Source of the DNA: Malus domestica
Taxonomy: Eukaryota; Streptophyta; Magnoliopsida; Rosales; Rosaceae
Direction: 5' to 3'
DNA: 64,000 nt
Assembly (NCBI RefSeq): GCF_042453785.1
Contig: NC_091671.1
Span: forward strand, 12,098,001-12,162,000
In this document: positions 1 to 64,000 of the stretch, in pieces
How the letters are laid out: every line of letters starts with the position of its first letter
Position numbering within the stretch: the stretch's first letter is position 1
Translations under genes and position numbers: made by a program
Notes under the pieces: model-generated
What the model saw: the letters and a program-made list of their open reading frames with translations, nothing else
Database searches by the model: none
Told to the model about the DNA's origin: nothing

Positions 1-879
1 CTAGATTCCTAATTGTTGTGCTTGTTCTTTGGCATCAAAAAGTGGGGAACTCGTGCTCATTCCTTCTCTCGAAATTATTAGGCATTCTTTTGTTTAGTGA
101 TGGATTTAGAAATTTTTATTCCAATGGTCGTGTAAAAGTTTCCAAAAATTCTAAAACAAAAGTTGTCCTTAAACGTTGGACAGTTGTATTATTTTAAATA
201 TTTAGAAAATGTTAAGGAGATTAAATTTTAAAACCAAACGATGTGTCACTAATAAGAAATAAACATGTTAACCGACACTTAATTAATAATCCAATCATAT
301 ACAATCATATCATTTGGTTTCCAAGTTTAGTTTAAAAAATGGAACTTTAACGAAAAACTTCCGGTACTGTTTAATTTAACGAAAAATCATATTTTTACAC
401 AAAAAAATCAATCTTGGTACTATTCATTTTACCCTTTATTTTGTCCTTATCGTTAAAACTCAAATTTTTGCAGGCATTTTCATTAATTTTCTTTTAAAAA
501 AATTTAGTATCCTTGGTATTTTCTTGAATCTTATGTTTCATAAAAGAACTAGAAAATGTCATACACAATAAACGGATGGCTCAAGTTTATGTTGAGGTCT
601 TGTGGAAGAGGAAGGCTGAAAATCACAAAGAAAGAATAGCACACGCAATTATTAATGGCTTCCTGCTTTGTACGGTTAGGTTACTGATTAGATCCCAAGA
701 TTAAACATTTACCAGAAAAATAGATGCCAAAAGAACTGGTTTTGTTGTCTATCAAAAAAAAAAAAAAAAAAAAAAAAGGTTTTTTTGTCCATATTCTCCA
801 TCCCAGACGATCCACAAATATACAAATTCAACCATTGAAAAACAAACTTCCAAAAACTTCCAAAAATCCGTTTGTTGGG
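1..879. other. Intergenic DNA upstream of the HDS gene
   Basis: AT-rich sequence with no credible reading frame. It holds one MITE-like repeat (341-493, listed separately) and an adenine tract at about 751-777. The HDS transcript probably begins near its right edge, in the pyrimidine-rich stretch around 880-1000. No convincing TATA box was seen. Confidence 0.6.
341..493 (+). mobile_element. MITE-like repeat, copy A
   Basis: The stretch starts GGAACTTTAACGAAAAACTT and contains 'tggtactattcattttaccctttattttg'-type sequence. It reappears in reverse complement at 26828-26975 with roughly 80-85 percent identity by eye. I recall very similar short repeats scattered near genes in apple and pear. 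There is no coding capacity. Terminal repeats and target duplication could not be fixed, so the superfamily is left open. Confidence 0.55.
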
Positions 880-1021
880 GAGGCCTTCCTTTGACGGCAA
901 CTCTCTTCTCTCACTCCCCATCTCACCTCCAAATTTTCCAACTTCGGGAGTTCCATAGCTTCTTCTTCTTCCCCTATCACTCTGAGCGGTTCTGACTGAT
1001 CATCTCCACACATCTCTCAAG

Positions 1022-1431
1022 GTAAACAGAAAAAACCCATTAGCACAATCACCAGCACACCACGTGTCCACCAATTGAGCATCCTTTGGAGCTCACTCGC
1101 TTGTGATTTTATGCAAAATTTGCTCAGGAAAGTAGAGAATTCAGTTGGTTTGAATGTGATTAGGTGTTGGATTAATTTAGTGTTTTGGGTTCTGGGAAAG
1201 CTGAGAAATTTATGAAGAAGATCATTTTTATAAAGTTTCTTTAGCTGCTCGGCTTAAAGAAAGAGTGAATTCGAAAACCCACAAATTCTTTTTCTTGTTT
1301 ATATTTTGGTTCATGATTAATCGAAGTTCTTGTCTTGACATGATAATTTTGAATTTAGATGTATAAAATGATGAGTTAACAGAATTTCTAGCAAATTGTG
1401 CTTTTGAATTGTGAAGGGTAGAGGTTTGCAG
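1022..1431 (+). other. Probable intron in the HDS 5' leader
   Basis: The leader up to about 1021 ends AAG and is followed by a good donor (GTAAAC). A pyrimidine-rich tract and TTTGCAG precede 1432, only eight bases upstream of the HDS start codon. A leader intron would explain the long distance between the pyrimidine-rich putative transcript start near 880-1000 and the ATG. This is inferred from splice signals only. Confidence 0.6.
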
Positions 1432-1439
1432 TTGTGGAA

Positions 1440-4400
1440 ATGGCGACCGGAGCTGTACCAGCTTCCTTTACGGGTCTAAAAGGCAGGGACTCGAGTTTCG
1501 GGTTTGCTAAAAGTATGGATTTTGTGAGGGTTTCTGATTTGAAGAGGTTCAAGTCTGGCAGAACAAGAATCTCAGTGATACGAAACTCAAATCCAGGGTC
1601 AGATATTGCCGAGCTCAAGCCTGCATCTGAAGGCAGCCCTTTGTTAGGTTGTTGAACTCCCTAATTGGTTTAGTCAGCCTTTGTTTTAATGCATCTGTTG
1701 TGTTTTCGTTTAAATTACTTTTGGCAGCCGCGAAAACGGGTGAAAGTAAAAGCAGATTACTGTGTTTTCTTTTGCCTTGTTTCCTGGTTTCTCAGAAATG
1801 CTGAACAAGAAATAATCGGTAGTTATTATTAGCTGGCTGTAATTTTCCTGCATTGTTTTTTCTTTTTAAGTTTTCTTCAGTTTTCCAAGAAACGAAATGG
1901 AATGTAAGGTAGTATATATCAGCCTAAGTATGTGCGTCTTTCTACCTTTATAAAGTTTCTTTCATATTGTCTAATAAATTGCTTTTTCAATGTAGTTCCT
2001 CGGCAAAAGTATTGTGAATCTGTACATAAAACTGTCAGGAGGAAAACACGCACAGTTATGGTTGGAAATGTGGCTATTGGTAGTGAGCATCCCATAAGGA
2101 TTCAAACAATGACCACAACTGACACAAAGGATGTCGCTGCTACAGTTGAACAGGTTTGTTACTTCCCTCTTTTCTTCATTTATATATAAGTGGATTGACC
2201 GAACTCTGTATATCTATGATATCTCTGTGCCTGATTCAGAATGTTGGCATATCAAATTTCTCCTTTGGTAGGTAATGAGAATAGCAGATAAGGGAGCAGA
2301 TATTGTTCGGATAACAGTTCAGGGGAGGAAAGAAGCAGATGCTTGTTTTGAAATTAAAAATTCCCTCGTGCAGAAGAAGTAGGTTTCATTGTTGTAATTC
2401 CAGTGGGTATTTAAATATTTACCTCTTATGTTGTATGAGGCTTGACCATGTTTCGATCTATATGTGCAGTTATGATATTCCTTTGGTGGCAGATATTCAT
2501 TTTGCTCCTACTGTTGCACTGCGAGTCGCTGACTGCTTTGACAAAATTCGTGTCAACCCTGGAAATTTTGGTATACAGTTCACTGTTCAATGGTTCTGTT
2601 TTATTTTATTTGAATAGAATGATTGTGGACTAATTTAGGTGTCTTATTGCAGCTGATAGACGGGCCCAGTTTGAGAAGCTAGAGTACACGGAAGACGACT
2701 ATCAGAAAGAACTTGAGCATATTGAGCAGGTAAGCATATATCTATGAGTATATGGCCTCTGCTCGTGTTCACTGTTAAAAACACACATTTACGTTTGAGA
2801 ATATCATGCGGCTTAGCTTTTCCTTAAAGTTTGATACTTATGTATGATATATAACTTCCTTAAAAAAAAGTGAATTGATATGAAGAAAATAAAATTAAGA
2901 GATTAAAGAGGCAAGTATTTTGTAAAGTATAAAACCTTTACTATTGTGTATCAATCATGTTGATACACAGTCATGCCCTAACTTTTGTTCTCAACAACTC
3001 AGGTTTTTACTCCATTGGTTGAAAAGTGTAAGAAGTATGGAAGGGCAATGCGTATTGGCACAAACCATGGGAGCCTTTCAGATCGTATAATGAGCTATTA
3101 TGGGGATTCCCCTAGAGGAATGGTGAGCAAATTATCTTAGCTGAAAATAGTTCAAGCTTGTTTGATGTGCCTACAAATCCATCGGGTGTCATTGACACGT
3201 CGTTCCTTGAACAGGTTGAATCTGCATTTGAGTTTGCAAGGATTTGCCGGAAGTTGGACTACCATAATTTTGTTTTTTCAATGAAAGCAAGCAACCCAGT
3301 TATCATGGTCCAGGCGTATCGTCTGCTTGTAGCTGAAATGTATGTTCAAGGCTGGGATTATCCATTGCACTTGGGAGTTACTGAAGCTGGAGAAGGTGAG
3401 GATGGGCGAATGAAATCTGCGATTGGTATTGGAACCCTTCTTCAGGTACAGTTCGAATCATTTTGTTGAGGTGTTGTGATCGACTCAAAATCAGTAAACA
3501 TCGTAGGGATTATTCTGATTTATGTGCCACTAATGTGCTATTTGTTAAGCTGGCTTTAAGAATACTTGTTTTCATACTGCAACTGCGCTTATGACAGACG
3601 GTAGGTTTACGATAGATTGGTAGGTTCGCCTATTTGTGTGTGTCATGTGATCCTGCACTTCATTCAATAGATTGAAGTTAATATTAATGGTACGAAGCAT
3701 TACATTTATAAAGTTATGTCTAGCCATAATGGAACTCTGGAATTTTGTATGAAGGATGGCTTGGGTGATACAATTAGGGTTTCACTTACTGAAGCACCGG
3801 AGGAAGAGATAGATCCTTGCCGAAGATTGGCCAACCTTGGTATGAGAGCAGCTGAACTTCAGCAAGGAGTGGTAGGATTTTACAATATCCTGTTAGTTGA
3901 TTAATATTCTTGATCACTCTGTTTAAGGAATTGAAAGTCTAATCATCTTTCGTGATGGCATTATTTGTATCAGGCTCCATTTGAAGAGAAGCACCGACAT
4001 TATTTTGATTTTCAGCGTCGATCTGGTCAACTGCCAATGCAAAAGGAGGTCAGCCCAGATCTTGATATTGAATAACTTTGTACTTCATATTTTTTTTTCT
4101 TTAGCAGAGATAATGATGTCGTCAAAACACAGGGTGAAGAGGTGGATTATAGAGGTGTCCTGCACCGTGATGGATCTGTTCTCATGTCAGTATCCCTTGA
4201 TCAGTTGAAGGTACTGTTGAAATCGTACATCCTTTATTCCATTTTCTTGCATTTTTTTCCTCCTTGAGAGCGAGGGGGGTTTGTTGGGTGGAGATAGTAC
4301 ACTGACCTTTTTGCATTTTTTATAGACACCGGAGCTCCTGTACAAGTCACTAGCAGCAAAACTCATTCTGGGAATGCCATTTAAGGTCTACTTTTAATCC

Positions 4401-6379
4401 ATTTTAAACTGTATATTGTACATTATGTAGGTTTACTGGGATTTTCATTAATATGGTTAGTTCTGTTGATACAGGATCTTGCAACAGTTGACTCGATCTT
4501 ATTGAGACAACTTCCACCTGTTGACGATGCTGATTCTGTAAGAACCGTGCTGCACTTTTCTTCATTACTTTTGAAAATAATCCTGTTCTCTTTCTCTTGC
4601 TCCCCCCATCATCCCCCAACAATTCACTTATTTCGTAATATGCTGTTTGAGCATTAAGTTCTTTGCAAGAACAAGAATAATTTGACAGTTTTCTATGTAT
4701 AATTTATGATCAGCGGCTAGCTCTCAAAAGGTTGATAGATGTAAGTATGGGTGTTATCACACCATTGTCAGAACAGCTAACAAAGCCATTGCCCAATGCC
4801 ATGGTTCTGGTAAATTCAAAGGAGTTATCAACTGGTGCATACAAGCTTTTGCCAGAAGGTGAAGCTTTGTTACTGATTTGAGTTCTGATGTTAAATTGAA
4901 CATATCCCTTCTTTTATGTGTGCGTGTTGGAGGCTACCCCTGATTTATCATTTATAGTCTATTTCTTTTTTTGACTTAATTACCTTGCAGGTACACGCTT
5001 GGTGGTCTCACTACGTGGTGATGAACCCTATGAAGTGCTGGATATTCTCAAAGGCATTGATGCTACAATGATTCTCCATGATCTGCCCTTCGGTGAAGAT
5101 AAAATAAGCCGAGTGCATGCTGCAAGGAGGTAATGACTTCATAACTCATATAAATCACCATCAAAATAAAATCAACATTATAAGAATTCCAATGTAGAAG
5201 GGTGCTTTCCTAGGCCCTACACACAAATATGAAATTTGTTTCTCCTTTCTTGTAGGGCCGTTAATTGCTAATTGAGAGTCCATGGTTTAACTTCCTGTAT
5301 TGTTGCACACATCTTTCCTTCTGATAATATGAAGTCTGTTGCTGCAGGCTATTCGAGTATCTGGGAGACAATGCTCTAAACTTTCCCGTAATACACCATA
5401 TTCAGTTTCCAAGTGGAATCCATAGGTAATTACATGATCGACTCTTCTCTCTGCCGGAGATCCATGGTATTAGTACTATCTTGCTTAATTGCACTTTGTG
5501 CAGGGATGACTTGGTTATTGGTGCTGGTACCAATGCGGGGGCCCTTTTAGTAGATGGACTTGGAGATGGTCTCCTATTGGAAGCCCCAGACAAGGACTTT
5601 GATTTCCTTAGAAACACATCCTTCAATTTACTACAAGGATGTAGAATGCGGAATACAAAGACGGTAGGGAATTTTGTTACAAAATATACCTGAATTTGAC
5701 ATATCACGAAGTGATGATGGTCTAAAACAATCTTTGTACATGCCTATATCTCATTTCAGGAGTACGTTTCATGCCCATCCTGCGGCCGAACTTTGTTTGA
5801 TCTTCAAGAAATAAGTGCACAAATACGAGAGAAGACATCACACTTGCCTGGTGTTTCGGTAACTACATTATTATTTCCCTTTTAACTAAATGATCGTGAA
5901 TGGTGATTGTCTTTCATATTTAGTAATCCGATGGTTTGTGTAATTCATTCTCTATCTCCTTTGCTAGATTGCAATCATGGGTTGCATTGTAAATGGACCC
6001 GGGGAGATGGCTGATGCAGACTTTGGCTATGTTGGCGGTGCTCCTGGAAAGATTGACCTCTATGTTGGGAAGGTAGTTCCTCTGTCCAGCTCGAAATTTA
6101 TTATCGGTTTACTTAGAAGAACATAAAATTAAGTAGTAGAAAAGCAGCTCTTGAAGTTTATTTGAATTGATCGTGATATTATATGTTCCAAAATACCTTG
6201 TTTACAAGTCATTGTAACGATATGTTTCCAACCTTCAAACACGGGTGAACCTGATATGAGGTTGAATTGTGTTTCAGACCGTGGTGAAGCGTGGAATTGA
6301 GATGGAGCATGCAACCGATGCCTTGATCCAGCTAATAAAGGATCACGGCCGCTGGGTTGACCCTCCTGCTGAAGAGTAA
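1440..6379 (+). CDS. HDS: 4-hydroxy-3-methylbut-2-enyl diphosphate synthase, plastid (HDS/IspG/GcpE)
   Basis: This enzyme turns MEcPP into HMBPP in the plastid MEP isoprenoid pathway, using a [4Fe-4S] cluster. The start is ATG 1440 ([15 protein letters not shown]); the preceding GTG is not needed. Coding exons read by eye: 1440-1647, 1996-2153, 2272-2378, 2470-2570, 2653-2729, 3003-3122, 3215-3445, 3755-3868, 3974-4048, 4133-4210, 4326-4385, 4475-4537, 4714-4858, 4991-5129, 5348-5425, 5504-5663, 5760-5858, 5968-6072, 6278-6379. They sum to 2220 nt, i.e. 739 aa, matching the roughly 740 aa of plant HDS. The N-terminal part (about residues 1-70) looks like a transit peptide. Cluster ligands are visible as CPSC in exon 17 and the Cys of GCIVNGPGE in exon 18. 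The large plant-specific insert is present. All exons stay in frame and no damage is seen, so the gene looks functional. Confidence 0.97.
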
Positions 6380-6424
6380 AAGCCGGTAATCTCTAATCGC
6401 CGGAGATTGAAATTAGAGGGTATT

Positions 6425-6426
<2 letters not shown>

Positions 6427-6463
<37 letters not shown>
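6427..6463. repeat. (GA)n microsatellite in HDS 3' region
   Basis: About 18 uninterrupted AG units lie 48 bases after the HDS stop codon, probably inside the 3' untranslated region. Confidence 0.95.
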
Positions 6464-6466
<3 letters not shown>

Positions 6467-8980
6467 GTCCCCCATTATGTTGTACTGGCAAGTAGCCACA
6501 GTTGAAAACAGTGATGACTTGAGCGCAAAGAAAATGTATTGCCGTACATGTATGCAAGAATTTGTACCGATTCATAGCGCACCGCGTAAAACGTTCATCA
6601 TGGAGTATACAAAACAACAATGTAGCCATTTTACCAAATTAAAACCTTAGGTTTAGCCGCTTCTGTGGTTACGAAACTTCCCTTGCTCAGCACACAGCGT
6701 CATGTCATTGACAACTCCAACAAGTAATAGTTTGCGTACACAATGTCCTTTCGTTTCAAAGGAACAACACTTGGTTGGAACTTTGTTGGGCGATGTTGCT
6801 GTATGTTCCATTCCATTCGAGTTAAAGTGAGCCATGTTCAAATTGCATTTGACTTGACTCCCATTAGCAACCAATCACCCCCACAAAAACACGCACAAAA
6901 AGGTGGATGTAATGTCATCATTTCTCATGCCACAACGCTTCACTGTGTCCCACGAATGAGGATCCTCGCCGGATTCTTTTTATGAGAATCTCAGAAATTC
7001 TCAAATTATATCCGTTCATCGTACATCGTGCGGTTAAAAATTATTGTAATTTTTTTTATTTAAAATTGAATATAAACAATACCTGACGAAATATGATCCA
7101 TGATTTACAATGAATGAATATGATTAAAGGATCCCCGAAATCCTCACAAAGATGATCCGAGCACAAGAAAAATATTGGAACACTGAATCGAATAGCACTT
7201 CTGTACAAATCATATTGTGGAAATAGCACTAATAGTCTAACATTTGGCACGAGTTGGCGACGTTTACAGAGCCAAAAAGTCGATAATGCTCCGCACTTAA
7301 ATACCAAATTTATCACCGACATTGACACAATATTGATTGACATAAAATTGACACCATTACAAAAGGGAAAAGTCAAATAAATTGCAATTTGTGCCAAGTC
7401 AGTGGCATTCCATTCCCACTTGTAACTGGTAAGGACTGCATGCGTGGAGAGAGAAATGCTAAGGAAATATTCTCTCAATTTTTCATAAACTTTATATCGT
7501 TTCACAGTTTAACGTTAATTTTTATGTTAATATTATAAAATATTATGTAAAAAATATGAGATTGCAAAATATTCATGAAGAATCACTTTTGAGAATCTCC
7601 TTAGTCCATCTCCAACAAAAATGTTAAATTATAACAACCAAATTACAATTGATAACTGATATGACAATTTGAAGTCTTATTTAAGATTTTATACTTCTCC
7701 AATCGAATTTTTAAATTTTATTTTCTTATTAATATAGAGCTTTAAAAGTTTGTATTTATTAAAAAAAAATGTTGAAACAAAATTTTCATTGTAGTGGTTG
7801 AAATGTTAGTGGAATAAGAGGTCTAGCACTAAAATTAATTAAAAAATATTGATGTCAAATTTAACACATAAGTCTTCAAATCTTAGTGGAATAAGAGGTC
7901 TAGCACTAAAATTAATCACAACGTCTTCAAATCTTATCAACAGATAACACTTTGGTTAAAATAATTTTTTATGTCAAATATGCATGGCAGCATTTCCATC
8001 TAAAATTTAACATCTCATTTGGAGATACTTTTAGCATTTCTTACGCGAGGAATTTGGTCGATGCATTTTTGCTCGCCCACATGAATTATTAAATTTTCTT
8101 AAAATTTAATAATTAAATTGATCAAAGAACAAATACAAACAATATTCCAAGCATATATTAACGACAAACCGATCAAATATTAAAAATGATCATTTTAATC
8201 GATTTCCCTATTTATTTCGACGGGAAGGCTCTTTTGTGCACAGGAGAGGTTGTACTTTAAAGATGCCGAAGCAAAAGTAAAAGCCATCAAAGCATAAAAT
8301 GGAGAGAAGGAGAAAAAAAGGAGGGAAAAGTTGTAGTTGGGCAAGTTTTCACTTTCAAACAATTTCTTTTTTTTTTTTTTTTGGCAGAGTTGACATTTTT
8401 GTTTCCAGCAAACAGAGCAATCCCCAAATGTTACCCGCAATCTATTGTTTGTGAACTCTCTATGTTAATTTAAAAGGAATATTTAAATAACTAGTAACAA
8501 ATTGCCACTCAATTATTTATAAATTGTATTTTATCAATTATTTATAAATTGTATTCAATTAATTTACCATATTTAACGAGATAAACCGAATCAAATTATC
8601 ACATTATATATCTAAATCGCAATTAAAATGGCAGATACTTATCAGATTTATTGTTTCTTCAATTTTCTCAGTAATTTAAAACTTGATATTATAAACAGAA
8701 AAAAAAAGAGCAAAAGGATTAACTCTAAATCTGTAAATTCAATTATTATATCAAGTATCTTAGGCCCAAAATTAAAAAGAAAATAATAAAAAAAAAAATC
8801 TACCTATCACCACTCCACCACCACCGGCGCACCAAAGAATCAAGAATCGAATCACCATTTTTTTCACCGTCGCAAAACCCCAATTCAATCACATACCAAA
8901 CCCAGAATTTAACAAAACAAACTACGAGAAATTAATACCAGAAAATTGAAGATTTCACAGTAACCTCTAGAAGTAGAAGA
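6464..8980. other. Intergenic DNA between HDS and the AGP-like gene
   Basis: AT-rich sequence without credible genes; the frames here are short and lack family features. It contains the HDS 3' end, a MITE-like element (7605-8030) and A/T homopolymer runs. The stretch 6955-7600, flanked by 'gaggatcctcgccgga' and 'gagaatctcc', resembles another degenerate repeat, but its ends could not be defined. Confidence 0.6.
7605..8030. mobile_element. MITE with imperfect terminal inverted repeats
   Basis: The left end TCCATCTCCAACAAAAATG followed by GTTAAATT pairs with the right end, which reads GTATCTCCAAATGAGATG then TTAAATTT on the other strand. The interior is AT-rich and noncoding. TTAG sits on both outer sides (7601-7604 and 8031-8034) and could be a target duplication. 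The interior contains a direct duplication of about 32 bases, beginning TTAGTGGAATAAGAGGTCTA, near 7807 and 7883. Length and end sequence fit a short nonautonomous DNA transposon; the superfamily is uncertain. Confidence 0.5.
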
Positions 8981-9013
8981 GCTTTGCGTATGAGAAGACT
9001 ACTGAGTGTTTCT

Positions 9014-9520
9014 TCAGAGAAACTCTCTCCTGGCGGCGTCACCGTACTGAGATCGACGGATGTTATCCTGACGCTTCTTGTACACAAATCCTCCGAGCCC
9101 TACCAAACCGACTCCGACGATGACTCCAGACGCGATCCCCGCCTTCTTTCCCCCGCTCATTCCTCCCCCGGAGGAGTTCTCAGCTCCGTTGTCGTCGGCG
9201 TTCATGTCATTGTTGTTGTTGTCGCTAGGATCCGACGGCGCCGGAGCGGGAACAGAAGGCTCGTTGTCAGGCGACGGCGATGGAGTCGATTGCGGCGGCG
9301 CGGGAGGAGAAGAAGAAATTGGTGAGTGTGCCGGTGTGTTGGACGGAGATGGAGTGAGGGAAATCAGCGATGGAGATACGTGAGAAAGCGAATCGGCAGC
9401 GGGTTGCGGCGACGGAGTCGGGGAGGGCACTGGCGGAGAAGAAGAGGATGCGGCGGTGCTGAATTGGACTAGGAGAAATGCGAGAAGCAGAGGCGAGAGG
9501 AGTTCGAAGAACCTCGCCAT
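9014..9520 (-). CDS. AGP-like proline-rich single-pass membrane protein
   Basis: One exon encodes 168 aa. Residues 1-24 (MARFFELLSPLLLAFLLVQF...) form a signal peptide. Residues 25-95 are Pro/Ala/Ser/Thr-rich with many SP, TP and AP pairs, the pattern that directs hydroxyproline arabinogalactan addition. Residues about 97-125 are Asn/Asp/Gly-rich. A glycine-rich membrane helix (AGIASGVIVGVGLVGLGGFV) follows, then a short basic tail ending RREFL. Classical AGPs carry a GPI signal; here the helix is followed by about 20 charged residues, so a type I membrane protein is more likely. Its role is unknown, probably at the cell surface or wall. Overlapping frames on both strands are compositional shadows. 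Confidence 0.8.
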   Translation of the reverse strand: MARFFELLSPLLLAFLLVQFSTAASSSSPPVPSPTPSPQPAADSLSHVSPSLISLTPSPSNTPAHSPISSSPPAPPQSTPSPSPDNEPSVPAPAPSDPSDNNNNDMNADDNGAENSSGGGMSGGKKAGIASGVIVGVGLVGLGGFVYKKRQDNIRRSQYGDAARREFL

Positions 9521-9904
9521 TGTTGAAGGAGGAGAAAGAGGAGGCGGCGGCGCTTCGAGGTGTTTGTTTCCCGAGAAAATGTGGATCTGATGGGAAAGTG
9601 AGAAGAGAGGACGTTGAGATTTTGGGAAGCGGTTTTGAAATGGAGCGGAGGAGATCTGAATTTGAAAGGAGGAACCTCGGGAAATGGAAAAGGAGACGGC
9701 CGAGATTCAAGGGGAAGCGAAGAGGCGGATTCAGATCTGGACACGTAGGTGGAGTTAAAAATCGGGGAGAGGAGCGATGCACTGGATCTAGAAAAAATGT
9801 GGAGCAAATAGTGTGGAAAGCGTAGAGAATATAAAGGAAAAGGAAATTGGAATTTCAAGTTTTGGGTTTGGGGTTTATGTAATATTTTTATTTTGTTTTG
9901 GCGT

Positions 9905-9914
9905 TATTTATATA
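9905..9914 (-). promoter_or_regulatory. Candidate TATA box of the AGP-like gene
   Basis: On the minus strand the sequence reads TATATAAATA, a strong plant TATA match. It would place transcription start near 9880 and give a leader of about 350 bases before the ATG at 9520. Confidence 0.5.
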
Positions 9915-9920
9915 GAGAGT

Positions 9921-10577
9921 AAAAGATGGTGGTTCAATTTTTAACCCAGGAAATTTTAAATTTTAGTCCTGAAATATTTTTTTTTTATTTTTTTTGTCAA
10001 GCGATAGATTTTGTTAGATTAGTTAACGACGGAGTTTGAACCCACACTAGTAAAGGGCCACTTGCCAAAAACAGTTTTTTCTGCTCTAACCTAAATTTTT
10101 AGTCCGAAATTATAAAAGAATGAATTTAGAATAATTTTTTTTAAAGTAACTTTTTAAAAAATGTAGCATATCCTAATTTAATTTTATTAACATTTAACTT
10201 AAAAATATTTAGATTCCGATAAATATTGAAAAATCATTAAATCGACACTACGAAACATGTGGAACATTATGAAAGAATATGAAACACATGAAAGCATTTT
10301 TTTTAAATTAGTTTGGCCGGCGGATTTAAATTTGAATTGTTAGATTTTTTTTGTTACCATTGGATTTGATTATATTAGATTTTAGTTGTTAGATTTAATT
10401 AATTTATAAATATAAAACAAACAAAAAATACTCATATATGATAGGCCAACCCACAAAACCAAGGGAAAATTTTGGCTTAAATTTGGCCAAAAAACGAGTT
10501 TTTGGTTAAAATTCATATTTGACATAAAAATTAAAGCAAGTTGAGGTAGGTTTACCTAGAATATGAGTTTTCCCCGG
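9921..10577. other. AT-rich intergenic DNA before the NLR
   Basis: No gene is seen. A T-rich tract at 9977-10000 followed by 'gtcaagcgatagatttt' resembles retroposon tails found in plant intergenic DNA, but no element borders could be drawn. Confidence 0.5.
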
Positions 10578-10671
10578 TTGACCTTTGAAAGTTTCAGAAG
10601 TTATTGTTGTTCATGACTATTCAAAGGTTGATTACAAGAGATTGACCAATCAGAAGTGTTTTTTTGGTCAA
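10578..10671 (+). promoter_or_regulatory. Cluster of W-box motifs upstream of the NLR
   Basis: TTGACC occurs at 10578-10583 and 10642-10647, and its complement GGTCAA at 10666-10671, all within 205 bases upstream of the NLR start. W-boxes bind WRKY factors and are common in promoters of pathogen-responsive genes. Binding here is inferred from sequence only. Confidence 0.4.
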
Positions 10672-10782
10672 CTGACCAATCACAAGTTCATTACAAATTG
10701 GGATGCATGTATTTTACAAGAGTGTCTCAAAAGCCTTTCATTCTTCATTGAGCTATTAGCAAACTTGGCAACCAAGAGAAAA

Positions 10783-12893
10783 ATGGCTGCCGCTTTGATT
10801 GGACATGCTTTTATCTCCGCTTCCATCCAGGTGCTGTGTGAGCACATTGCTTCAACCGACTTCGGTGACTTGTTCCGGCAGAAGAAGCTGGATGAACCAC
10901 TCCTCATGAAACTAAAGATGACGCTGCTCACCCTTTGTGCAGTCCTCAATGATGCGGAAGAGAAGCAAATTTCAAACCCTGTTGTGAGAGAATGGCTTGA
11001 CGAGCTCAAGTATGCTGTCTTTGATGCGGAGGACTTACTGGATGAGATCGAAACTGAAGCTTTGCGATGCAAGGTGGAAGGTGAAGGTCAAACCGAGAAA
11101 TTAACCAAAAAGGTGTGGAACTTCTTCTCTACTTCTTGTAGTCATTTTTATCAAAGCATGAATGTTGAGATACAAAGGTTATTACAAAGGCTGGATGACT
11201 TTGTGCAACAGAAAGTTGCCCTTGGTCTGACGGAAGTTGTTGGGAGGACGGTTTCACAAAGAACTCCAACAACTTCCTTGATTCATGAACCTTTTGTATA
11301 TGGAAGAGACAAAGATAAAGAAAATTTATCGAAAGTCTTGTTCTCTGATGATGCAAGCGAGGATAATGTATCTATCATCACCATTGTTGGTATGGGTGGG
11401 GTTGGCAAGACGATCCTTGCTCGAGTCCTTTACAATGATGATAAGGTGAAAGAGCACTTTACCCTAAAATCTTAGGCTTGTGTTTCAGAAGATTATGATG
11501 CTATTAGGGTGACTAAAACTCTTCTCAAGTCAGTCACTTCAACACCTTGTAATATGACAGATTTGAATTTGCTTCAAGTTGAACTTAGAGAACAATTGAG
11601 GGGAAAGAAATTCTTATTTGTGTTGGATGACCTTTGGAATGAGAAATATTTTGATTGGAAGTGCCTGCAAACTCCTTTTACTTCTGGGGCAAGAGGAAGT
11701 AAAGTCACCATGACAACACAAAGCGAAAATGTCGCATCTCTCATGAAAAATGTTCCCATTCAATACGTGGAACCTTTGTCGCATGAAGATTGTTGGATGT
11801 TCCTTGCAAAACATGCATTTTGAAATGAAAACCATGATGCACATCCAACTTTGGAAGAACTTGGCAAGAAAATTGCATGCAAGTGCAATGGTATGCCTTT
11901 AGCAGCAGAAACACTTGGGGGTTTATTACGTTACCAGAAAGATTTCGAGGAATGGAATATATTATTAAATAGTAGTCTTTGAGAGCTACCTTATGAAAAA
12001 AGTGATATCCTTCCAGCCCTGCGATTGAGCTATCATTATCTCCCTTCTCAGTTGAAACGATGCTTTGTTTATTGTTCATTTTTTCCAAAAGGTTATCAGT
12101 TCAAGAAGGAAGATTTGGTTCTACTCTGGATGGCGGAAGGTCTAATTCCACAAGGTTTGAATGGGAAAAGAATGGAAGAGATGGCTAGAAAGTACTTCGA
12201 TGAACTAGTATCATGATCACTACTACAAAAATTAGGAGAGCATGGTTTCACAATGCATGATCTTCTTAACGACTTGGGTCAGTTCATGTCTAGGGGATTT
12301 TTTTCTCAAGCTGGAAGAGATGGAATCACAAGAAGTTAAAAGACTTCGTCATTTGTCATATGCTATGGGAGAAATTGATACTGCTAAAAAAATTGAGCCA
12401 TTAAATGGGGCTAAGTGTCTGCGGACCTTCCTACAGACCTCTTTTGAAACAGATCCTGGTCTAAAGAGTTCTACATAAGTAAAAAGTTTCTACATGATAT
12501 GTTGCCATCACTGAAATGTTTATGGATTTTATTTATAAAAATGTCAATGAATTACCTGGTTCTATTGGTAATCTCATTCACTTGCGCTTTCTGGATCTCT
12601 CTCATGTAAACATTATAAGTGTGTGTGTATATATATATATATATATGTTTGTGCTTATTAAGTCATTTAAAGATCGAACACAACAATGCAATTGAACCAT
12701 GTACTGCAATGCATGCATGCAGTATTATTAACCCTAGTTTCTGCATAATGCATTCTGTCGATAGACAATGAATGCATGAAACTTACTTGAGGATGTAGCC
12801 ATGGTGATAGAGACGTGGTTAAGATCTTCCTTTCTCTTGGAAACGAATTGGAACTCCTTGCTGTCGATAGGACAAGCATTAGCATTAAGAGAA

Positions 12894-12934
<41 letters not shown>

Positions 12935-14836
12935 AGAAGGGGAATCGAAACCCAGTTATAAGGATGTAACTGCCCCTCCTATCATGGTTGCAGTTACTTT
13001 CAGTTTTCCAATTCCTTATAACCGTTCTCTATATTAATTTGAACAATACTTATAGTTTTCTCACCTTATATTATACATTGATCAACATGTATAAACTTCT
13101 TTATATTATATCTCCTTATAGTAATGTTATTTCATGTCTTCATTAGGTGTTTGATTCACTTCTCACATACAAGTTCTAACATCTCATACTGCAATTGAAA
13201 GCTTACCTGGTGTAGTTTGCACTCTCTACAATTTGCAGACGCTACTATTGTCAAATTGTTACGCTCTCATTGAACTGCCGGTAGACATGAGAAAATTGAT
13301 AAATTTACGGACATTAACGTTGGCAGATTGTTGCTCCCTTGCTAAATTACCCGTAGACATGAGGGAACTTACTAGTTTGCATTACCTCGATGTCAATGGA
13401 ACAAAGATAGAAGGGATGCCAGTGGAAATTGGAAGACTAAAAAGTTTGAGAACATTAACTGCTTTCGTTGTGGGGAAATCTACCGGGTAAAGTATTGCAG
13501 AACTAAAGGAGTTGCAGCAACTCCAAGGAAAACTTTCAATTTTGAATCTGCAAAATGTAGTTGATGTTGTGCATGCCTTGGAAGCCAATTTGAAGGATAA
13601 GAAAGAACTCAAGGACTTAGAGTTGGCATGGGGTGATGAGGACGTCAGTGATTCCCAAAAGGAGAGAGATGTGCTTGACAAGCTCCAACCTTGCATAAAT
13701 TTGGAGAAACTGACTATCAGATTCTATGGAGGAACTAGCTTCCCAAACTGGTTAGGAAGCTCTAATTCGTTCTCTAACATACAGTTCATGTGTATCAGTG
13801 ATTGTAGGTATTGTTTGTCCTTGCCAAGTTTTGGGCAGCTACCCACTCTTAAAGAGCTATGTATGATTTTGCTGCAGTACAGTGCTTGCCCAAAATGCAA
13901 TATCTTGAACGCTTGACTCTCAGCAATTGCCCAACCGTGTCGTCATTAGAGTTCCTATCACATGAGATGATGGCCGAATTGATGTCACTTGAGTATTTGG
14001 ATATAGAAAAGAGTTTTCGTTCAGTGAGGTCGTTCCCGTTGGGCGTTTTCCCCAAACTTTCAACTCTTGTAATCAATGGCTGTGAGAATCTGGAATCCTT
14101 TTCTGTTGAAGGAGTTGATCAAAACCTAAGCCATCTCAACCACCTGCGAATCTACGACTGTCCAAATCTGGCGTCTTTTCCCGACGGAGGACTGCCCACT
14201 CCCAACTTGAGACACTTGCAAGTCAATGGATGCAAGAATTTGAAGTCATTCCCCGAACGAATTCGCACCCTCACCGCCCTTGGAACGTTGGGCCTACACA
14301 ATCTTCCAAATCTTGTGTCATTTGCCTATGGGGGTTTGCCTCCCAACCTGCAGTATTTGTATGTTAGAAATTGCGACAGAGTGAGGCCTTCAGTGGAGTG
14401 GGGATTGCAAGGACTTGTCTCGCTTACAGAAGTTAGCATTGGTGGCGAGATCTGGGCAATGTTGCTCAAGGAACAGCTGCTCCCTACTACTCTTAACTCT
14501 GTCCGCATCGCTGGACTATCAAGTCTGAAATCGTTGGACGGAGAAGGACTTCGGCACCTCACTTATCTTCAAAAGCTATCTATTTATGGGTGCCCAAGTC
14601 TGGAGTTCCTTCCAGCAGAGGGACTTCAACACCTCACTTCTCTTCAACAGGTATCCATTTCTGAGTGTCCAAATCTTCAGTTCCTTCCAGAAGACGGTTT
14701 GCCACCATCTCTTTCTTTCCTGGAGATCTACTCTTGTTCCACCCTAGAGAAGAGGTACCAGAACAGGACCGGACGACGTTGGGCCAAGATATCTCACATT
14801 CCTTGCATACAGATAAATGACGAAGTCGTCGTATGA
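10783..14836 (+). pseudogene. CC-NBS-LRR disease resistance gene (RPP13-like type), decayed
   Basis: The reading starts at ATG 10783 (MAAALIGHAFISASIQ), a typical Rx-N coiled-coil start. The NB-ARC motifs appear in order: P-loop GMGGVGKTILARVLYND, kinase-2 KFLFVLDDLWN, RNBS-B, CNGMPLAAETLGGLLR (GLPL), RNBS-D CFVYCSFFPKGYQF and an MHD-like MHDLLNDLGQF. LRRs run from about 12,530 to 14,836. In-frame stops interrupt one frame at 11473, 11821, 11980 and 12214. Further breaks include a frame change near 12,300, another near 12,480-12,540, a stop at 13,488-13,490, and a frame change plus apparent loss of LRR sequence near 13,860. A 582-bp insertion or intron lies at 12606-13187. The last LRR block (13859-14836, 325 codons) is open. 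Intact relatives sense pathogen effectors in the cytosol; this copy cannot encode the full protein. Confidence 0.9.
12606..13187. mobile_element. Insertion (or unusual intron) in the NLR LRR region
   Basis: The LRR text LRFLDLSH breaks at 12605 and resumes as TAIESLPGVVC at 13188. The hexamer TCTCAT occurs at 12600-12605 and again at 13182-13187, consistent with a 6-bp target duplication. The interior is AT-rich with (TA)n tracts at about 12628-12646 and 12897-12931 and no coding capacity. It begins GTAAAC, a possible splice donor, but no AG acceptor sits at the matching right edge. No terminal inverted repeats were recognised, so the class is unknown. Confidence 0.5.
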
Positions 14837-14941
14837 GCTCTCTCATACAAACTTGTGCTTTTCGGCATTTCACTCTCTGGTATTTTGCATCTAATTAACT
14901 TCAATTAGTTTTAAAAATAAAAGACATGATAGATATAAGAA

Positions 14942-15408
14942 GAGTAAATTGTACAAATGGTCTCTCAACTTTAATCAAATTGGAGCAATGGTCCCTCAAC
15001 TAAAAATCCATTACCATTGGTCCCTCAACTTATCAAAATGTGTAGCTATAGTCCTTTTCATCAATTTTGTCAAAATTTTGTCAAAATAAGCTATGTTGGA
15101 ATGACCATTTTTATAATTAGGGTCTCTCAACTCATCAAAGTGTATAATTATGGTTATTTTCGTCAACTATGTCAAAAAATTTGTCAAAACGAGTTATATT
15201 GTAAGGACCATTGCTACAATTGGATTAAAGTTAAAGGACTATTTCTCCACTTGAATTAAAGTTCAGGGACCAATGGTAATAGATTTTTAGTTGAGGGACC
15301 ATAGCTGCACGTTTTGATAAGTTGAGGGACCAAAGGTAATGGATTTTTAGTTGAGGGACCATTGCTCCAATTGAGTTAAAGTTAAGGGACCATAACTACA
15401 ATTTACTC
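14942..15408. mobile_element. Mutator-type MITE with long inverted repeats
   Basis: The left end GAGTAAATTGTACAAATGGT is mirrored at the right end (GAGTAAATTGTAGTTATGGT on the other strand). Inverted similarity continues for over 100 bases through repeated 'ggtccctcaac' blocks. The flanks carry a 10-bp duplication, GATATAAGAA, at 14932-14941 and 15409-15418. Long TIRs and a 9-10-bp target duplication fit a nonautonomous Mutator-like element of 467 bp. There is no coding capacity. Confidence 0.8.
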
Positions 15409-15418
15409 GATATAAGAA

Positions 15419-16660
15419 TCATAGCATATTGATCAAATGTTTCGTTGCAGCATGGAAGACACACTATCCCTACATCTTCAACATTTTCGGATGGTATGGA
15501 GAGGATCAATCCAGCATGGTAAGCATCATAAGTGCAACATTTATAGGTACTCTTTCGTAACCGAATAATGTATTAACGTTTCAGAAATTACAAATTTTGC
15601 AATTTGTTTCTCATCTCTCCCATTTTCTTTGTTAAATCTTGTTTGCTCTGAATTATTCTCTAGCCTTATCCCTGGCGTCACTTATACAACATATATTGCT
15701 TTGGCAACTGACATTTTCTGACCAAGAATTTTTGGAATATGTTTTATTCCTGGACTTAAGGGAAAAATGATGCTGTTATATCTTAATGTCTCTGCATCCG
15801 TACTCCGGTTTCGGATTCATTCATTTCTTATTGAAAGCATGTATTGAAAGCATGCATGTTTCTTATATCAAAAATGATAAAAACCATCCGTACTGCTTAT
15901 TTTGGTCTGTAGAAACCTACTTTCGACATAGGAGGCACAAACTTGCATCTACAGTTTCCTCCTCCATTGGCATGCATGCTGTCTCTTTTTCGTTATTCAG
16001 ATTCCAGCTTGACGCTTGCGTAGATACGTTAAGCTCTTGTGGTTCCGATCACAAGATCGTAGCTGACAAATGGAAAGATGTGTGCAATTAAATCTTTCTA
16101 GGTGTGTTTTCCGATGATTCTTTTCGTTTCCGATGATCCTTAATCTTTTGAGTATCTAGCATCATCAAAATAGCAGTCATCATCTCTCTCAACCATAGAT
16201 GCCCGTGTTGAACAACAATCAGACCAACGGAGTCCTGCTCTTGGCTCTCATTTTTTTAGATCTATATGGACCAAATGCATATTAACCACATGATTATATT
16301 ACTTCCAACGATTTGCTTTTTCATTTTTTCTTTCCAAATATCAAAGATTAAAACTTGGTTTGTAAGGACAAAAAAAAAAAAAAAAAATGGAGATCCCGCT
16401 TGATAAAGGATCCATTTATGTATATATATGTATACAATATGTTAAATATACATATTTTTTGAGGTAAAATATGATTTTTAATTCCGAACCTAACGGATGA
16501 TTCCTTTTTTGGATATACTAAATATGGAATTTCACTATGTCTTGAATCAGTCTATTGATTAGAAAATATAAAACTGATATGTAAATACATTAACATATTA
16601 ATGTCAGAAACTTGAAATACATGCTCTTGAATCCTCACAAACACAGTCCTACAACAAGTC
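15419..16660. other. Intergenic DNA between NLR and PPR
   Basis: No gene is supported. A 101-codon frame at 15786-16091 has no family features. The stretch holds an adenine run at about 16371-16387 and one member of a 60-bp direct repeat (16163-16222). Early parts could be 3' untranslated sequence of the NLR. Confidence 0.5.
16163..16222 (+). repeat. Direct repeat unit 1 flanking the PPR gene
   Basis: The segment containing AATAGCAGTCATCATCTCTC and CAACCATAGATGCCC recurs at 19197-19257 with only a few mismatches by eye. The two copies bracket the PPR gene 3 kb apart in the same orientation. Confidence 0.75.
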
Positions 16661-16703
16661 TTTGATTTGTGAGCAACGATTGCTCTCAACTTGCTGACTT
16701 AAA

Positions 16704-18530
16704 ATGCTGAAGACGATGATGGGAACGATTGCTGTTTCTTCTTCTTCCTTCAAGGTTGGTTATGGCGGCAGCGGCAGCAGCAGCAGCAGGAGGCTTGTGA
16801 GAGGTATGCTGCCTCGTCTTCTTCAATCTTCTTCTGTTGTTTTCTTCAACGGTTACTTGGCTTTGTTTCACTCTCGAGCTTCTAAATCGACCGAATCAAG
16901 AAGCACCCAACAACACCAGCTTGTGAAAATCACTAATCTCGAGGATGCTCTCGACGTGTTTGACGAAATGCTTCAAAGGCGTCCTCTGCCTTCCGTTGTC
17001 CTTTTCACCCAAGTGTTGGGTCAACTTGCCAAGTTGAAGCATTACTCGACAGTCATCTCCTTGAATAACAGAATGGTTGCGTCCGGAATTCGTCCTAATG
17101 TTTATACACTAAACATTATCATTAATTGCTTTGGTCGTTTGGGGAAAATGGGGTTTGGCTTGTCTATCTTGGGAAACTTCTTCAAATGGGGTTTTGAACC
17201 AAATGTCGCGACCTTCAACACTCTAATCAACGGCTTTATTCTCCAGAATACAGTGGCGGAGGCAGCAACACTTTTCAATAAAATGTTGGACGGTGGTAAT
17301 TGTAAGCCGAACGTGGTTACTCTCGGTACCCTAGTAAAGGGCCTTTGCGCGGAAGGTAACGACACTGCAGCAATCCAATTGCTTAAGAAGATGGAAGAAG
17401 GGGTTTGCAAGCCTAACATAGTTATTTATAGCACGATTATCGACAGTCTTTGCAAAGATACTCTAGTTGTGGATGCATTGAACCTCTTCTCAGAAATGAA
17501 GAGTAAGGGTATTGCCCCAGATGTCATGACCTATAACTCTTTGATTCATGGAGTTTGCAAATTACAGGATTGGAAAGAAGCTACAAGATTGTTGAATGAA
17601 ATGGTGCGTAAACACATCTTTCCAAATGTGCACACATTCAGTGTCTTGGTTGATACATATAGTAAAGAGGGCATGGTCCAGGAAGCAAGGAGCTTGGTTG
17701 AAATGATGATTCAAAGAGATATCAAACCAGATACAATTACGTACAATTCTCTTATGGATGGTTATTGTTTGCTAGGAGAAATGGACGAGGCGAAAAAGGT
17801 TTTTGAAGTAATGCTTAGCATAGGCTGCATGGTTGGTGCTCATACTTATAACATATTGATAAACGGCTATGGTAAGAGTAAACGGATGGATGATGCCTGG
17901 ATGCTTTTTCTAGAAATGTTTCATAGGGGAGTGGTTCCAGATACTATTACTTATAACACTCTTATGGATGGGTTTTGCAAGATGGGAAGGATACAAGATG
18001 CACAAAACTTGTTCTCTCAAATGCAAGCTCATGGCCAACTTCCAGATGTTCGAACTTATAATATTTTGTTGGATGGCCTTTGTAAAAGCCACCAACTTTC
18101 TATGGTGGTTGAATTGTTGGAAGAGATGGAAAGGAAGAAGTTGGATTTTGATGTTGTAACTTACAATATTCTTATTGAAGGATTGTGCAAAGCTGAAAAA
18201 GTAGAATATGCATGGGATCTCTTTCGTAGTTTATCATCAAAAGGAACTCAACCTAATGTCAAGACATATACTATAATGATCAGTGGATTTTGTAATGGGG
18301 GGCTAACATGTGAAGCAGAAAACTTGCTAAGGATAATGAAAGGGAAAGGCTGTTCTCCAGATGATTGCATGTACAACACAATTATCCGAGGGTTTATCAA
18401 TAACAATGAGACATCAAGGGCGATGAGACTCATTCAAGAAATGGTGGATAGTGGTTTTTCTGCAGATGCATCAACTATGGAGTTGATCATTAATTCACCT
18501 GCTCTGTTGGCATTAATAGAAAAATCGTGA
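16704..18530 (+). CDS. P-class pentatricopeptide repeat protein, organelle-targeted
   Basis: An intact single-exon frame encodes 608 aa. Residues 1-50 are rich in Ser, Arg and Gly with few acidic residues, as in a mitochondrial or plastid presequence. From about residue 75 to 590 there are roughly 14 tandem 35-residue PPR motifs, for example ITYNTLMDGFCKMGRIQDA and VVTYNILIEGLCKAEKVEYA. No E, DYW or SMR domain follows, so it is a P-class PPR of the group that contains Rf-like proteins. Such proteins bind organelle transcripts and affect processing, stability or translation; the target is not predictable here. ATGs at 16704, 16716 and 16719 are all in frame; the first is taken. It sits next to a decayed NLR, and a short direct repeat flanks it. 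Confidence 0.93.
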   Translation: MLKTMMGTIAVSSSSFKVGYGGSGSSSSRRLVRGMLPRLLQSSSVVFFNGYLALFHSRASKSTESRSTQQHQLVKITNLEDALDVFDEMLQRRPLPSVVLFTQVLGQLAKLKHYSTVISLNNRMVASGIRPNVYTLNIIINCFGRLGKMGFGLSILGNFFKWGFEPNVATFNTLINGFILQNTVAEAATLFNKMLDGGNCKPNVVTLGTLVKGLCAEGNDTAAIQLLKKMEEGVCKPNIVIYSTIIDSLCKDTLVVDALNLFSEMKSKGIAPDVMTYNSLIHGVCKLQDWKEATRLLNEMVRKHIFPNVHTFSVLVDTYSKEGMVQEARSLVEMMIQRDIKPDTITYNSLMDGYCLLGEMDEAKKVFEVMLSIGCMVGAHTYNILINGYGKSKRMDDAWMLFLEMFHRGVVPDTITYNTLMDGFCKMGRIQDAQNLFSQMQAHGQLPDVRTYNILLDGLCKSHQLSMVVELLEEMERKKLDFDVVTYNILIEGLCKAEKVEYAWDLFRSLSSKGTQPNVKTYTIMISGFCNGGLTCEAENLLRIMKGKGCSPDDCMYNTIIRGFINNNETSRAMRLIQEMVDSGFSADASTMELIINSPALLALIEKS

Positions 18531-19683
18531 TGAAAGTGATTTGCATCTTTGTTTTGAAAAGTTTCGGTGCATCCCTTCCTTGAATGCTGCATTGGAAGGA
18601 GTTGTTCCACTACCGAGTCCAGTTCAGGTAACCATTCATTCATGCATCGCCTAGTGATGTTTGATGTATTATTAATTTAATGTATCAATTGATAGAGCAA
18701 CTTTTATGTCACTCTTCATTTAAGATTATGAAATCTGTTGGAGAAGCAGAATATCTGGACAGATATTATCATATTTATGGCTTGGTTTAACTTCTAAGGA
18801 CATTATCCATAAATAATTTTTTAAGGAGATGAGTCTGATGGAAGGAGCAATGGAAGAAATGATAGCTACAGTATACAGACGATGATTAATTGGGTCTTTT
18901 AGACATCAGAAATCTTCAGCATTGTTGAGAACATTAGTATTCTGAAGCTTCATTTCAACTGCAAATCCATAGTTGTGCAGTCTGATACGATAGATTATAT
19001 CATCTGTCACATACCTTGCCACACCATTATAATTTGTCTTTTGCTCGCTACTTGACCAGCCAAATTCAACGGAAGAAATTGAATTCGACTCATCTAAGTG
19101 CTGCACGGGATTTGCAGGAAACTTCATTTCAGACGTTACTCCCCGCAGAAGCTTGTTCTTGGATCCTGGCCTTGTTTCCTCAATCTTTCGGCATATCTCG
19201 CACCATCAGAATAGCAGTCATAATCTCTCTCAACCATAGATGCCCATCTTGAACAAACTATGGCCTGCAAGTTTGAAGGCATTCCTCTCATCCAGCAAGC
19301 TTCTTCCTCCCTTCAGCCTCAGCCTCACCATTGAGTCTGGTTTTTGGTTTCCTCATGTTCACATATGAATGGAAACTCTTTCGATCAAAAGGTTTTTCAG
19401 AGTTTAGATATTTTGGTTATTCTTTATGGTAAAGTGATAGTGATGATCATTCGAACTTGGGTCCAAAAAGTGTGAATACATTACGCATTATTCTTGTCAA
19501 TTGATTTAAAGCCCATAAAAAATGAGCACATTAATTGCGGTCCATTGATCTGATTCATATAGAAAAGAGAGAGTATATAGTTGAATTGTTCCGACCAATT
19601 GATCTCGCCAACGTAGATGATCTACAATTTAATTTGAACAAGTAATCCAAAAAAATAAATGGAAGGAGAAAAATGAAAATAAT
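18531..19683. other. Region downstream of the PPR gene
   Basis: The first part is probably PPR 3' untranslated sequence. The frames seen are short and family-free. It contains the second unit of the PPR-flanking direct repeat (19197-19257). Confidence 0.5.
19197..19257 (+). repeat. Direct repeat unit 2 flanking the PPR gene
   Basis: Same sequence as 16163-16222 (AATAGCAGTCATAATCTCTC, CAACCATAGATGCCC) and same orientation. It may mark an old segmental duplication around this PPR locus. Confidence 0.75.
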
Positions 19684-19756
19684 CGCCCACCGTGGGGCTC
19701 GAACCCACGACCACAAGGTTAAGAGCCTTGCGCTCTACCAACTGAGCTAGACGGGC
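19684..19756 (-). tRNA. tRNA-Lys (anticodon CUU)
   Basis: The minus strand reads a complete 73-nt tRNA. The acceptor stem GCCCGTC pairs with GGTGGGC before the discriminator base G, with one G-T type pair. The A-box region is TAGCTCAGTTGGTAGAGC, and the anticodon loop CTCTTAA gives CUU. The T-arm is GTGGGTTCGAGCCCCAC, containing the B-box GGTTCGAGCC. No intron is present. It reads AAG lysine codons. On the minus strand, T-rich sequence follows the 3' end and could terminate Pol III. All standard positions look intact. Confidence 0.96.
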
Positions 19757-20240
19757 TGGTTGTGAGTTTGGGACCCACATGTTATAAGACTTCATTTGTT
19801 CCTCTACCAACTGATTTTTTATTTTTTTTAAATGACAAAGTCAACTTTCATTATAATAAAAACTAGTACAAGGCTCAAAAAAGGATTGGAAAAACAACTA
19901 TATGGAAAGTAAAAGGCCCAAACAAAATGAGAACAACAATCCAAGAGACAACGGGAGGCCCACACAAGTTTTGGCCCAAAGGCAACAGAAAATAGACAAT
20001 AAAAATCTCTGAACTCCAGTAGCCAAGACCGCATCGCCGCCATTGTCACATCCTTGGTGGAAGCCAAACTTTGAACTGAGAAAGAAGACACCAAATCCAA
20101 GTCCCTTTCACGAACCCCTGCAAATATATACAAAGTATATTACGAGTAGAGAGTGAGGCTAAGGGGTATGTAAAATACCCAACACTTGGCCTCGATGGGC
20201 TGCTTGTGAGTTTTGGGACCCAAAGTAATAAGACTTATGC
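19757..20240 (-). repeat. Duplicated tRNA-Lys 5' flank split by a poly(A)-tailed insertion
   Basis: The 45 bases beyond the tRNA 5' end (GGTTGTGAGTTTGGGACCCA through ATAAGACTT) recur at 20199-20235 (GCTTGTGAGTTTTGGGACCC through ATAAGACTT). At 19802-19814 the tRNA-internal string CTCTACCAACTGA reappears, and 20194-20200 (GATGGGCT) resembles the tRNA 5' end. The simplest reading is a second partial tRNA-Lys copy broken by an insertion at about 19815-20190. Confidence 0.6.
19815..20190 (-). mobile_element. Probable LINE-type retroposon 3' fragment
   Basis: On the minus strand a noncoding 3'-end-like sequence ends in an A-rich tail at 19815-19831, as expected of a target-primed retroposon. No reverse transcriptase motif is present in this fragment. 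The family cannot be named from the tail alone. Confidence 0.4.
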
Positions 20241-20297
20241 ATTTATGGTGATGAACCACGCTTTAAATGGTGCGTTTTAAATCGTGTTTATGCAGCA

Positions 20298-20308
20298 ATT
20301 CCACATCG
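20298..20308 (+). promoter_or_regulatory. Upstream sequence element (USE) of a U6-type promoter
   Basis: ATTCCACATCG differs by one base from the plant snRNA USE consensus RTCCCACATCG. It lies 24 bases upstream of the TATA element at 20333-20340, the spacing typical of plant Pol III snRNA genes rather than the longer Pol II spacing. Confidence 0.75.
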
Positions 20309-20332
20309 ATCGACTCTTAAGTCTATGAATGC

Positions 20333-20340
20333 TTTATATA
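20333..20340 (+). promoter_or_regulatory. TATA box of the U6-type promoter
   Basis: TTTATATA ends 23 bases before the U6 start at 20363, in the standard position. Confidence 0.75.
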
Positions 20341-20362
20341 CTGTCCGTATACAGCGCAGCTT

Positions 20363-20464
20363 GTTCCTTCGGGGACATTCCATAAAATTGGAATAATACA
20401 TAGAAGATTAGCATGGCTCCTGCGCAAGGATGACATGCATAAATCGAAAAGTAGTCCAAATTTC
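20363..20464 (+). ncRNA. U6 snRNA, diverged copy (possible pseudogene)
   Basis: The sequence aligns end to end with plant U6 (102 nt). It begins GTTCCTTCGGGGACAT and contains AAAATTGGAA, AGATTAGCATGGC and CTGCGCAAGGATGACA, ending AGTCCAAATTT with a T-run after it. About a dozen positions differ from the usual plant sequence as I know it, mostly C-to-T or G-to-A changes. The spliceosomal ACAGAGA box reads ACATAGA, which would impair U6 function, while the AGC triad is intact. The USE and TATA are correctly placed, so transcription is possible. I judge it a probable pseudogene with an intact promoter. Confidence 0.85.
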
Positions 20465-20767
20465 TTTTTTAATTCCTTTCCGTTTGCAGATCAATTTTTC
20501 TTTTGATTCCTTCATCTCCTCTGCTTCCAATGAAGTAAGACTATGCTCACAAATTTATTATACTCAGTCGGAACATTTTCCTACTTATAACGAAATAAAT
20601 TGCCGTTAGTTGGAATCTAATTACAAGTTTTTAGATTTGTAGAGATGTAGAGTAACATATAAAATTAGCATGCATGCATATCCAGCATTCGAGTTTCCAC
20701 TAATTGCAAATGTATCAATTTTTTTTTCTTTTTATTATTTTTATTTTATTTAATGCAACGATAGGTG

Positions 20768-21370
20768 ATTTTCATTAAACAAAGGTTATTACGTATGGTA
20801 AACTAAGGCAGAGAATCCTCAAGGAGGAAATCTAAAATTATGGTCGGTGGACAGTCTAACCAAATACATTCATGGGGAACTGTAAGACCAAATCTAGCTA
20901 GACGATGGGCAACCGCGTTGGCTTGGCGGCGTGAATGGGAAGAGGAAGCTTCAGTGATCGTCGACAACAAAGCCTTGATATCCTCAATAATCTGCCCAAC
21001 TGGGGAGAGATTAGTCGAGGTGACCCGCAATGCTTCAATGAGGTTTGCACGGGTTGGGACGTAGTCGTTGCAAAGCTGCCATACACACACTTTGACCTTC
21101 GGGGGAACTCGAGATTTCCACAATTTGTTCCAGAGTTTGGCAGTGGGAGTCAAAGAAACCAATGATGAGTCGGGGCTGGAGAAGAATTTCTCTTGCCACA
21201 TAATAAGCACTTCGAACCGAGAATAAGCCATTCTTCTCATGATGCCAACCAAGTGTGTCCAGTGGGGCTCGGATGCTAATCGGGATGGACCGAATGAGAT
21301 TGGTTTCCTCCGTAGAGAATACGGAGATAATGTTAAAACTGTCCCACATCGGTGGGTGCAAGAAAACCAA
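20768..21370 (-). mobile_element. LINE remnant: zf-RVT and RNase H-like end
   Basis: On the minus strand, text such as NGLFSVRSAYYVAREI and LWKSRVPPKVKVCVWQLCN is the zinc-binding RVT segment of plant non-LTR retrotransposons. RRQANAVAHRLARFGL is the end of their RNase H-like domain. The two lie much closer than in full elements, so the catalytic part of the RNase H domain is deleted between them, and they are read in overlapping frames. The reverse transcriptase and endonuclease are absent. It is a 5'-truncated, decayed LINE. Confidence 0.8.
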
Positions 21371-21519
21371 AGGGGTTTAAATAGTATTACCTCACTTTAA
21401 CTAATACCGAAAGCTCTTGTAGTAAAACTCTACACTTAAGGATTGTGCAGGTGATTAAGTTGGACAATATCGATGTCGTTAGAGTGAGACGGACTCGGCG
21501 ATCCAAAAATTCCAACAGA
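21340..21519 (+). repeat. USE/TATA-bearing short repeat (possible small LTR or snRNA-derived)
   Basis: The segment starts TGTCCCACATCGGTGGG and ends CCAACA. It contains a perfect USE (GTCCCACATCG, 21341-21351) and TTTAAATA at 21376-21383, with the same 24-base gap as the U6 promoter 1 kb upstream. I recall similar sequences with a following 'gacaatatc' block as dispersed repeats in many dicots. No snRNA body follows, and no target duplication is seen. Confidence 0.35.
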
Positions 21520-22491
21520 TAAGGCCCTCTTTCCTCCAGCACTTTAGAACCAGATCAATCAAATCAGAGACTATATGATACCACCATATCCAAGCTTCCT
21601 TTATCAAACTCTACTATGAACAAATCTTCGCCGCCAGTAAAACTTCCGACTGGTGAAAGGGTTTCAATTAGTAGTATTGGTAATTTCACTTTGATCCCAA
21701 ACTTTCATTGACTGACGTATTACGAATTGCCTCTTTTTTGGTTAATTTGATATCCGTTAGTCGTTTAACAAAATCCCTTCGATGCCCCATAACATTTTTT
21801 TCCAGATTTTTGTGTCTCATAGGACCTGGGGACGAGAAAGATGATCGGGTGGGCTAGACAACGTGGAGGTCTTTACGATTTCACCAAACCAAACAGTAGC
21901 TTGCACCACTTCACCTTCACCTAGTTTACCAAGGAATTTCAAAACAACAGAAATTGAAATGATAAAATTTTATTTCCTAAAATTTGTGAATTCTTTTGTT
22001 TGGTTACCTAAAAAAACAATGGAATTTGAATACGGAATTTGTTATTTTTAAACAATAGGATTATTAGAATTCCAATTATATGCATTTTTATGCCATATCT
22101 TTTGCTGTGTTCAAATCTTCTACACTCATAAACTTAATACATGTCAGTCAATAATAAATATTACAAAGAGGCCACACACAATAAGTGCAATTAATTTGAC
22201 GCTTTTATAAATTATAACAAAACGAAAACGCACATCCATCACAGAAACGAGAGAGAAATGAGAGAGGTGATATTATTAGTTTCGTCAGCTGAAGTTTCTC
22301 AAATATCACATTCAAAACCTGCTTGCTGCAACACCTAAATTTTTCTCCCGATATCTTTTCGAGGGGTTTAAGATTCGAATTTGAGATTAACTTATGATTT
22401 TTAATCTCCCTGTTTCTCTTCTATGTGACAACTATATCTTTTCTACCACTCAAATAGTAGACAGACAGATTAGCATACACTATTGTATTCC
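21520..22491. other. Intergenic DNA downstream of the PDI gene
   Basis: No gene or element is recognised. The right part presumably contains the PDI 3' untranslated region. Confidence 0.5.
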
Positions 22492-23551
22492 TCATAGTTC
22501 ATCCTTCGAATCGTCTGAGCTGCTGCTGCTCCCTTGGCTTTCTGTTGCAGCAGACCCCTCAGATTTTGGCGTTGATGCTGGCTTCTGGAGCTTGAAAGGG
22601 ATTGATGCGTTTTTCTTGAGAAACTTGTAGAATGCCACCACTGTACGGTCACAGTCTACGGGAATCTGGTTTATCAAGGAACCAGATATTCTACGTCAGA
22701 CGCAAACAAGGATGAACAAGAAGATATATGCAGAAGCACGTTAGAGAAGAATGCATTTAACAATTTTACATGCCACTTACTGGATCAAAGCTCTTATTTC
22801 CCGCTGGGAAGAATAGAAGCGTGGGGAAACCATCAGCCTGCAAAAATTAAAAGAACAGCAATTAACCGCAAAGTTCTTGTTTCTAATAGACATTCAGACT
22901 TTACCCCAAGACGTGGATATTGACTTTAGACATTAAAACCATAAACCTAATGCCTTTTCTTCCAATGAAAATTTGTCCCCAGAAATCTCGAATAGGCAAT
23001 TGATATACAAACTATCATTTAACCCACAGCAACTTGACATTACCTTTCCCCTGGGATGCTCATTTGTGGTTCCATCCATCTTGGCTATAACAATAGAGTC
23101 AATGCCTCGTAAATGTTTGGCAAGCTTGTTGTAGGTTGGCTCCAGAGATTGGCAATGCCCGCACCAGGGTGCATAAATCTGAGATGATAATCCTTTAAAA
23201 CATGAGAACTTTGACAAATTTAATCAAATATTTGTTTGTTTCTTATTTTGCAGTTTTACCTCAAGAAGAACATCCTTTGACTCGTCCAAGACAATGTCAT
23301 CAAAGTTATTCCCAACCACTATCTTCACATCCCCGTCGTTCTGTGCCAATCAAATAAAACGTATAAATTTGAATAGTGGACCAACACAACAGAATCAGGT
23401 GGATGAACAAAACTTAAACACTTACAGTTTCAGGAATTGGATCTGACTTATAGAAAGGTTTAAGTTTGTCCTCAATAAAGTCCTCCCCAAAAGTCTAATA
23501 AAACATAAATTCACAAGATACAGTTAGAATGTAATGGAGTGGACGCACATA

Positions 23552-23644
<93 letters not shown>

Positions 23645-26611
23645 CCTTTAAATTAGCCAAGGTCACCTCTCCGTCAAGAACAAATTTCCTACCATCATCA
23701 TTTCCGGTATACCCAAGAACCTGTTAGGAACAAAATTATCAACTTCATAGCACAAATAAATACTGGAATATGTAGAATTACAACCGGACAACTATGTTTC
23801 CAAAAATAATTTTATTAAATACAAAGGTTTGGAAAAGCTCACCGTTGGAGCTTCACTAGTAACACCAAAATAATCTGAAACTGGCTTTCCGATATCTTCA
23901 TTATCCGTTTCCACATATACAAAGATAAGCTGCAAGCAACTCCACACACATTATACAAACATACGCTGCAAGCTTTGTCCGTTTTCAACAAAATAAGACT
24001 GCAATGAGTAGCTTAGCGGCCAAAAAGGATCAGATGCTCAGATTATGCAGGTCATACGTAGTGGCCACAGAGAACAAATGAAGCACCACATTAGAAGTTA
24101 ATACAAAATGACCAACCTACTTAAAGGAAAAGGTATTTGTTTACTCTGTATCTTTCTGTTGAAACAATATTTTGTTAATACGAAGAGATGAGCACAAACC
24201 AAACCACACAATTTAGCAGAGCACAAACTGAAAATCCTAATAATGCCGAGAAAAAGAGTTCCTGGAAATTTTTCAGAAACCAAAGCCCACAAGGAATACC
24301 AAATTAAAACTTTACTCGACAAAACATCCTCCCCCTGTCCCCTAATGCACTAAAAAAATCCCTTATGTCTATCTAACTACACCACCCCAAACACAGCCAT
24401 GACACCACCTCTCCGTAGGACTAACCTTCCCTCACCCTCAAAGCTTGTGATTTCAATAAGCAATAAAAAGAACACAATGCTGGAACTACAACCACTGTCA
24501 GCTTCTCCTTTACACGTGACGCACTAAGAACAAGGTATTTCAAGCCTACACTGTTTAAAAACCTTTATGTAATTGTTATTTTAGATGCTCTAGAACAGTT
24601 TCTATGACAGCAACCCAACTCATAGAACATAGCTAATAGTAACCATACCTTTCCTTTGAAAAGTTGTGCAGCCTTTTGAAATTCAGGGAAAACCTTCTCT
24701 GAATCTTTTGAAGTGGCAAAGAGCAACAGCTGGGTATAGAAAGATTATATGTCAATCAGCATGAAATGTTTAATACTCTGTTGTAAAGCGTTTCTGATTG
24801 AGGTCACATCTGCTAAAGAAAAAATCAAAACATGTAACAAATTACCTGTTTCTTGATTGTACTTTCAAAAATTTGTGGGGCATTCTCCCTAGTAAAAGTG
24901 ATAACCAAAGGAAGCTTGTTGGCAAAGACAAACTCGGCGATTGCAGACTTATCAAATTTACCATCTGCAGAAATGAGAAACTGAGCATAAAGAAATTCAA
25001 CCCAAAAACTCTATCTGAGACATCAATGTGATAACAATATAGAAACTAACCGAAATAACTTAGTTTCTCAGCCTCCTTCTTTAGCAGGACCAAAGCAGGG
25101 CGCTTAACTTCAGCATCAAGATGGAAAAGTTTTGCCACCTTGGGATCTACAGTTTGGTAAAAGGTGACCTCATCTTCAAGTCTTGAAGCAGCAGCAAGCT
25201 CGTCACTCTCAGGACCCTTTGAACATAAGAACAACACAAAATTACAACAAGTATCAATATCATGGGATATGGAAAACAAATTACAATAGCTAACAAGAGT
25301 AAATAAGGAGAACTTCTAGCCACCATTATTTTCCTTTTCCGTTTCGATAATTCATTTTACATATATCAATTTTATTACATAAAGCAAAAAATAGTGTTTT
25401 GCATGCCTCATCAATCACCTATTTTTGAATTCCTATTCTATATTCTGTGTAATTAAACAGCTTACAAAATTCAACACGTCCCCTATTCAGTCTACATTTG
25501 ACAGCCAAACATGCCCTAATAGATGTGGCTAGTTCCACATACATGTGTAATAACTCAAACAAACTCTGGGGCGTCAACTAAAAGCCGACTGCTTGGACTT
25601 AATTTAAGATTAATTCCATTCCAAGACTATGAAGAGACAATCGAAAGGTGGAAGAAAACTTTCAATCTCCTCACCGCCACCAAAGTTTACTGCAAACCAG
25701 TGTGTTTATGCACATTAATCATAATCTAATACATTATTATAACAATCACAAGATTAAAAATTTTAGATTTCATAAAAATTTGACAAAAACGGGGCAAAAT
25801 TATGAAAAAGCAAAAACCAAACCACCAGAGAGTTGAGGTAGCCCAAAACGACTTTACTTTCAGCAGTCAAAATACGTTCAGCATCTTCCAATGTGGTCAC
25901 GTTTTGAATTCCAGGTCCAATCTTTTTCTTAATCCAGGTTACAATTCCCTCCCTGAATTCACATTTCCAAAAATTAAAAACAATCCATAAAATTTTAAAA
26001 ATTAAAAATTGGGCTTTGTAATTTTCATAATTCTATCAAATTAATCAAAACAAAGAAACTCACTTGGTTCTGTGGCCTGTGTAAGGCTTATGAACGCCAT
26101 CAATGAAGAAGAAGATAGTCGGGAAACCCTCGACGCCGTACTCCTGCGACAGCTCGTTCTCCTCCGTGGCGTCAACCTTGGCCAAAACTACATCTTCGCC
26201 CTTGAGCTCGGTGGCTGCCGCCGCGTACTCCGGGTTCAAGGCCTGGCAGTGTCCGCACCACGGCGCGTAGAACTCGACCATCATGAATCTGTTCTTCTCC
26301 ACCGCATCGCTGAAGTTCGCCGCCTTCAAAACGACGACGTCCTTCTCGTCCACTTCCGGCTGCTTGTACGAGTCCTCATGATCGCCGCCCTCGTCGAAAT
26401 CAGAGTAGTTCCCGAGATCGTCGAAATTGTCCTCGTCGTAGTGGTCCGAATCTGGATTGTGCGGCGCGGCGTCGCCGTGGTCAGTGGGCTCCTCGAGGAA
26501 GCTGAGATCCTCGTCGTCGTCATCGGTAGGGTGCGAGTCCTTGCAGAGAACCGAGTGGGAGAAAAAGAGGAGGGCACTGAGTGCGAATGCGAGAACGAGT
26601 CGGCTCGCCAT
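22492..26611 (-). CDS. Protein disulfide isomerase (PDIL1-3/1-4 type), ER lumen
   Basis: It forms and rearranges disulfides in secretory proteins. Coding exons (high to low): 26611-26064, 25952-25823, 25216-25051, 24964-24846, 24729-24649, 23929-23843, 23720-23646, 23494-23426, 23340-23260, 23178-23044, 22837-22781, 22665-22492. They total 1722 nt, 573 aa, close to the family norm of 580-600. Residues 1-23 are a signal peptide; about 25-85 form an acidic Asp/Glu-rich stretch typical of the PDIL1-3/1-4 clade. Domain a has CGHC at 119-122 (FYAPWCGHC), b and b' follow, and domain a' has CGHC at 458-461. The last four residues are KDEL, the ER retrieval signal. All exons splice in frame, and from exon 4 on most junctions are phase 0. 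An 87-bp (GA)n tract sits in intron 7. The gene looks functional. Confidence 0.96.
23553..23639. repeat. (GA)n microsatellite in PDI intron 7
   Basis: About 43 AG units with a single GG interruption lie between PDI exons 7 and 8, ending six bases from the exon 7 donor junction at 23645/23646. Confidence 0.97.
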
Positions 26612-26647
26612 TCTTTGAGTGAGAGTGAGATCTGGTTTTAGCAGGGG

Positions 26648-26719
26648 TTTATAGAGGAGGGGGAGGAGGAAGGGAAAAGACTGGAGAAGTCAAGGCCTCG
26701 TGAGGCCTCGTGCGACGTC
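26648..26719 (-). promoter_or_regulatory. PDI promoter motifs: TATA and a palindromic GACGTC
   Basis: The minus strand carries CTATAAAC (TATAAA at 26648-26653), though only about 37 bases before the ATG. GACGTC lies at 26714-26719. The TGACGTC/ACGT core is the type bound by bZIP factors, including those of the ER stress response that induce PDI genes. The match to a full ERSE is not present, so this link is weak. Confidence 0.3.
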
Positions 26720-26827
26720 GTTTGGGAGGGGGTAAAGAGCTGCTTTACCGTTGCAGCGGTTGCTGCTGGATTTGATTTTTTAAAGCGTTAAGCATCTTTC
26801 TCGTTGACCAGCAATTACATAAAAAAA

Positions 26828-26975
26828 AATTAATAAAAATGATTTGAAAACTTTGAGTTTTAACAATAAGGACAAAATAAGAGGTAAAGTGAATAGTACA
26901 TGATTGACTTTTCAGTGCAAAAATATGATTTTTTGTTAAAGTGAACAATACCATAAGTTTTTCGTTAAAGTTCCC
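26828..26975 (-). mobile_element. MITE-like repeat, copy B
   Basis: Reverse complement of copy A at 341-493; it shares the strings GAGTTTTAAC, AAGGACAAAATAA and TTTTTCGTTAAAGTTCC. It lies about 215 bp upstream of the PDI start, so both copies sit within about 1.1 kb 5' of a gene's start codon. Confidence 0.55.
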
Positions 26976-27529
26976 TTAAATCAAAGCATTTTTAGAATGG
27001 AAGGTGACTTAAGAAATTACCAAGAAAAAAAAATGTAACCTGGGAAGTAATTTTACTTGATAATTTTCCTATTTTAGTGTAAAAATTGAACATATCGCTC
27101 ATATAGGTATGGTTTGATCGGGTTGAACAATTTAGAAAGTGTTTTGTCCATAATAATGTTAGGTAAATTAATTTTTTAGATCAAATTTGTAAACTATTAA
27201 TGTGTTATCAACTTATCAATAGTAAATAAGCATGTTAATAAATACTTAAGTAATAACTCAAGCGTCAACAATGAAAGTATATGTTTCATAAAATCAGTAA
27301 GGAAAGAAAATGTCATTTCTGTAAATGACCAATTCAAGTGGTTAATTTGTGTAGAAAACAAGTTCTCTCAATATTCCTTTCGTCGAAAAGCTTTGTAAAT
27401 GACCAATTCAAGTGGTTAATTTTTAGGTTCAAATCTAACCTCTTCATTGACTAAAAAAAATTGGTAAATTTGCAACAAAATTTTAAAATCATAAATTGAA
27501 GTAGTGCATAAAAATTATTATTTCTATAA

Positions 27530-27700
27530 CCACGAGCCGGTGGCCCAAGTGGTAAATGAGGAATTGCGAGGCTAATGTGGAAGCCAAACTTGTGACCAGA
27601 AAGAGGCTTAAATATCTCTGTGAGTCTTTTCGGCATCCGGAAGGGATGGATAACCGTGGTTTGCCACCAGTTATCCATCTTTTTAGAAAAACAAAAAAAA
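27530..27700 (+). mobile_element. Possible tRNA-derived SINE remnant
   Basis: CCGGTGGCCCAAGTGGTAAA resembles a Pol III A-box region, and a phrase about 45 bases on could be a worn B-box. An A-rich tract follows at about 27688-27700. Weak evidence only. Confidence 0.25.
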
Positions 27701-27702
27701 TA

Positions 27703-27850
27703 GGGGTGTGCTATCCACACACCCCATTTTACTTCTTACACACCCATGGATAATTTATGTTCGTTGATCTTCTTCAATTCATCCGATCCGACAGCCGAAA
27801 ATTAAAAAAGTATATGAGAAGTAAAATAGGGTGTGTGGATATCACACCCC
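27703..27850. mobile_element. Short hAT-type MITE (148 bp)
   Basis: The 34-bp terminal inverted repeats differ at two positions (left GGGGTGTGCTATCCACACAC, right the complement ending CACACCCC). They are flanked by an 8-bp duplication AAAAAATA (27695-27702 and 27851-27858). An 8-bp duplication fits hAT, though the A-rich target makes it less decisive. Confidence 0.8.
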
Positions 27851-27858
27851 AAAAAATA

Positions 27859-28984
27859 TTAATTCTATGTTGGAGATGTGGTTTACACGATCTGCAGCTT
27901 CAGTTGCTTGGCATGGAAGCAGCACAAAGCTAGCAAAAGCTAGGATTTTGTAGTGGATCTCAAAAAAGGGTCTCTTTACTTCTAACGCAACTTTTGCTAT
28001 CGAATAAATCCCAATAGAAAATCCTTCCAAATGACTACGTCAAATGGAATGACTAACTAGCTCCTGATCTACTAATATTTTATATTCTTATGTATGCAAT
28101 GCGCTACTTGGTATGTGAAAATTTGCACAAAAAGTGCGTTGGGTAATTTGGACTACAAACGGAATGTTTGAGGTGGTTTGAATTTATTATAATCGGTCTT
28201 GGTTTTGTATTATTTTGTTTTTCACCAAAAAATTGCTTCATTTTAATGTTAGAATTAATTATATTTTGCGCCCTCAAGTTTGAGTGCGATTTCAATCTCG
28301 TACCTCAAAATTCATTTGCACGCTGGCCTATTGCTCGTTCGGTTCTTTTCCTGCACCTGTGTTTTGGTGGCTCACGTGGTGGTGTTGAGCTTTGGGCCTT
28401 GGCTAGTTAGTTTCTTTTGTGTGTTTCTCTTTCGGCCTTTTGTAATGTTCTGTTTCTAAGCAAAGAAGCTTTATTAACCAAAAAAAAGGGTTAAAAACCA
28501 TTTTAGTCCTTTTTATACCTAGAATCTATTTTAGTCTTCCGTTAAGTAAATATTAGCACATGCCTACAAACTTTGTGTGTGTGAACATAGATATATGCTA
28601 AAATCATATGTATGTGTTGTTTAAACAAAAAACAACAAAATTTGATTTTGTAAAATTACATTACTGCCTATTAATTTTTTGTGTGATAGAAGACTGAATA
28701 GTCTTACTCTCTTTTAGTTGATAAGAGGGTTCTATTAATATTAGTTTAGATTAAAATATTCAATTAACTAATTTTAAATTAATAAAAACGGTAAATACCA
28801 ATTTATTACCCCCATGTTTCGTGGTTTTCAACATTTAGTACATCAAGTTTTTTTCGTCCCAGAGTCATACCTAAAGTGTAAATTTTGGGACAGTGTCATA
28901 CATTAGTTAGTCAAACTGTTAAGTCTCTCATTAAATGATAACGTAACGCCCATATAGACAATGACTGAATGTCACGTGTCATTA
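27859..28984. other. Intergenic DNA before the G-box minisatellite
   Basis: No gene is supported. 28380-28490 ends in an A-run and may be a retroposon tail. 28800-28980 ('taccaatttattacccccatg...') resembles one arm of a Mutator-type foldback repeat, but the opposite arm was not found. Confidence 0.45.
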
Positions 28985-29610
28985 AGGGATCCACGTGGAT
29001 TTTTTTTCTCTCTCTCTTCTCTTCTTCTCTTCTTCTCTTCAAAGAATGGGTTCACGTGGATTTTTATTTTTCTCTTCTTCTTCCTTCTCTTCAGATGAGG
29101 GGTTCACGTGGAATTTTTTTTTTCTCTCTCTTCTCTTCTTCTCTTCAAAGAAGGGGTTCACGTGGATTTTTTTTTCTCTTCTTCTTCTTCCTTTCTTCTC
29201 TTCAGATGAGGGGTTCACGTGGAAATTTTTTTTTTCTCTTCTTCTTCTTCTTCTTCTTCTCTTCAGAGGAGGGGTACACGTGGATTTTTTTTCCCTTCTC
29301 TTCTTCTTCTTCTTCTCTTCAGAGGAGGGGTACTCGTGGATTGTTTTTTTCTCTCTCTTCTTCTTCTTCTTCCTTTCTTCTGTTCAAAGGAGGGATTCAC
29401 GTGGATTTTATTTTATTTTTCTTCTCCTCTTCTTCTTCTTCTTCTTCCTTTCTTCTCTTCAGATGAGGGGTTCACATGGATTTTTATTTTATTTTTATTT
29501 TCTCTTCTTCTTCCTTTCTTCTCTTCAGATGAGGGGTTCACGTTATTTTTACTTTCTTCTCCTCTTCTTCTTCTTCTTCTTCCTTTCTTCTCTCCAGATG
29601 AGGGGTTCAG
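28985..29610 (+). repeat. Minisatellite of CACGTGG plus (TTC)n units
   Basis: About ten units of roughly 50-75 bp each carry the block GGGGTTCACGTGGATTTTT or a close variant, followed by a pure pyrimidine tract of CTT/CTC repeats and CTTCAGATGA. Starts of the CACGTGG-type block fall near 28991, 29052, 29104, 29159, 29216, 29276, 29333, 29398, 29473 and 29538. The long frames across it are low-complexity artefacts. Confidence 0.9.
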
Positions 29611-29797
29611 TTATGAAAAAAAAAATCAAATTAAATAGGGAAAAAAAAACCATAACTTTGTATTTCAAATTTGCAAATTCAATTCCAAACAAACTTTGAA
29701 TTCTAAATCAGGAAATTCATCATTTAAACTACCAACAAAGTTTTAAGGGTTCACAACAAAGTTCAATTGTCAACAACTTTCAATTCACAATAAAGTT

Positions 29798-30312
29798 TGT
29801 TTGTACCATACTTGACCAATTCCGAAACTACTGAGCGCCGGTCAACATTATACCGTCAAGGACCCAGAAGAGTTTCCCTCCAACCAGGAGGCCAATTACA
29901 GCGCGACACGTGTCGACATCAGAAGCCAATCATAGCGCGACACGTGTCAACATCAGAAGCCAATCACAACACGACACGTGTCAATGTCAGAATGAAACTA
30001 GAAACTCTCTTCTATAAATAGAGATCATTCTCTCACAATATTTCCTAATGTCATTTGTACTAAATCATTCACTTGTACTCACTAAAGGAGAGCTTGAACC
30101 TATGTACTTGTGTAAACCCTTCACAATTAATAAGAACTTCTCTACTCCGTGGACGTAGCCAATCCGGGTGAACCTCGTACATCTTGTGTTTGCTTCCCTG
30201 TTTCTATCCATTTACATACTTATCCACACTAGTGACCGGAGCAATCTAGCGAATGTTACAAACTTAACACTTTCTGTTGTACCAAAGTCCTCACTGATTT
30301 TGTGCATCAACA
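29798..30312 (+). repeat. 5' LTR of the 11-kb element
   Basis: The U3 part holds three tandem units of about 33 bp, each with the palindrome ACACGTGT and, in the first two, a following GAAGCCAATCA (CCAAT) block. A TATA box (CTATAAATAG) lies near 30013-30022, so transcription should begin around 30045-30050. The end is CATCAACA. Confidence 0.92.
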
Positions 30313-30330
30313 TTTGGCGCCGTCTGTGGG
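30313..30330 (+). promoter_or_regulatory. Primer-binding site of the 11-kb element
   Basis: TTTGGCGCCGTCTGTGGG follows the 5' LTR directly. The TGGCGCCGT core matches primer-binding sites of many plant Gypsy elements, where a tRNA 3' end (probably tRNA-Asp type) primes reverse transcription. Confidence 0.75.
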
Positions 30331-30556
30331 AACGACACTTATTCCCACTCTCTTCAGCTTTGCCAAGCTGGTTTCCACCATTCGTATACTCTCTTTTAAC
30401 CAGGCATCCATCTCCAACATAGGGAGCGAAGAAAGCCACAGCACACAGAATGACACCCATCTTGCACCTAGTGCGAAGCAACGAAAGAAGGAAGGAAAAA
30501 TGGTTGCTCTTTAAGCTAAAGTCGATGAGCTAGAAGCTCAGAACAACAAGATAGCA

Positions 30557-31987
30557 ATGAAGAATGAGGTCATCCAGGAGCAGTATGAGAAGCTCTTTGA
30601 GACGTTCCATGAAACTAGGCGTACTCAAACACGCGAGCTCGTTGCCCCTGTGGACATCAACCATCATCTGGGTACCCCCCAACACGGAGGGTCACTTCCC
30701 TTTGACATGGGTATCCCTGATGAGGAGCGAGCTAATCATCAAAACATTGATCAACATGAGACTTCTCTCAACCTAGATGCTTCGACCCGAAGCAGGAGAA
30801 GTGGAGGAAGAAACCTCCTTGCAGAAGGGTTGGAAGGATCGAAAGCCGTTTATCGTGACTGCCGAGACTTCCTAAAGTAAGCTCGAGAGAATCCCATCCA
30901 CATATGCTCGAAGATCAATGACCCAAGGGTTTCTGAAAGACTCGATCCCCTCCCACGACCCAAGCCCGCTGCCAATCTAGGGAAGGAACAACAAGTCCCA
31001 GAGGAACATGAAGCTACAGTAGACTCTGAGGTATTCCGACAGACTCGCCCTAGAAGTCAGTACGGTGAGTCCAAGAAAAAACCACACGCCCTTGCTCAAA
31101 CTTTCCTATTTTCAAGAGGCGATGAAGACTTACGAAAGAAAATTCTAGTGGTACATGGCTCCACTCAGGACCCTCTTGTCTTACAGCTCCTTGAAGAAGT
31201 AAACAGGTTGAAGGCCGAATGTCAGGCCAAGATACCTGACTAGAATCAACCCAGGCCTGGCCCTCTCACAAGGAGGATCATCGACATCCCCCTTCAAGCG
31301 AAGACAGAACAAAATCTTGGTTTACAACTATATACTGGAATAGAGGACCCAATTGAACACCTTAACCTTTTTAAGTCCACCATGGCATATCAGATGCACA
31401 TCGACAGAAAACGATGTCTTCTATTCCCCCCCCCCCCACTCTCTCTAGCGGAGCTCTAAACTGGTATTGCCGTCTTTCACCTGAGACAGTAGACTTATTT
31501 GAGGAACTGAGGAAACTGTTTGTTTCTCAACACATCTTCCAGACCGATCGCTTGCATTCTACAGATGACTTGTACAATATTCGCCAGAAGCCGGACGAGT
31601 CACTACGAGAGTATGCCGGTCGCTTTAGCCATAAGTATTATCGCTACGCTGAAGCAAATAACAAGACCGTCCTCAAGGCCGTCCTCAAGGCCTTCACGAC
31701 AGGCCTACGTGATTGTTTCTTCAAGTACATGATCAATGCCAACACTTTGAAGACTTACTCTGAGGTGATGGCACAGGCTTACAACCACGCCTCCGCCGAA
31801 GTAAGGACATACCAAGGGAACCTCCATATGGTTAACCCTTATCAACAAGTGGGAAGTGGAAGTCAAGTTCTACCAAGTGAGGAGATCTTGGCCATTCAGA
31901 CACCCATTGCATCATCTTCTGCCTCATTTAGCTACTCGCTAAGTCACCAAACGTATCTATCTCTTGGTAAGAGGAAGGATTTTGACC
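30557..31987 (+). pseudogene. gag-like region of the 11-kb LTR element (fossil)
   Basis: Two coding-like blocks are seen. 30557-30880 is charged and coil-like. 31414-31987 contains the Gypsy capsid signature (GALNWYCRLSPETVDLFEEL, then RQKPDESLREYAGRF). It is broken and interrupted at its 3' side by the nested hAT element at 31996-33274. Some gag-like text resumes after 33282. Confidence 0.75.
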
Positions 31988-31995
31988 CTCAGCAA

Positions 31996-32778
31996 TAGGG
32001 CTGGGTTCGGTTTATAACGGTTCGATTTTTTGCCAAAATCGAAACCGAACCGAAATTTCAGTTCGGTTCGGTTCGGTTCATTTTTTTTCGGTGCAGTTTT
32101 TTTCGGTTTCGGTTTTTTCCGGTTCGGGTTTCGGTTTTTTCGGTTTTTTTTTTCTCAAAAACTATCAACCTCCCAGTTCTCATATATCAGCGAAGTGAGA
32201 GCCTCAAAATCCTGAATATATTCAAGCATTTCAACTACTTATGATCAAGCAGATCGAATTCAAAATTTCAAAACTTAAGCAAATACAGAAACATATATTC
32301 TTCAAGGAAATGTACAGGATTCGAAATTCTAAAACTTTAAAATTTGCAAAATCATGAAATAATTCAACAAATTAACTGATGTAGATCGAAACAAAAAAAA
32401 AAGCAAATGAGTTCGTCTAAATGCCATAATCGGACTCCAATATCGCATGCCCAGTGCCCACATTCAAATTCATAGTCAAGTCCACAATAGATCTAGAAAA
32501 ATGCAAAACATATTCAGAGAAAAATACAAACTTTTCCACCTTAAATTACATAAATTTCAAATGGGTAACCATAAAATTAAAAACCCATAAACTGAAAAAT
32601 AAATAAAACCCACAACCTTTGCTGCAGCGACATCGCAATGATTGTCGCAAGCTCTTACAATTCCTCTTTTCGTCGGGTCTCGAAAGGGGCGAGGGAAAAT
32701 CATTGTTTGGAAGAAAGAATCCGCGAGGAGGACAAGAAAACACTGGAGAGAGAGTGATTTGGAGGAAGAGAGGAAGGA

Positions 32779-32816
<38 letters not shown>

Positions 32817-33274
32817 AAGGAAGCAAGGCAGAAAGGAAGCAGCGGCGGGGAGAGAGAGCGAGTATTTGAGTCTCAAACTTTGAGATCTGAAAATGAAATA
32901 GGAGTGGGACACTGAGACGGCTAGGGTTTTAAGCTTAAGAAATTTTATAAAGCATTCAATATAAGAAACCTATAAATAATATACTGGTACAATTATAACA
33001 ACATAAAGCCTACTGTCAAGTTGGCTTGCAGCACCTAAACCCAACCTGCAGGTCAGGGGTTCAAACCCTGACGACAACAGGTTTTTTAGTATTTATATAT
33101 ATATTTTTTTTCGGTTCGGTTCGGTCCGGTTCGGTTTTCGGACCTCAAAAATCGAAACCGAACCAGCCAGATTCGGTTCGGTTTGACAGTTTCGGTTCGG
33201 TTTTTTTTCGATTTGGTTTTTTTCGGTTTGGTTTTCAATTTTTTTCGATTTTCGGTTATTTGAACCCACCCCTA
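31996..33274. mobile_element. Nonautonomous hAT element nested in the LTR element
   Basis: The 1279-bp insertion has ends TAGGGCTGGGTTCGG and, inverted, TAGGGGTGGGTTCAA, with the 8-bp target duplication CTCAGCAA at 31988-31995 and 33275-33282. Both subterminal regions are built of CGGTTCGGTT-type repeats that fold back on each other. The interior holds a (GA)n tract (about 32777-32813) and a tRNA-like B-box (GGTTCAAACCC, 33058-33068). There is no transposase. It inserted after the LTR element was in place. Confidence 0.9.
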
Positions 33275-33699
33275 CTCAGCAAGCCCATTACAACAAGAGG
33301 GATAAAAGTTCGTATCAAGACAACCAGGGGTGAACATACCGTCGACTATTATGACTATAGGGCCAAGCCTCACTCTTTCAAAGTGGAGGACTAGGTAGTG
33401 AAGGAAATGCTATTATAAGAAGGCATACACATTACAAATGTTTTGACTCTCAACCGCTTGAGATTTTTTGTCACACAAGCCATTCGGCAAATATTTAAAG
33501 AAGAGGGAATTCAGACAACTTCTTCTGAGTCTTTTGCGTTCCTAGCACTAGAACACTTGGTCTATGCTGACCTACCCTTATACTCCAACTTAGAGCTTCA
33601 ACATGCATACTTTGACACAAAATATGTGATACTAAGTGTTACAACCAACATGGATCACATATCAAAAGCATGGATCCCTTCATGCATAACAAAACATTC

Positions 33700-34470
33700 A
33701 TAAGCATCATTCATATCAATCAACATAAACATCATACATTCCAACACATTCATATATAAACATGATACATTCCAACACATTCATACATAAACATCATACA
33801 TTCCAACACATCCATATATAAGCCAACTGTGCTTCGAAAGGGTTCAACATACTTTGTGTCATCGACACTTGCTACAATGTGCCTCGACACCTTGCCCTTA
33901 TTCTCACCAACCAGGTGATGAAATGTGAAGAATGAACTCATCTTCATGCCACCAACCAGGTGATGAAATGTACAACCCGTACTCTAATATCATTTGGCAA
34001 CTTGCCACTCATGCCACCAACCAGGTGAAGAATGAACTCATCTTCGTGCCACCAACCAGGTGATAAAATGTACAACCCGTACTCTAATATCATTTGGCAA
34101 CTTGTCACTCACGCCACTAACCAGGTGAAGAAGGAACTCATCTTCATGCCACCAACCAGATGATGAAATGTACAACCCGTACTCTCCTTCATGCTACCAA
34201 CCAGGTGATGAAATGTACAACCCGTACTCTAATATCATTTGGCAACTTGCCATTCATGCCACCAACCAAGTGAAGAAGGAACTCATCTTCGTGCCACCAA
34301 CCAGGTGATAAAATGTACAACCCGTACTCTCCTTCATGCCACCAACCAGGTGATGAAATGTACAACCCGTACTCAAATATCATTTGGCAACTTGCCACTC
34401 ATGCCACCAACCAGGTGTAGAAGGAACTCATCTTCGTACCACCAACCAAATGATGAAAGCAACTCACCAT
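33700..34470 (+). repeat. Internal tandem repeats: CCACCAACCAGGTGATGAAA family
   Basis: First come three units of about 35 bp (ATACATTCCAACACATTCAT, 33720-33820). About a dozen units follow, built on GCCACCAACCAGGTGATGAA, ATGTACAACCCGTACTC and ATCATTTGGCAACTTGCCAC. The second family also occurs, on the opposite strand, in the other LTR element at 61,290-61,610. Confidence 0.88.
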
Positions 34471-34734
34471 TCATTCCACCTACCAGAAGACGAGTGGTAC
34501 AACTTATACATGTAAACTCCTAGCATTCACAAATAATCAAAAACCCTCAAGCTTGACAACTCAACTAGGGGAGCACTTATGCCCAACAAGAGTTATAGTC
34601 ACCAACAAAGTCTTATTGCAAGCCAACAACAACTTCAGTGCATGGCATACGAAGATCAAGTTATTCAGCCCCTTGCATTTGCTCCAGACATTTCCCGTTT
34701 GTAACAATGCAAACACTACAACTCATAGAAAGCT

Positions 34735-35865
34735 TCACACACTCTTGATCAAGACAATGTGAAGCAAAACCAATTTATGGTGCCAACAAGAGCTTCATCA
34801 AAGGAGTTCAACCATAATTCTCAAAAGCTTCACACACTCTTGATCAAGACAGTATATGGTGTTAACAAAAGCTTCATTAAAAGAGTTCAACCACAATTCT
34901 CAAAAGCTTCACACACTCTTGATCAAGACAGTGTTAAGCAAAACCAATTTATGGTGCCAACAAGAGCTTCATTAATGGAAGGCAACCACAATTCTCAAAA
35001 GCTTCACACACTCTTGATCAAGACAGTGTGAAGCAAAACTAATTTATGGTTCCAACAAGAGCTTCATCAAAAGAGTTCAACCACAATTCCCAAAAGTTTT
35101 ACACATTCTTGATCAAGACAGTGTGAAGCAAAACCAATTTATGGTGCCAACAAAAGCTTCATCAATGGAAGGCAACCACAATTCTCAAAAGCTTCACACA
35201 CTCTTGATCAAGACAGTGTGAAGCAAAACCAATTTATGGTACCAACAAAAGCTTCATCAAAGGAGTTCAACCACAATTCTCAAAAGCTTCACACACTCTT
35301 GATCAAGACAGTGTGAAGCAAAACCAATTTATGGTGCCAACAAGAGCTTCATCAATGGAGGGCAACCACAATTCTCAAAAGCTTCACACACTCTTGATCA
35401 AGAAAGTGTTAAGCAAAACCAATTTATGGTGCCAAAAAAAGCTTCATCAAAGGAGTTCAACCACAATTCTCAAAAGCTTCACACACTCTTGATCAAGACA
35501 GTGTGAAGCAAAACCAATTTATGGTGCCAACAATAGCTTTATCAAAGGAGTTCAACCACAATTCTCAAAAGCTTCACACATTCTTGATCAAGACAGTGTG
35601 AAGCAAAACCAATTTATGGTGCCAATAAGAGCTTCATCAATGGAGGGCAACCACAATTCTCAAAAGTTTCACACACTCTTAATCAAGACAGTGTTAAGCA
35701 AAACCAATTTATGGTGCCAATAAAAGCTTCATCAAAGGAGTTCAACCACAATTCTCAAAAGCTTCACACATTCTTGATCAAGACAGTGTGAAGCAAAACC
35801 AATTTATGGTGCCAACAAAAGCTTCATCAATGGAGGGCAACTACAATTCTCAAACCTTTGAAGCA
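34735..35865 (+). repeat. 95-bp tandem array with a hairpin in each unit
   Basis: The period is exactly 95 bp over most of the array (GTGTGAAGCA at 35026, 35121, 35216, 35311 and so on), about 12 units. Two unit types, marked AAAGGAGTTCAACC and AATGGAGGGCAACC, mostly alternate, giving a 190-bp higher order. Each unit contains a near-palindrome of 34 bp centred on CTTGATCAAG. Confidence 0.92.
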
Positions 35866-36078
35866 AATTCAATTTATATGGTTTATCCAAACCTTCGACT
35901 ACTACAAGGTGTGACTTGCATCACAATCTCTTGCTCAACAGTGTGGAAGCAAAATTTGTATATGTTGTCTTTCCCACATTTTCAAATTTCTAGTTTCCCA
36001 AAAATTAAAAAAAATTAAAAAAAAAAAGGGAAATTCAACAAAGCTTCATCAATAGAGGACAACTACAAATTTTCAAAA

Positions 36079-36790
36079 GCTTCACACTATCTTGATCAAG
36101 ATAGTGTGAAGCAAAATCAATTCGTGGTACCCAACAAAGCTTCACCACAAAAGCTTCACCAACAAAAACTTCATCAATAGAGGACAACTACAAATTCTCA
36201 AAAGCTTCACACTATCTTGATCAAGATAGTGTGAAGCAAAATCAATTCATGGTACTCAACAAAAGCTTCAACTCCAAAGCTTCACCAACAAAAGCTTCAA
36301 CTTCAAAGCTTCACCTACAAAGCTTCAACTCCAAAGCTTCACCTACAAAAACTTCACCCACAATAGCTTTACCTACAAAAGCTTCACCTATAAAAGCTTC
36401 ACTAACAAAAGCTTCACCCATAAAAGCTTCACTAACAAAAGCTTCACCCATAAAAGCTTCACCCACCACAAAAGCTTCATCCACAAAAGCTTCACCCACC
36501 ACAAAAACTTCACCAATAAAAGCTTCACGCACAAAAGCTTCCCCCATCACAAAAGCTTCACCCACAAAAGCTTCTGGACCACAAAAGTTCACCCATAAAA
36601 GCTTCCCCCACCACAAAAGCTTCACCCATAAAAGCTTCACCAACAAAAGCTTCACCCACCACCAAAGCTTCAACACAAAAGCTTCACCTACAAAAGCTTC
36701 ACACTATCTTGATCAAGATAGTGTGAAGCAAAATCAATTCATGGTATCTAACAAAGCTTCAACCTCAAAGCTTCACCTACAAAGCTTTAA
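36079..36790 (+). repeat. Perfect 34-bp palindromes and AAAAGCTTCACC short repeats
   Basis: A perfect 34-bp palindrome (core TATCTTGATCAAGATA, arms GCTTCACAC) occurs at 36079-36112, 36204-36237 and 36696-36729. Between the last two lie over 30 copies of a 12-18-bp unit, ACAAAAGCTTCACC. The long frames on both strands here are artefacts of the repeat. Confidence 0.92.
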
Positions 36791-37327
36791 AATATATACA
36801 TATATATATATATATAATTTTTTTTTTTTGGAAATTCGAATATTCAAAAATTTGGAAATTCGAAAATTCAAAAAAAAAAATTGCCTAAGTCTCCTCTTCT
36901 TTGGGCCTAACAACTTTCATAACAAATATTTATGAAGAATGAGTTTTGGGCTACCACCTAGAAAGGAAATGCCTCATTCGTCAACTCCCTCGATCGGAAA
37001 CTTGGAGGACTCCTACCATATGCTACTGCACCTTGATACTCGGAAGTCTCACGACCACTCAGTGACTTGGATTGTTCAAGTCTCCAAACGAGAAGTTTTT
37101 CTCACTCAGGAAATTAAGGGAGCACTACCTCAACCTACATGCTTCACTCACAAAGCTTCAACATACAAGCTTCAACAAAAGGAAAAATTCAAAGAACTTG
37201 GTGAAGAAGACCTTGGTGTATTTAACACAATACGTTGAAATGAAGCAAAGCTTGTTTATTGATATCTCCAATAAGTTACAAATATGTACATATACATGAA
37301 TCAAAATAAACAAACAAGAGGGAGACT

Positions 37328-37876
37328 TCACAAAGGTTGCTCAGGAGAAGTCTCAGCAGTCGGCAGATCCCCAGAAAGAGAAGGCACCAAAGGGTGATTA
37401 TTCGGAGCCTCAGTACTAGGCAGAACCCCAGAAGGAGGAGGCACCGAAGGCTGATCATTTGGAGCTTCTTTACGCGGTACAACCCCAAAAGACGAAGGCA
37501 ATAAATGCCTTTGGAACAAACCCACAAACCTCTGATAATCAAGTAAAATCTGACCATCAGATTCTTGCAACTGGTCGAGCTTCCTCTTCATGTTTGTAGC
37601 ATAATCATGTGTGAGCCTGTGCAACTGTTTATTCTCATGCTTGAGCCCTCTGATCTCCTGTTTGAGACTTATCACTTCAGTCGCCAATGATTCAACTTGG
37701 CGGGTTTGAGCAAATAGACGTTGGGCCATATTAGACACAGAACCTGCACACTGAACACTGAGAGCTAGAAAATCCTTAACAGCCAACTCATCAGACCATT
37801 TGGAAAGTAGTATGTTATCTTTGAGAGTGAGAAGGTTCCTAGCCACCACCGCAGCGGTCATATCATTCTTCATCAT
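37328..37876 (-). CDS. Antisense coiled-coil reading frame inside the 11-kb LTR element
   Basis: An open frame of 182 codons runs opposite to gag. It has normal amino-acid composition, unlike the repeat-derived frames around it. Residues about 55-110 are heptad-like and charged (LATEVISLKQEIRGLKHENK), predicting a coiled coil. Residues 130-180 form a Pro/Ser-rich tail with three PSTEAPN/PRKEAPN-type repeats. No catalytic motif is seen. I recall similar hypothetical proteins annotated many times in Rosaceae genomes, as expected if the frame belongs to the element family. The function is unknown. Confidence 0.55.
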   Translation of the reverse strand: MMKNDMTAAVVARNLLTLKDNILLSKWSDELAVKDFLALSVQCAGSVSNMAQRLFAQTRQVESLATEVISLKQEIRGLKHENKQLHRLTHDYATNMKRKLDQLQESDGQILLDYQRFVGLFQRHLLPSSFGVVPRKEAPNDQPSVPPPSGVLPSTEAPNNHPLVPSLSGDLPTAETSPEQPL

Positions 37877-38389
37877 AGAGTCCTCAACGGTAAGAAGACC
37901 AATAGGGGATAAGAAGGATGGGCGTCATATGTTATCTTGAGAAGGCATGACTGCCTCTTCACCAAAGTTCAAGTCAAAACGACGGTCGGATGGGCCAGAC
38001 ATTCTCAGAAATGATGAAGGAGAAATGAGGTGCAATAAATCTCTGAAGTAAGGAGAAAATTCCTACAAGCAATAACTCTCTTAATGTACTTCTTGCACAC
38101 AATTGGTGCCCTTATAAAAGAAAGGGCAATAGGGTCGTTGGTTCAAAAATCGAAGAGGCACCACTCTTCGGATTCCGAAGAAGCACCACTTTCCACACGC
38201 AACATCAGCTCATCGGGTACCACATATAACTTTGCCAAAGATCTCTGACAAAGGTTAGACACATAAATTTTGAAGATCCAGCCACCCTACTATTACCCAC
38301 AAGGGTAAAAGAATAGCACCACTGCTTGATAACTAGAAAGTCCCAATGTGTGTCAACCTCCGTGCTCCGTGGCAAGGCAGACTGGTAAA

Positions 38390-38950
38390 AATGCCCAACC
38401 TTTACTCACATTCGAGAAAACACTCCTAACAAGATTGCTTGCTCAAAAATCAAAAAGGCATCGCTCTCTGAATCTCGAGAGCCAGACTCCCAACAAGATT
38501 ACGTGCTCAAAAATCGAAGAGGCACCGCCTTCCTAATCTCGAGAGCAAGACTCCCAACAGGATTACTTTCTCAAAAATCGAAGAGACATTGCTCTCAGAA
38601 TCTCAAAAGTTAGACTCCCAACAGGATTGCTTTCTCAAAAATTGAAAAAATACCGCTCTCCGAATCTTAAGAGCCAGACTCCCAACAGGATTACGTGCTA
38701 AAAAATTGAAGAGGCACCGCCCTCCAAATCTCGAAAGCCAGACTCCCAACAGGATCACTTTCTCAAAAATCGAAGAGACATTGCTCTCCGAATCTCAAGA
38801 GTTAGACTCCCAACATGATTGCTTTCTCAAAAATCGAAGAGGCACCGTTATCTGAATCTCGAGAGCCAGATCCCGAATAAGATTGCTTATTCGAAAAACG
38901 AAGAGGCATTGCTCTCCGAACTTCGAGAGCTAGATTTCCTTGGATAAAGC
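38390..38950 (+). repeat. Tandem repeats of about 80 bp (GACTCCCAACAGGATTACTT family)
   Basis: About seven units contain CTCAAAAATCGAAGAGGCA, CCGAATCTCGAGAGCCAGA and CTCCCAACAGGATT. They diverge by 10-20 percent from one another. They lie in the 3' part of the 11-kb element and are noncoding. Confidence 0.85.
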
Positions 38951-40258
38951 TTGTCTGCAATCTTCACACGCAACATCAGCTTTCCAGATACCACAGACCA
39001 TTTTTTTCAAAGTGCTCTGACAAAGTTAAAACACGTGAAGCTTGCAGCTCCCACTACATTGCTATAACCAAGAAGGGTAAAGGAATAACACTACTACTTG
39101 TTGTTAAGGAAACTCCTATATATGTCGACCTTCATCCTACACATGCAGGCAGACCTGCATATAAACAAAAATGCTCAACTTTTCTTCATATTCGAGAGGG
39201 CACTCTTAGTAGAGTCTCTCAAAATACTCACCTTTTTTTCCTTCCGATAATACCTCTGCAAACAAGCCATACCAGAGCAAGAGTATCTCATATCATCAGG
39301 GTTAAAAGCAAGAGTATCCCATATCATGCTTTTTCCCTGTCTTTTCCTTTGGCCTTGTTCTTACCTGCAAGACAAGGAGAAAAAGACCAATCAATCAGCA
39401 CTTGGAATCAAGCTTCCAGTCAGGAACTGACTGCCTGGAACCCCTTGCCTGATTACTTACCTGGCATTACTCTCAAGTACTTATCTTCAACATCTTATGC
39501 TTCCAGAGAAGATACCACATCTGCCTGAGGAACAGATAGGGCAATTGAGAATGATACAAGAAAGCATGTGGAGACAAGCGTAACAGAACACGTGCCGATA
39601 CATCCATTACTTTGTCAACAGAAAAAGTATCTCATATCATCAGGGTCGAACGTACTCTAGATTTGATGGACTTATTTTGATCCTCAATTTCTTGAGTCGA
39701 CCTTATGCTCTGGAGGAAACCAGAAAACCCTCCAGCCCAATTCAAGAATAAACATGTGGAAAGTTACTTCTTCAAAAACAAAAGTATCTCATATCATCTC
39801 TTCTCAATTTGCTTCTCCTTGTCCTTGTTGCTGTTTACGACACAATGAGAAGAAGAATAATCAACCGGAAGCCGAAGTCGAACCTCCGATCCAGGTTGCT
39901 TGCTTGGAAGTCTGATTGCTTACCTTGTCTGTTACCTCTTTCGGCAAATCTCATAGCTCGGCGACTTGAGGGACTTCTACTATAGGGTTTGTATCGCACT
40001 TGACCAAGCCCGAAACTACAAGTAAGCTTCAAGTGAAATTGATACATTACCTTGTGCATTTTTATCGATTAAAGATATCACCCCTGGATGGAGGAAAAGT
40101 ACTTTCAGAGAAGATGCCACATCTATATATAAGATAGATAAGGCAAGTGAAAATGATACCACACTTCGGTACTTAGAAGTTTCGTGATTACTCAATGGCT
40201 TGGATCTTGCAAGTCCTCAACCGATGAGTTTCCCTCACTCGGGAACTTAAGGGAGCAT

Positions 40259-40773
40259 TGTTTGTACCATACTTGACCAATCTCAAAACTACTGAGCACC
40301 GGTCAACGTTATACCATCAAGGACCCAGAAGAGTTTCCCTCCAACCAGGAGGCCAATCACAGTGCGACTCGTGTAAACATCAACAACCAATCATAGCACG
40401 ACACGTGTCAACATCAAAAGCCAATCACAACACGACAGATGTCAATGTTAGAATGAAACTAGAAACTCTCTTCTATAAATAGAGATCATTCTCTCACAAT
40501 ATTTCATAATGTCATTTGTACTAAATCATTCACTTGTACTCACTAAAGGAGAGCTTGAACCTGTGTACTTGTGTAAACCCTTCATAATTAATGAGAACTC
40601 TTCTACTCCGTGGACGTAGCCAATCTGGGTGAACCACGTACACCTTATGTTTGCTTCCCTGTCTCTATCCATTTACATACTTATCCACACTAGTGACCGG
40701 AGCAATCTTGCGAAAGTTACAAACTTAACACTTTATGTTGTACCAAAGTCCTCACTGATTTTGTGCATCAACA
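40259..40773 (+). repeat. 3' LTR of the 11-kb element
   Basis: Same length as the 5' LTR (515 bp). Only the middle of the three U3 palindromes is intact here. The flanking AAGTT target duplicate follows at 40774. Confidence 0.92.
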
Positions 40774-40919
40774 AAGTTCAAAATACACCCTCCAATTCAC
40801 ACGAAAGTATCAAAAGACCACAATTTTAACAACTAATGGATCAAGGTGTTCTTCCAAAAACACTAAAGATCTTTCCAAAACACTAAACATCTATCGGAAA
40901 GTTGTTTCCAAAAAAACTA

Positions 40920-43378
40920 AGGGCATATTCAATAATAGGAGCATTTTTATGCGACTTAATTGGCTTGTTCTCGTACGTTTACGTTGTGTTTCTTTAGTTA
41001 TTTTAGTGTTTAAAGTCACTTTTATGTGTTTTCAGGTTTTAAGGACAAAGTATGCATACATGTGCATTTTGGAGTCGTTTGGAGCAGTTTTTGTGCATCA
41101 AATGGATTGCATATGCTTTGAGGTAAGAAGATGGACGAAATTGAAGATCAAATGTGCTTAGGATTGAATGATGATGTGAAGAATTTGATTCAAGACAAAT
41201 AAAGAACGAAGTGTTCAAAAATAAGCAACCAGCCGTGTGCTCCACCCTTGCCATTACTCTTCCTTGCCGTGCAAGGAAGAGTCATTCTTTCCTAAATCTT
41301 GCATTTAAACACTTTCCTAATCTACTTTAAAGCCTTGCCACACCTTTTAGCTTATTTCCTTTAAATTTCTGATTTGTTTCCCTAAATTGTAGAAGCTTTA
41401 GACTTAATTTCTGTTTACCTAGTTAACCTAGGGTTTTATTTCCTTTATCCCTTTAAATAAACCCCTTGTTGCAGCAAACACATGGCAAAGAAAAGAATGT
41501 TGCAGCACACACATGGGAGCACACGGCATGGCAGAAATTATGGTGTGTTTTGTGGTGAAATGATGAAGCATGTGTGTGTTTTGTGGTTGAAATGATGCAA
41601 AGAACATGTGTGTGTGCAAGTGTAATGGTAAAGCAAAGAACATGGCAGCAAACACATGGCAAAGAAAGCAAACACATGGAAAGAAAAGAACATGGCAGCA
41701 GCAAGCACATGAAGCACACGGCATGGGCAGAAATTGTGGGTGTTTTGTGATTGAAATGATGAAGCATGTGTGTGTAAATGTAAAGGGGAAACATGAAAAC
41801 TCACACCCACACAAGATGCACATGCAAAGGAAATGGAGTGGTCCTCTCTCAAGCCTATAAATACCACCTCCCATATTCATCAACAAAAATAGATTTTATC
41901 CTTGCTCATTGCCGTGAGTTTTCCACCACCATTCTCTCCAAATTTAGCCAAAAATCACCCCTAGCCACACCACCCATCAACCCTAAACATTTCCATACCA
42001 TTCCCCATCCATTCTACACCATAAAAACCACCCAAAACCTATCCAAAACCTCTAGTGCCGCAGCTTGCAAGGAAGGAAAAAGAAGAAGAAACCTGGTGCC
42101 GTGCCTAAGCCCAAGCCTTGGGAGTGTTGGAGCGTTTCTAGGTGTTTTCTGTCTTTGTTTTTAATGTCTAAATTTATGCATCTTTGCTTTGTGAGTATGA
42201 GGAACTAAACCCCTCTTAGTTAGGGGGTGATTCGAAACTATGCTCATGCTTGCAATATGATTTGATTACATCCAGTTGTGATTCATAAGTTGTGAATTCA
42301 ATTTACTTATCCGTTCGTATAAAAACTGATTTGTGTATGTTGGTTGAGAGTGCACGCTTAATTTTCATGCATGAATTTGACGCTAGAATATAAGGGAGTT
42401 TCACCTAATCGTTATGAACTTATATTCACAAGTAGTGAAGGTTGCTAGTCACAATCACGTTAAGTAAATTCTTGGCATAAGTTTCATGCAAATCATAGTA
42501 ACGAGTGCCTCGTCAATGCTTATGTTTTTCATAGAACTTAATGATTCTTGCTTGTATCTCTATTATGCAATTCATGTAAGGAACTTGTAGGGAATGTTTC
42601 GGGTTGTCGTATGCAATCATCCAACCCAATAACTTGTGGAAAAACTGAGGGTTAATTAGTGCAATTCACGGTTAATTTGGGGCATTGAGTATTCATAGTT
42701 TATTGAAAAGCAACTGGAAATCGTTTTGTATGCAAGTGTGACATGTGTGGAGAAGAACCTCCTAGCTAGCATTCCATCCATAAGTTTCATTCAAATTCAT
42801 TTACAATTTGTTTTGTTTTACAAAGTTTGTTTTGTTTTCAAATTCGTCAAGAACCAATCTCCCATTTATTTCAAAGTGTTAGATTACTTAGTAATCACTT
42901 TAGTTTGTGTTTTTAAGAGTTTTGATTCACCCAAATTTGTCTAAGACTCTGTTTACTTTGTTCTTGTCTTAATTTAATTATTTTCGTCCAAAATCAACCC
43001 CATCTTATTTCTTTGAGTCATATTAATTAGAACTTGTCTTAGATTATGTTTTTAAGTGTTTTAGTTCATTGGAAAACCAAAATTCGTCCAAGTTTGTGTT
43101 AGAGTTCCAAAACTGCCCAGAAAGTGTTTTTAAGGCAGTTTTGAGTCTTTGGTTGCTGTTTTGAATCTTTTTGTTTATCTTAGTATTTTAAAGTATAGTT
43201 TTGCATTCTTTGAGTCTAGTTTAGTGTTTTAAACTTTGTTTTTACGTTTTCAAGTCAGTTTCCAAGTGATTTAGCAATCCCTCCTAATCCCCGGCCTAGA
43301 ACGATCCCTACTTACATACTTTACTACATTTGATAAAAAGAGGGTTTAATTTGTGTGCTTATATATTTCGCATCATTC
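40920..43378 (+). mobile_element. Probable degenerate Gypsy-type LTR or retroelement fragment
   Basis: About 2.4 kb of noncoding sequence. Its right part (CCTAGAACGATCCCTACTTA followed by a 3' edge reading TATATTTCGCATCA) resembles the 3' ends of long plant Gypsy LTRs. 41,460-41,830 contains several AACACATGGCAAAGAAA and GAAGCATGTGTG repeats. No open protein is supported and no second LTR or target duplication was found, so a solo LTR or fragment is only a guess. Confidence 0.35.
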
Positions 43379-43424
43379 AACTATAACAAAATAAACCCTT
43401 AAACAACCTAAAACATTGAAGCAA

Positions 43425-46400
43425 CATCATGGAACATTCCTCCTCCTTTTCTGACCTCTTACAGTAGACTTTGGAGTGGTTTGAGAGGCTTGAGTTGGCT
43501 GAGATGAAGGTTATGGAGCTTCCTGAGTGCATGGATGTGATGATTGAGAAGGTTGTGATGCCTTAGATGTGGATGCCTAAGTAATGAACCCATATAGCAT
43601 TGGCACTGACAGATAATACACTTCACAAATAACAAATTCACTTAAGAAATGAAAAATCAACAAAAAATATCAAAATTATATCTCATTTTTCTTGCTTTTT
43701 CTTCCTTTTCTAGCAGCTGGAGGAGGATGAGTGGTTGGGCATTTGGCCTTGTTGTGTCCTGAGGCCTTGCAAACACTACACTTTACACTTTTTTGCCCTC
43801 TCTTGCTGAACTTGAATTCATTTTAATCACCCTCCTTATGTCTCATCTTTTTTGGTCTCCCAGGCTGCCTTTTAAAAGTTGGAGGAAGAATGCATTTGTT
43901 TTCAAATGGCTCCCAAAATTTCATGCCTTGGACATGTTGAATCAAGTTTTCGTAAGTTTCAAAGTACTTCTCCTTCTTGTACCAAGAGGAAATAAATTCC
44001 TCAGGTTATCTCCTTGCATAATAGATGATTGAGCAACCATGTATGCAAGGAAAACCTGTCAAATCCCATCTTCTGCATGAGCAAGTGCACCCATTCAAAT
44101 CCACCACAAATATATTGCCTTTACCTTCATCCACTTCAAATTTTTCTCATCCAGACCATGTAGTTATAGTGTAAGCTTTTTAGTTTGTAATCCTCCAACT
44201 TTTTCTAGATTTTTGGGCAGATAGCTCCTTTATCATTCCTCATTGCATATCTTCTCAACCATATCCTCTTCATCAATAAAACTCTTATAGTTTCTAGCAT
44301 GGTAATAATAGGCTTGTCCCTAGACCTTAGGATAAAAGAATTGAATCTCTCACAGAGGTTGTTTAAAAGAATGTCACACTGAGTGTGTGTCTCAAAGTGT
44401 GACCTACTTCAATGCAAGGCTAGTCTCTTCAACAACCATTTATAAGCTTCAACATTCAGCCTATTCACCTTAGCCATACTCTCTCTAAAATCAGCGATGG
44501 TTGTTGCCTTGGCAGCATTCCACAAAGCATCCTTTAATCATTTCCCTTTAAACCGATATGCCTTGTAGTTGGTGTATAAGTGCCTAACACAGAATCAATG
44601 ATTACAATTAGGTAGCACCTTCTCAAAAGTTGGTATTAAACCCTTTTGTTTGTCAGAAATGAAAGTCCAAGCACGTTGGTTCACAATTTCCAAGTCAACA
44701 ACTAGCAGTTCCATAAACCTAACCTAAATGTCCTTGTCCTCGAGCTCTACTATGTCATATGCAATAACCCAAGTTTGGTTATTTGCATCCATTCCCACTG
44801 CAGATAGTAACTGGCCCTTGAACACTCCCTTCAAGTGACAACCATCTAACCCTACAAACGGCCTACATCCATTCTTAAATCCATTTTTGCAAGCCCCCAA
44901 ACAAATATAAATCTTCTGAAATATCACATGAGCATCATCATAGGGCAGCACCTTCATTTGAAATGTGCTACCCGAGTTTGTCCTCCTAAGCTCATCACAG
45001 TATTCCCACAACTTTGTGTACTGATTCACATTACTCCCCTCAAGGATTTTCAAACACTGTGCTCTCACTCTGTAGGCTGTCTTGAGGTGGATCTCAACAA
45101 TTCTTTCCTCTTTCACTGTCTCCATAAATGTAGTAATGGGCATGCTTGGGTTGAGTCTGAACTTGTCCACATACCTCTTCACAAGCCATGCCACTTTGCA
45201 GTTAGGATTTTCCCTCCAAATCCTCAGACAATCATGTTTCCCAACATAGGTTTTTACTTGCATTGAATCTTCATTATACATCCTGGAAGCATACAATCTC
45301 CATGGACAGTTTTTCTCACACCTTGCACTAATCTTCCATTTCTCATTCCTTTTTAGCTTAATAGAATGTGCACCATACTTAATGGAGTGAGACCACACTG
45401 CCTTTCTCAATGGTGCTGCATTTCTTAACTTTAATCCATTTTCAAACTTTGGATCATCCATGTCGGCTTCTTCATTGAGCTCAAGGTAGATGATCTTCTC
45501 ATCACATTCTGAACTTGAATCATCCACACTGTGCAGGCCATCTGAGTCTTGTGTCTCATCATCCAAGGGAATGTCTTCTACATCCTTTGCATCAATAACA
45601 TATTCTGGATGTTGGTTCCCAACCATTCACCTCCTTCAGCATCTCCAATGACATTTTCCACAACCGTATCATCTACTGCACGACAATCATCATCTTCCAA
45701 ACTGTAGTCATTGTCCACAAACTCACTATTTGTACTGTCATCTTCTGCATTTACTGCCACAAGTAATGCATATTTGTTAAAAACCTAAACTTTGCAAAAA
45801 TAATTGAATACTGAAATCAAAATTGCAAAAATAAATGTTTCAAAAATTTTACCATCATTAGCTTCTACTTCGGCCCCTTCATTAACTTCTTCAATTTCGT
45901 GACCTTCTTCAGTTTCATCACCTTTATCATCTTCATCACCTTCACCTTCATCATTAGCATTGAGAGGACCATCTTCAGCCTCATGTTCATCATCACCATT
46001 GTAGGCTATGTAATTCAAAAGACATAGCCATTTTTCTAAGTGATCAACACCCCATTTTGCTCTACCTTTCTTCAGTTTTGATCCACTTCCTTTTGTAATC
46101 GAAATCGCCACCCTCAATTCCTCAATATCTTCTATAATGACACATTTTTGCAATATGCCACTCTCATCTAGATTCATCAAAAGCTTATGTTTCAAGGCAG
46201 CTTGCTTCGGACTTAGATGTTCTAGGTAGATTTCTGTGTCCTAGTCCCTGGAACATACTTGCACATTTGACCAACATCTTGGTCCCATTCAATAAGCCTT
46301 AATCCCTCCCTATAAGACATCCCAGGAATCCTATAATGATACAATATAAACCCATCATATCCTAACTCCTTAACCATTTCATCAATCTTGAAAAAAGACA

Positions 46401-46503
46401 TGAAGTCTTTGTCTACATAATCAAACCAAGCCCCGAAACCTCCCATATATGCATTTTTAGACCACTTCCCACCATGGTTAATTTTAATGCTAAATAATTC
46501 AGG
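43425..46503 (-). mobile_element. Mutator-like (MULE) transposase gene, decayed
   Basis: Read on the minus strand. 46503-46222 encodes a PB1-like N-terminal domain (MPELFSIKINHGG). 46195-45580 is an acidic Asp/Glu-rich linker. 45626-44724 is an open 300-codon frame with the MuDR DNA-binding region and the start of the DDE domain (FVGLDGCHLKGVFKGQLLSA). 44720-44150 continues the catalytic domain (RAWTFISDKQKGL). 44130-44060 has a SWIM zinc finger (CTCSCRRWDLTGFPCIHG). 43900-43690 has an AT-hook-like RQPGRPKK and a zinc knuckle (CSVCKASGHNKAKC). A Gln/Ser/Pro-rich tail lies at 43600-43425, probably after an intron. Several in-frame stops occur in the C-terminal half, for example near 44540, 44580, 44030 and 43825. 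The element's terminal repeats were not found. Confidence 0.88.
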
Positions 46504-46862
46504 CATGCCTGCAAAGTCAAGGAAATATGTTTTAAAACCTAAAAAGTTAACCCAAAATACTAGTAGGACCATGAGGGGAAAAGGTGAAAACAAAAACATG
46601 GGGACTCGGGGACCATGAATACAGGGTTTTTTAAAGGTTGCAATTGGGACCACGAATGAAGACAACATGGAAAAATAAATAAAAATCAAATCACAATCCA
46701 AAAACTTTGAACTTTATCAACCTAATCAATCTGAACTTTTACTATTTTCATTTTATTTATATACTTAAGAATGTTTATATATATTATATATTTTTCTTGT
46801 GTAGTTAATTACAATCAATCAAATTTATAAAAGAACGAAGAGATGACACTGATACAAGGAAC

Positions 46863-49235
46863 TCATTTGAAAAGCTCACTCCCAAGAGTCACAGCACCTA
46901 TCTCCTCATCAACTTCTATGTGAAAATGGCTACTTTCTCTCCCCCGATGGATTCGTTCTAGCTCCTCCACAACAATCTGCATCTGCGGCCTTCGTTCGCT
47001 ACCATCTACACACATCAATGCCAGCTCCATCATCTGTTTCGCAGTTTGCCTCGACTTGTCACCTAAAGTTTTGTCAACAAATCTGTCTAAATCCTTGCAA
47101 TCCTTTGCCTACGAAAGCAAACGGAACTTGATAATAAATGAAAGGGTTGAAAGGGTAACTATATAGGCTGCACTTCGCTTTGTTGCTTTCTTTTTTTGTT
47201 TACAGTTGTGCCACACAAGCAGATCTTAAGAACGAACGAAAAGTTTACTTCTTTGAATGACAAACTTGTAAGTACGTGAAGTCAGTGAAGTTTCATAACT
47301 ACGCATAAATGCATGTATAATGATGAAAGCCCATCCAAAATATGTAACTCGTAACGCGAGCACATGATCTTGTAAATGATAGAGTGAATGCACTGTTCAG
47401 AACCAACAACTCTCTCTCCCTCTCCACAACCTTTTGATCTCAGAATCTCTCACACTCTCTAAATTCTTTGTTTAAGAGCTCTTCAGTTACGTCACTTGAT
47501 CTTATCCAAAAAGGATCAGAAAAACCTGCAAGCTACTCTAGGATCTTGAGAATATCCATTATATTAGGGAGAGCTTCAGCCATCATTTTGCTTGCCTTAG
47601 AGAAGTGAGGTGTCCATCCACATAAAGACGTGTGGAGTGCAAGAGTGTAGAAGGTGAGGTGTTTTGCATTAAACGCACCTTTCTTCAGTGTATGAAAAAG
47701 AACAGCCAAGTTCCTGATGGCCTATGCCTAAAATGTAAACGATATGGCTCTAAAGAGTAAAGACGGGGGATTAAGAAGTTATCATTAGGGCAAGATACAG
47801 ATATATACCTGCAATATTAAATTATCCACTGAGTTCAACTGGTTTCTTGCATTCGCTTCACGTCCACTGACCAATTCCAGCAAGAAGACCCCGAAACTGT
47901 AAACATCACTTCTCTCTGAAAACTTCTTTGATGAATCTAACCTATAGGAGGAAAAAAAAGAGTAGATTAGATATAGACATTATCAATAAATCAATCTAAA
48001 CACAAAAACCATAGTTCTAGAATGAATGATATCTGAAGTTTTTGCTAAATTGATTGTCAGGCATATTTCGTTAAGAGTAGATTAGCATACTTCCTTATGA
48101 TTGGAAGATGAAGATATCCGAAGTTTTTTTCTTCAATCGAATTAGTCAACTTAAAATTCGAAGCAACTTCCACTATAAGAACTAGAGGCGCAACTTGATG
48201 AAGCACTCAGAAGCAGATTGCTACTGGCTGCTCAACGTAGTACTAGAAGAAAGTTAAATCATATTACCGTAATACAATCAACTTCTAATCTTGATTTTGG
48301 CACTCAAATGGTTATAGAACTCGACATAAGTTCTGTTAGGGCAGTATAATTTACAACGGGGGTGGAACCTGCTGAATTGCATCAGATGCTAGGAGGGGAA
48401 AAGAATATCCAGTAGCATTGCGAGAAGTCACTTTCTGTAGTCTAGTTATTAAAAGTACGCATTATTCTGATGGTGATGCTACGGCAACTAGCCACCATAA
48501 CGAAGTATGCTTGTCGGGCAAATCCATGAGAAAATTTAACTAAGGTTACTTTCTGCTAAATTGACTTAAAGAAGCATAGAATTATAAAATAGAGCGACCA
48601 AAGGGTACTGTTAAGTGCTAGATTGTTTTTGCCAATCTAGATCGCTTAACGTGCGAAAACGACCTGCAAGGAATTGACAGAGGAATCTTTGGAGAATAAG
48701 TTGGACGAGGAAACTTACTCTTATATTCCTCGCAGGCAATTCTTGCACATCAAGCAACCTTGATCGTTAGTGACAAATAGCCTTACAGGCACAAAGAGGT
48801 GCTATCCGCATCTACAGACTTAGCACTTTAAAGATAAGATTACATACTCTGGGTCAACAAAGCAATCAACGGCTGAAGATGAGCCAGCATGATGACCCAC
48901 TAGCAATTTGGTTAGTCCATAATCAGACACCTTGGCAGTAAAGTTTTCGTCCAGAAGAACGTTGCTTGTTCTAAAATGCATGTGCAGAAGAGGAGGCACC
49001 AAACTGCGAAGGTGTGCAAGTCCTTGTGCAAAATAAATGAAAGAGGAAAGTTCAATTATTTTATGCAAAAGAGACTTGCTGAAAGAACTTGAAGCAGGTG
49101 ATGTACCTTTGGCTGCACCCAAAGCAATCGATAGCCTTTGCCTTATGCCCAACCTTCCAATAGGCAAACCTTCAGCATCTGCATAATTATGTTGTTAAAG
49201 AGGGGGAGAGAGAGAACGAAAGAGAGTGAAAGTGT

Positions 49236-49270
<35 letters not shown>

Positions 49271-51893
49271 CGTATAGATGATTCCCAACATTTCCATTTG
49301 GAAGATAGTCATATACAAGTAACTGTTGAGTGGCATCTTGACAATAACCAATAAGCCTGAGAATATGCATGTGGTTGACACGAGCTACGTGCTTCACCTG
49401 TATCGGATCAAAAGAAGTCAGAATACTCAGAAGTTGCTACGAAACGATATTCTAGGCACTACCTCACTAAGAAAGTTATGGTTTACTAGGTAAGATATAT
49501 GAATCGGAACTTGCATACCTCATGAAAGAAATACTGAGTTGGGGCATGTAGGCGTCTCTTGATAGCTACAATAGTCCCATCTTGAAGCAATCCCTTGTAA
49601 ACCAAACCAAATCTACCTTGGCTTATGATATTAGTTTCACTGAAATTGCACGTCGCTTGCTCCAATTCCAATATGGTGAGTTGCCTCAAGTTTGGTGCAC
49701 TGTAAGGAGAATGAGCAATGGCGTAGGGAGATGCGTCCCCTCTTTCCCACTGAACTGAAGGAAATCAAAGAAACCAAATCACAAAACTTAACCAGTGAGC
49801 CAAACCACGACCTTAACAGATAGAAACACCAGTTAATATTCTTGTACAACATTATCAATCGAGCATGAAATAACTTCGCTTCATTTTCAGTCACATCCTA
49901 CTGTTACGTCTGTAATTTTTTAATACAGCGTCGATGATAGAGAGTACTTTTATACAAAAGTGACGTATACTAGGATTGAATTCTACGAGACGCACCTCAT
50001 AATGCCAACTGTGGACCTTCTAGCTAGGAGGATTCCCCCCATTTTTTATTCTTTTTGGGTTAATTAGAATGCATAGTGGTTAAATACAGATAATCAAAAC
50101 ACATAGATGCTTTGCTCCCTTTCCTAGAAGAAACGAATTGATTTATCTCGAGGACCTGTTTGTGAAACACCAACTTGAGAAAGGCATGTCCATATTGTAC
50201 CAGAGTGGTGTGTGTGGCCAGAAACTCATATTACTTAGCCCAGTGCTGTTTCAATTTTGAAGCCTTCGAAACTGTGTCTGTAAAGTTGTATTGTTCATCA
50301 TTTGACTTAACAAGAATACGCAAGGCAACTGCTATTTCACATGTTTTATGTCGTTCCTCTTTCAATAAACTGCCCTGAAGGCTGAAGGCATATGCAATGC
50401 AAGGAATCCAAGGAATTCTTTGGCTAATGATCAATGCAGTTAGATGTATCCTCATTTGAGTCATTTTACATCCTTTCCGGGACTGAAAATTTCCTCAAAT
50501 GGTTATGAGCTAACTTACCAGGGGGTGATGGTGCAGATGACACTGTCTCAGATGTTTGCCTAGTTAATCTTTTTACACGCATCAAGCAGATGTAAACGAG
50601 CATCACTACGATAATCACAAGCAGAGTGGCAACAACTCCACCAATAATTGCTGCAACTTTTGGTTTTGTTGAATGGTTACCACGAACTTTTTCCACAGGT
50701 GTGAGTGTTGGAGTTCCATTATCCCCATCAACTATGGCTGCTATCCTCCTGCTTCTTGGTTTATGGTGCTCTTTTTGTAGTTGAATTGAAGAGTGTGTAA
50801 CGAAAAGTCTTGGAACAAAAGGTGGCAAACTGACTGCGTTAGCCCACAGGGGAATTGAACAGATACCAGAAAACCCGTTGGAAGTATAACATCAAAGGTA
50901 CTTGCAATATACGTCAGAGCTCAAAAGGTTAGGTCCATATCTATAAAAAATTATTTTAGACGTGTATGGATTAACTTTTTGGCTAGTTTCAATATATGTT
51001 CAGCACAAGTGCTGATGTGCATTACTACAAAACTTTAATTTGTAGTTAATTTCCTGGCAGTAATCAAGTTATTCGCTTGCGTCTTATATTAATGCTATGA
51101 AGGCAACAATTGTTCTACTTTGAATATGTTTGATGAATCATCATATACTATTTACTTCTGCACTGCTAGAGAGAGAGAGAGAGAGAGAGAGCATACAAAG
51201 AAACAACACACGGGTCCTTCAGTTTATGACAGTAGACAATTTTCCATTGTGTTAGACAAGGACATCTTCCAATTCGACCGTTGAGTAGTTGAGGGCTTCC
51301 ACCATCGCTCTTGAAAGTTAGTAGAGCTTCAGCTATGCGTTTCAGAGAGGGAAACAAAACAATAAAAAATCAGCGTTCTTCGAAATGGCAATCGCAATGA
51401 AGATTAAGCAAAGTAAGAATATGACAGCCTAAACATCATGCACATTTTGCGTCAATCGCATGCCTAGCCAAACCATTTCGAACATGAAAAAAACCGTATC
51501 CTTTCAGACCAAAAAATAAACAAATGAGAAGAGAAATTGCAGCATAGCTGTTTAAAAGGAATTCCGAAATCCAAAACAATTATAAACACCGTTTACATAT
51601 TCAATACAGCATATCAAGGAGGAGAGAAATTTGATCCTATGACTCAAATAAGGGGCACAAGCAGACGTGACAATAACCAAGTTGGCTAGAGCAACATGAT
51701 CCCGCTCTGCATCCAAGTTCGAATCCCCTTTCCCGCATTTAGATTAGATTAGAATACCGCTTGAATAAAAAATAGATAGAGTAAAAGTACCGTAAACTTT
51801 GTAGCTTGTTCTGCTGGGTTCCAAAAGATGGATGAGAATAAGCAGAGGCAGCTGTTGCCACCAGAACAAGCGCATTGTCAATAAACCCAACAT
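46863..51893 (-). CDS. Receptor-like protein with pseudokinase domain and reduced ectodomain
   Basis: Exons supported (high to low): 51893-51791 (signal peptide, [20 protein letters not shown]), 51332 to about 51200 ([12 protein letters not shown]..., Cys-containing), about 50843-50519 (membrane helix [20 protein letters not shown]), 49754-49519, 49397-49271, 49178-49107, 49022-48848, 47941 to about 47810, 47108-46863. The kinase keeps the VAIK lysine (GTIVAIKRR). However, the glycine loop reads SQGRFGLV, the catalytic HRD-x-K reads HMHFRTSN, and DFG reads DYG. With no catalytic Asp it should be catalytically dead, acting as a scaffold or co-receptor. Leucine-rich repeats expected in relatives between signal and membrane helix are missing; the splicing of exons 2 and 3 is uncertain, so loss of ectodomain sequence or partial decay is possible. 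A plasma membrane location is inferred. Confidence 0.75.
49230..49267. repeat. (GA)n microsatellite in a receptor-like gene intron
   Basis: About 18 AG units between the exons at 49107-49178 and 49271-49397, almost touching the donor of the upstream exon. Confidence 0.9.
51674..51775 (+). mobile_element. tRNA-derived SINE in the first intron of the receptor-like gene
   Basis: GTTGGCTAGAGCAACATGAT gives an A-box, and CAAGTTCGAATCC about 25 bases later gives a B-box, followed by a short noncoding body and an A-rich end (AATAAAAAATAG). This is the head of a plant SINE inserted antisense to the gene. Target duplication was not resolved. Confidence 0.55.
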
Positions 51894-52253
51894 TTCGTTC
51901 ACACTTGGCAGACAAAATCACAAAAATCCCACATCCCAAGGGATTCCCATGGGAATCTCAAAAACATCTGCATGAACAAGTTCAAAACTTGGGAGCTGCT
52001 CAAGTCCTCAAAACCCAGGTAGTGAATGTGAATGACGATAATTGATAGAGAACGTGGTGTGCTTTTCCCTCGGGTTTTTCACTTTTCACCTTAAAATAAA
52101 AAGCCGCTTTTTCTCACAGGGCTTTCTGCTTCTGCTGTTCATAAAATCTAGGATTCTCAGGAAAACAATGAGAACCCAAGTTTCAAAATCTTTTAAAGAT
52201 TTTCGGCCTTTTGACACGACAAAAAAAAAAAGAACAGTGAAAGAGAGATACTA

Positions 52254-52870
52254 AAGAGATTTTCAATACTTCCACTTTATATTTTTTGCATAATATTTTA
52301 TAAAATTGACACGATAATTGACGTTAAATTGTGAGTTGTTAGAAAGCTAATAGGATGTCTCACTTTAAAGGTGTCCTTAGCATTCCTCACAATGAAAAAA
52401 TAGTACATGTATACAGACAAAGATTATTTAACGCAAAGCTAAAGTGTGACTAAATGGGTCTGCACTTCATTGTTAGAGAACATGTTTATTGTTTTTTTCC
52501 TTCCACATGTCAAGGAAAAGTCACCATTGCCATAATCAAAGGCGGTTTTAAGGGAGCGAAAAATGCAATCGCACACAGCTTCAAATTTAAAAGAGCTTCA
52601 AAAAAAATTTGTCATCTAATATTGATATATCCTTTGCATTTCTCATAGTGAAACAATAGTACATATATACTGACAAAAATTAGTTAACACAAAGCTAAAG
52701 TGTGAATTAATAGGGCTAGCACTTCATTGTTAGAGCACGTTAACAGTTTTTTTTATTCCACATGTCAAGGAAGAGTCACCATTGCCACTGTTTTTTTTCT
52801 TCCACAGGTTCCAAATTTGAAAGGGCTTCAAAAAAAAAAATATTTTTGTTTTTAAAGTAGATATAGAGAG
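52254..52870 (+). repeat. Tandem duplication of about 260 bp
   Basis: A stretch with AACGCAAAGCTAAAGTGTGA, TGCACTTCATTGTTAGAG and CCACATGTCAAGGAA at 52405-52535 recurs at 52663-52785, with about 85 percent identity. It lies upstream of the receptor-like gene and has no coding capacity. Confidence 0.75.
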
Positions 52871-54000
52871 GAAGACAATAACAGCATCCTCAATTGGGGC
52901 TTTATCCTCTATGAGGCTACTACATTTTAAGCCTTAGTGAGAAATTTCATCTCCAATGAGCCGGAAAATGGGTCTACATCCACCACTTGGGCTAGCAACT
53001 TCTTTTCTTGGGTAGCATAAATTTAAGCTACATCTAGGCCAAAAAATAGTGGGTCCATGAGAAAAGTAGCAACTCATGTAAGCCAAATTCTATCTCTCCC
53101 TCCACTTGTGAATACGCTCTCATTTTATTCTTTTCTTTTTTAATTCTTTTTTCTTACATGTTTTTGTTCCAAAGATCCTCCTACATTTTGTTTGTATGCT
53201 TAATGTTTAAGACATAAAATGATATAAGCTATTCTACAAAAAGGCTCACTTTTATTAATCTAAAAATTTAGATTTCCCCTTAAAACCTTAACACATCAAA
53301 TATATTTTTTCCGACTTAAACCCGTTTATTGGGTTTTAACAAAAAAAAAATCATTAAATTTTCTTTATGACTCAGATTACAAAATTTTATATTCCTAAAA
53401 TGCCCCTTATCATGTGATGAAACATTTGATTGTGTTTGTTTGTAATTTGGCTAATTAATGATTGTTTTAAATTCCATAAGAATTAAAATTTCAAGTGGAT
53501 TTAACGTTCATGGGCATTGGTGGGTGAAATTTTCAAATAATTTTTTTCAAATTTGTATGATACTAATTTACCAATTGGTACTAGGTAAATTGTTGTGTTG
53601 TACCTGAAAATCAAATTATATTACAGACCGAAGTGGAGGTTTGTATCTTTCAACATATGAGATTGAGATAAGAGAATCTAATCCAACGAATAATTCATAA
53701 ATGATGAAATCTAATTTTGTCAGAATTAGAACTTTTTTATGTTGAAATGTTCATAAAAAAAATTAAGATAACACGTTCAAAAATCAACTTAAGAAAAGTT
53801 AACATAAAAAAAAAATTTATCGCATGATCAAATTACTACATAAATATATATATAGCCTCATATAGAGCCCGAAAGAAATAACCCTTCATTGGAAGAGATT
53901 CTTTTATAAAGCCCCAAATATTTCTCGGAGCTCTAAAATTGGCTATATCCATCACTTTTACGACCCCATATAGAGCCCCTCACTAAGAATGCTAAGGGAG
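52871..54000. repeat. AT-rich region with inverted related segments
   Basis: GGGGCTTTATCCTCTATGAGG near 52897 and CCTCATATAGAGCCC near 53856 are inverted relatives, and TTAGTGAG/CTCACTAA occur near both edges (about 52936 and 53980). This could be a nonautonomous DNA transposon of about 1.1 kb; ends and target duplication were not established. No gene is seen. Confidence 0.35.
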
Positions 54001-54795
54001 AACGTAAGCGTGGGGATTTGGGAGAGAGGGGAGTGAGGTTTATTTCTTGTGTTTTGACTTTGTTGAGGTCCCTTGTGTGGGTTAACATCCGAAACAGAAT
54101 TCTTCTCCCAGAAAAGCAGCCAAACACATACATAATGAATGACGTGACATACAAAATACATTCCAAGTAAGTCCGCATTTCCTATGACATAAGAACAGTT
54201 AGTTCTTCAAAAACCGACTTTCTTGGCCTCTTTCAGTCTTCACATTTGTTTCCCGTCCCAGATTACTATAGAGCATTAAATTATTGGTTGTTCAAAATTT
54301 AGGAAATTCAGGAAATTCAAATCATAATGTGTTGCTTTATGGAGAATTGGAAATGATTACGACAAATTGTTATGTGAGATATCAATTGTTAAAGTAAGTA
54401 GGTCTCACAATGCGTCAACAGTTGACAATCATTCATGTGCCGGCTAAACGATTGCTACTTGCACTTGCACAACTCTTATAGAGATTCATAAGAGGTTTTA
54501 GATGTAAGTCTTTGTCAATTTATATAGAAAATGAGCATGTCATGTGTACTTTTTCATGTGCCATTACATTTATTAGTTACTAGCTTTCATGCACGTGTAG
54601 AATGTATATTTTGAATAACGGCGTGCTACACGTGACGTACACGTTTTAAATCTATTTATATACGTAAATTGACAAAAGGAAAGTCAAATATTTGAAGTAA
54701 ATGAATAATCTTAGATCATGCTAAAAGGAACCCATCATAAACCAACTAAAGTAGATGAATTCACATAATAAAATCAATCTCTATAGAATTTACAT
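54001..54795. other. AT-rich intergenic DNA
   Basis: No gene or defined element seen. It leads into the 220-bp tandem array. Confidence 0.5.
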
Positions 54796-55745
54796 TAAGA
54801 ATAGAGAAAATAATATTTAATAAACAATTGATGGAATCACATTATTGCTAGCCCATTATAAGGCTAAGCACACCCCTCCCCCTTAGTGTAGATAATATCG
54901 TTTGTTAAAAAAACAATCATTTGACAACTTGTTAAAAAAAACAATCATTTGACAACTAATTTAATCACATTATTATCTGCGTGCAAAAAACCTTTTTTAT
55001 AACCGGCGTTACACGTCTCTTAAGATGTTTTGAACGTGTTTAAAAAAATATTTAATAAACAATTGATTGAATCACATTATTGCTAGTATATTGTGAGGCT
55101 AAGCCCACACATCCCCCTTAGTATAGATAATATCATTTGTTAAAAAAAATAATCATTTGACAACTAATTTAATGTAATTTAATCATATTATTATCTGCGT
55201 GCGAAATACATTTTTTATAACTGACATTACACGCCTCTTAAGATGTTTTGAACGTGTTTAAAAATAGAGAAAATAATATTTAATAAACAACTGATTGAAT
55301 CACATTATTGCTAGCTCATTGTGAAAATAAGCCCACCCCCTCCCCCTTAGTGTAGATAATATCATTTGTTACAAAAAAAAAAACAATCATTTTACAACTA
55401 ATTTAATCACATTATTATCCGCTTGCGAAAGACTTTTTTTATAATTTGCATTACACGCCTCTTAAGATGTTTTGAACGTGTTTAAAATAAATAAAAAATA
55501 ATATTTAATAAACAACTGATTGAATTACATTATTGTTAGTCCATTGTGAGGCTAAACCCACCCCCTCCCCCTTAGTGTATATAATATCATTTGTTAAAAA
55601 AAATAATCATTTGACAACTTATTTAATCACATTATTATCCGCTTGCGAATGACTTTTTTTATAACCGGCATTACACGCCTCTTAAGATGTTTTGAACATG
55701 TTTAAAAATAGAGAAATTGAATCATATTATTGCTAGCCTATTGTG
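54796..55745 (+). repeat. Tandem array with period about 220 bp
   Basis: Four and a fraction units are seen. The landmark CTCTTAAGATGTTTTGAAC starts its TTAAG at 55020, 55238, 55462 and 55682 (spacings 218, 224, 220). Each unit also holds AATAATATTTAATAAACAA, CACCCCCTCCCCCTTAGTGT and AATCATTTGACAACTAATTT. It is noncoding and AT-rich. Confidence 0.9.
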
Positions 55746-56319
55746 ATGTACTACTTAAAAAAACAAACAAACAAACAACAAACCACAAAAAAATAAATTA
55801 TTAAAAAAATACTATTAAAATGACAAAAATGACTTTACCTTATTTGATGCATTATTTTGGGATGCCTTTGAAGTTTTTTTGTCTTGGGGGTGTTTTGTCC
55901 AAATATTTTTGTTGAAGCTTGGTGACAATAAAATCACTATTCACCTTTTCCATTGGCTTTATATATAGATATATAAAGGGTTTTTGAGTTTACATGATAT
56001 AAGTTGTAGTGAGTCAATGAGGAGATGGGTTAGAACAGTCACTTCAATAAGAGTGGGATTTTAGCCGTTGATGCAAGTGGATCTCATAGTTCTTTAATGG
56101 ATAACAGTTACTCACATGTGTATGGACAACAATTACTAGCAAAACTCTTATAACGAAAAATGACATAGACTTTTTGGACGAAATGTTCTGTCAAATTATA
56201 TATCTTAAATGTACAAGTGAACTTAATTTGAGATTCAAAGAAGAACGCGGAATTGTAATTTTTTTTTTTTCAAAGTAGGAACAAATTTGAGATTGTATCC
56301 TCTGCAAAACAAAAAATTT

Positions 56320-57227
56320 GGGTAAATTACATAGTAACTCCTCAAGTTTAAGGTCTATTACAACCCCATACAACATCTTTAAAACATTTCACTTTCATAC
56401 CTCAAGTACTATTTTATTTCAATATAATATATCCATTAGATTTTCCATCTATTAATCTGTTAAATGCTGATGTGGCTGGCACATTTGTGCCACGTGGCCA
56501 AAAAAATAATTTTTTAATTTTTGTTTTTTAAAAAGCCTAAATCTTCTAAATAAATTTATATAAAAATAATAATAAAAAAAACCCATCTTCATCTTCCCCA
56601 ACCCCCCCTTCCTTACAACCCACCCCTTTCTTCCCCCTCCCGTCTTTCCCAAACCCACCACACCCATCCTCCACGTCCTCCTCCGCACCCACCCTCGCAC
56701 CCACCGCGCACCCACCCTTTTCCCTCCACTACACACCTCACTCCTTAAATCCATACCCATTGGGGAAGATGGGATTTGGGTTGTAGGGAAAGGGAGATGG
56801 TTTTTTCTTTTCTTTTCTTTTCTGGGTTGCAGGTAGTGTGGAGGGGGGCTTGAGTGAGGTGGGTCGCGGGGTTGGGGGGCGCTATGGTGAGGTTGGTCAC
56901 ATAGGGGGGGTGTTGGGGGGAGGGATAATCACTAGGGGTGGGATGGGGGATCTGGGGAAGGGATGATCATTTGGTGGGGGGTGATCGGATCTGGGTTTGG
57001 GTTTTTTTTTTTGGGTTGAAGATTCAATATTTTTTTTTAATTTAAAAAAAAAATTTGCCACATGGCACAAATGTGGTAGCCACATCAACATTTAACGGAT
57101 GGAAAATCTAACGGATGTATTATATTGAAATAAAATAGTGCTTGAGGTATGAAAGTGAAAAGTTTTAAAGATATTGTATGGAGTTGTAATAGACCTCAAA
57201 CATGAGGGGTTACTATGTAATTTACCC
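56320..57227. mobile_element. Mutator-type element with ~200-bp terminal inverted repeats
   Basis: The ends read GGGTAAATTACATAGTAAC and, inverted, GGGTAAATTACATAGTAACC. Inverted identity runs about 200 bp to the GCCACGTGGC/GCCACATGGC block. A 9-bp target duplication AAAAAATTT lies at 56311-56319 and 57228-57236. Size is 908 bp. The interior (56580-57000) is strongly strand-asymmetric: C-rich to the left, G-rich to the right, with many runs of three or more G. No transposase and no convincing captured gene. Confidence 0.9.
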
Positions 57228-57236
57228 AAAAAATTT

Positions 57237-58838
57237 GCTTTCTAAATTTGGAGAAGAACTTACATACAACTAGGACGTCAATATGACACTAACCCAAATT
57301 AATTACTCATGAGTACTTCCACTAGTTGCATGTAATTAAGTTTCTCTCATAAATTTGAGATGGTTGTATAACCAAATTATAACTTCTTCCAAGTTTCAAC
57401 ATCCAACTTCCAACCCAAGTTATGAATTCAACATCAAGGCCGTAAAGATCTTTTGTCTAAGGTTTCCTATATGGTCCTCCAAAGTATGAGACACTCTAGA
57501 GCACCATAAAATTTTTGCAAACTCTAAAATATCAGATACCCCGGAGCATCATAAAACTATTGCAGAATATATTCATTGCAGCGTGTATATATGTACATTC
57601 TCATGTGCCATTGTGTGTATATAGAGAGGGTTTATCTATGGGTTTACGTGCATGATATAAGTACTAGTGAGTTTATGAGGAAGGAGGGTTTTTGCCTTTT
57701 GGGCACCAAGTCATTGTTGGACTGGTCCTGCATAATCCTGCGGTTCATGGAGACGGAGTCCAAAAAGTCTCGAAACCAGCGACAGTCACATGACAATGGG
57801 TGGCTGTGCTGCCGAGCGTTGGCAGAGGGGACTCACATGCAAAACGCCTTCCCTACTTTGTCTGCCCCATTTTCTCAACTTGGGAGAAGTGGAAGGATGA
57901 ACCAATTTGGTCTTACTATCTTTATCCTTGTTTTAAAAAGTTGGTTTTTATGGAAGAAAGAAGCACTCTAGCCCTTTTTTTCCTTCACGCAGGCATTTTT
58001 GGGAGGAGGATTTTAAGATAAACATTTTTAATTATTTGAGTTGCATATCTTTAATTTGGTAGTTCAAAAGTTGCGTTAATTCCTCCGCATCTTTTCAATT
58101 TGGTTTGCTTAAAAACCAAAATGAATGCAGCATCGTAGTTACCATTGAAGTTTAGCTCTAAATTAACTTTCTCACACCACAACTTTCTTACACAACAACT
58201 TTACCAAACAACCAAACAATAAAAAACTTTTTGAAAAAACAAAAGTTGTCTCAAATATTCAACAAGGTCTTACTTTGAAAAGCTAAGAATTTGTAAATAA
58301 GTTTATATGGAGTGCGATTACTTTTTTCCGTTGAAATTAGTTTTAGAGTGAAACCTCAACCTTTTCAAATAGTGCATTCAAAAGAAGATCATTTTAAGAT
58401 AAATAGAGATTCTTGAGATTGTATTCACCTCAAATATGGGCTAACATAACAATGCTCAACCAAAGATTTTAACACGGCATCTTAGAGCCCTTGTGTTATC
58501 TGAAAGCGTTTTTAACCCTCGGAGGATAACTAAATGTGTGTATGGAAATACTTTTAAAATAATAGAAAGTGTTTTTGATGAAAGTTCTTTTAATCAATCT
58601 CGTACCCCGTCTAATACGGGTCAAGATTCTTAACCGGGTTCAGTCGGGTAACGGGTTTGAACCAATCTAATACACTGGGGTTGCCCATAGAGCTTTTTTT
58701 TTTTGGTTGGGCCAGGAGTTGATAAAACCCGGCCCAAATCAGGTCCTCCTCCTTGTCGCCCGACCTGAACAAAATCAGCTACCCACGGCTTCCTCCATCT
58801 GCACAGAAATATGAAGAAATCAAATCATTCAGTCCGCC
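57237..58838. other. Intergenic DNA before the small conserved gene
   Basis: No credible gene. A piece near 57615-57680 (GGTTTACGTGCATGATATAA) resembles 55980-56020, so an old dispersed repeat may be present. 58,600-58,680 holds short CGGGT-rich repeats. Confidence 0.5.
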
Positions 58839-59536
58839 ATGATTAGCGTTCTTGCTCAGGTTCGAAATTACAAATTCGAAAATTTTAATTTCGATTTGTG
58901 GTTTTCTAGTATGAACAAAATTTGAAAAATGCAGGAGCGTCTGCTGGGCGCTGCACTCGGAAGCATACTCACGGGGATCGTTGTGTTCGAGCAGCGCAGG
59001 TGCATCTACAACTCCATTTCCGGCGCCAAACCTCTACGAGTTTCCCAGGTAGTTTCCAATTTCCTTGTTTAATTATTGCGTTACGGCGTCGTGTTTGTGG
59101 CGGCTGAAAACCCTAGCTTTAGTGTGTAAAGTCTTAATCTTGTTGATTTTTAGCCTTTCCCAATCGGTCATATTAACCTGTTGATGAGGTTTTGGGGAGG
59201 ATTAGGATTGCTTAATCAGCATACTTGGCTCATTTGTTGTGGAAATATATTTTGATTATTTTTATCTTATTTTATTTTTATATGATAATCATTTTCTCTA
59301 CATGACCCTGTCAATAACGGGGTGATTCTTAAAACACTAGAAAACTTTTGCAATGAATTGTTTAGCTCCTAGCTTGCTGTGATTGAATTCTAATAATTTC
59401 AACTTTCAAACTTCTGCAGATTGCAGAGCCCATTTTTGGAAGGAAATCTCGTGCAGAGTTGGCGCACCTTTGGAACAAAGCTGTGGACCAGACATTTCGA
59501 CCTGTGATCGAGTCTCTTAGTTCATCTGGATGGTAG
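58839..59536 (+). CDS. Small conserved plant membrane protein, function unknown
   Basis: Three exons, 58839-58859 (MISVLAQ), 58935-59048 and 59420-59536, give 83 aa with clean GT/AG borders and phase 0 junctions. Residues about 10-26 (LLGAALGSILTGIVVFE) form one hydrophobic segment. A basic middle follows, then a well-preserved C-terminus, KAVDQTFRPVIESLSSSGW. I recall single-copy plant proteins of the same size, start (MISVLAQERLLGAALG) and end (SLSSxGW). The length is complete. The short N-terminus and single helix suggest an organelle membrane protein, but nothing in the sequence proves location or role. The first exon of only 21 coding bases is easily missed by gene finders. A retroelement begins 271 bases after the stop. 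Confidence 0.85.
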
Positions 59537-59807
59537 ATATACGCACTGCACTATTTTCGTGACATTAATACGTGCTAAACTGAACTTGCCCCACTTTTGT
59601 ATTTTTGCATATTTTGAGCAACCAGACATTGATTTCAAAGGCATAATAATTTTGCTGGCAAACTATATTTTTATTTTTGAATTTATATCAGTGAATTATG
59701 CTTGTCTTTCTCTTCATGATTCGTGACTTTCAGGATACCTCAAGATGTACGAAAGATAATACAAAAAAGGGAACCCAAATGTTTTGGCCCTTATTGTCAA
59801 ACCAATC

Positions 59808-60105
59808 TGTTGATGCACAAAACCGGATGGTCTTTGGTACAACGTAAATCCAACCGTGAATCTGCATGAAATGTAAATAACACGAGAGTTATCGTGGTTC
59901 ACCTCAAAGTTTGGGCTACGTCCACACTGATTGTATTATATTTCTCTGAAAAGTGAGGGAGAGAGAGAGCTCTGAGAGTGTGAGAGCTTTGCTCTAGATA
60001 TGAGAGACTTAAAGTTTGTGAGGGTGAGGAGGCCCTTTTATAGAATAAAGGCTCCTCCCCTTTTTACATATTTGCCCCTTCCTTTATTACATAATTACAT
60101 TTAAG
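59808..60105 (-). repeat. 3' LTR of the gene-carrying element
   Basis: About 298 bp, matched to 63606-63893. On the minus strand it holds TTCTATAAAAGGGCC, a TATA box. Its outer edge is 271 bases past the stop of the 83-aa gene, on the opposite strand. Confidence 0.85.
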
Positions 60106-60419
60106 TCTCCCGAGTATTTATACGAGGTCTAAATACGAGGCCCTAAATATGGTATAAACAGTAGTCTCCCAAGTCTTCAATCAAGAGAGTCTTTTGGTTG
60201 GAGACTTGAAATTCAGTCCATGTGTAGGCCGAAGTAACTAGATGTTGTCTTGAACTAATGCTCGATATGAGGCAGTGTTGAATCTGAAATGATGCTCAAC
60301 TAGAAGTAGCACACGTTGCGAAGCTCCTCGACTCGTGGCTTATGTTGCCTTGGTTGGCTCGGCTTGTGTCGTTTGAAGGTGAGGGAGTCCCTTTTATAGA
60401 ATAAGGGTTCACTCCTCAA

Positions 60420-60990
60420 TACATGGATGATGGGCTAGAATTGATGCTCTCTAATGATGGTGAGGGAGTCACTTTTATAGAATAAGGGCTCGCTTCTCAG
60501 TACATAAAAAATTGGTGCTCTCTAATGAAAGTGAGGGAGTCCATTTTATAGAATAAGGGCTCGTTCCTCAATACATAAGTAATGGGCTAAGTCCCCTAAG
60601 TATTTTTCATGAGGTTCAGTTGAGACCCAATATATGGTACATGATGTAGTCCCCCAAGTCTTCGGTCAATAAAGTATGTTGGCTGGAGACTTCAAATTAA
60701 ATCCATGTATGATGGGCTAGAATTGATGCTCTCTAATGATGGTGAGGGAGTCCCTTTTATAGAATAAGGGCTCGCTCCTCAGTACATAAACAATTGGTGC
60801 TCTCTAATGAAAGTGAGGGAGTCCCTTTTATAGAATAAGGGCTCGTTCCTCAATACATAAGTAATGGGCTAAGTCCCCTAAGTTTTTTTCATGAGGTTCA
60901 GTTGAGACCCAATATATGGTACATGATGTAGTCCCCCAAGTCTTCGGTCAATAAAGTATGTTGGCTGGAGACTTCAAATTAAATCCATGT
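60420..60990 (-). repeat. 282-bp direct duplication in the gene-carrying element
   Basis: GATGGGCTAGAATTGATGCT starts at 60429 and 60711; the sequences between match almost perfectly over 282 bp. A smaller internal unit (GTGAGGGAGTCCCTTTTATA) also repeats and resembles the LTR text near 60,020, so the array may have grown from LTR sequence. Confidence 0.88.
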
Positions 60991-61279
60991 ATGGGCCGAA
61001 ATGGCGGTTGTTCGGTGGCTGTATTTGTATACCCTGTACTAAAGCTTTGTAGGTGAAGCTGTGCAAGTGAAGCTTTGAAGCTAGAGCTCTGTAAATGACG
61101 CTTTTGAAGCTAAAGCTCTGTAAATGAAGCTTTTTAAGCTGATTGACATGAGTGATGCTCATGAATATTTATGTTGATTGATATGAGTAATGCTCATAGA
61201 TGTTGTCATGAATGTTAGCATGAGTGATACTCATGAATGTTTATATATGAATGACATGAGTAGTGCTCATATATAATTT

Positions 61280-61620
61280 GGAGTACTAGGCGTACTTTTG
61301 ATCACCTGGTTGGTGGCATAAAGGAGAGTACGGGTTGTACATTTCATCACCTGGTTGGTGGCATGAATGGCTAGTTGCCAAATTAGAGTACGGGTTGTAC
61401 ATCTCATCACCTGGTTGGTGGCATGAATGCCTAGTTGCCAAATGATATTAGAGTATGGGTTGTACATTTCATCACCTGGTTGGTGGTAATAGTGGTGGGT
61501 TGCCGAATAATTGTGGAGTACTGGGCGTATTTTTGGTCACCTGGTTTGTGATAATAGTGGCAGGTTGCCGAATAATTGTTGAGTACTGGGCGTACTTTTG
61601 ATCGCCTGGTTGGAGCTATT
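61280..61620 (-). repeat. Tandem units shared with the 11-kb LTR element
   Basis: About six units of GCCACCAACCAGGTGATGAAA, TGTACAACCCGTACTC and TTTGGCAACTAGCCATTCAT (minus strand). This is the same family as 33,930-34,470. Both arrays have the same orientation relative to their own element. Confidence 0.9.
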
Positions 61621-62119
61621 TTGGGCTTATGGGCCTTCGCCCTCCACACAACATTCCAGCCCATTTATTTTGGGCTTTGCCTTTTTTTTTTTTTTTAACT
61701 ACCCTCTGATGAGGGTTTATACATATTACCCTCTGATGAGGTTTATACAGATGTCTTCGAAATGTAAGAAAAATAAATTACCTCATACAAAAACCAGAAA
61801 AGTAAATCACATCATTCTAGTGGGGTGTTTATTCCTTGCTATTTTCTGTTCTCCTGTAAAAGGTAATAGTTGCCTGGACAACCTTGACATCACTCACTTG
61901 CTTTTCTTGCTTTTCTTTAAAATGACAGCTGCCTGGACAGCCTTTTCGACACCGCCCATTTGTTTTTCTTTGTCTTTCTCAAAGAATGAGAATATGCATG
62001 ATGGTGGGCATCTTCGTCGACAAAAGAAAAAGTATCATCCTGGCTTTTTCCTTTCTGTATTCATTTTCTTCCCTTTTTCTTTTTCTATGCTCTTTAGCTG
62101 TTCCAATTGTTTTAGCAAT

Positions 62120-62240
62120 AATTCCTCTTTTAACAAAAAGATTGTTCTTCGCCATCTCCGTGTGCAGCACCGCCTTCGATTCTGAATCAAAAACCATACC
62201 CTGAAGGGCGTCTTTGGCAACAATGGCTTGCTGAAACGAC
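62120..62240 (-). pseudogene. Captured fragment of an RRM RNA-binding protein gene
   Basis: Minus-strand text AAKDALQ-like AIVAKDALQGMVFDSESKA followed by VLHTEMAKNNLFVKRG closely resembles the end of the first RRM in a plant family of two-RRM proteins as I remember it. Only about 40 residues are recognisable, inside the LTR element. No function is expected. Confidence 0.55.
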
Positions 62241-62534
62241 ATTCGAGCGGCCACATTCGAACTGCTTGAAGACTTACTACCATATTCTTTGGTGCTTTCT
62301 CTCCCTTTCTCTTTCTCTCTCTTCCTCCTCCTCCTACCTCTAATCCTCCATCGCTGATTCTCAATCCAAATCATGAAGAGTGGGATCGATCAGCAAAAAT
62401 AGCAATGGCGATTACGCAGGAAGAAGACGAGGGCGAGGCGCAGCGGATGCAACGGCGGTGGCGGGTTGGTGTGATCGAGAAACGCGAATCCCGGCGCACT
62501 GTAAAAATTCCATTCTCCTTCGAGAGAGCGAATA

Positions 62535-62952
62535 ATGAGATGAAAAAGCGCAATGTGTTAACATCTGGATTATCAACATTAGCGGCCATCCAAGAGTTCT
62601 GTGCTATCTGACTGATAACAAAAATGAGGTGTAGAAGAACCGTTGTTGAGAAGTAGAAGAACCCGTTTTTCTGTTTCAGATACTGTATGAACGACTTCAA
62701 ACATATGCCTCATGTTTCTCTCTCTTCTTGTTTAATCAACCGGTCATATGACGCTCTGTGTTGCTTTACTATGTAAGTCTTCTTAATCTCTTTGGACGAT
62801 ATTCCGCTTTGTGCTGAAGTGGCATCTGCAAGCGTTTCAGGACTGGCGGTTTCTTCATGTGCATTGACAAGGTCCTGAAATTCTTGGCTCGACGCCAACA
62901 GGTGGTGATAAGAAGCTGCTTGTAGGATCTCCCCATCCAAAAATGCTACCAA
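62535..62952 (-). pseudogene. Captured fragment of an ABCC (MRP-type) transporter gene
   Basis: Recognisable blocks are [32 protein letters not shown] and, further on, YLKQKNGFFYFS and QIAQNSWMAANVDNPDV. They match the stretch from the end of the first nucleotide-binding domain to the first helices of the second membrane domain of plant ABCC10-type vacuolar transporters. The blocks lie next to each other without intron-like gaps. It is a broken fossil inside the LTR element. Confidence 0.75.
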
Positions 62953-63039
62953 TTTCAGAGAAATCGACTGACGGAGGCGATGGTAACTCAATTGGCAGAA
63001 ACGACGGCAGCCATGGAGGAGATGAATCAGTGTGGTGGA

Positions 63040-63316
63040 CTGGGTGTGCTGCAGCAGCAGCAGCAGCTGGGGCAGCTCCACCGGCACCTGGAGCAGCAAC
63101 GGCAGCAGCGGCACCGCCACCACCAGCGCCAACATTCAGGATGAGGTCTTCAATGTTCCTCTTCTTGGCGAGCTTGGCGAACAAGCCGGGCTAGTAAAAC
63201 TCAACAGTGATATTAGCAGCTTTCGCCACTGTTGCAATCTTCTCAGCAGTGATGGGGATGCCATCATCATGAAGGATTAAGGCGGCATAGGTGCAAGCAA
63301 TCTCTGAAATCGACAT
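63040..63316 (-). pseudogene. Captured fragment of a 60S acidic ribosomal protein P1 gene
   Basis: The frame starts [20 protein letters not shown] and includes [35 protein letters not shown] and an Ala/Gly-rich hinge. These are the hallmarks of plant P1, the ribosomal stalk protein. The acidic C-terminal tail that binds elongation factors is absent, and other sequence follows directly. No introns are seen. Upstream at 63320-63460 lies what may be its 5' leader. It is broken, lying inside the LTR element next to its primer-binding site. Confidence 0.85.
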
Positions 63317-63605
63317 CGTTTTTCGCTGAAGGAGATGAGATCTAAGACTGATGGGTGGTAGAAAGCTGCGCGGCTGCAAAACCTCAACATTTTTTGGTCT
63401 AGGGTCTTCCGATTTTTCTGCTTTCTGGGTTTTGTAGAGAGAGAGAGGAGAGAGGAGAGAGATGGACTGGTTTCTTGGGGGTTTTTTTTTTTGGGGAAAG
63501 CTTTGGGTTGTTAGATTTTTGCAGGTTCACAGTGGTGATGTTTGATGAAAAAATGAAAGAGTACCGACATAGTTTTTTGTGTCAATTCCCACATACGGCG
63601 TCAAA

Positions 63606-64000
63606 TGTTGATGCACAAAACCAGATGGTCTTGGTACAACGTAAATCTGACCGTGAATCTGCATGAAATGTAAATAACACAAGAGTTATCGTGGTTCACC
63701 CCAAGGTTTGGACTACGTCCACACTGATTGTATTATATTTCTCTGAGAAGTGGGGGAGAGAGAGAGCTCTGAGAGTGTGAGATCTTTGCTCTAGATAGAA
63801 GAGACTTAGAGTTTGTGAGGGTGAGGAGGCCATTTTATAGAATAAGGGCTCCTCCCCTTTTTACATATTTACCCCTTTCTTTATTATATAATTGTTAGAC
63901 CAAGTCATAGTCCGCGTGTCGTCTCAAGAGTTCGTGATCAAGTTAAACGTTTATCCACCAAGAGTTAGTTTAGGTTAAGACTCTTTCTGATATTCTTTTC
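63606..64000 (-). repeat. 5' LTR of the gene-carrying element and outer flank
   Basis: LTR similarity to 59808-60105 holds to about 63893. The text after that (GTTAGACCAAGTCATAGTCC) has no counterpart in the 3' LTR and may be flanking DNA or another repeat cut by the window edge. Confidence 0.75.

Follow-up and report, generated by a model that had tools for sequence, protein, structure and literature searches.

A non-autonomous LTR retrotransposon with intron-free pieces of five host genes, probably assembled by template switching

How could pieces of several unrelated host genes come to lie together between the LTRs of one retrotransposon? The question is raised by an element at the right end of the window, i.e. 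the whole 64,000-nucleotide stretch of Malus domestica DNA analysed here. The element is encoded on the minus strand. In brief, the 3' LTR (59808-60160, 353 bp, TG...CA) adjoins a purine-rich tract (60161-60178), PPT-like when read by eye and possibly serving as the PPT. This belongs to a 3' block of tandem repeats (60161-61853), in which PPT/U3-like sequence occurs twice, as 282-bp copies at 60418-60981. Then follow a slot with the host gene pieces, a leader with the PBS adjoining the LTR (TTTGACGCCGTATGTGGGAAT; 63500-63605) and the 5' LTR (63606-63893). The 5' LTR is interrupted by a nested LTR element of about 4.9 kb, which is flanked by its own target-site duplication, ATAAT, appears copia-like by eye and lies mostly outside the window (63893-64000 within it). 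The last 70 bp of the 5' LTR resume after this insertion, at L021 5289-5358; the extent of 59808..64000 given in the original prediction is thus incorrect.

The two LTRs, aligned over 59808-60096 and 63606-63893, are identical at 270 of 288 ungapped positions, with one gap. The whole element is a single insertion, because the target-site duplication CAATC is found at both outer ends (59803-59807, and after the LTR end at L021 5358), and the PBS and the PPT-like tract lie on the inner sides of the right and the left LTR, respectively. As originally predicted, the LTRs belong to one element, and the alternative of two different elements failed.

The slot carries pieces of five host genes, all on the minus strand, where at least three unrelated genes had been predicted. 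The names P1, ABCC and RRM hold, and two genes that we leave unnamed, E and C, had been overlooked. A donor search, which the original prediction had called for, traced all five to unlinked loci elsewhere in the window's own genome. The RRM piece (62124-62234) is 94-95% identical to C17:13186417-13186219. The gene E piece (62304-62553, 91-93%) comes from upstream of the donor ATG at C8:8173454-8173962, and overlaps by 8 bp with the ABCC10-like transporter piece (62546-62937, 94.9%; donor C7:34900302-34900693). The gene C piece (62938-63029, 97%; donor C11:33155869-33155960) was oriented by the frame of a downstream ATG, and is present too in a relative on C16. The ribosomal P1 piece (63049-63416) comprises 5'UTR and approximately 88 codons, with its donor in the region C7:23478201-23477400; read by eye, it suggests that pieces may stop where the mRNA has its 5' end. 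The slot stretches outside these pieces are 61854-62123, 62235-62303, 63030-63048 and 63417-63499.

At the protein level, 84 residues align to a P1 protein of plants (E=1.1e-33), one in-frame stop being read as X. This agrees with the predicted identity; the predicted extent of 63040-63316 falls short, as the donor DNA match, 5'UTR included, runs to 63416. The ABCC piece aligns to plant ABCC13 (E=5.3e-6, X at one in-frame stop). The protein match of the RRM piece is weak (Mec-8 RRM, E=0.041), and stands alongside unrelated RAF kinases at 0.04-0.2. Pfam gave neither an ABCC nor an RRM domain in the readings of the element scanned. A codon-usage scan gave peaks of 0.19-0.23, with shuffled maxima up to 0.22, and the ABCC piece and a PBS pattern gave no match against viral contigs. 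A genome search with 62100-63400 gave 30 matched places (all 22 candidates scored). More than one host gene was joined only in the window's own place, and this search found two adjacent pieces of the mosaic together nowhere else.

The donor genes contain introns that the pieces do not. Two introns of P1, one of the RRM gene and one of gene E are missing at GT..AG splice junctions, and a second RRM intron is probably missing at 62124; the ABCC10-like donor stretch has no intron within it. No donor intron was retained in any of the fragments. With four introns, probably five, missing at splice junctions, the source was therefore spliced RNA, as had been proposed from the intronless appearance of the fragments. 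Similarly, one intron of a KDEL-receptor gene and one of a second gene are missing at junctions in the relative L062. We take the second gene to be RPS5; a PDB search with this piece gave no match at E<=0.01.

The gag and pol of an autonomous LTR retrotransposon were not found in the element. The original prediction of no gag or pol was borne out by Pfam searches of 11 overlapping readings of 61979-63526, and of 140 ORFs that seven relatives have in their 3' blocks and about 200 bp of adjoining sequence. None was found among the cargo ORFs of the relatives either (124 of 141 ORFs given). The family is probably related to the Ty3/gypsy Tat group, although the element has no reverse transcriptase for a phylogeny. 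It has the 3' tandem repeats of Tat/Retand elements, and it has its PBS in common with a gag-bearing element at 29798-40773. The antisense TRP28 domain (PF04195) was absent from the Pfam matches of the cargo and 3'-block ORFs scanned; the gag-bearing element has an antisense ORF, and this too gave no match to the domain.

A search of the genome with the LTR gave 4397 first-look candidates, of which 40 were scored and all 40 matched. We compared ten members, namely the window element, the seven best LTR matches and two reached through common cargo. These have a fixed frame in common: LTR, PBS and leader of about 100 bp on one side, and 3' tandem-repeat block, PPT and LTR on the other, around a slot free of gag and pol. 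The slot edges are the same in the relatives and the content differs. A PBS-like sequence is present in nine members, and the tenth has no coverage there. Among the relatives checked, the target-site duplication is exact in L056 and L024, whereas in L058 and L023 its two copies agree at 4 of 5 bases.

The original prediction had suggested a comparison of other copies, and members with the same LTR proved to carry mostly different cargo. Among the 45 cargo pairs, 40 had no match and five had any match, two of them with a clear host-gene piece in common. The gene C piece is also found in L023, where its 5' edge coincides and two changes relative to the C11 gene recur, and the RRM piece, extending past the donor exon, is common with L024. 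The P1, ABCC and gene E pieces gave no match to other family members in the genome search. Host-gene matches in the cargo of the relatives include HSP70 (6.8e-28), DUF740 (8.1e-32), DUF2828 (5e-7), RbcS (1.6e-5), Usp (1.6e-5), KDEL receptor (2.7e-5) and RCC1 (2.7e-4), as well as DCB (6.3e-5, under its curated cut-off). It should be noted that a control of 140 ORFs from 3' blocks and flank gave three families at E<=0.01, the best at 2e-4; single weak matches (RCC1, DUF3456, SLAC1, DUF3593) therefore count little. Thirteen of 14 recognised pieces are in element sense (P=0.0009 against a fair coin; hand count, with the sense of gene C inferred), and the HSP70 piece of L023 is antisense.

The cargo of L058 shows a nested distribution of one mosaic. 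Bases 2-860 match in eight places in the genome and bases 860-1691 in two (six places are partial); in this lineage the older 3' half is thus commoner than the PBS-side half. One cargo piece of L058 presumably comes from an exocyst protein; a PDB search with it gave chance-level matches alone.

Based on these sequence comparisons, we suggest that the element, a non-autonomous LTR retrotransposon, belongs to a large Tat-related family, whose slot was probably filled with mosaics of spliced host mRNA pieces by template switching of the reverse transcriptase. The element RNA and host mRNAs would enter particles supplied in trans, perhaps by a gag-bearing relative. Reverse transcription would start at the PBS primer and jump, as first strong-stop DNA, to the 3' end. 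After copying the 3' block, together with older cargo where present, the enzyme would switch to host mRNAs, copy pieces of these in sense, and finally return to the leader and PBS. Integration of this chimeric cDNA would create a 5-bp target-site duplication. Cargo would be gained or replaced on the side of the PBS, with some mosaics being copied onward. The original prediction had taken the position of P1 nearest the PBS as a sign of template switching. The switching reading is supported, but the order in a single element is weak proof; switching is better indicated by L058, because its PBS-side cargo half is found in fewer places than its 3' half. Three observations speak against the proposed mechanism. 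Four stretches of the slot lie outside the five pieces, the antisense HSP70 piece in L023 is not what simple mRNA copying yields, and gene C and RRM are common with L023 and L024, respectively, so that some pieces of this element may have been acquired earlier.

An alternative is that the pieces were gained singly over many cycles by read-through or transduction of single genes, the present mosaic being the last state. The unequal spread of the L058 cargo halves (eight places against two) and the pieces common with relatives favor such stepwise gain. Transduction, however, takes flanking DNA, five unlinked donors would mean five events, and no two adjacent pieces of the window mosaic occur elsewhere; we regard this alternative as unlikely. 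It is also rather improbable that the pieces pass mainly between element RNAs, by recombination within the family, with fresh capture of host mRNA being rare. The edge and two changes of gene C in common with L023, and the RRM piece in common with L024, fit this, but P1, ABCC and E, three pieces out of five, matched no other member in the genome search, and 40 of the 45 cargo pairs are without a match. It is very improbable that a Pack-MULE, a Helitron or repair assembled the mosaic as DNA and that it came to lie inside an LTR element later. According to the review literature, gene pieces in plants are usually collected by Pack-MULEs and Helitrons, and an antisense piece is present in one relative, but the precise loss of introns at splice junctions largely refutes it, and the slot edges are the same across relatives.

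Separate later insertions of the fragments had been named as a condition that would refute the original prediction, and the cargo was checked for their ends. The inverted-repeat score was 30, against 34-45 for the top five of 30 shuffles, i.e. there are no TIRs above shuffles, and a simple scan of 61640-63640 gave no Helitron-like end (CTRR and hairpin).

Multi-gene capture by LTR elements is rarely reported, and the original prediction considered it rarer in dicots. GmaRetroS15 of soybean already provides a dicot precedent, with both LTRs, a 5-bp target-site duplication and intron-free exons from three genes (PMC4717578); like the window element, it thus combines exons of several genes in one LTR element. 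Bs1 of maize likewise carries segments of three host genes in one LTR element (PMC13317346), captured as exons only (PMC4717578); compared by description, the present case differs in that a single element draws on five donors and its nine relatives carry other cargo. The gene-carrying TRIMs of soybean and Medicago are 1.17-1.45 kb long and mostly present in at least two copies with cargo (PMC4717578), whereas here a 3' repeat block of about 2 kb is kept and the window mosaic was found once. In pepper and other angiosperms, spliced host genes occur in mostly non-autonomous LTR elements, and cases of two or three genes in an element are known (PMC5664825); these are mainly whole NLR genes, whereas here the pieces are short, mosaic and with broken frames. 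For 425 maize elements with gene fragments, the conditions used revealed no case with two or more nuclear genes (PMC2774510). Retand/Tat elements of the Ty3-gypsy type have a long 3' region with tandem repeats and non-autonomous members (PMC11963269); the family resembles them in these traits and in LTR size, and differs in that gag, pol and the antisense TRP28 domain were not found. We found no description of the family in the available parts of the literature searched (including PMC3726574, PMC13359793 and PMC11197308), and one may still be published. With host exons without introns between its LTRs, the element belongs with the LTR elements that capture genes by the RNA route, and together with its family is a variant of the already known Bs1 and GmaRetroS15 type.

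On this reading, the family would be a record of reverse transcriptase hopping between RNAs. More tentatively, we speculate that switching onto host mRNAs could be part of ordinary replication and not an accident, the fixed frame acting as a collector of cDNA. Cargo would then grow on the PBS side and be shuffled anew, so that many copies would come to differ in their mosaics. If so, the family would be a natural archive, both of the template switches made by reverse transcriptase and of the mRNAs that get into particles. Many different, dated mosaics with recognisable donors would permit direct tests of template switching, of mRNA packaging and cargo addition, and of whether the chimeras give rise to small RNAs or to new genes.

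As to age, the K2P distance between the LTRs is 0.069 (0.041-0.100), and that between cargo and donors, pooled over 1208 sites, is 0.058 (0.045-0.073); the two are similar, at a resolution too low to distinguish a single replication cycle from several in close succession. Four donor genes have a second, homeolog-like copy, and in each case the cargo is closer to the first.

The element lies on the minus strand, with a left LTR at 59808-60160 and a right LTR that starts at 63606, is broken at 63893, where another LTR element (TSD ATAAT) has inserted, and has its last 70 bp at positions 5289-5358 of L021, the locus continuing it beyond the window. The TSD CAATC is found at both outer ends, overlapping LTR portions are identical at 270/288 positions, and a PBS-like sequence, TTTGACGCCGTATGTGGGAAT, and a PPT-like tract lie on the inner sides of the right and left LTR, respectively. 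Both LTRs therefore belong to a single insertion, as in the original prediction. The tandem region beside the 3' LTR (60137-61000) holds three PPT/U3-start-like stretches and five TATA-like promoter motifs; two of its copies sit in 282-bp units that are 98% alike. On the plus strand, a small gene (58928-59536) ends in an exon-like reading, and the element follows some 270 bp downstream.

The original prediction of cargo from at least three unrelated host genes was exceeded, as a genome search identified five donors. Positions 62100-63400 were searched against the assembly (651,096,769 bases, 19 contigs); all 22 candidates were scored, giving 30 matched places, which comprise the five donors, additional loci resembling P1 and two of the element's relatives. 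The donors are located on C17 (RRM, second copy on C9), C8 (the unnamed gene E, C15), C7 (ABCC10-like, C1), C11 (the unnamed gene C) and C7 (ribosomal P1, C1). The second copies thus fall on 1/7, 8/15 and 9/17, which are homeologous pairs in apple. Among the 30 places, more than one host gene is joined only at the window's own. Two P1-like copies, L007 (C5:30939528) and L008 (C10:28936453), are about 80% identical and show no interruption at one or more donor intron positions; they are further retrocopies.

In the P1 donor, the first intron (GTGACT...TTATAG) separates CTCCCTCAG from CGAAAAACG, and the window has these exons joined; it also lacks the second intron, which divides CCCATCACT from GCTGAGAAG in the donor. 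The RRM donor reads CCCTTCAG, intron GTTAGC...TTTAG, then GGTATG, again joined in the window. Loss of a second RRM intron is also probable, although the bases past that junction have diverged. The gene E exons are joined at spliced length, the donor intron being GT..AG on the element-sense strand; by eye, 13 bases show three mismatches to C8 and one to C15. The suggestion that the fragments are intronless thus holds for P1 (two introns), RRM and gene E; the ABCC piece is uninformative because no donor intron falls within it. The P1 and ABCC pieces contain one in-frame stop each.

A search with the LTR gave 4397 first-look candidates; all 40 scored matched, at 88-92% identity apart from self. 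We compared ten members: the window, L023 (C16) and L024 (C9), a biased choice picked through common cargo, and L056-L062, the seven best LTR matches after self (L057 without the PBS side). Common to the members compared are the LTR, a roughly 100-bp leader and the 3' block; the slot within this frame measures 1.36-3.5 kb, with limits for L059 placed partly by hand. Matches of at least 50 bp occur in 5 of 45 cargo pairs: gene C between the window and L023 (92 bp, 94.6%), RRM between the window and L024 (145 bp, 88%), and shorter ones of 51-79 bp in three other pairs. The literature establishes maize Bs1 as an LTR element carrying host-gene segments (PMC13317346, PMC4717578), gene-carrying TRIMs such as GmaRetroS15 (PMC4717578) and LTR-mediated retroduplication (PMC5664825); the literature searches made here found no family with a different multi-gene mosaic per member in one slot.

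In a Pfam scan of the relatives' cargo, which covered 124 of 141 ORFs from five members and 131 from four others, 11 families reached E<=0.01, seven of them below 1e-4: HSP70, DUF740, NAD-GH (likely an artefact), RbcS, DUF2828, Usp and DCB. The control, 140 ORFs of 3' blocks and some flank from seven members, gave three, none below 1e-4. L062 carries a KDEL-receptor start (E=2.7e-5) and lacks two introns at junctions. In L058, judged from coordinates only, donor gaps of 1,164, 726 and 123 bp separate query-contiguous pieces. Element sense is seen in 13 of 14 recognised independent pieces, the exception being HSP70 in L023, which is antisense. The L057 cargo (C13; 1-2010) contains a 964-bp tandem duplication whose copies are 94.6% identical and include RbcS-like readings.

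With 40 of 110 candidates scored, and loci known from match coordinates, the whole L058 cargo recurs at one other place (C15:48984937, 96%) and its 3' half (bases 2-860) at six further places (93-96%); the PBS-side half maps apart, to donor-like places. The whole L056 mosaic had no second occurrence (40 of 191 candidates scored), and a piece of L062 (query bases 1010-1212) has several other occurrences, two or more of them within or next to family frames. These patterns argue that mosaics are both inherited and newly made, with PBS-side additions in L058, the one resolved case. Besides fresh capture, exchange between element RNAs must add pieces, because gene C has a common edge and two common changes in the window and L023, and the RRM piece has sequence in common with L024 that does not come from the donor. 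We count both cases against the template-jumping explanation proposed below, together with the antisense HSP70 piece and four unassigned stretches of the window cargo.

We propose that minus-strand synthesis, which after the first jump heads from the 3' end towards the PBS, would switch from element RNA onto host mRNAs and then return. Such switching would keep the 3' block and any older cargo, add sense pieces on the PBS side through jumps onto spliced host mRNAs, and restore the leader on return. Template jumping fits the frame common to the members, the orientation of the pieces, the loss of introns, the 8 bp over which the gene E and ABCC pieces overlap and the L058 lineage. By eye, the P1 piece starts near a TTTAAAT that lies some 20-28 bp upstream of it in the donor, as if copying had reached a putative mRNA 5' end.

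The K2P distance between LTRs is 0.069 (0.041-0.100). Distances to the nearest donor are 0.064 (P1), 0.047 (RRM), 0.074 (E), 0.053 (ABCC) and 0.033 (C), or 0.058 pooled (0.045-0.073; 67/1208 sites differ); second donor copies are more distant in all four genes that have one (0.122, 0.086, 0.122 and 0.200). The similarity of cargo-donor and LTR-LTR distances suggests that capture is not detectably older than the present insertion, and the data would fit one cycle or a few.

The element may be supplied in trans, judging from the PBS in common with a gag-bearing related LTR element at 29798-40773 (plus strand; LTRs 29798-30312 and 40259-40773; TSD AAGTT; Retrotrans_gag, E=3.2e-11). The latter also contains extended arrays of tandem repeats, an antisense ORF of considerable length and an apparent additional insertion around 32000-33290. 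Elsewhere in the window are a MITE-like inverted repeat (56306-57241; 150-bp arms, 90% complementary, 636 bp between), a tandem array with a period of about 225 bp (54794-55746) and a MuDR-type transposase reading (44727-45626; DBD_Tnp_Mut, E=1e-7).
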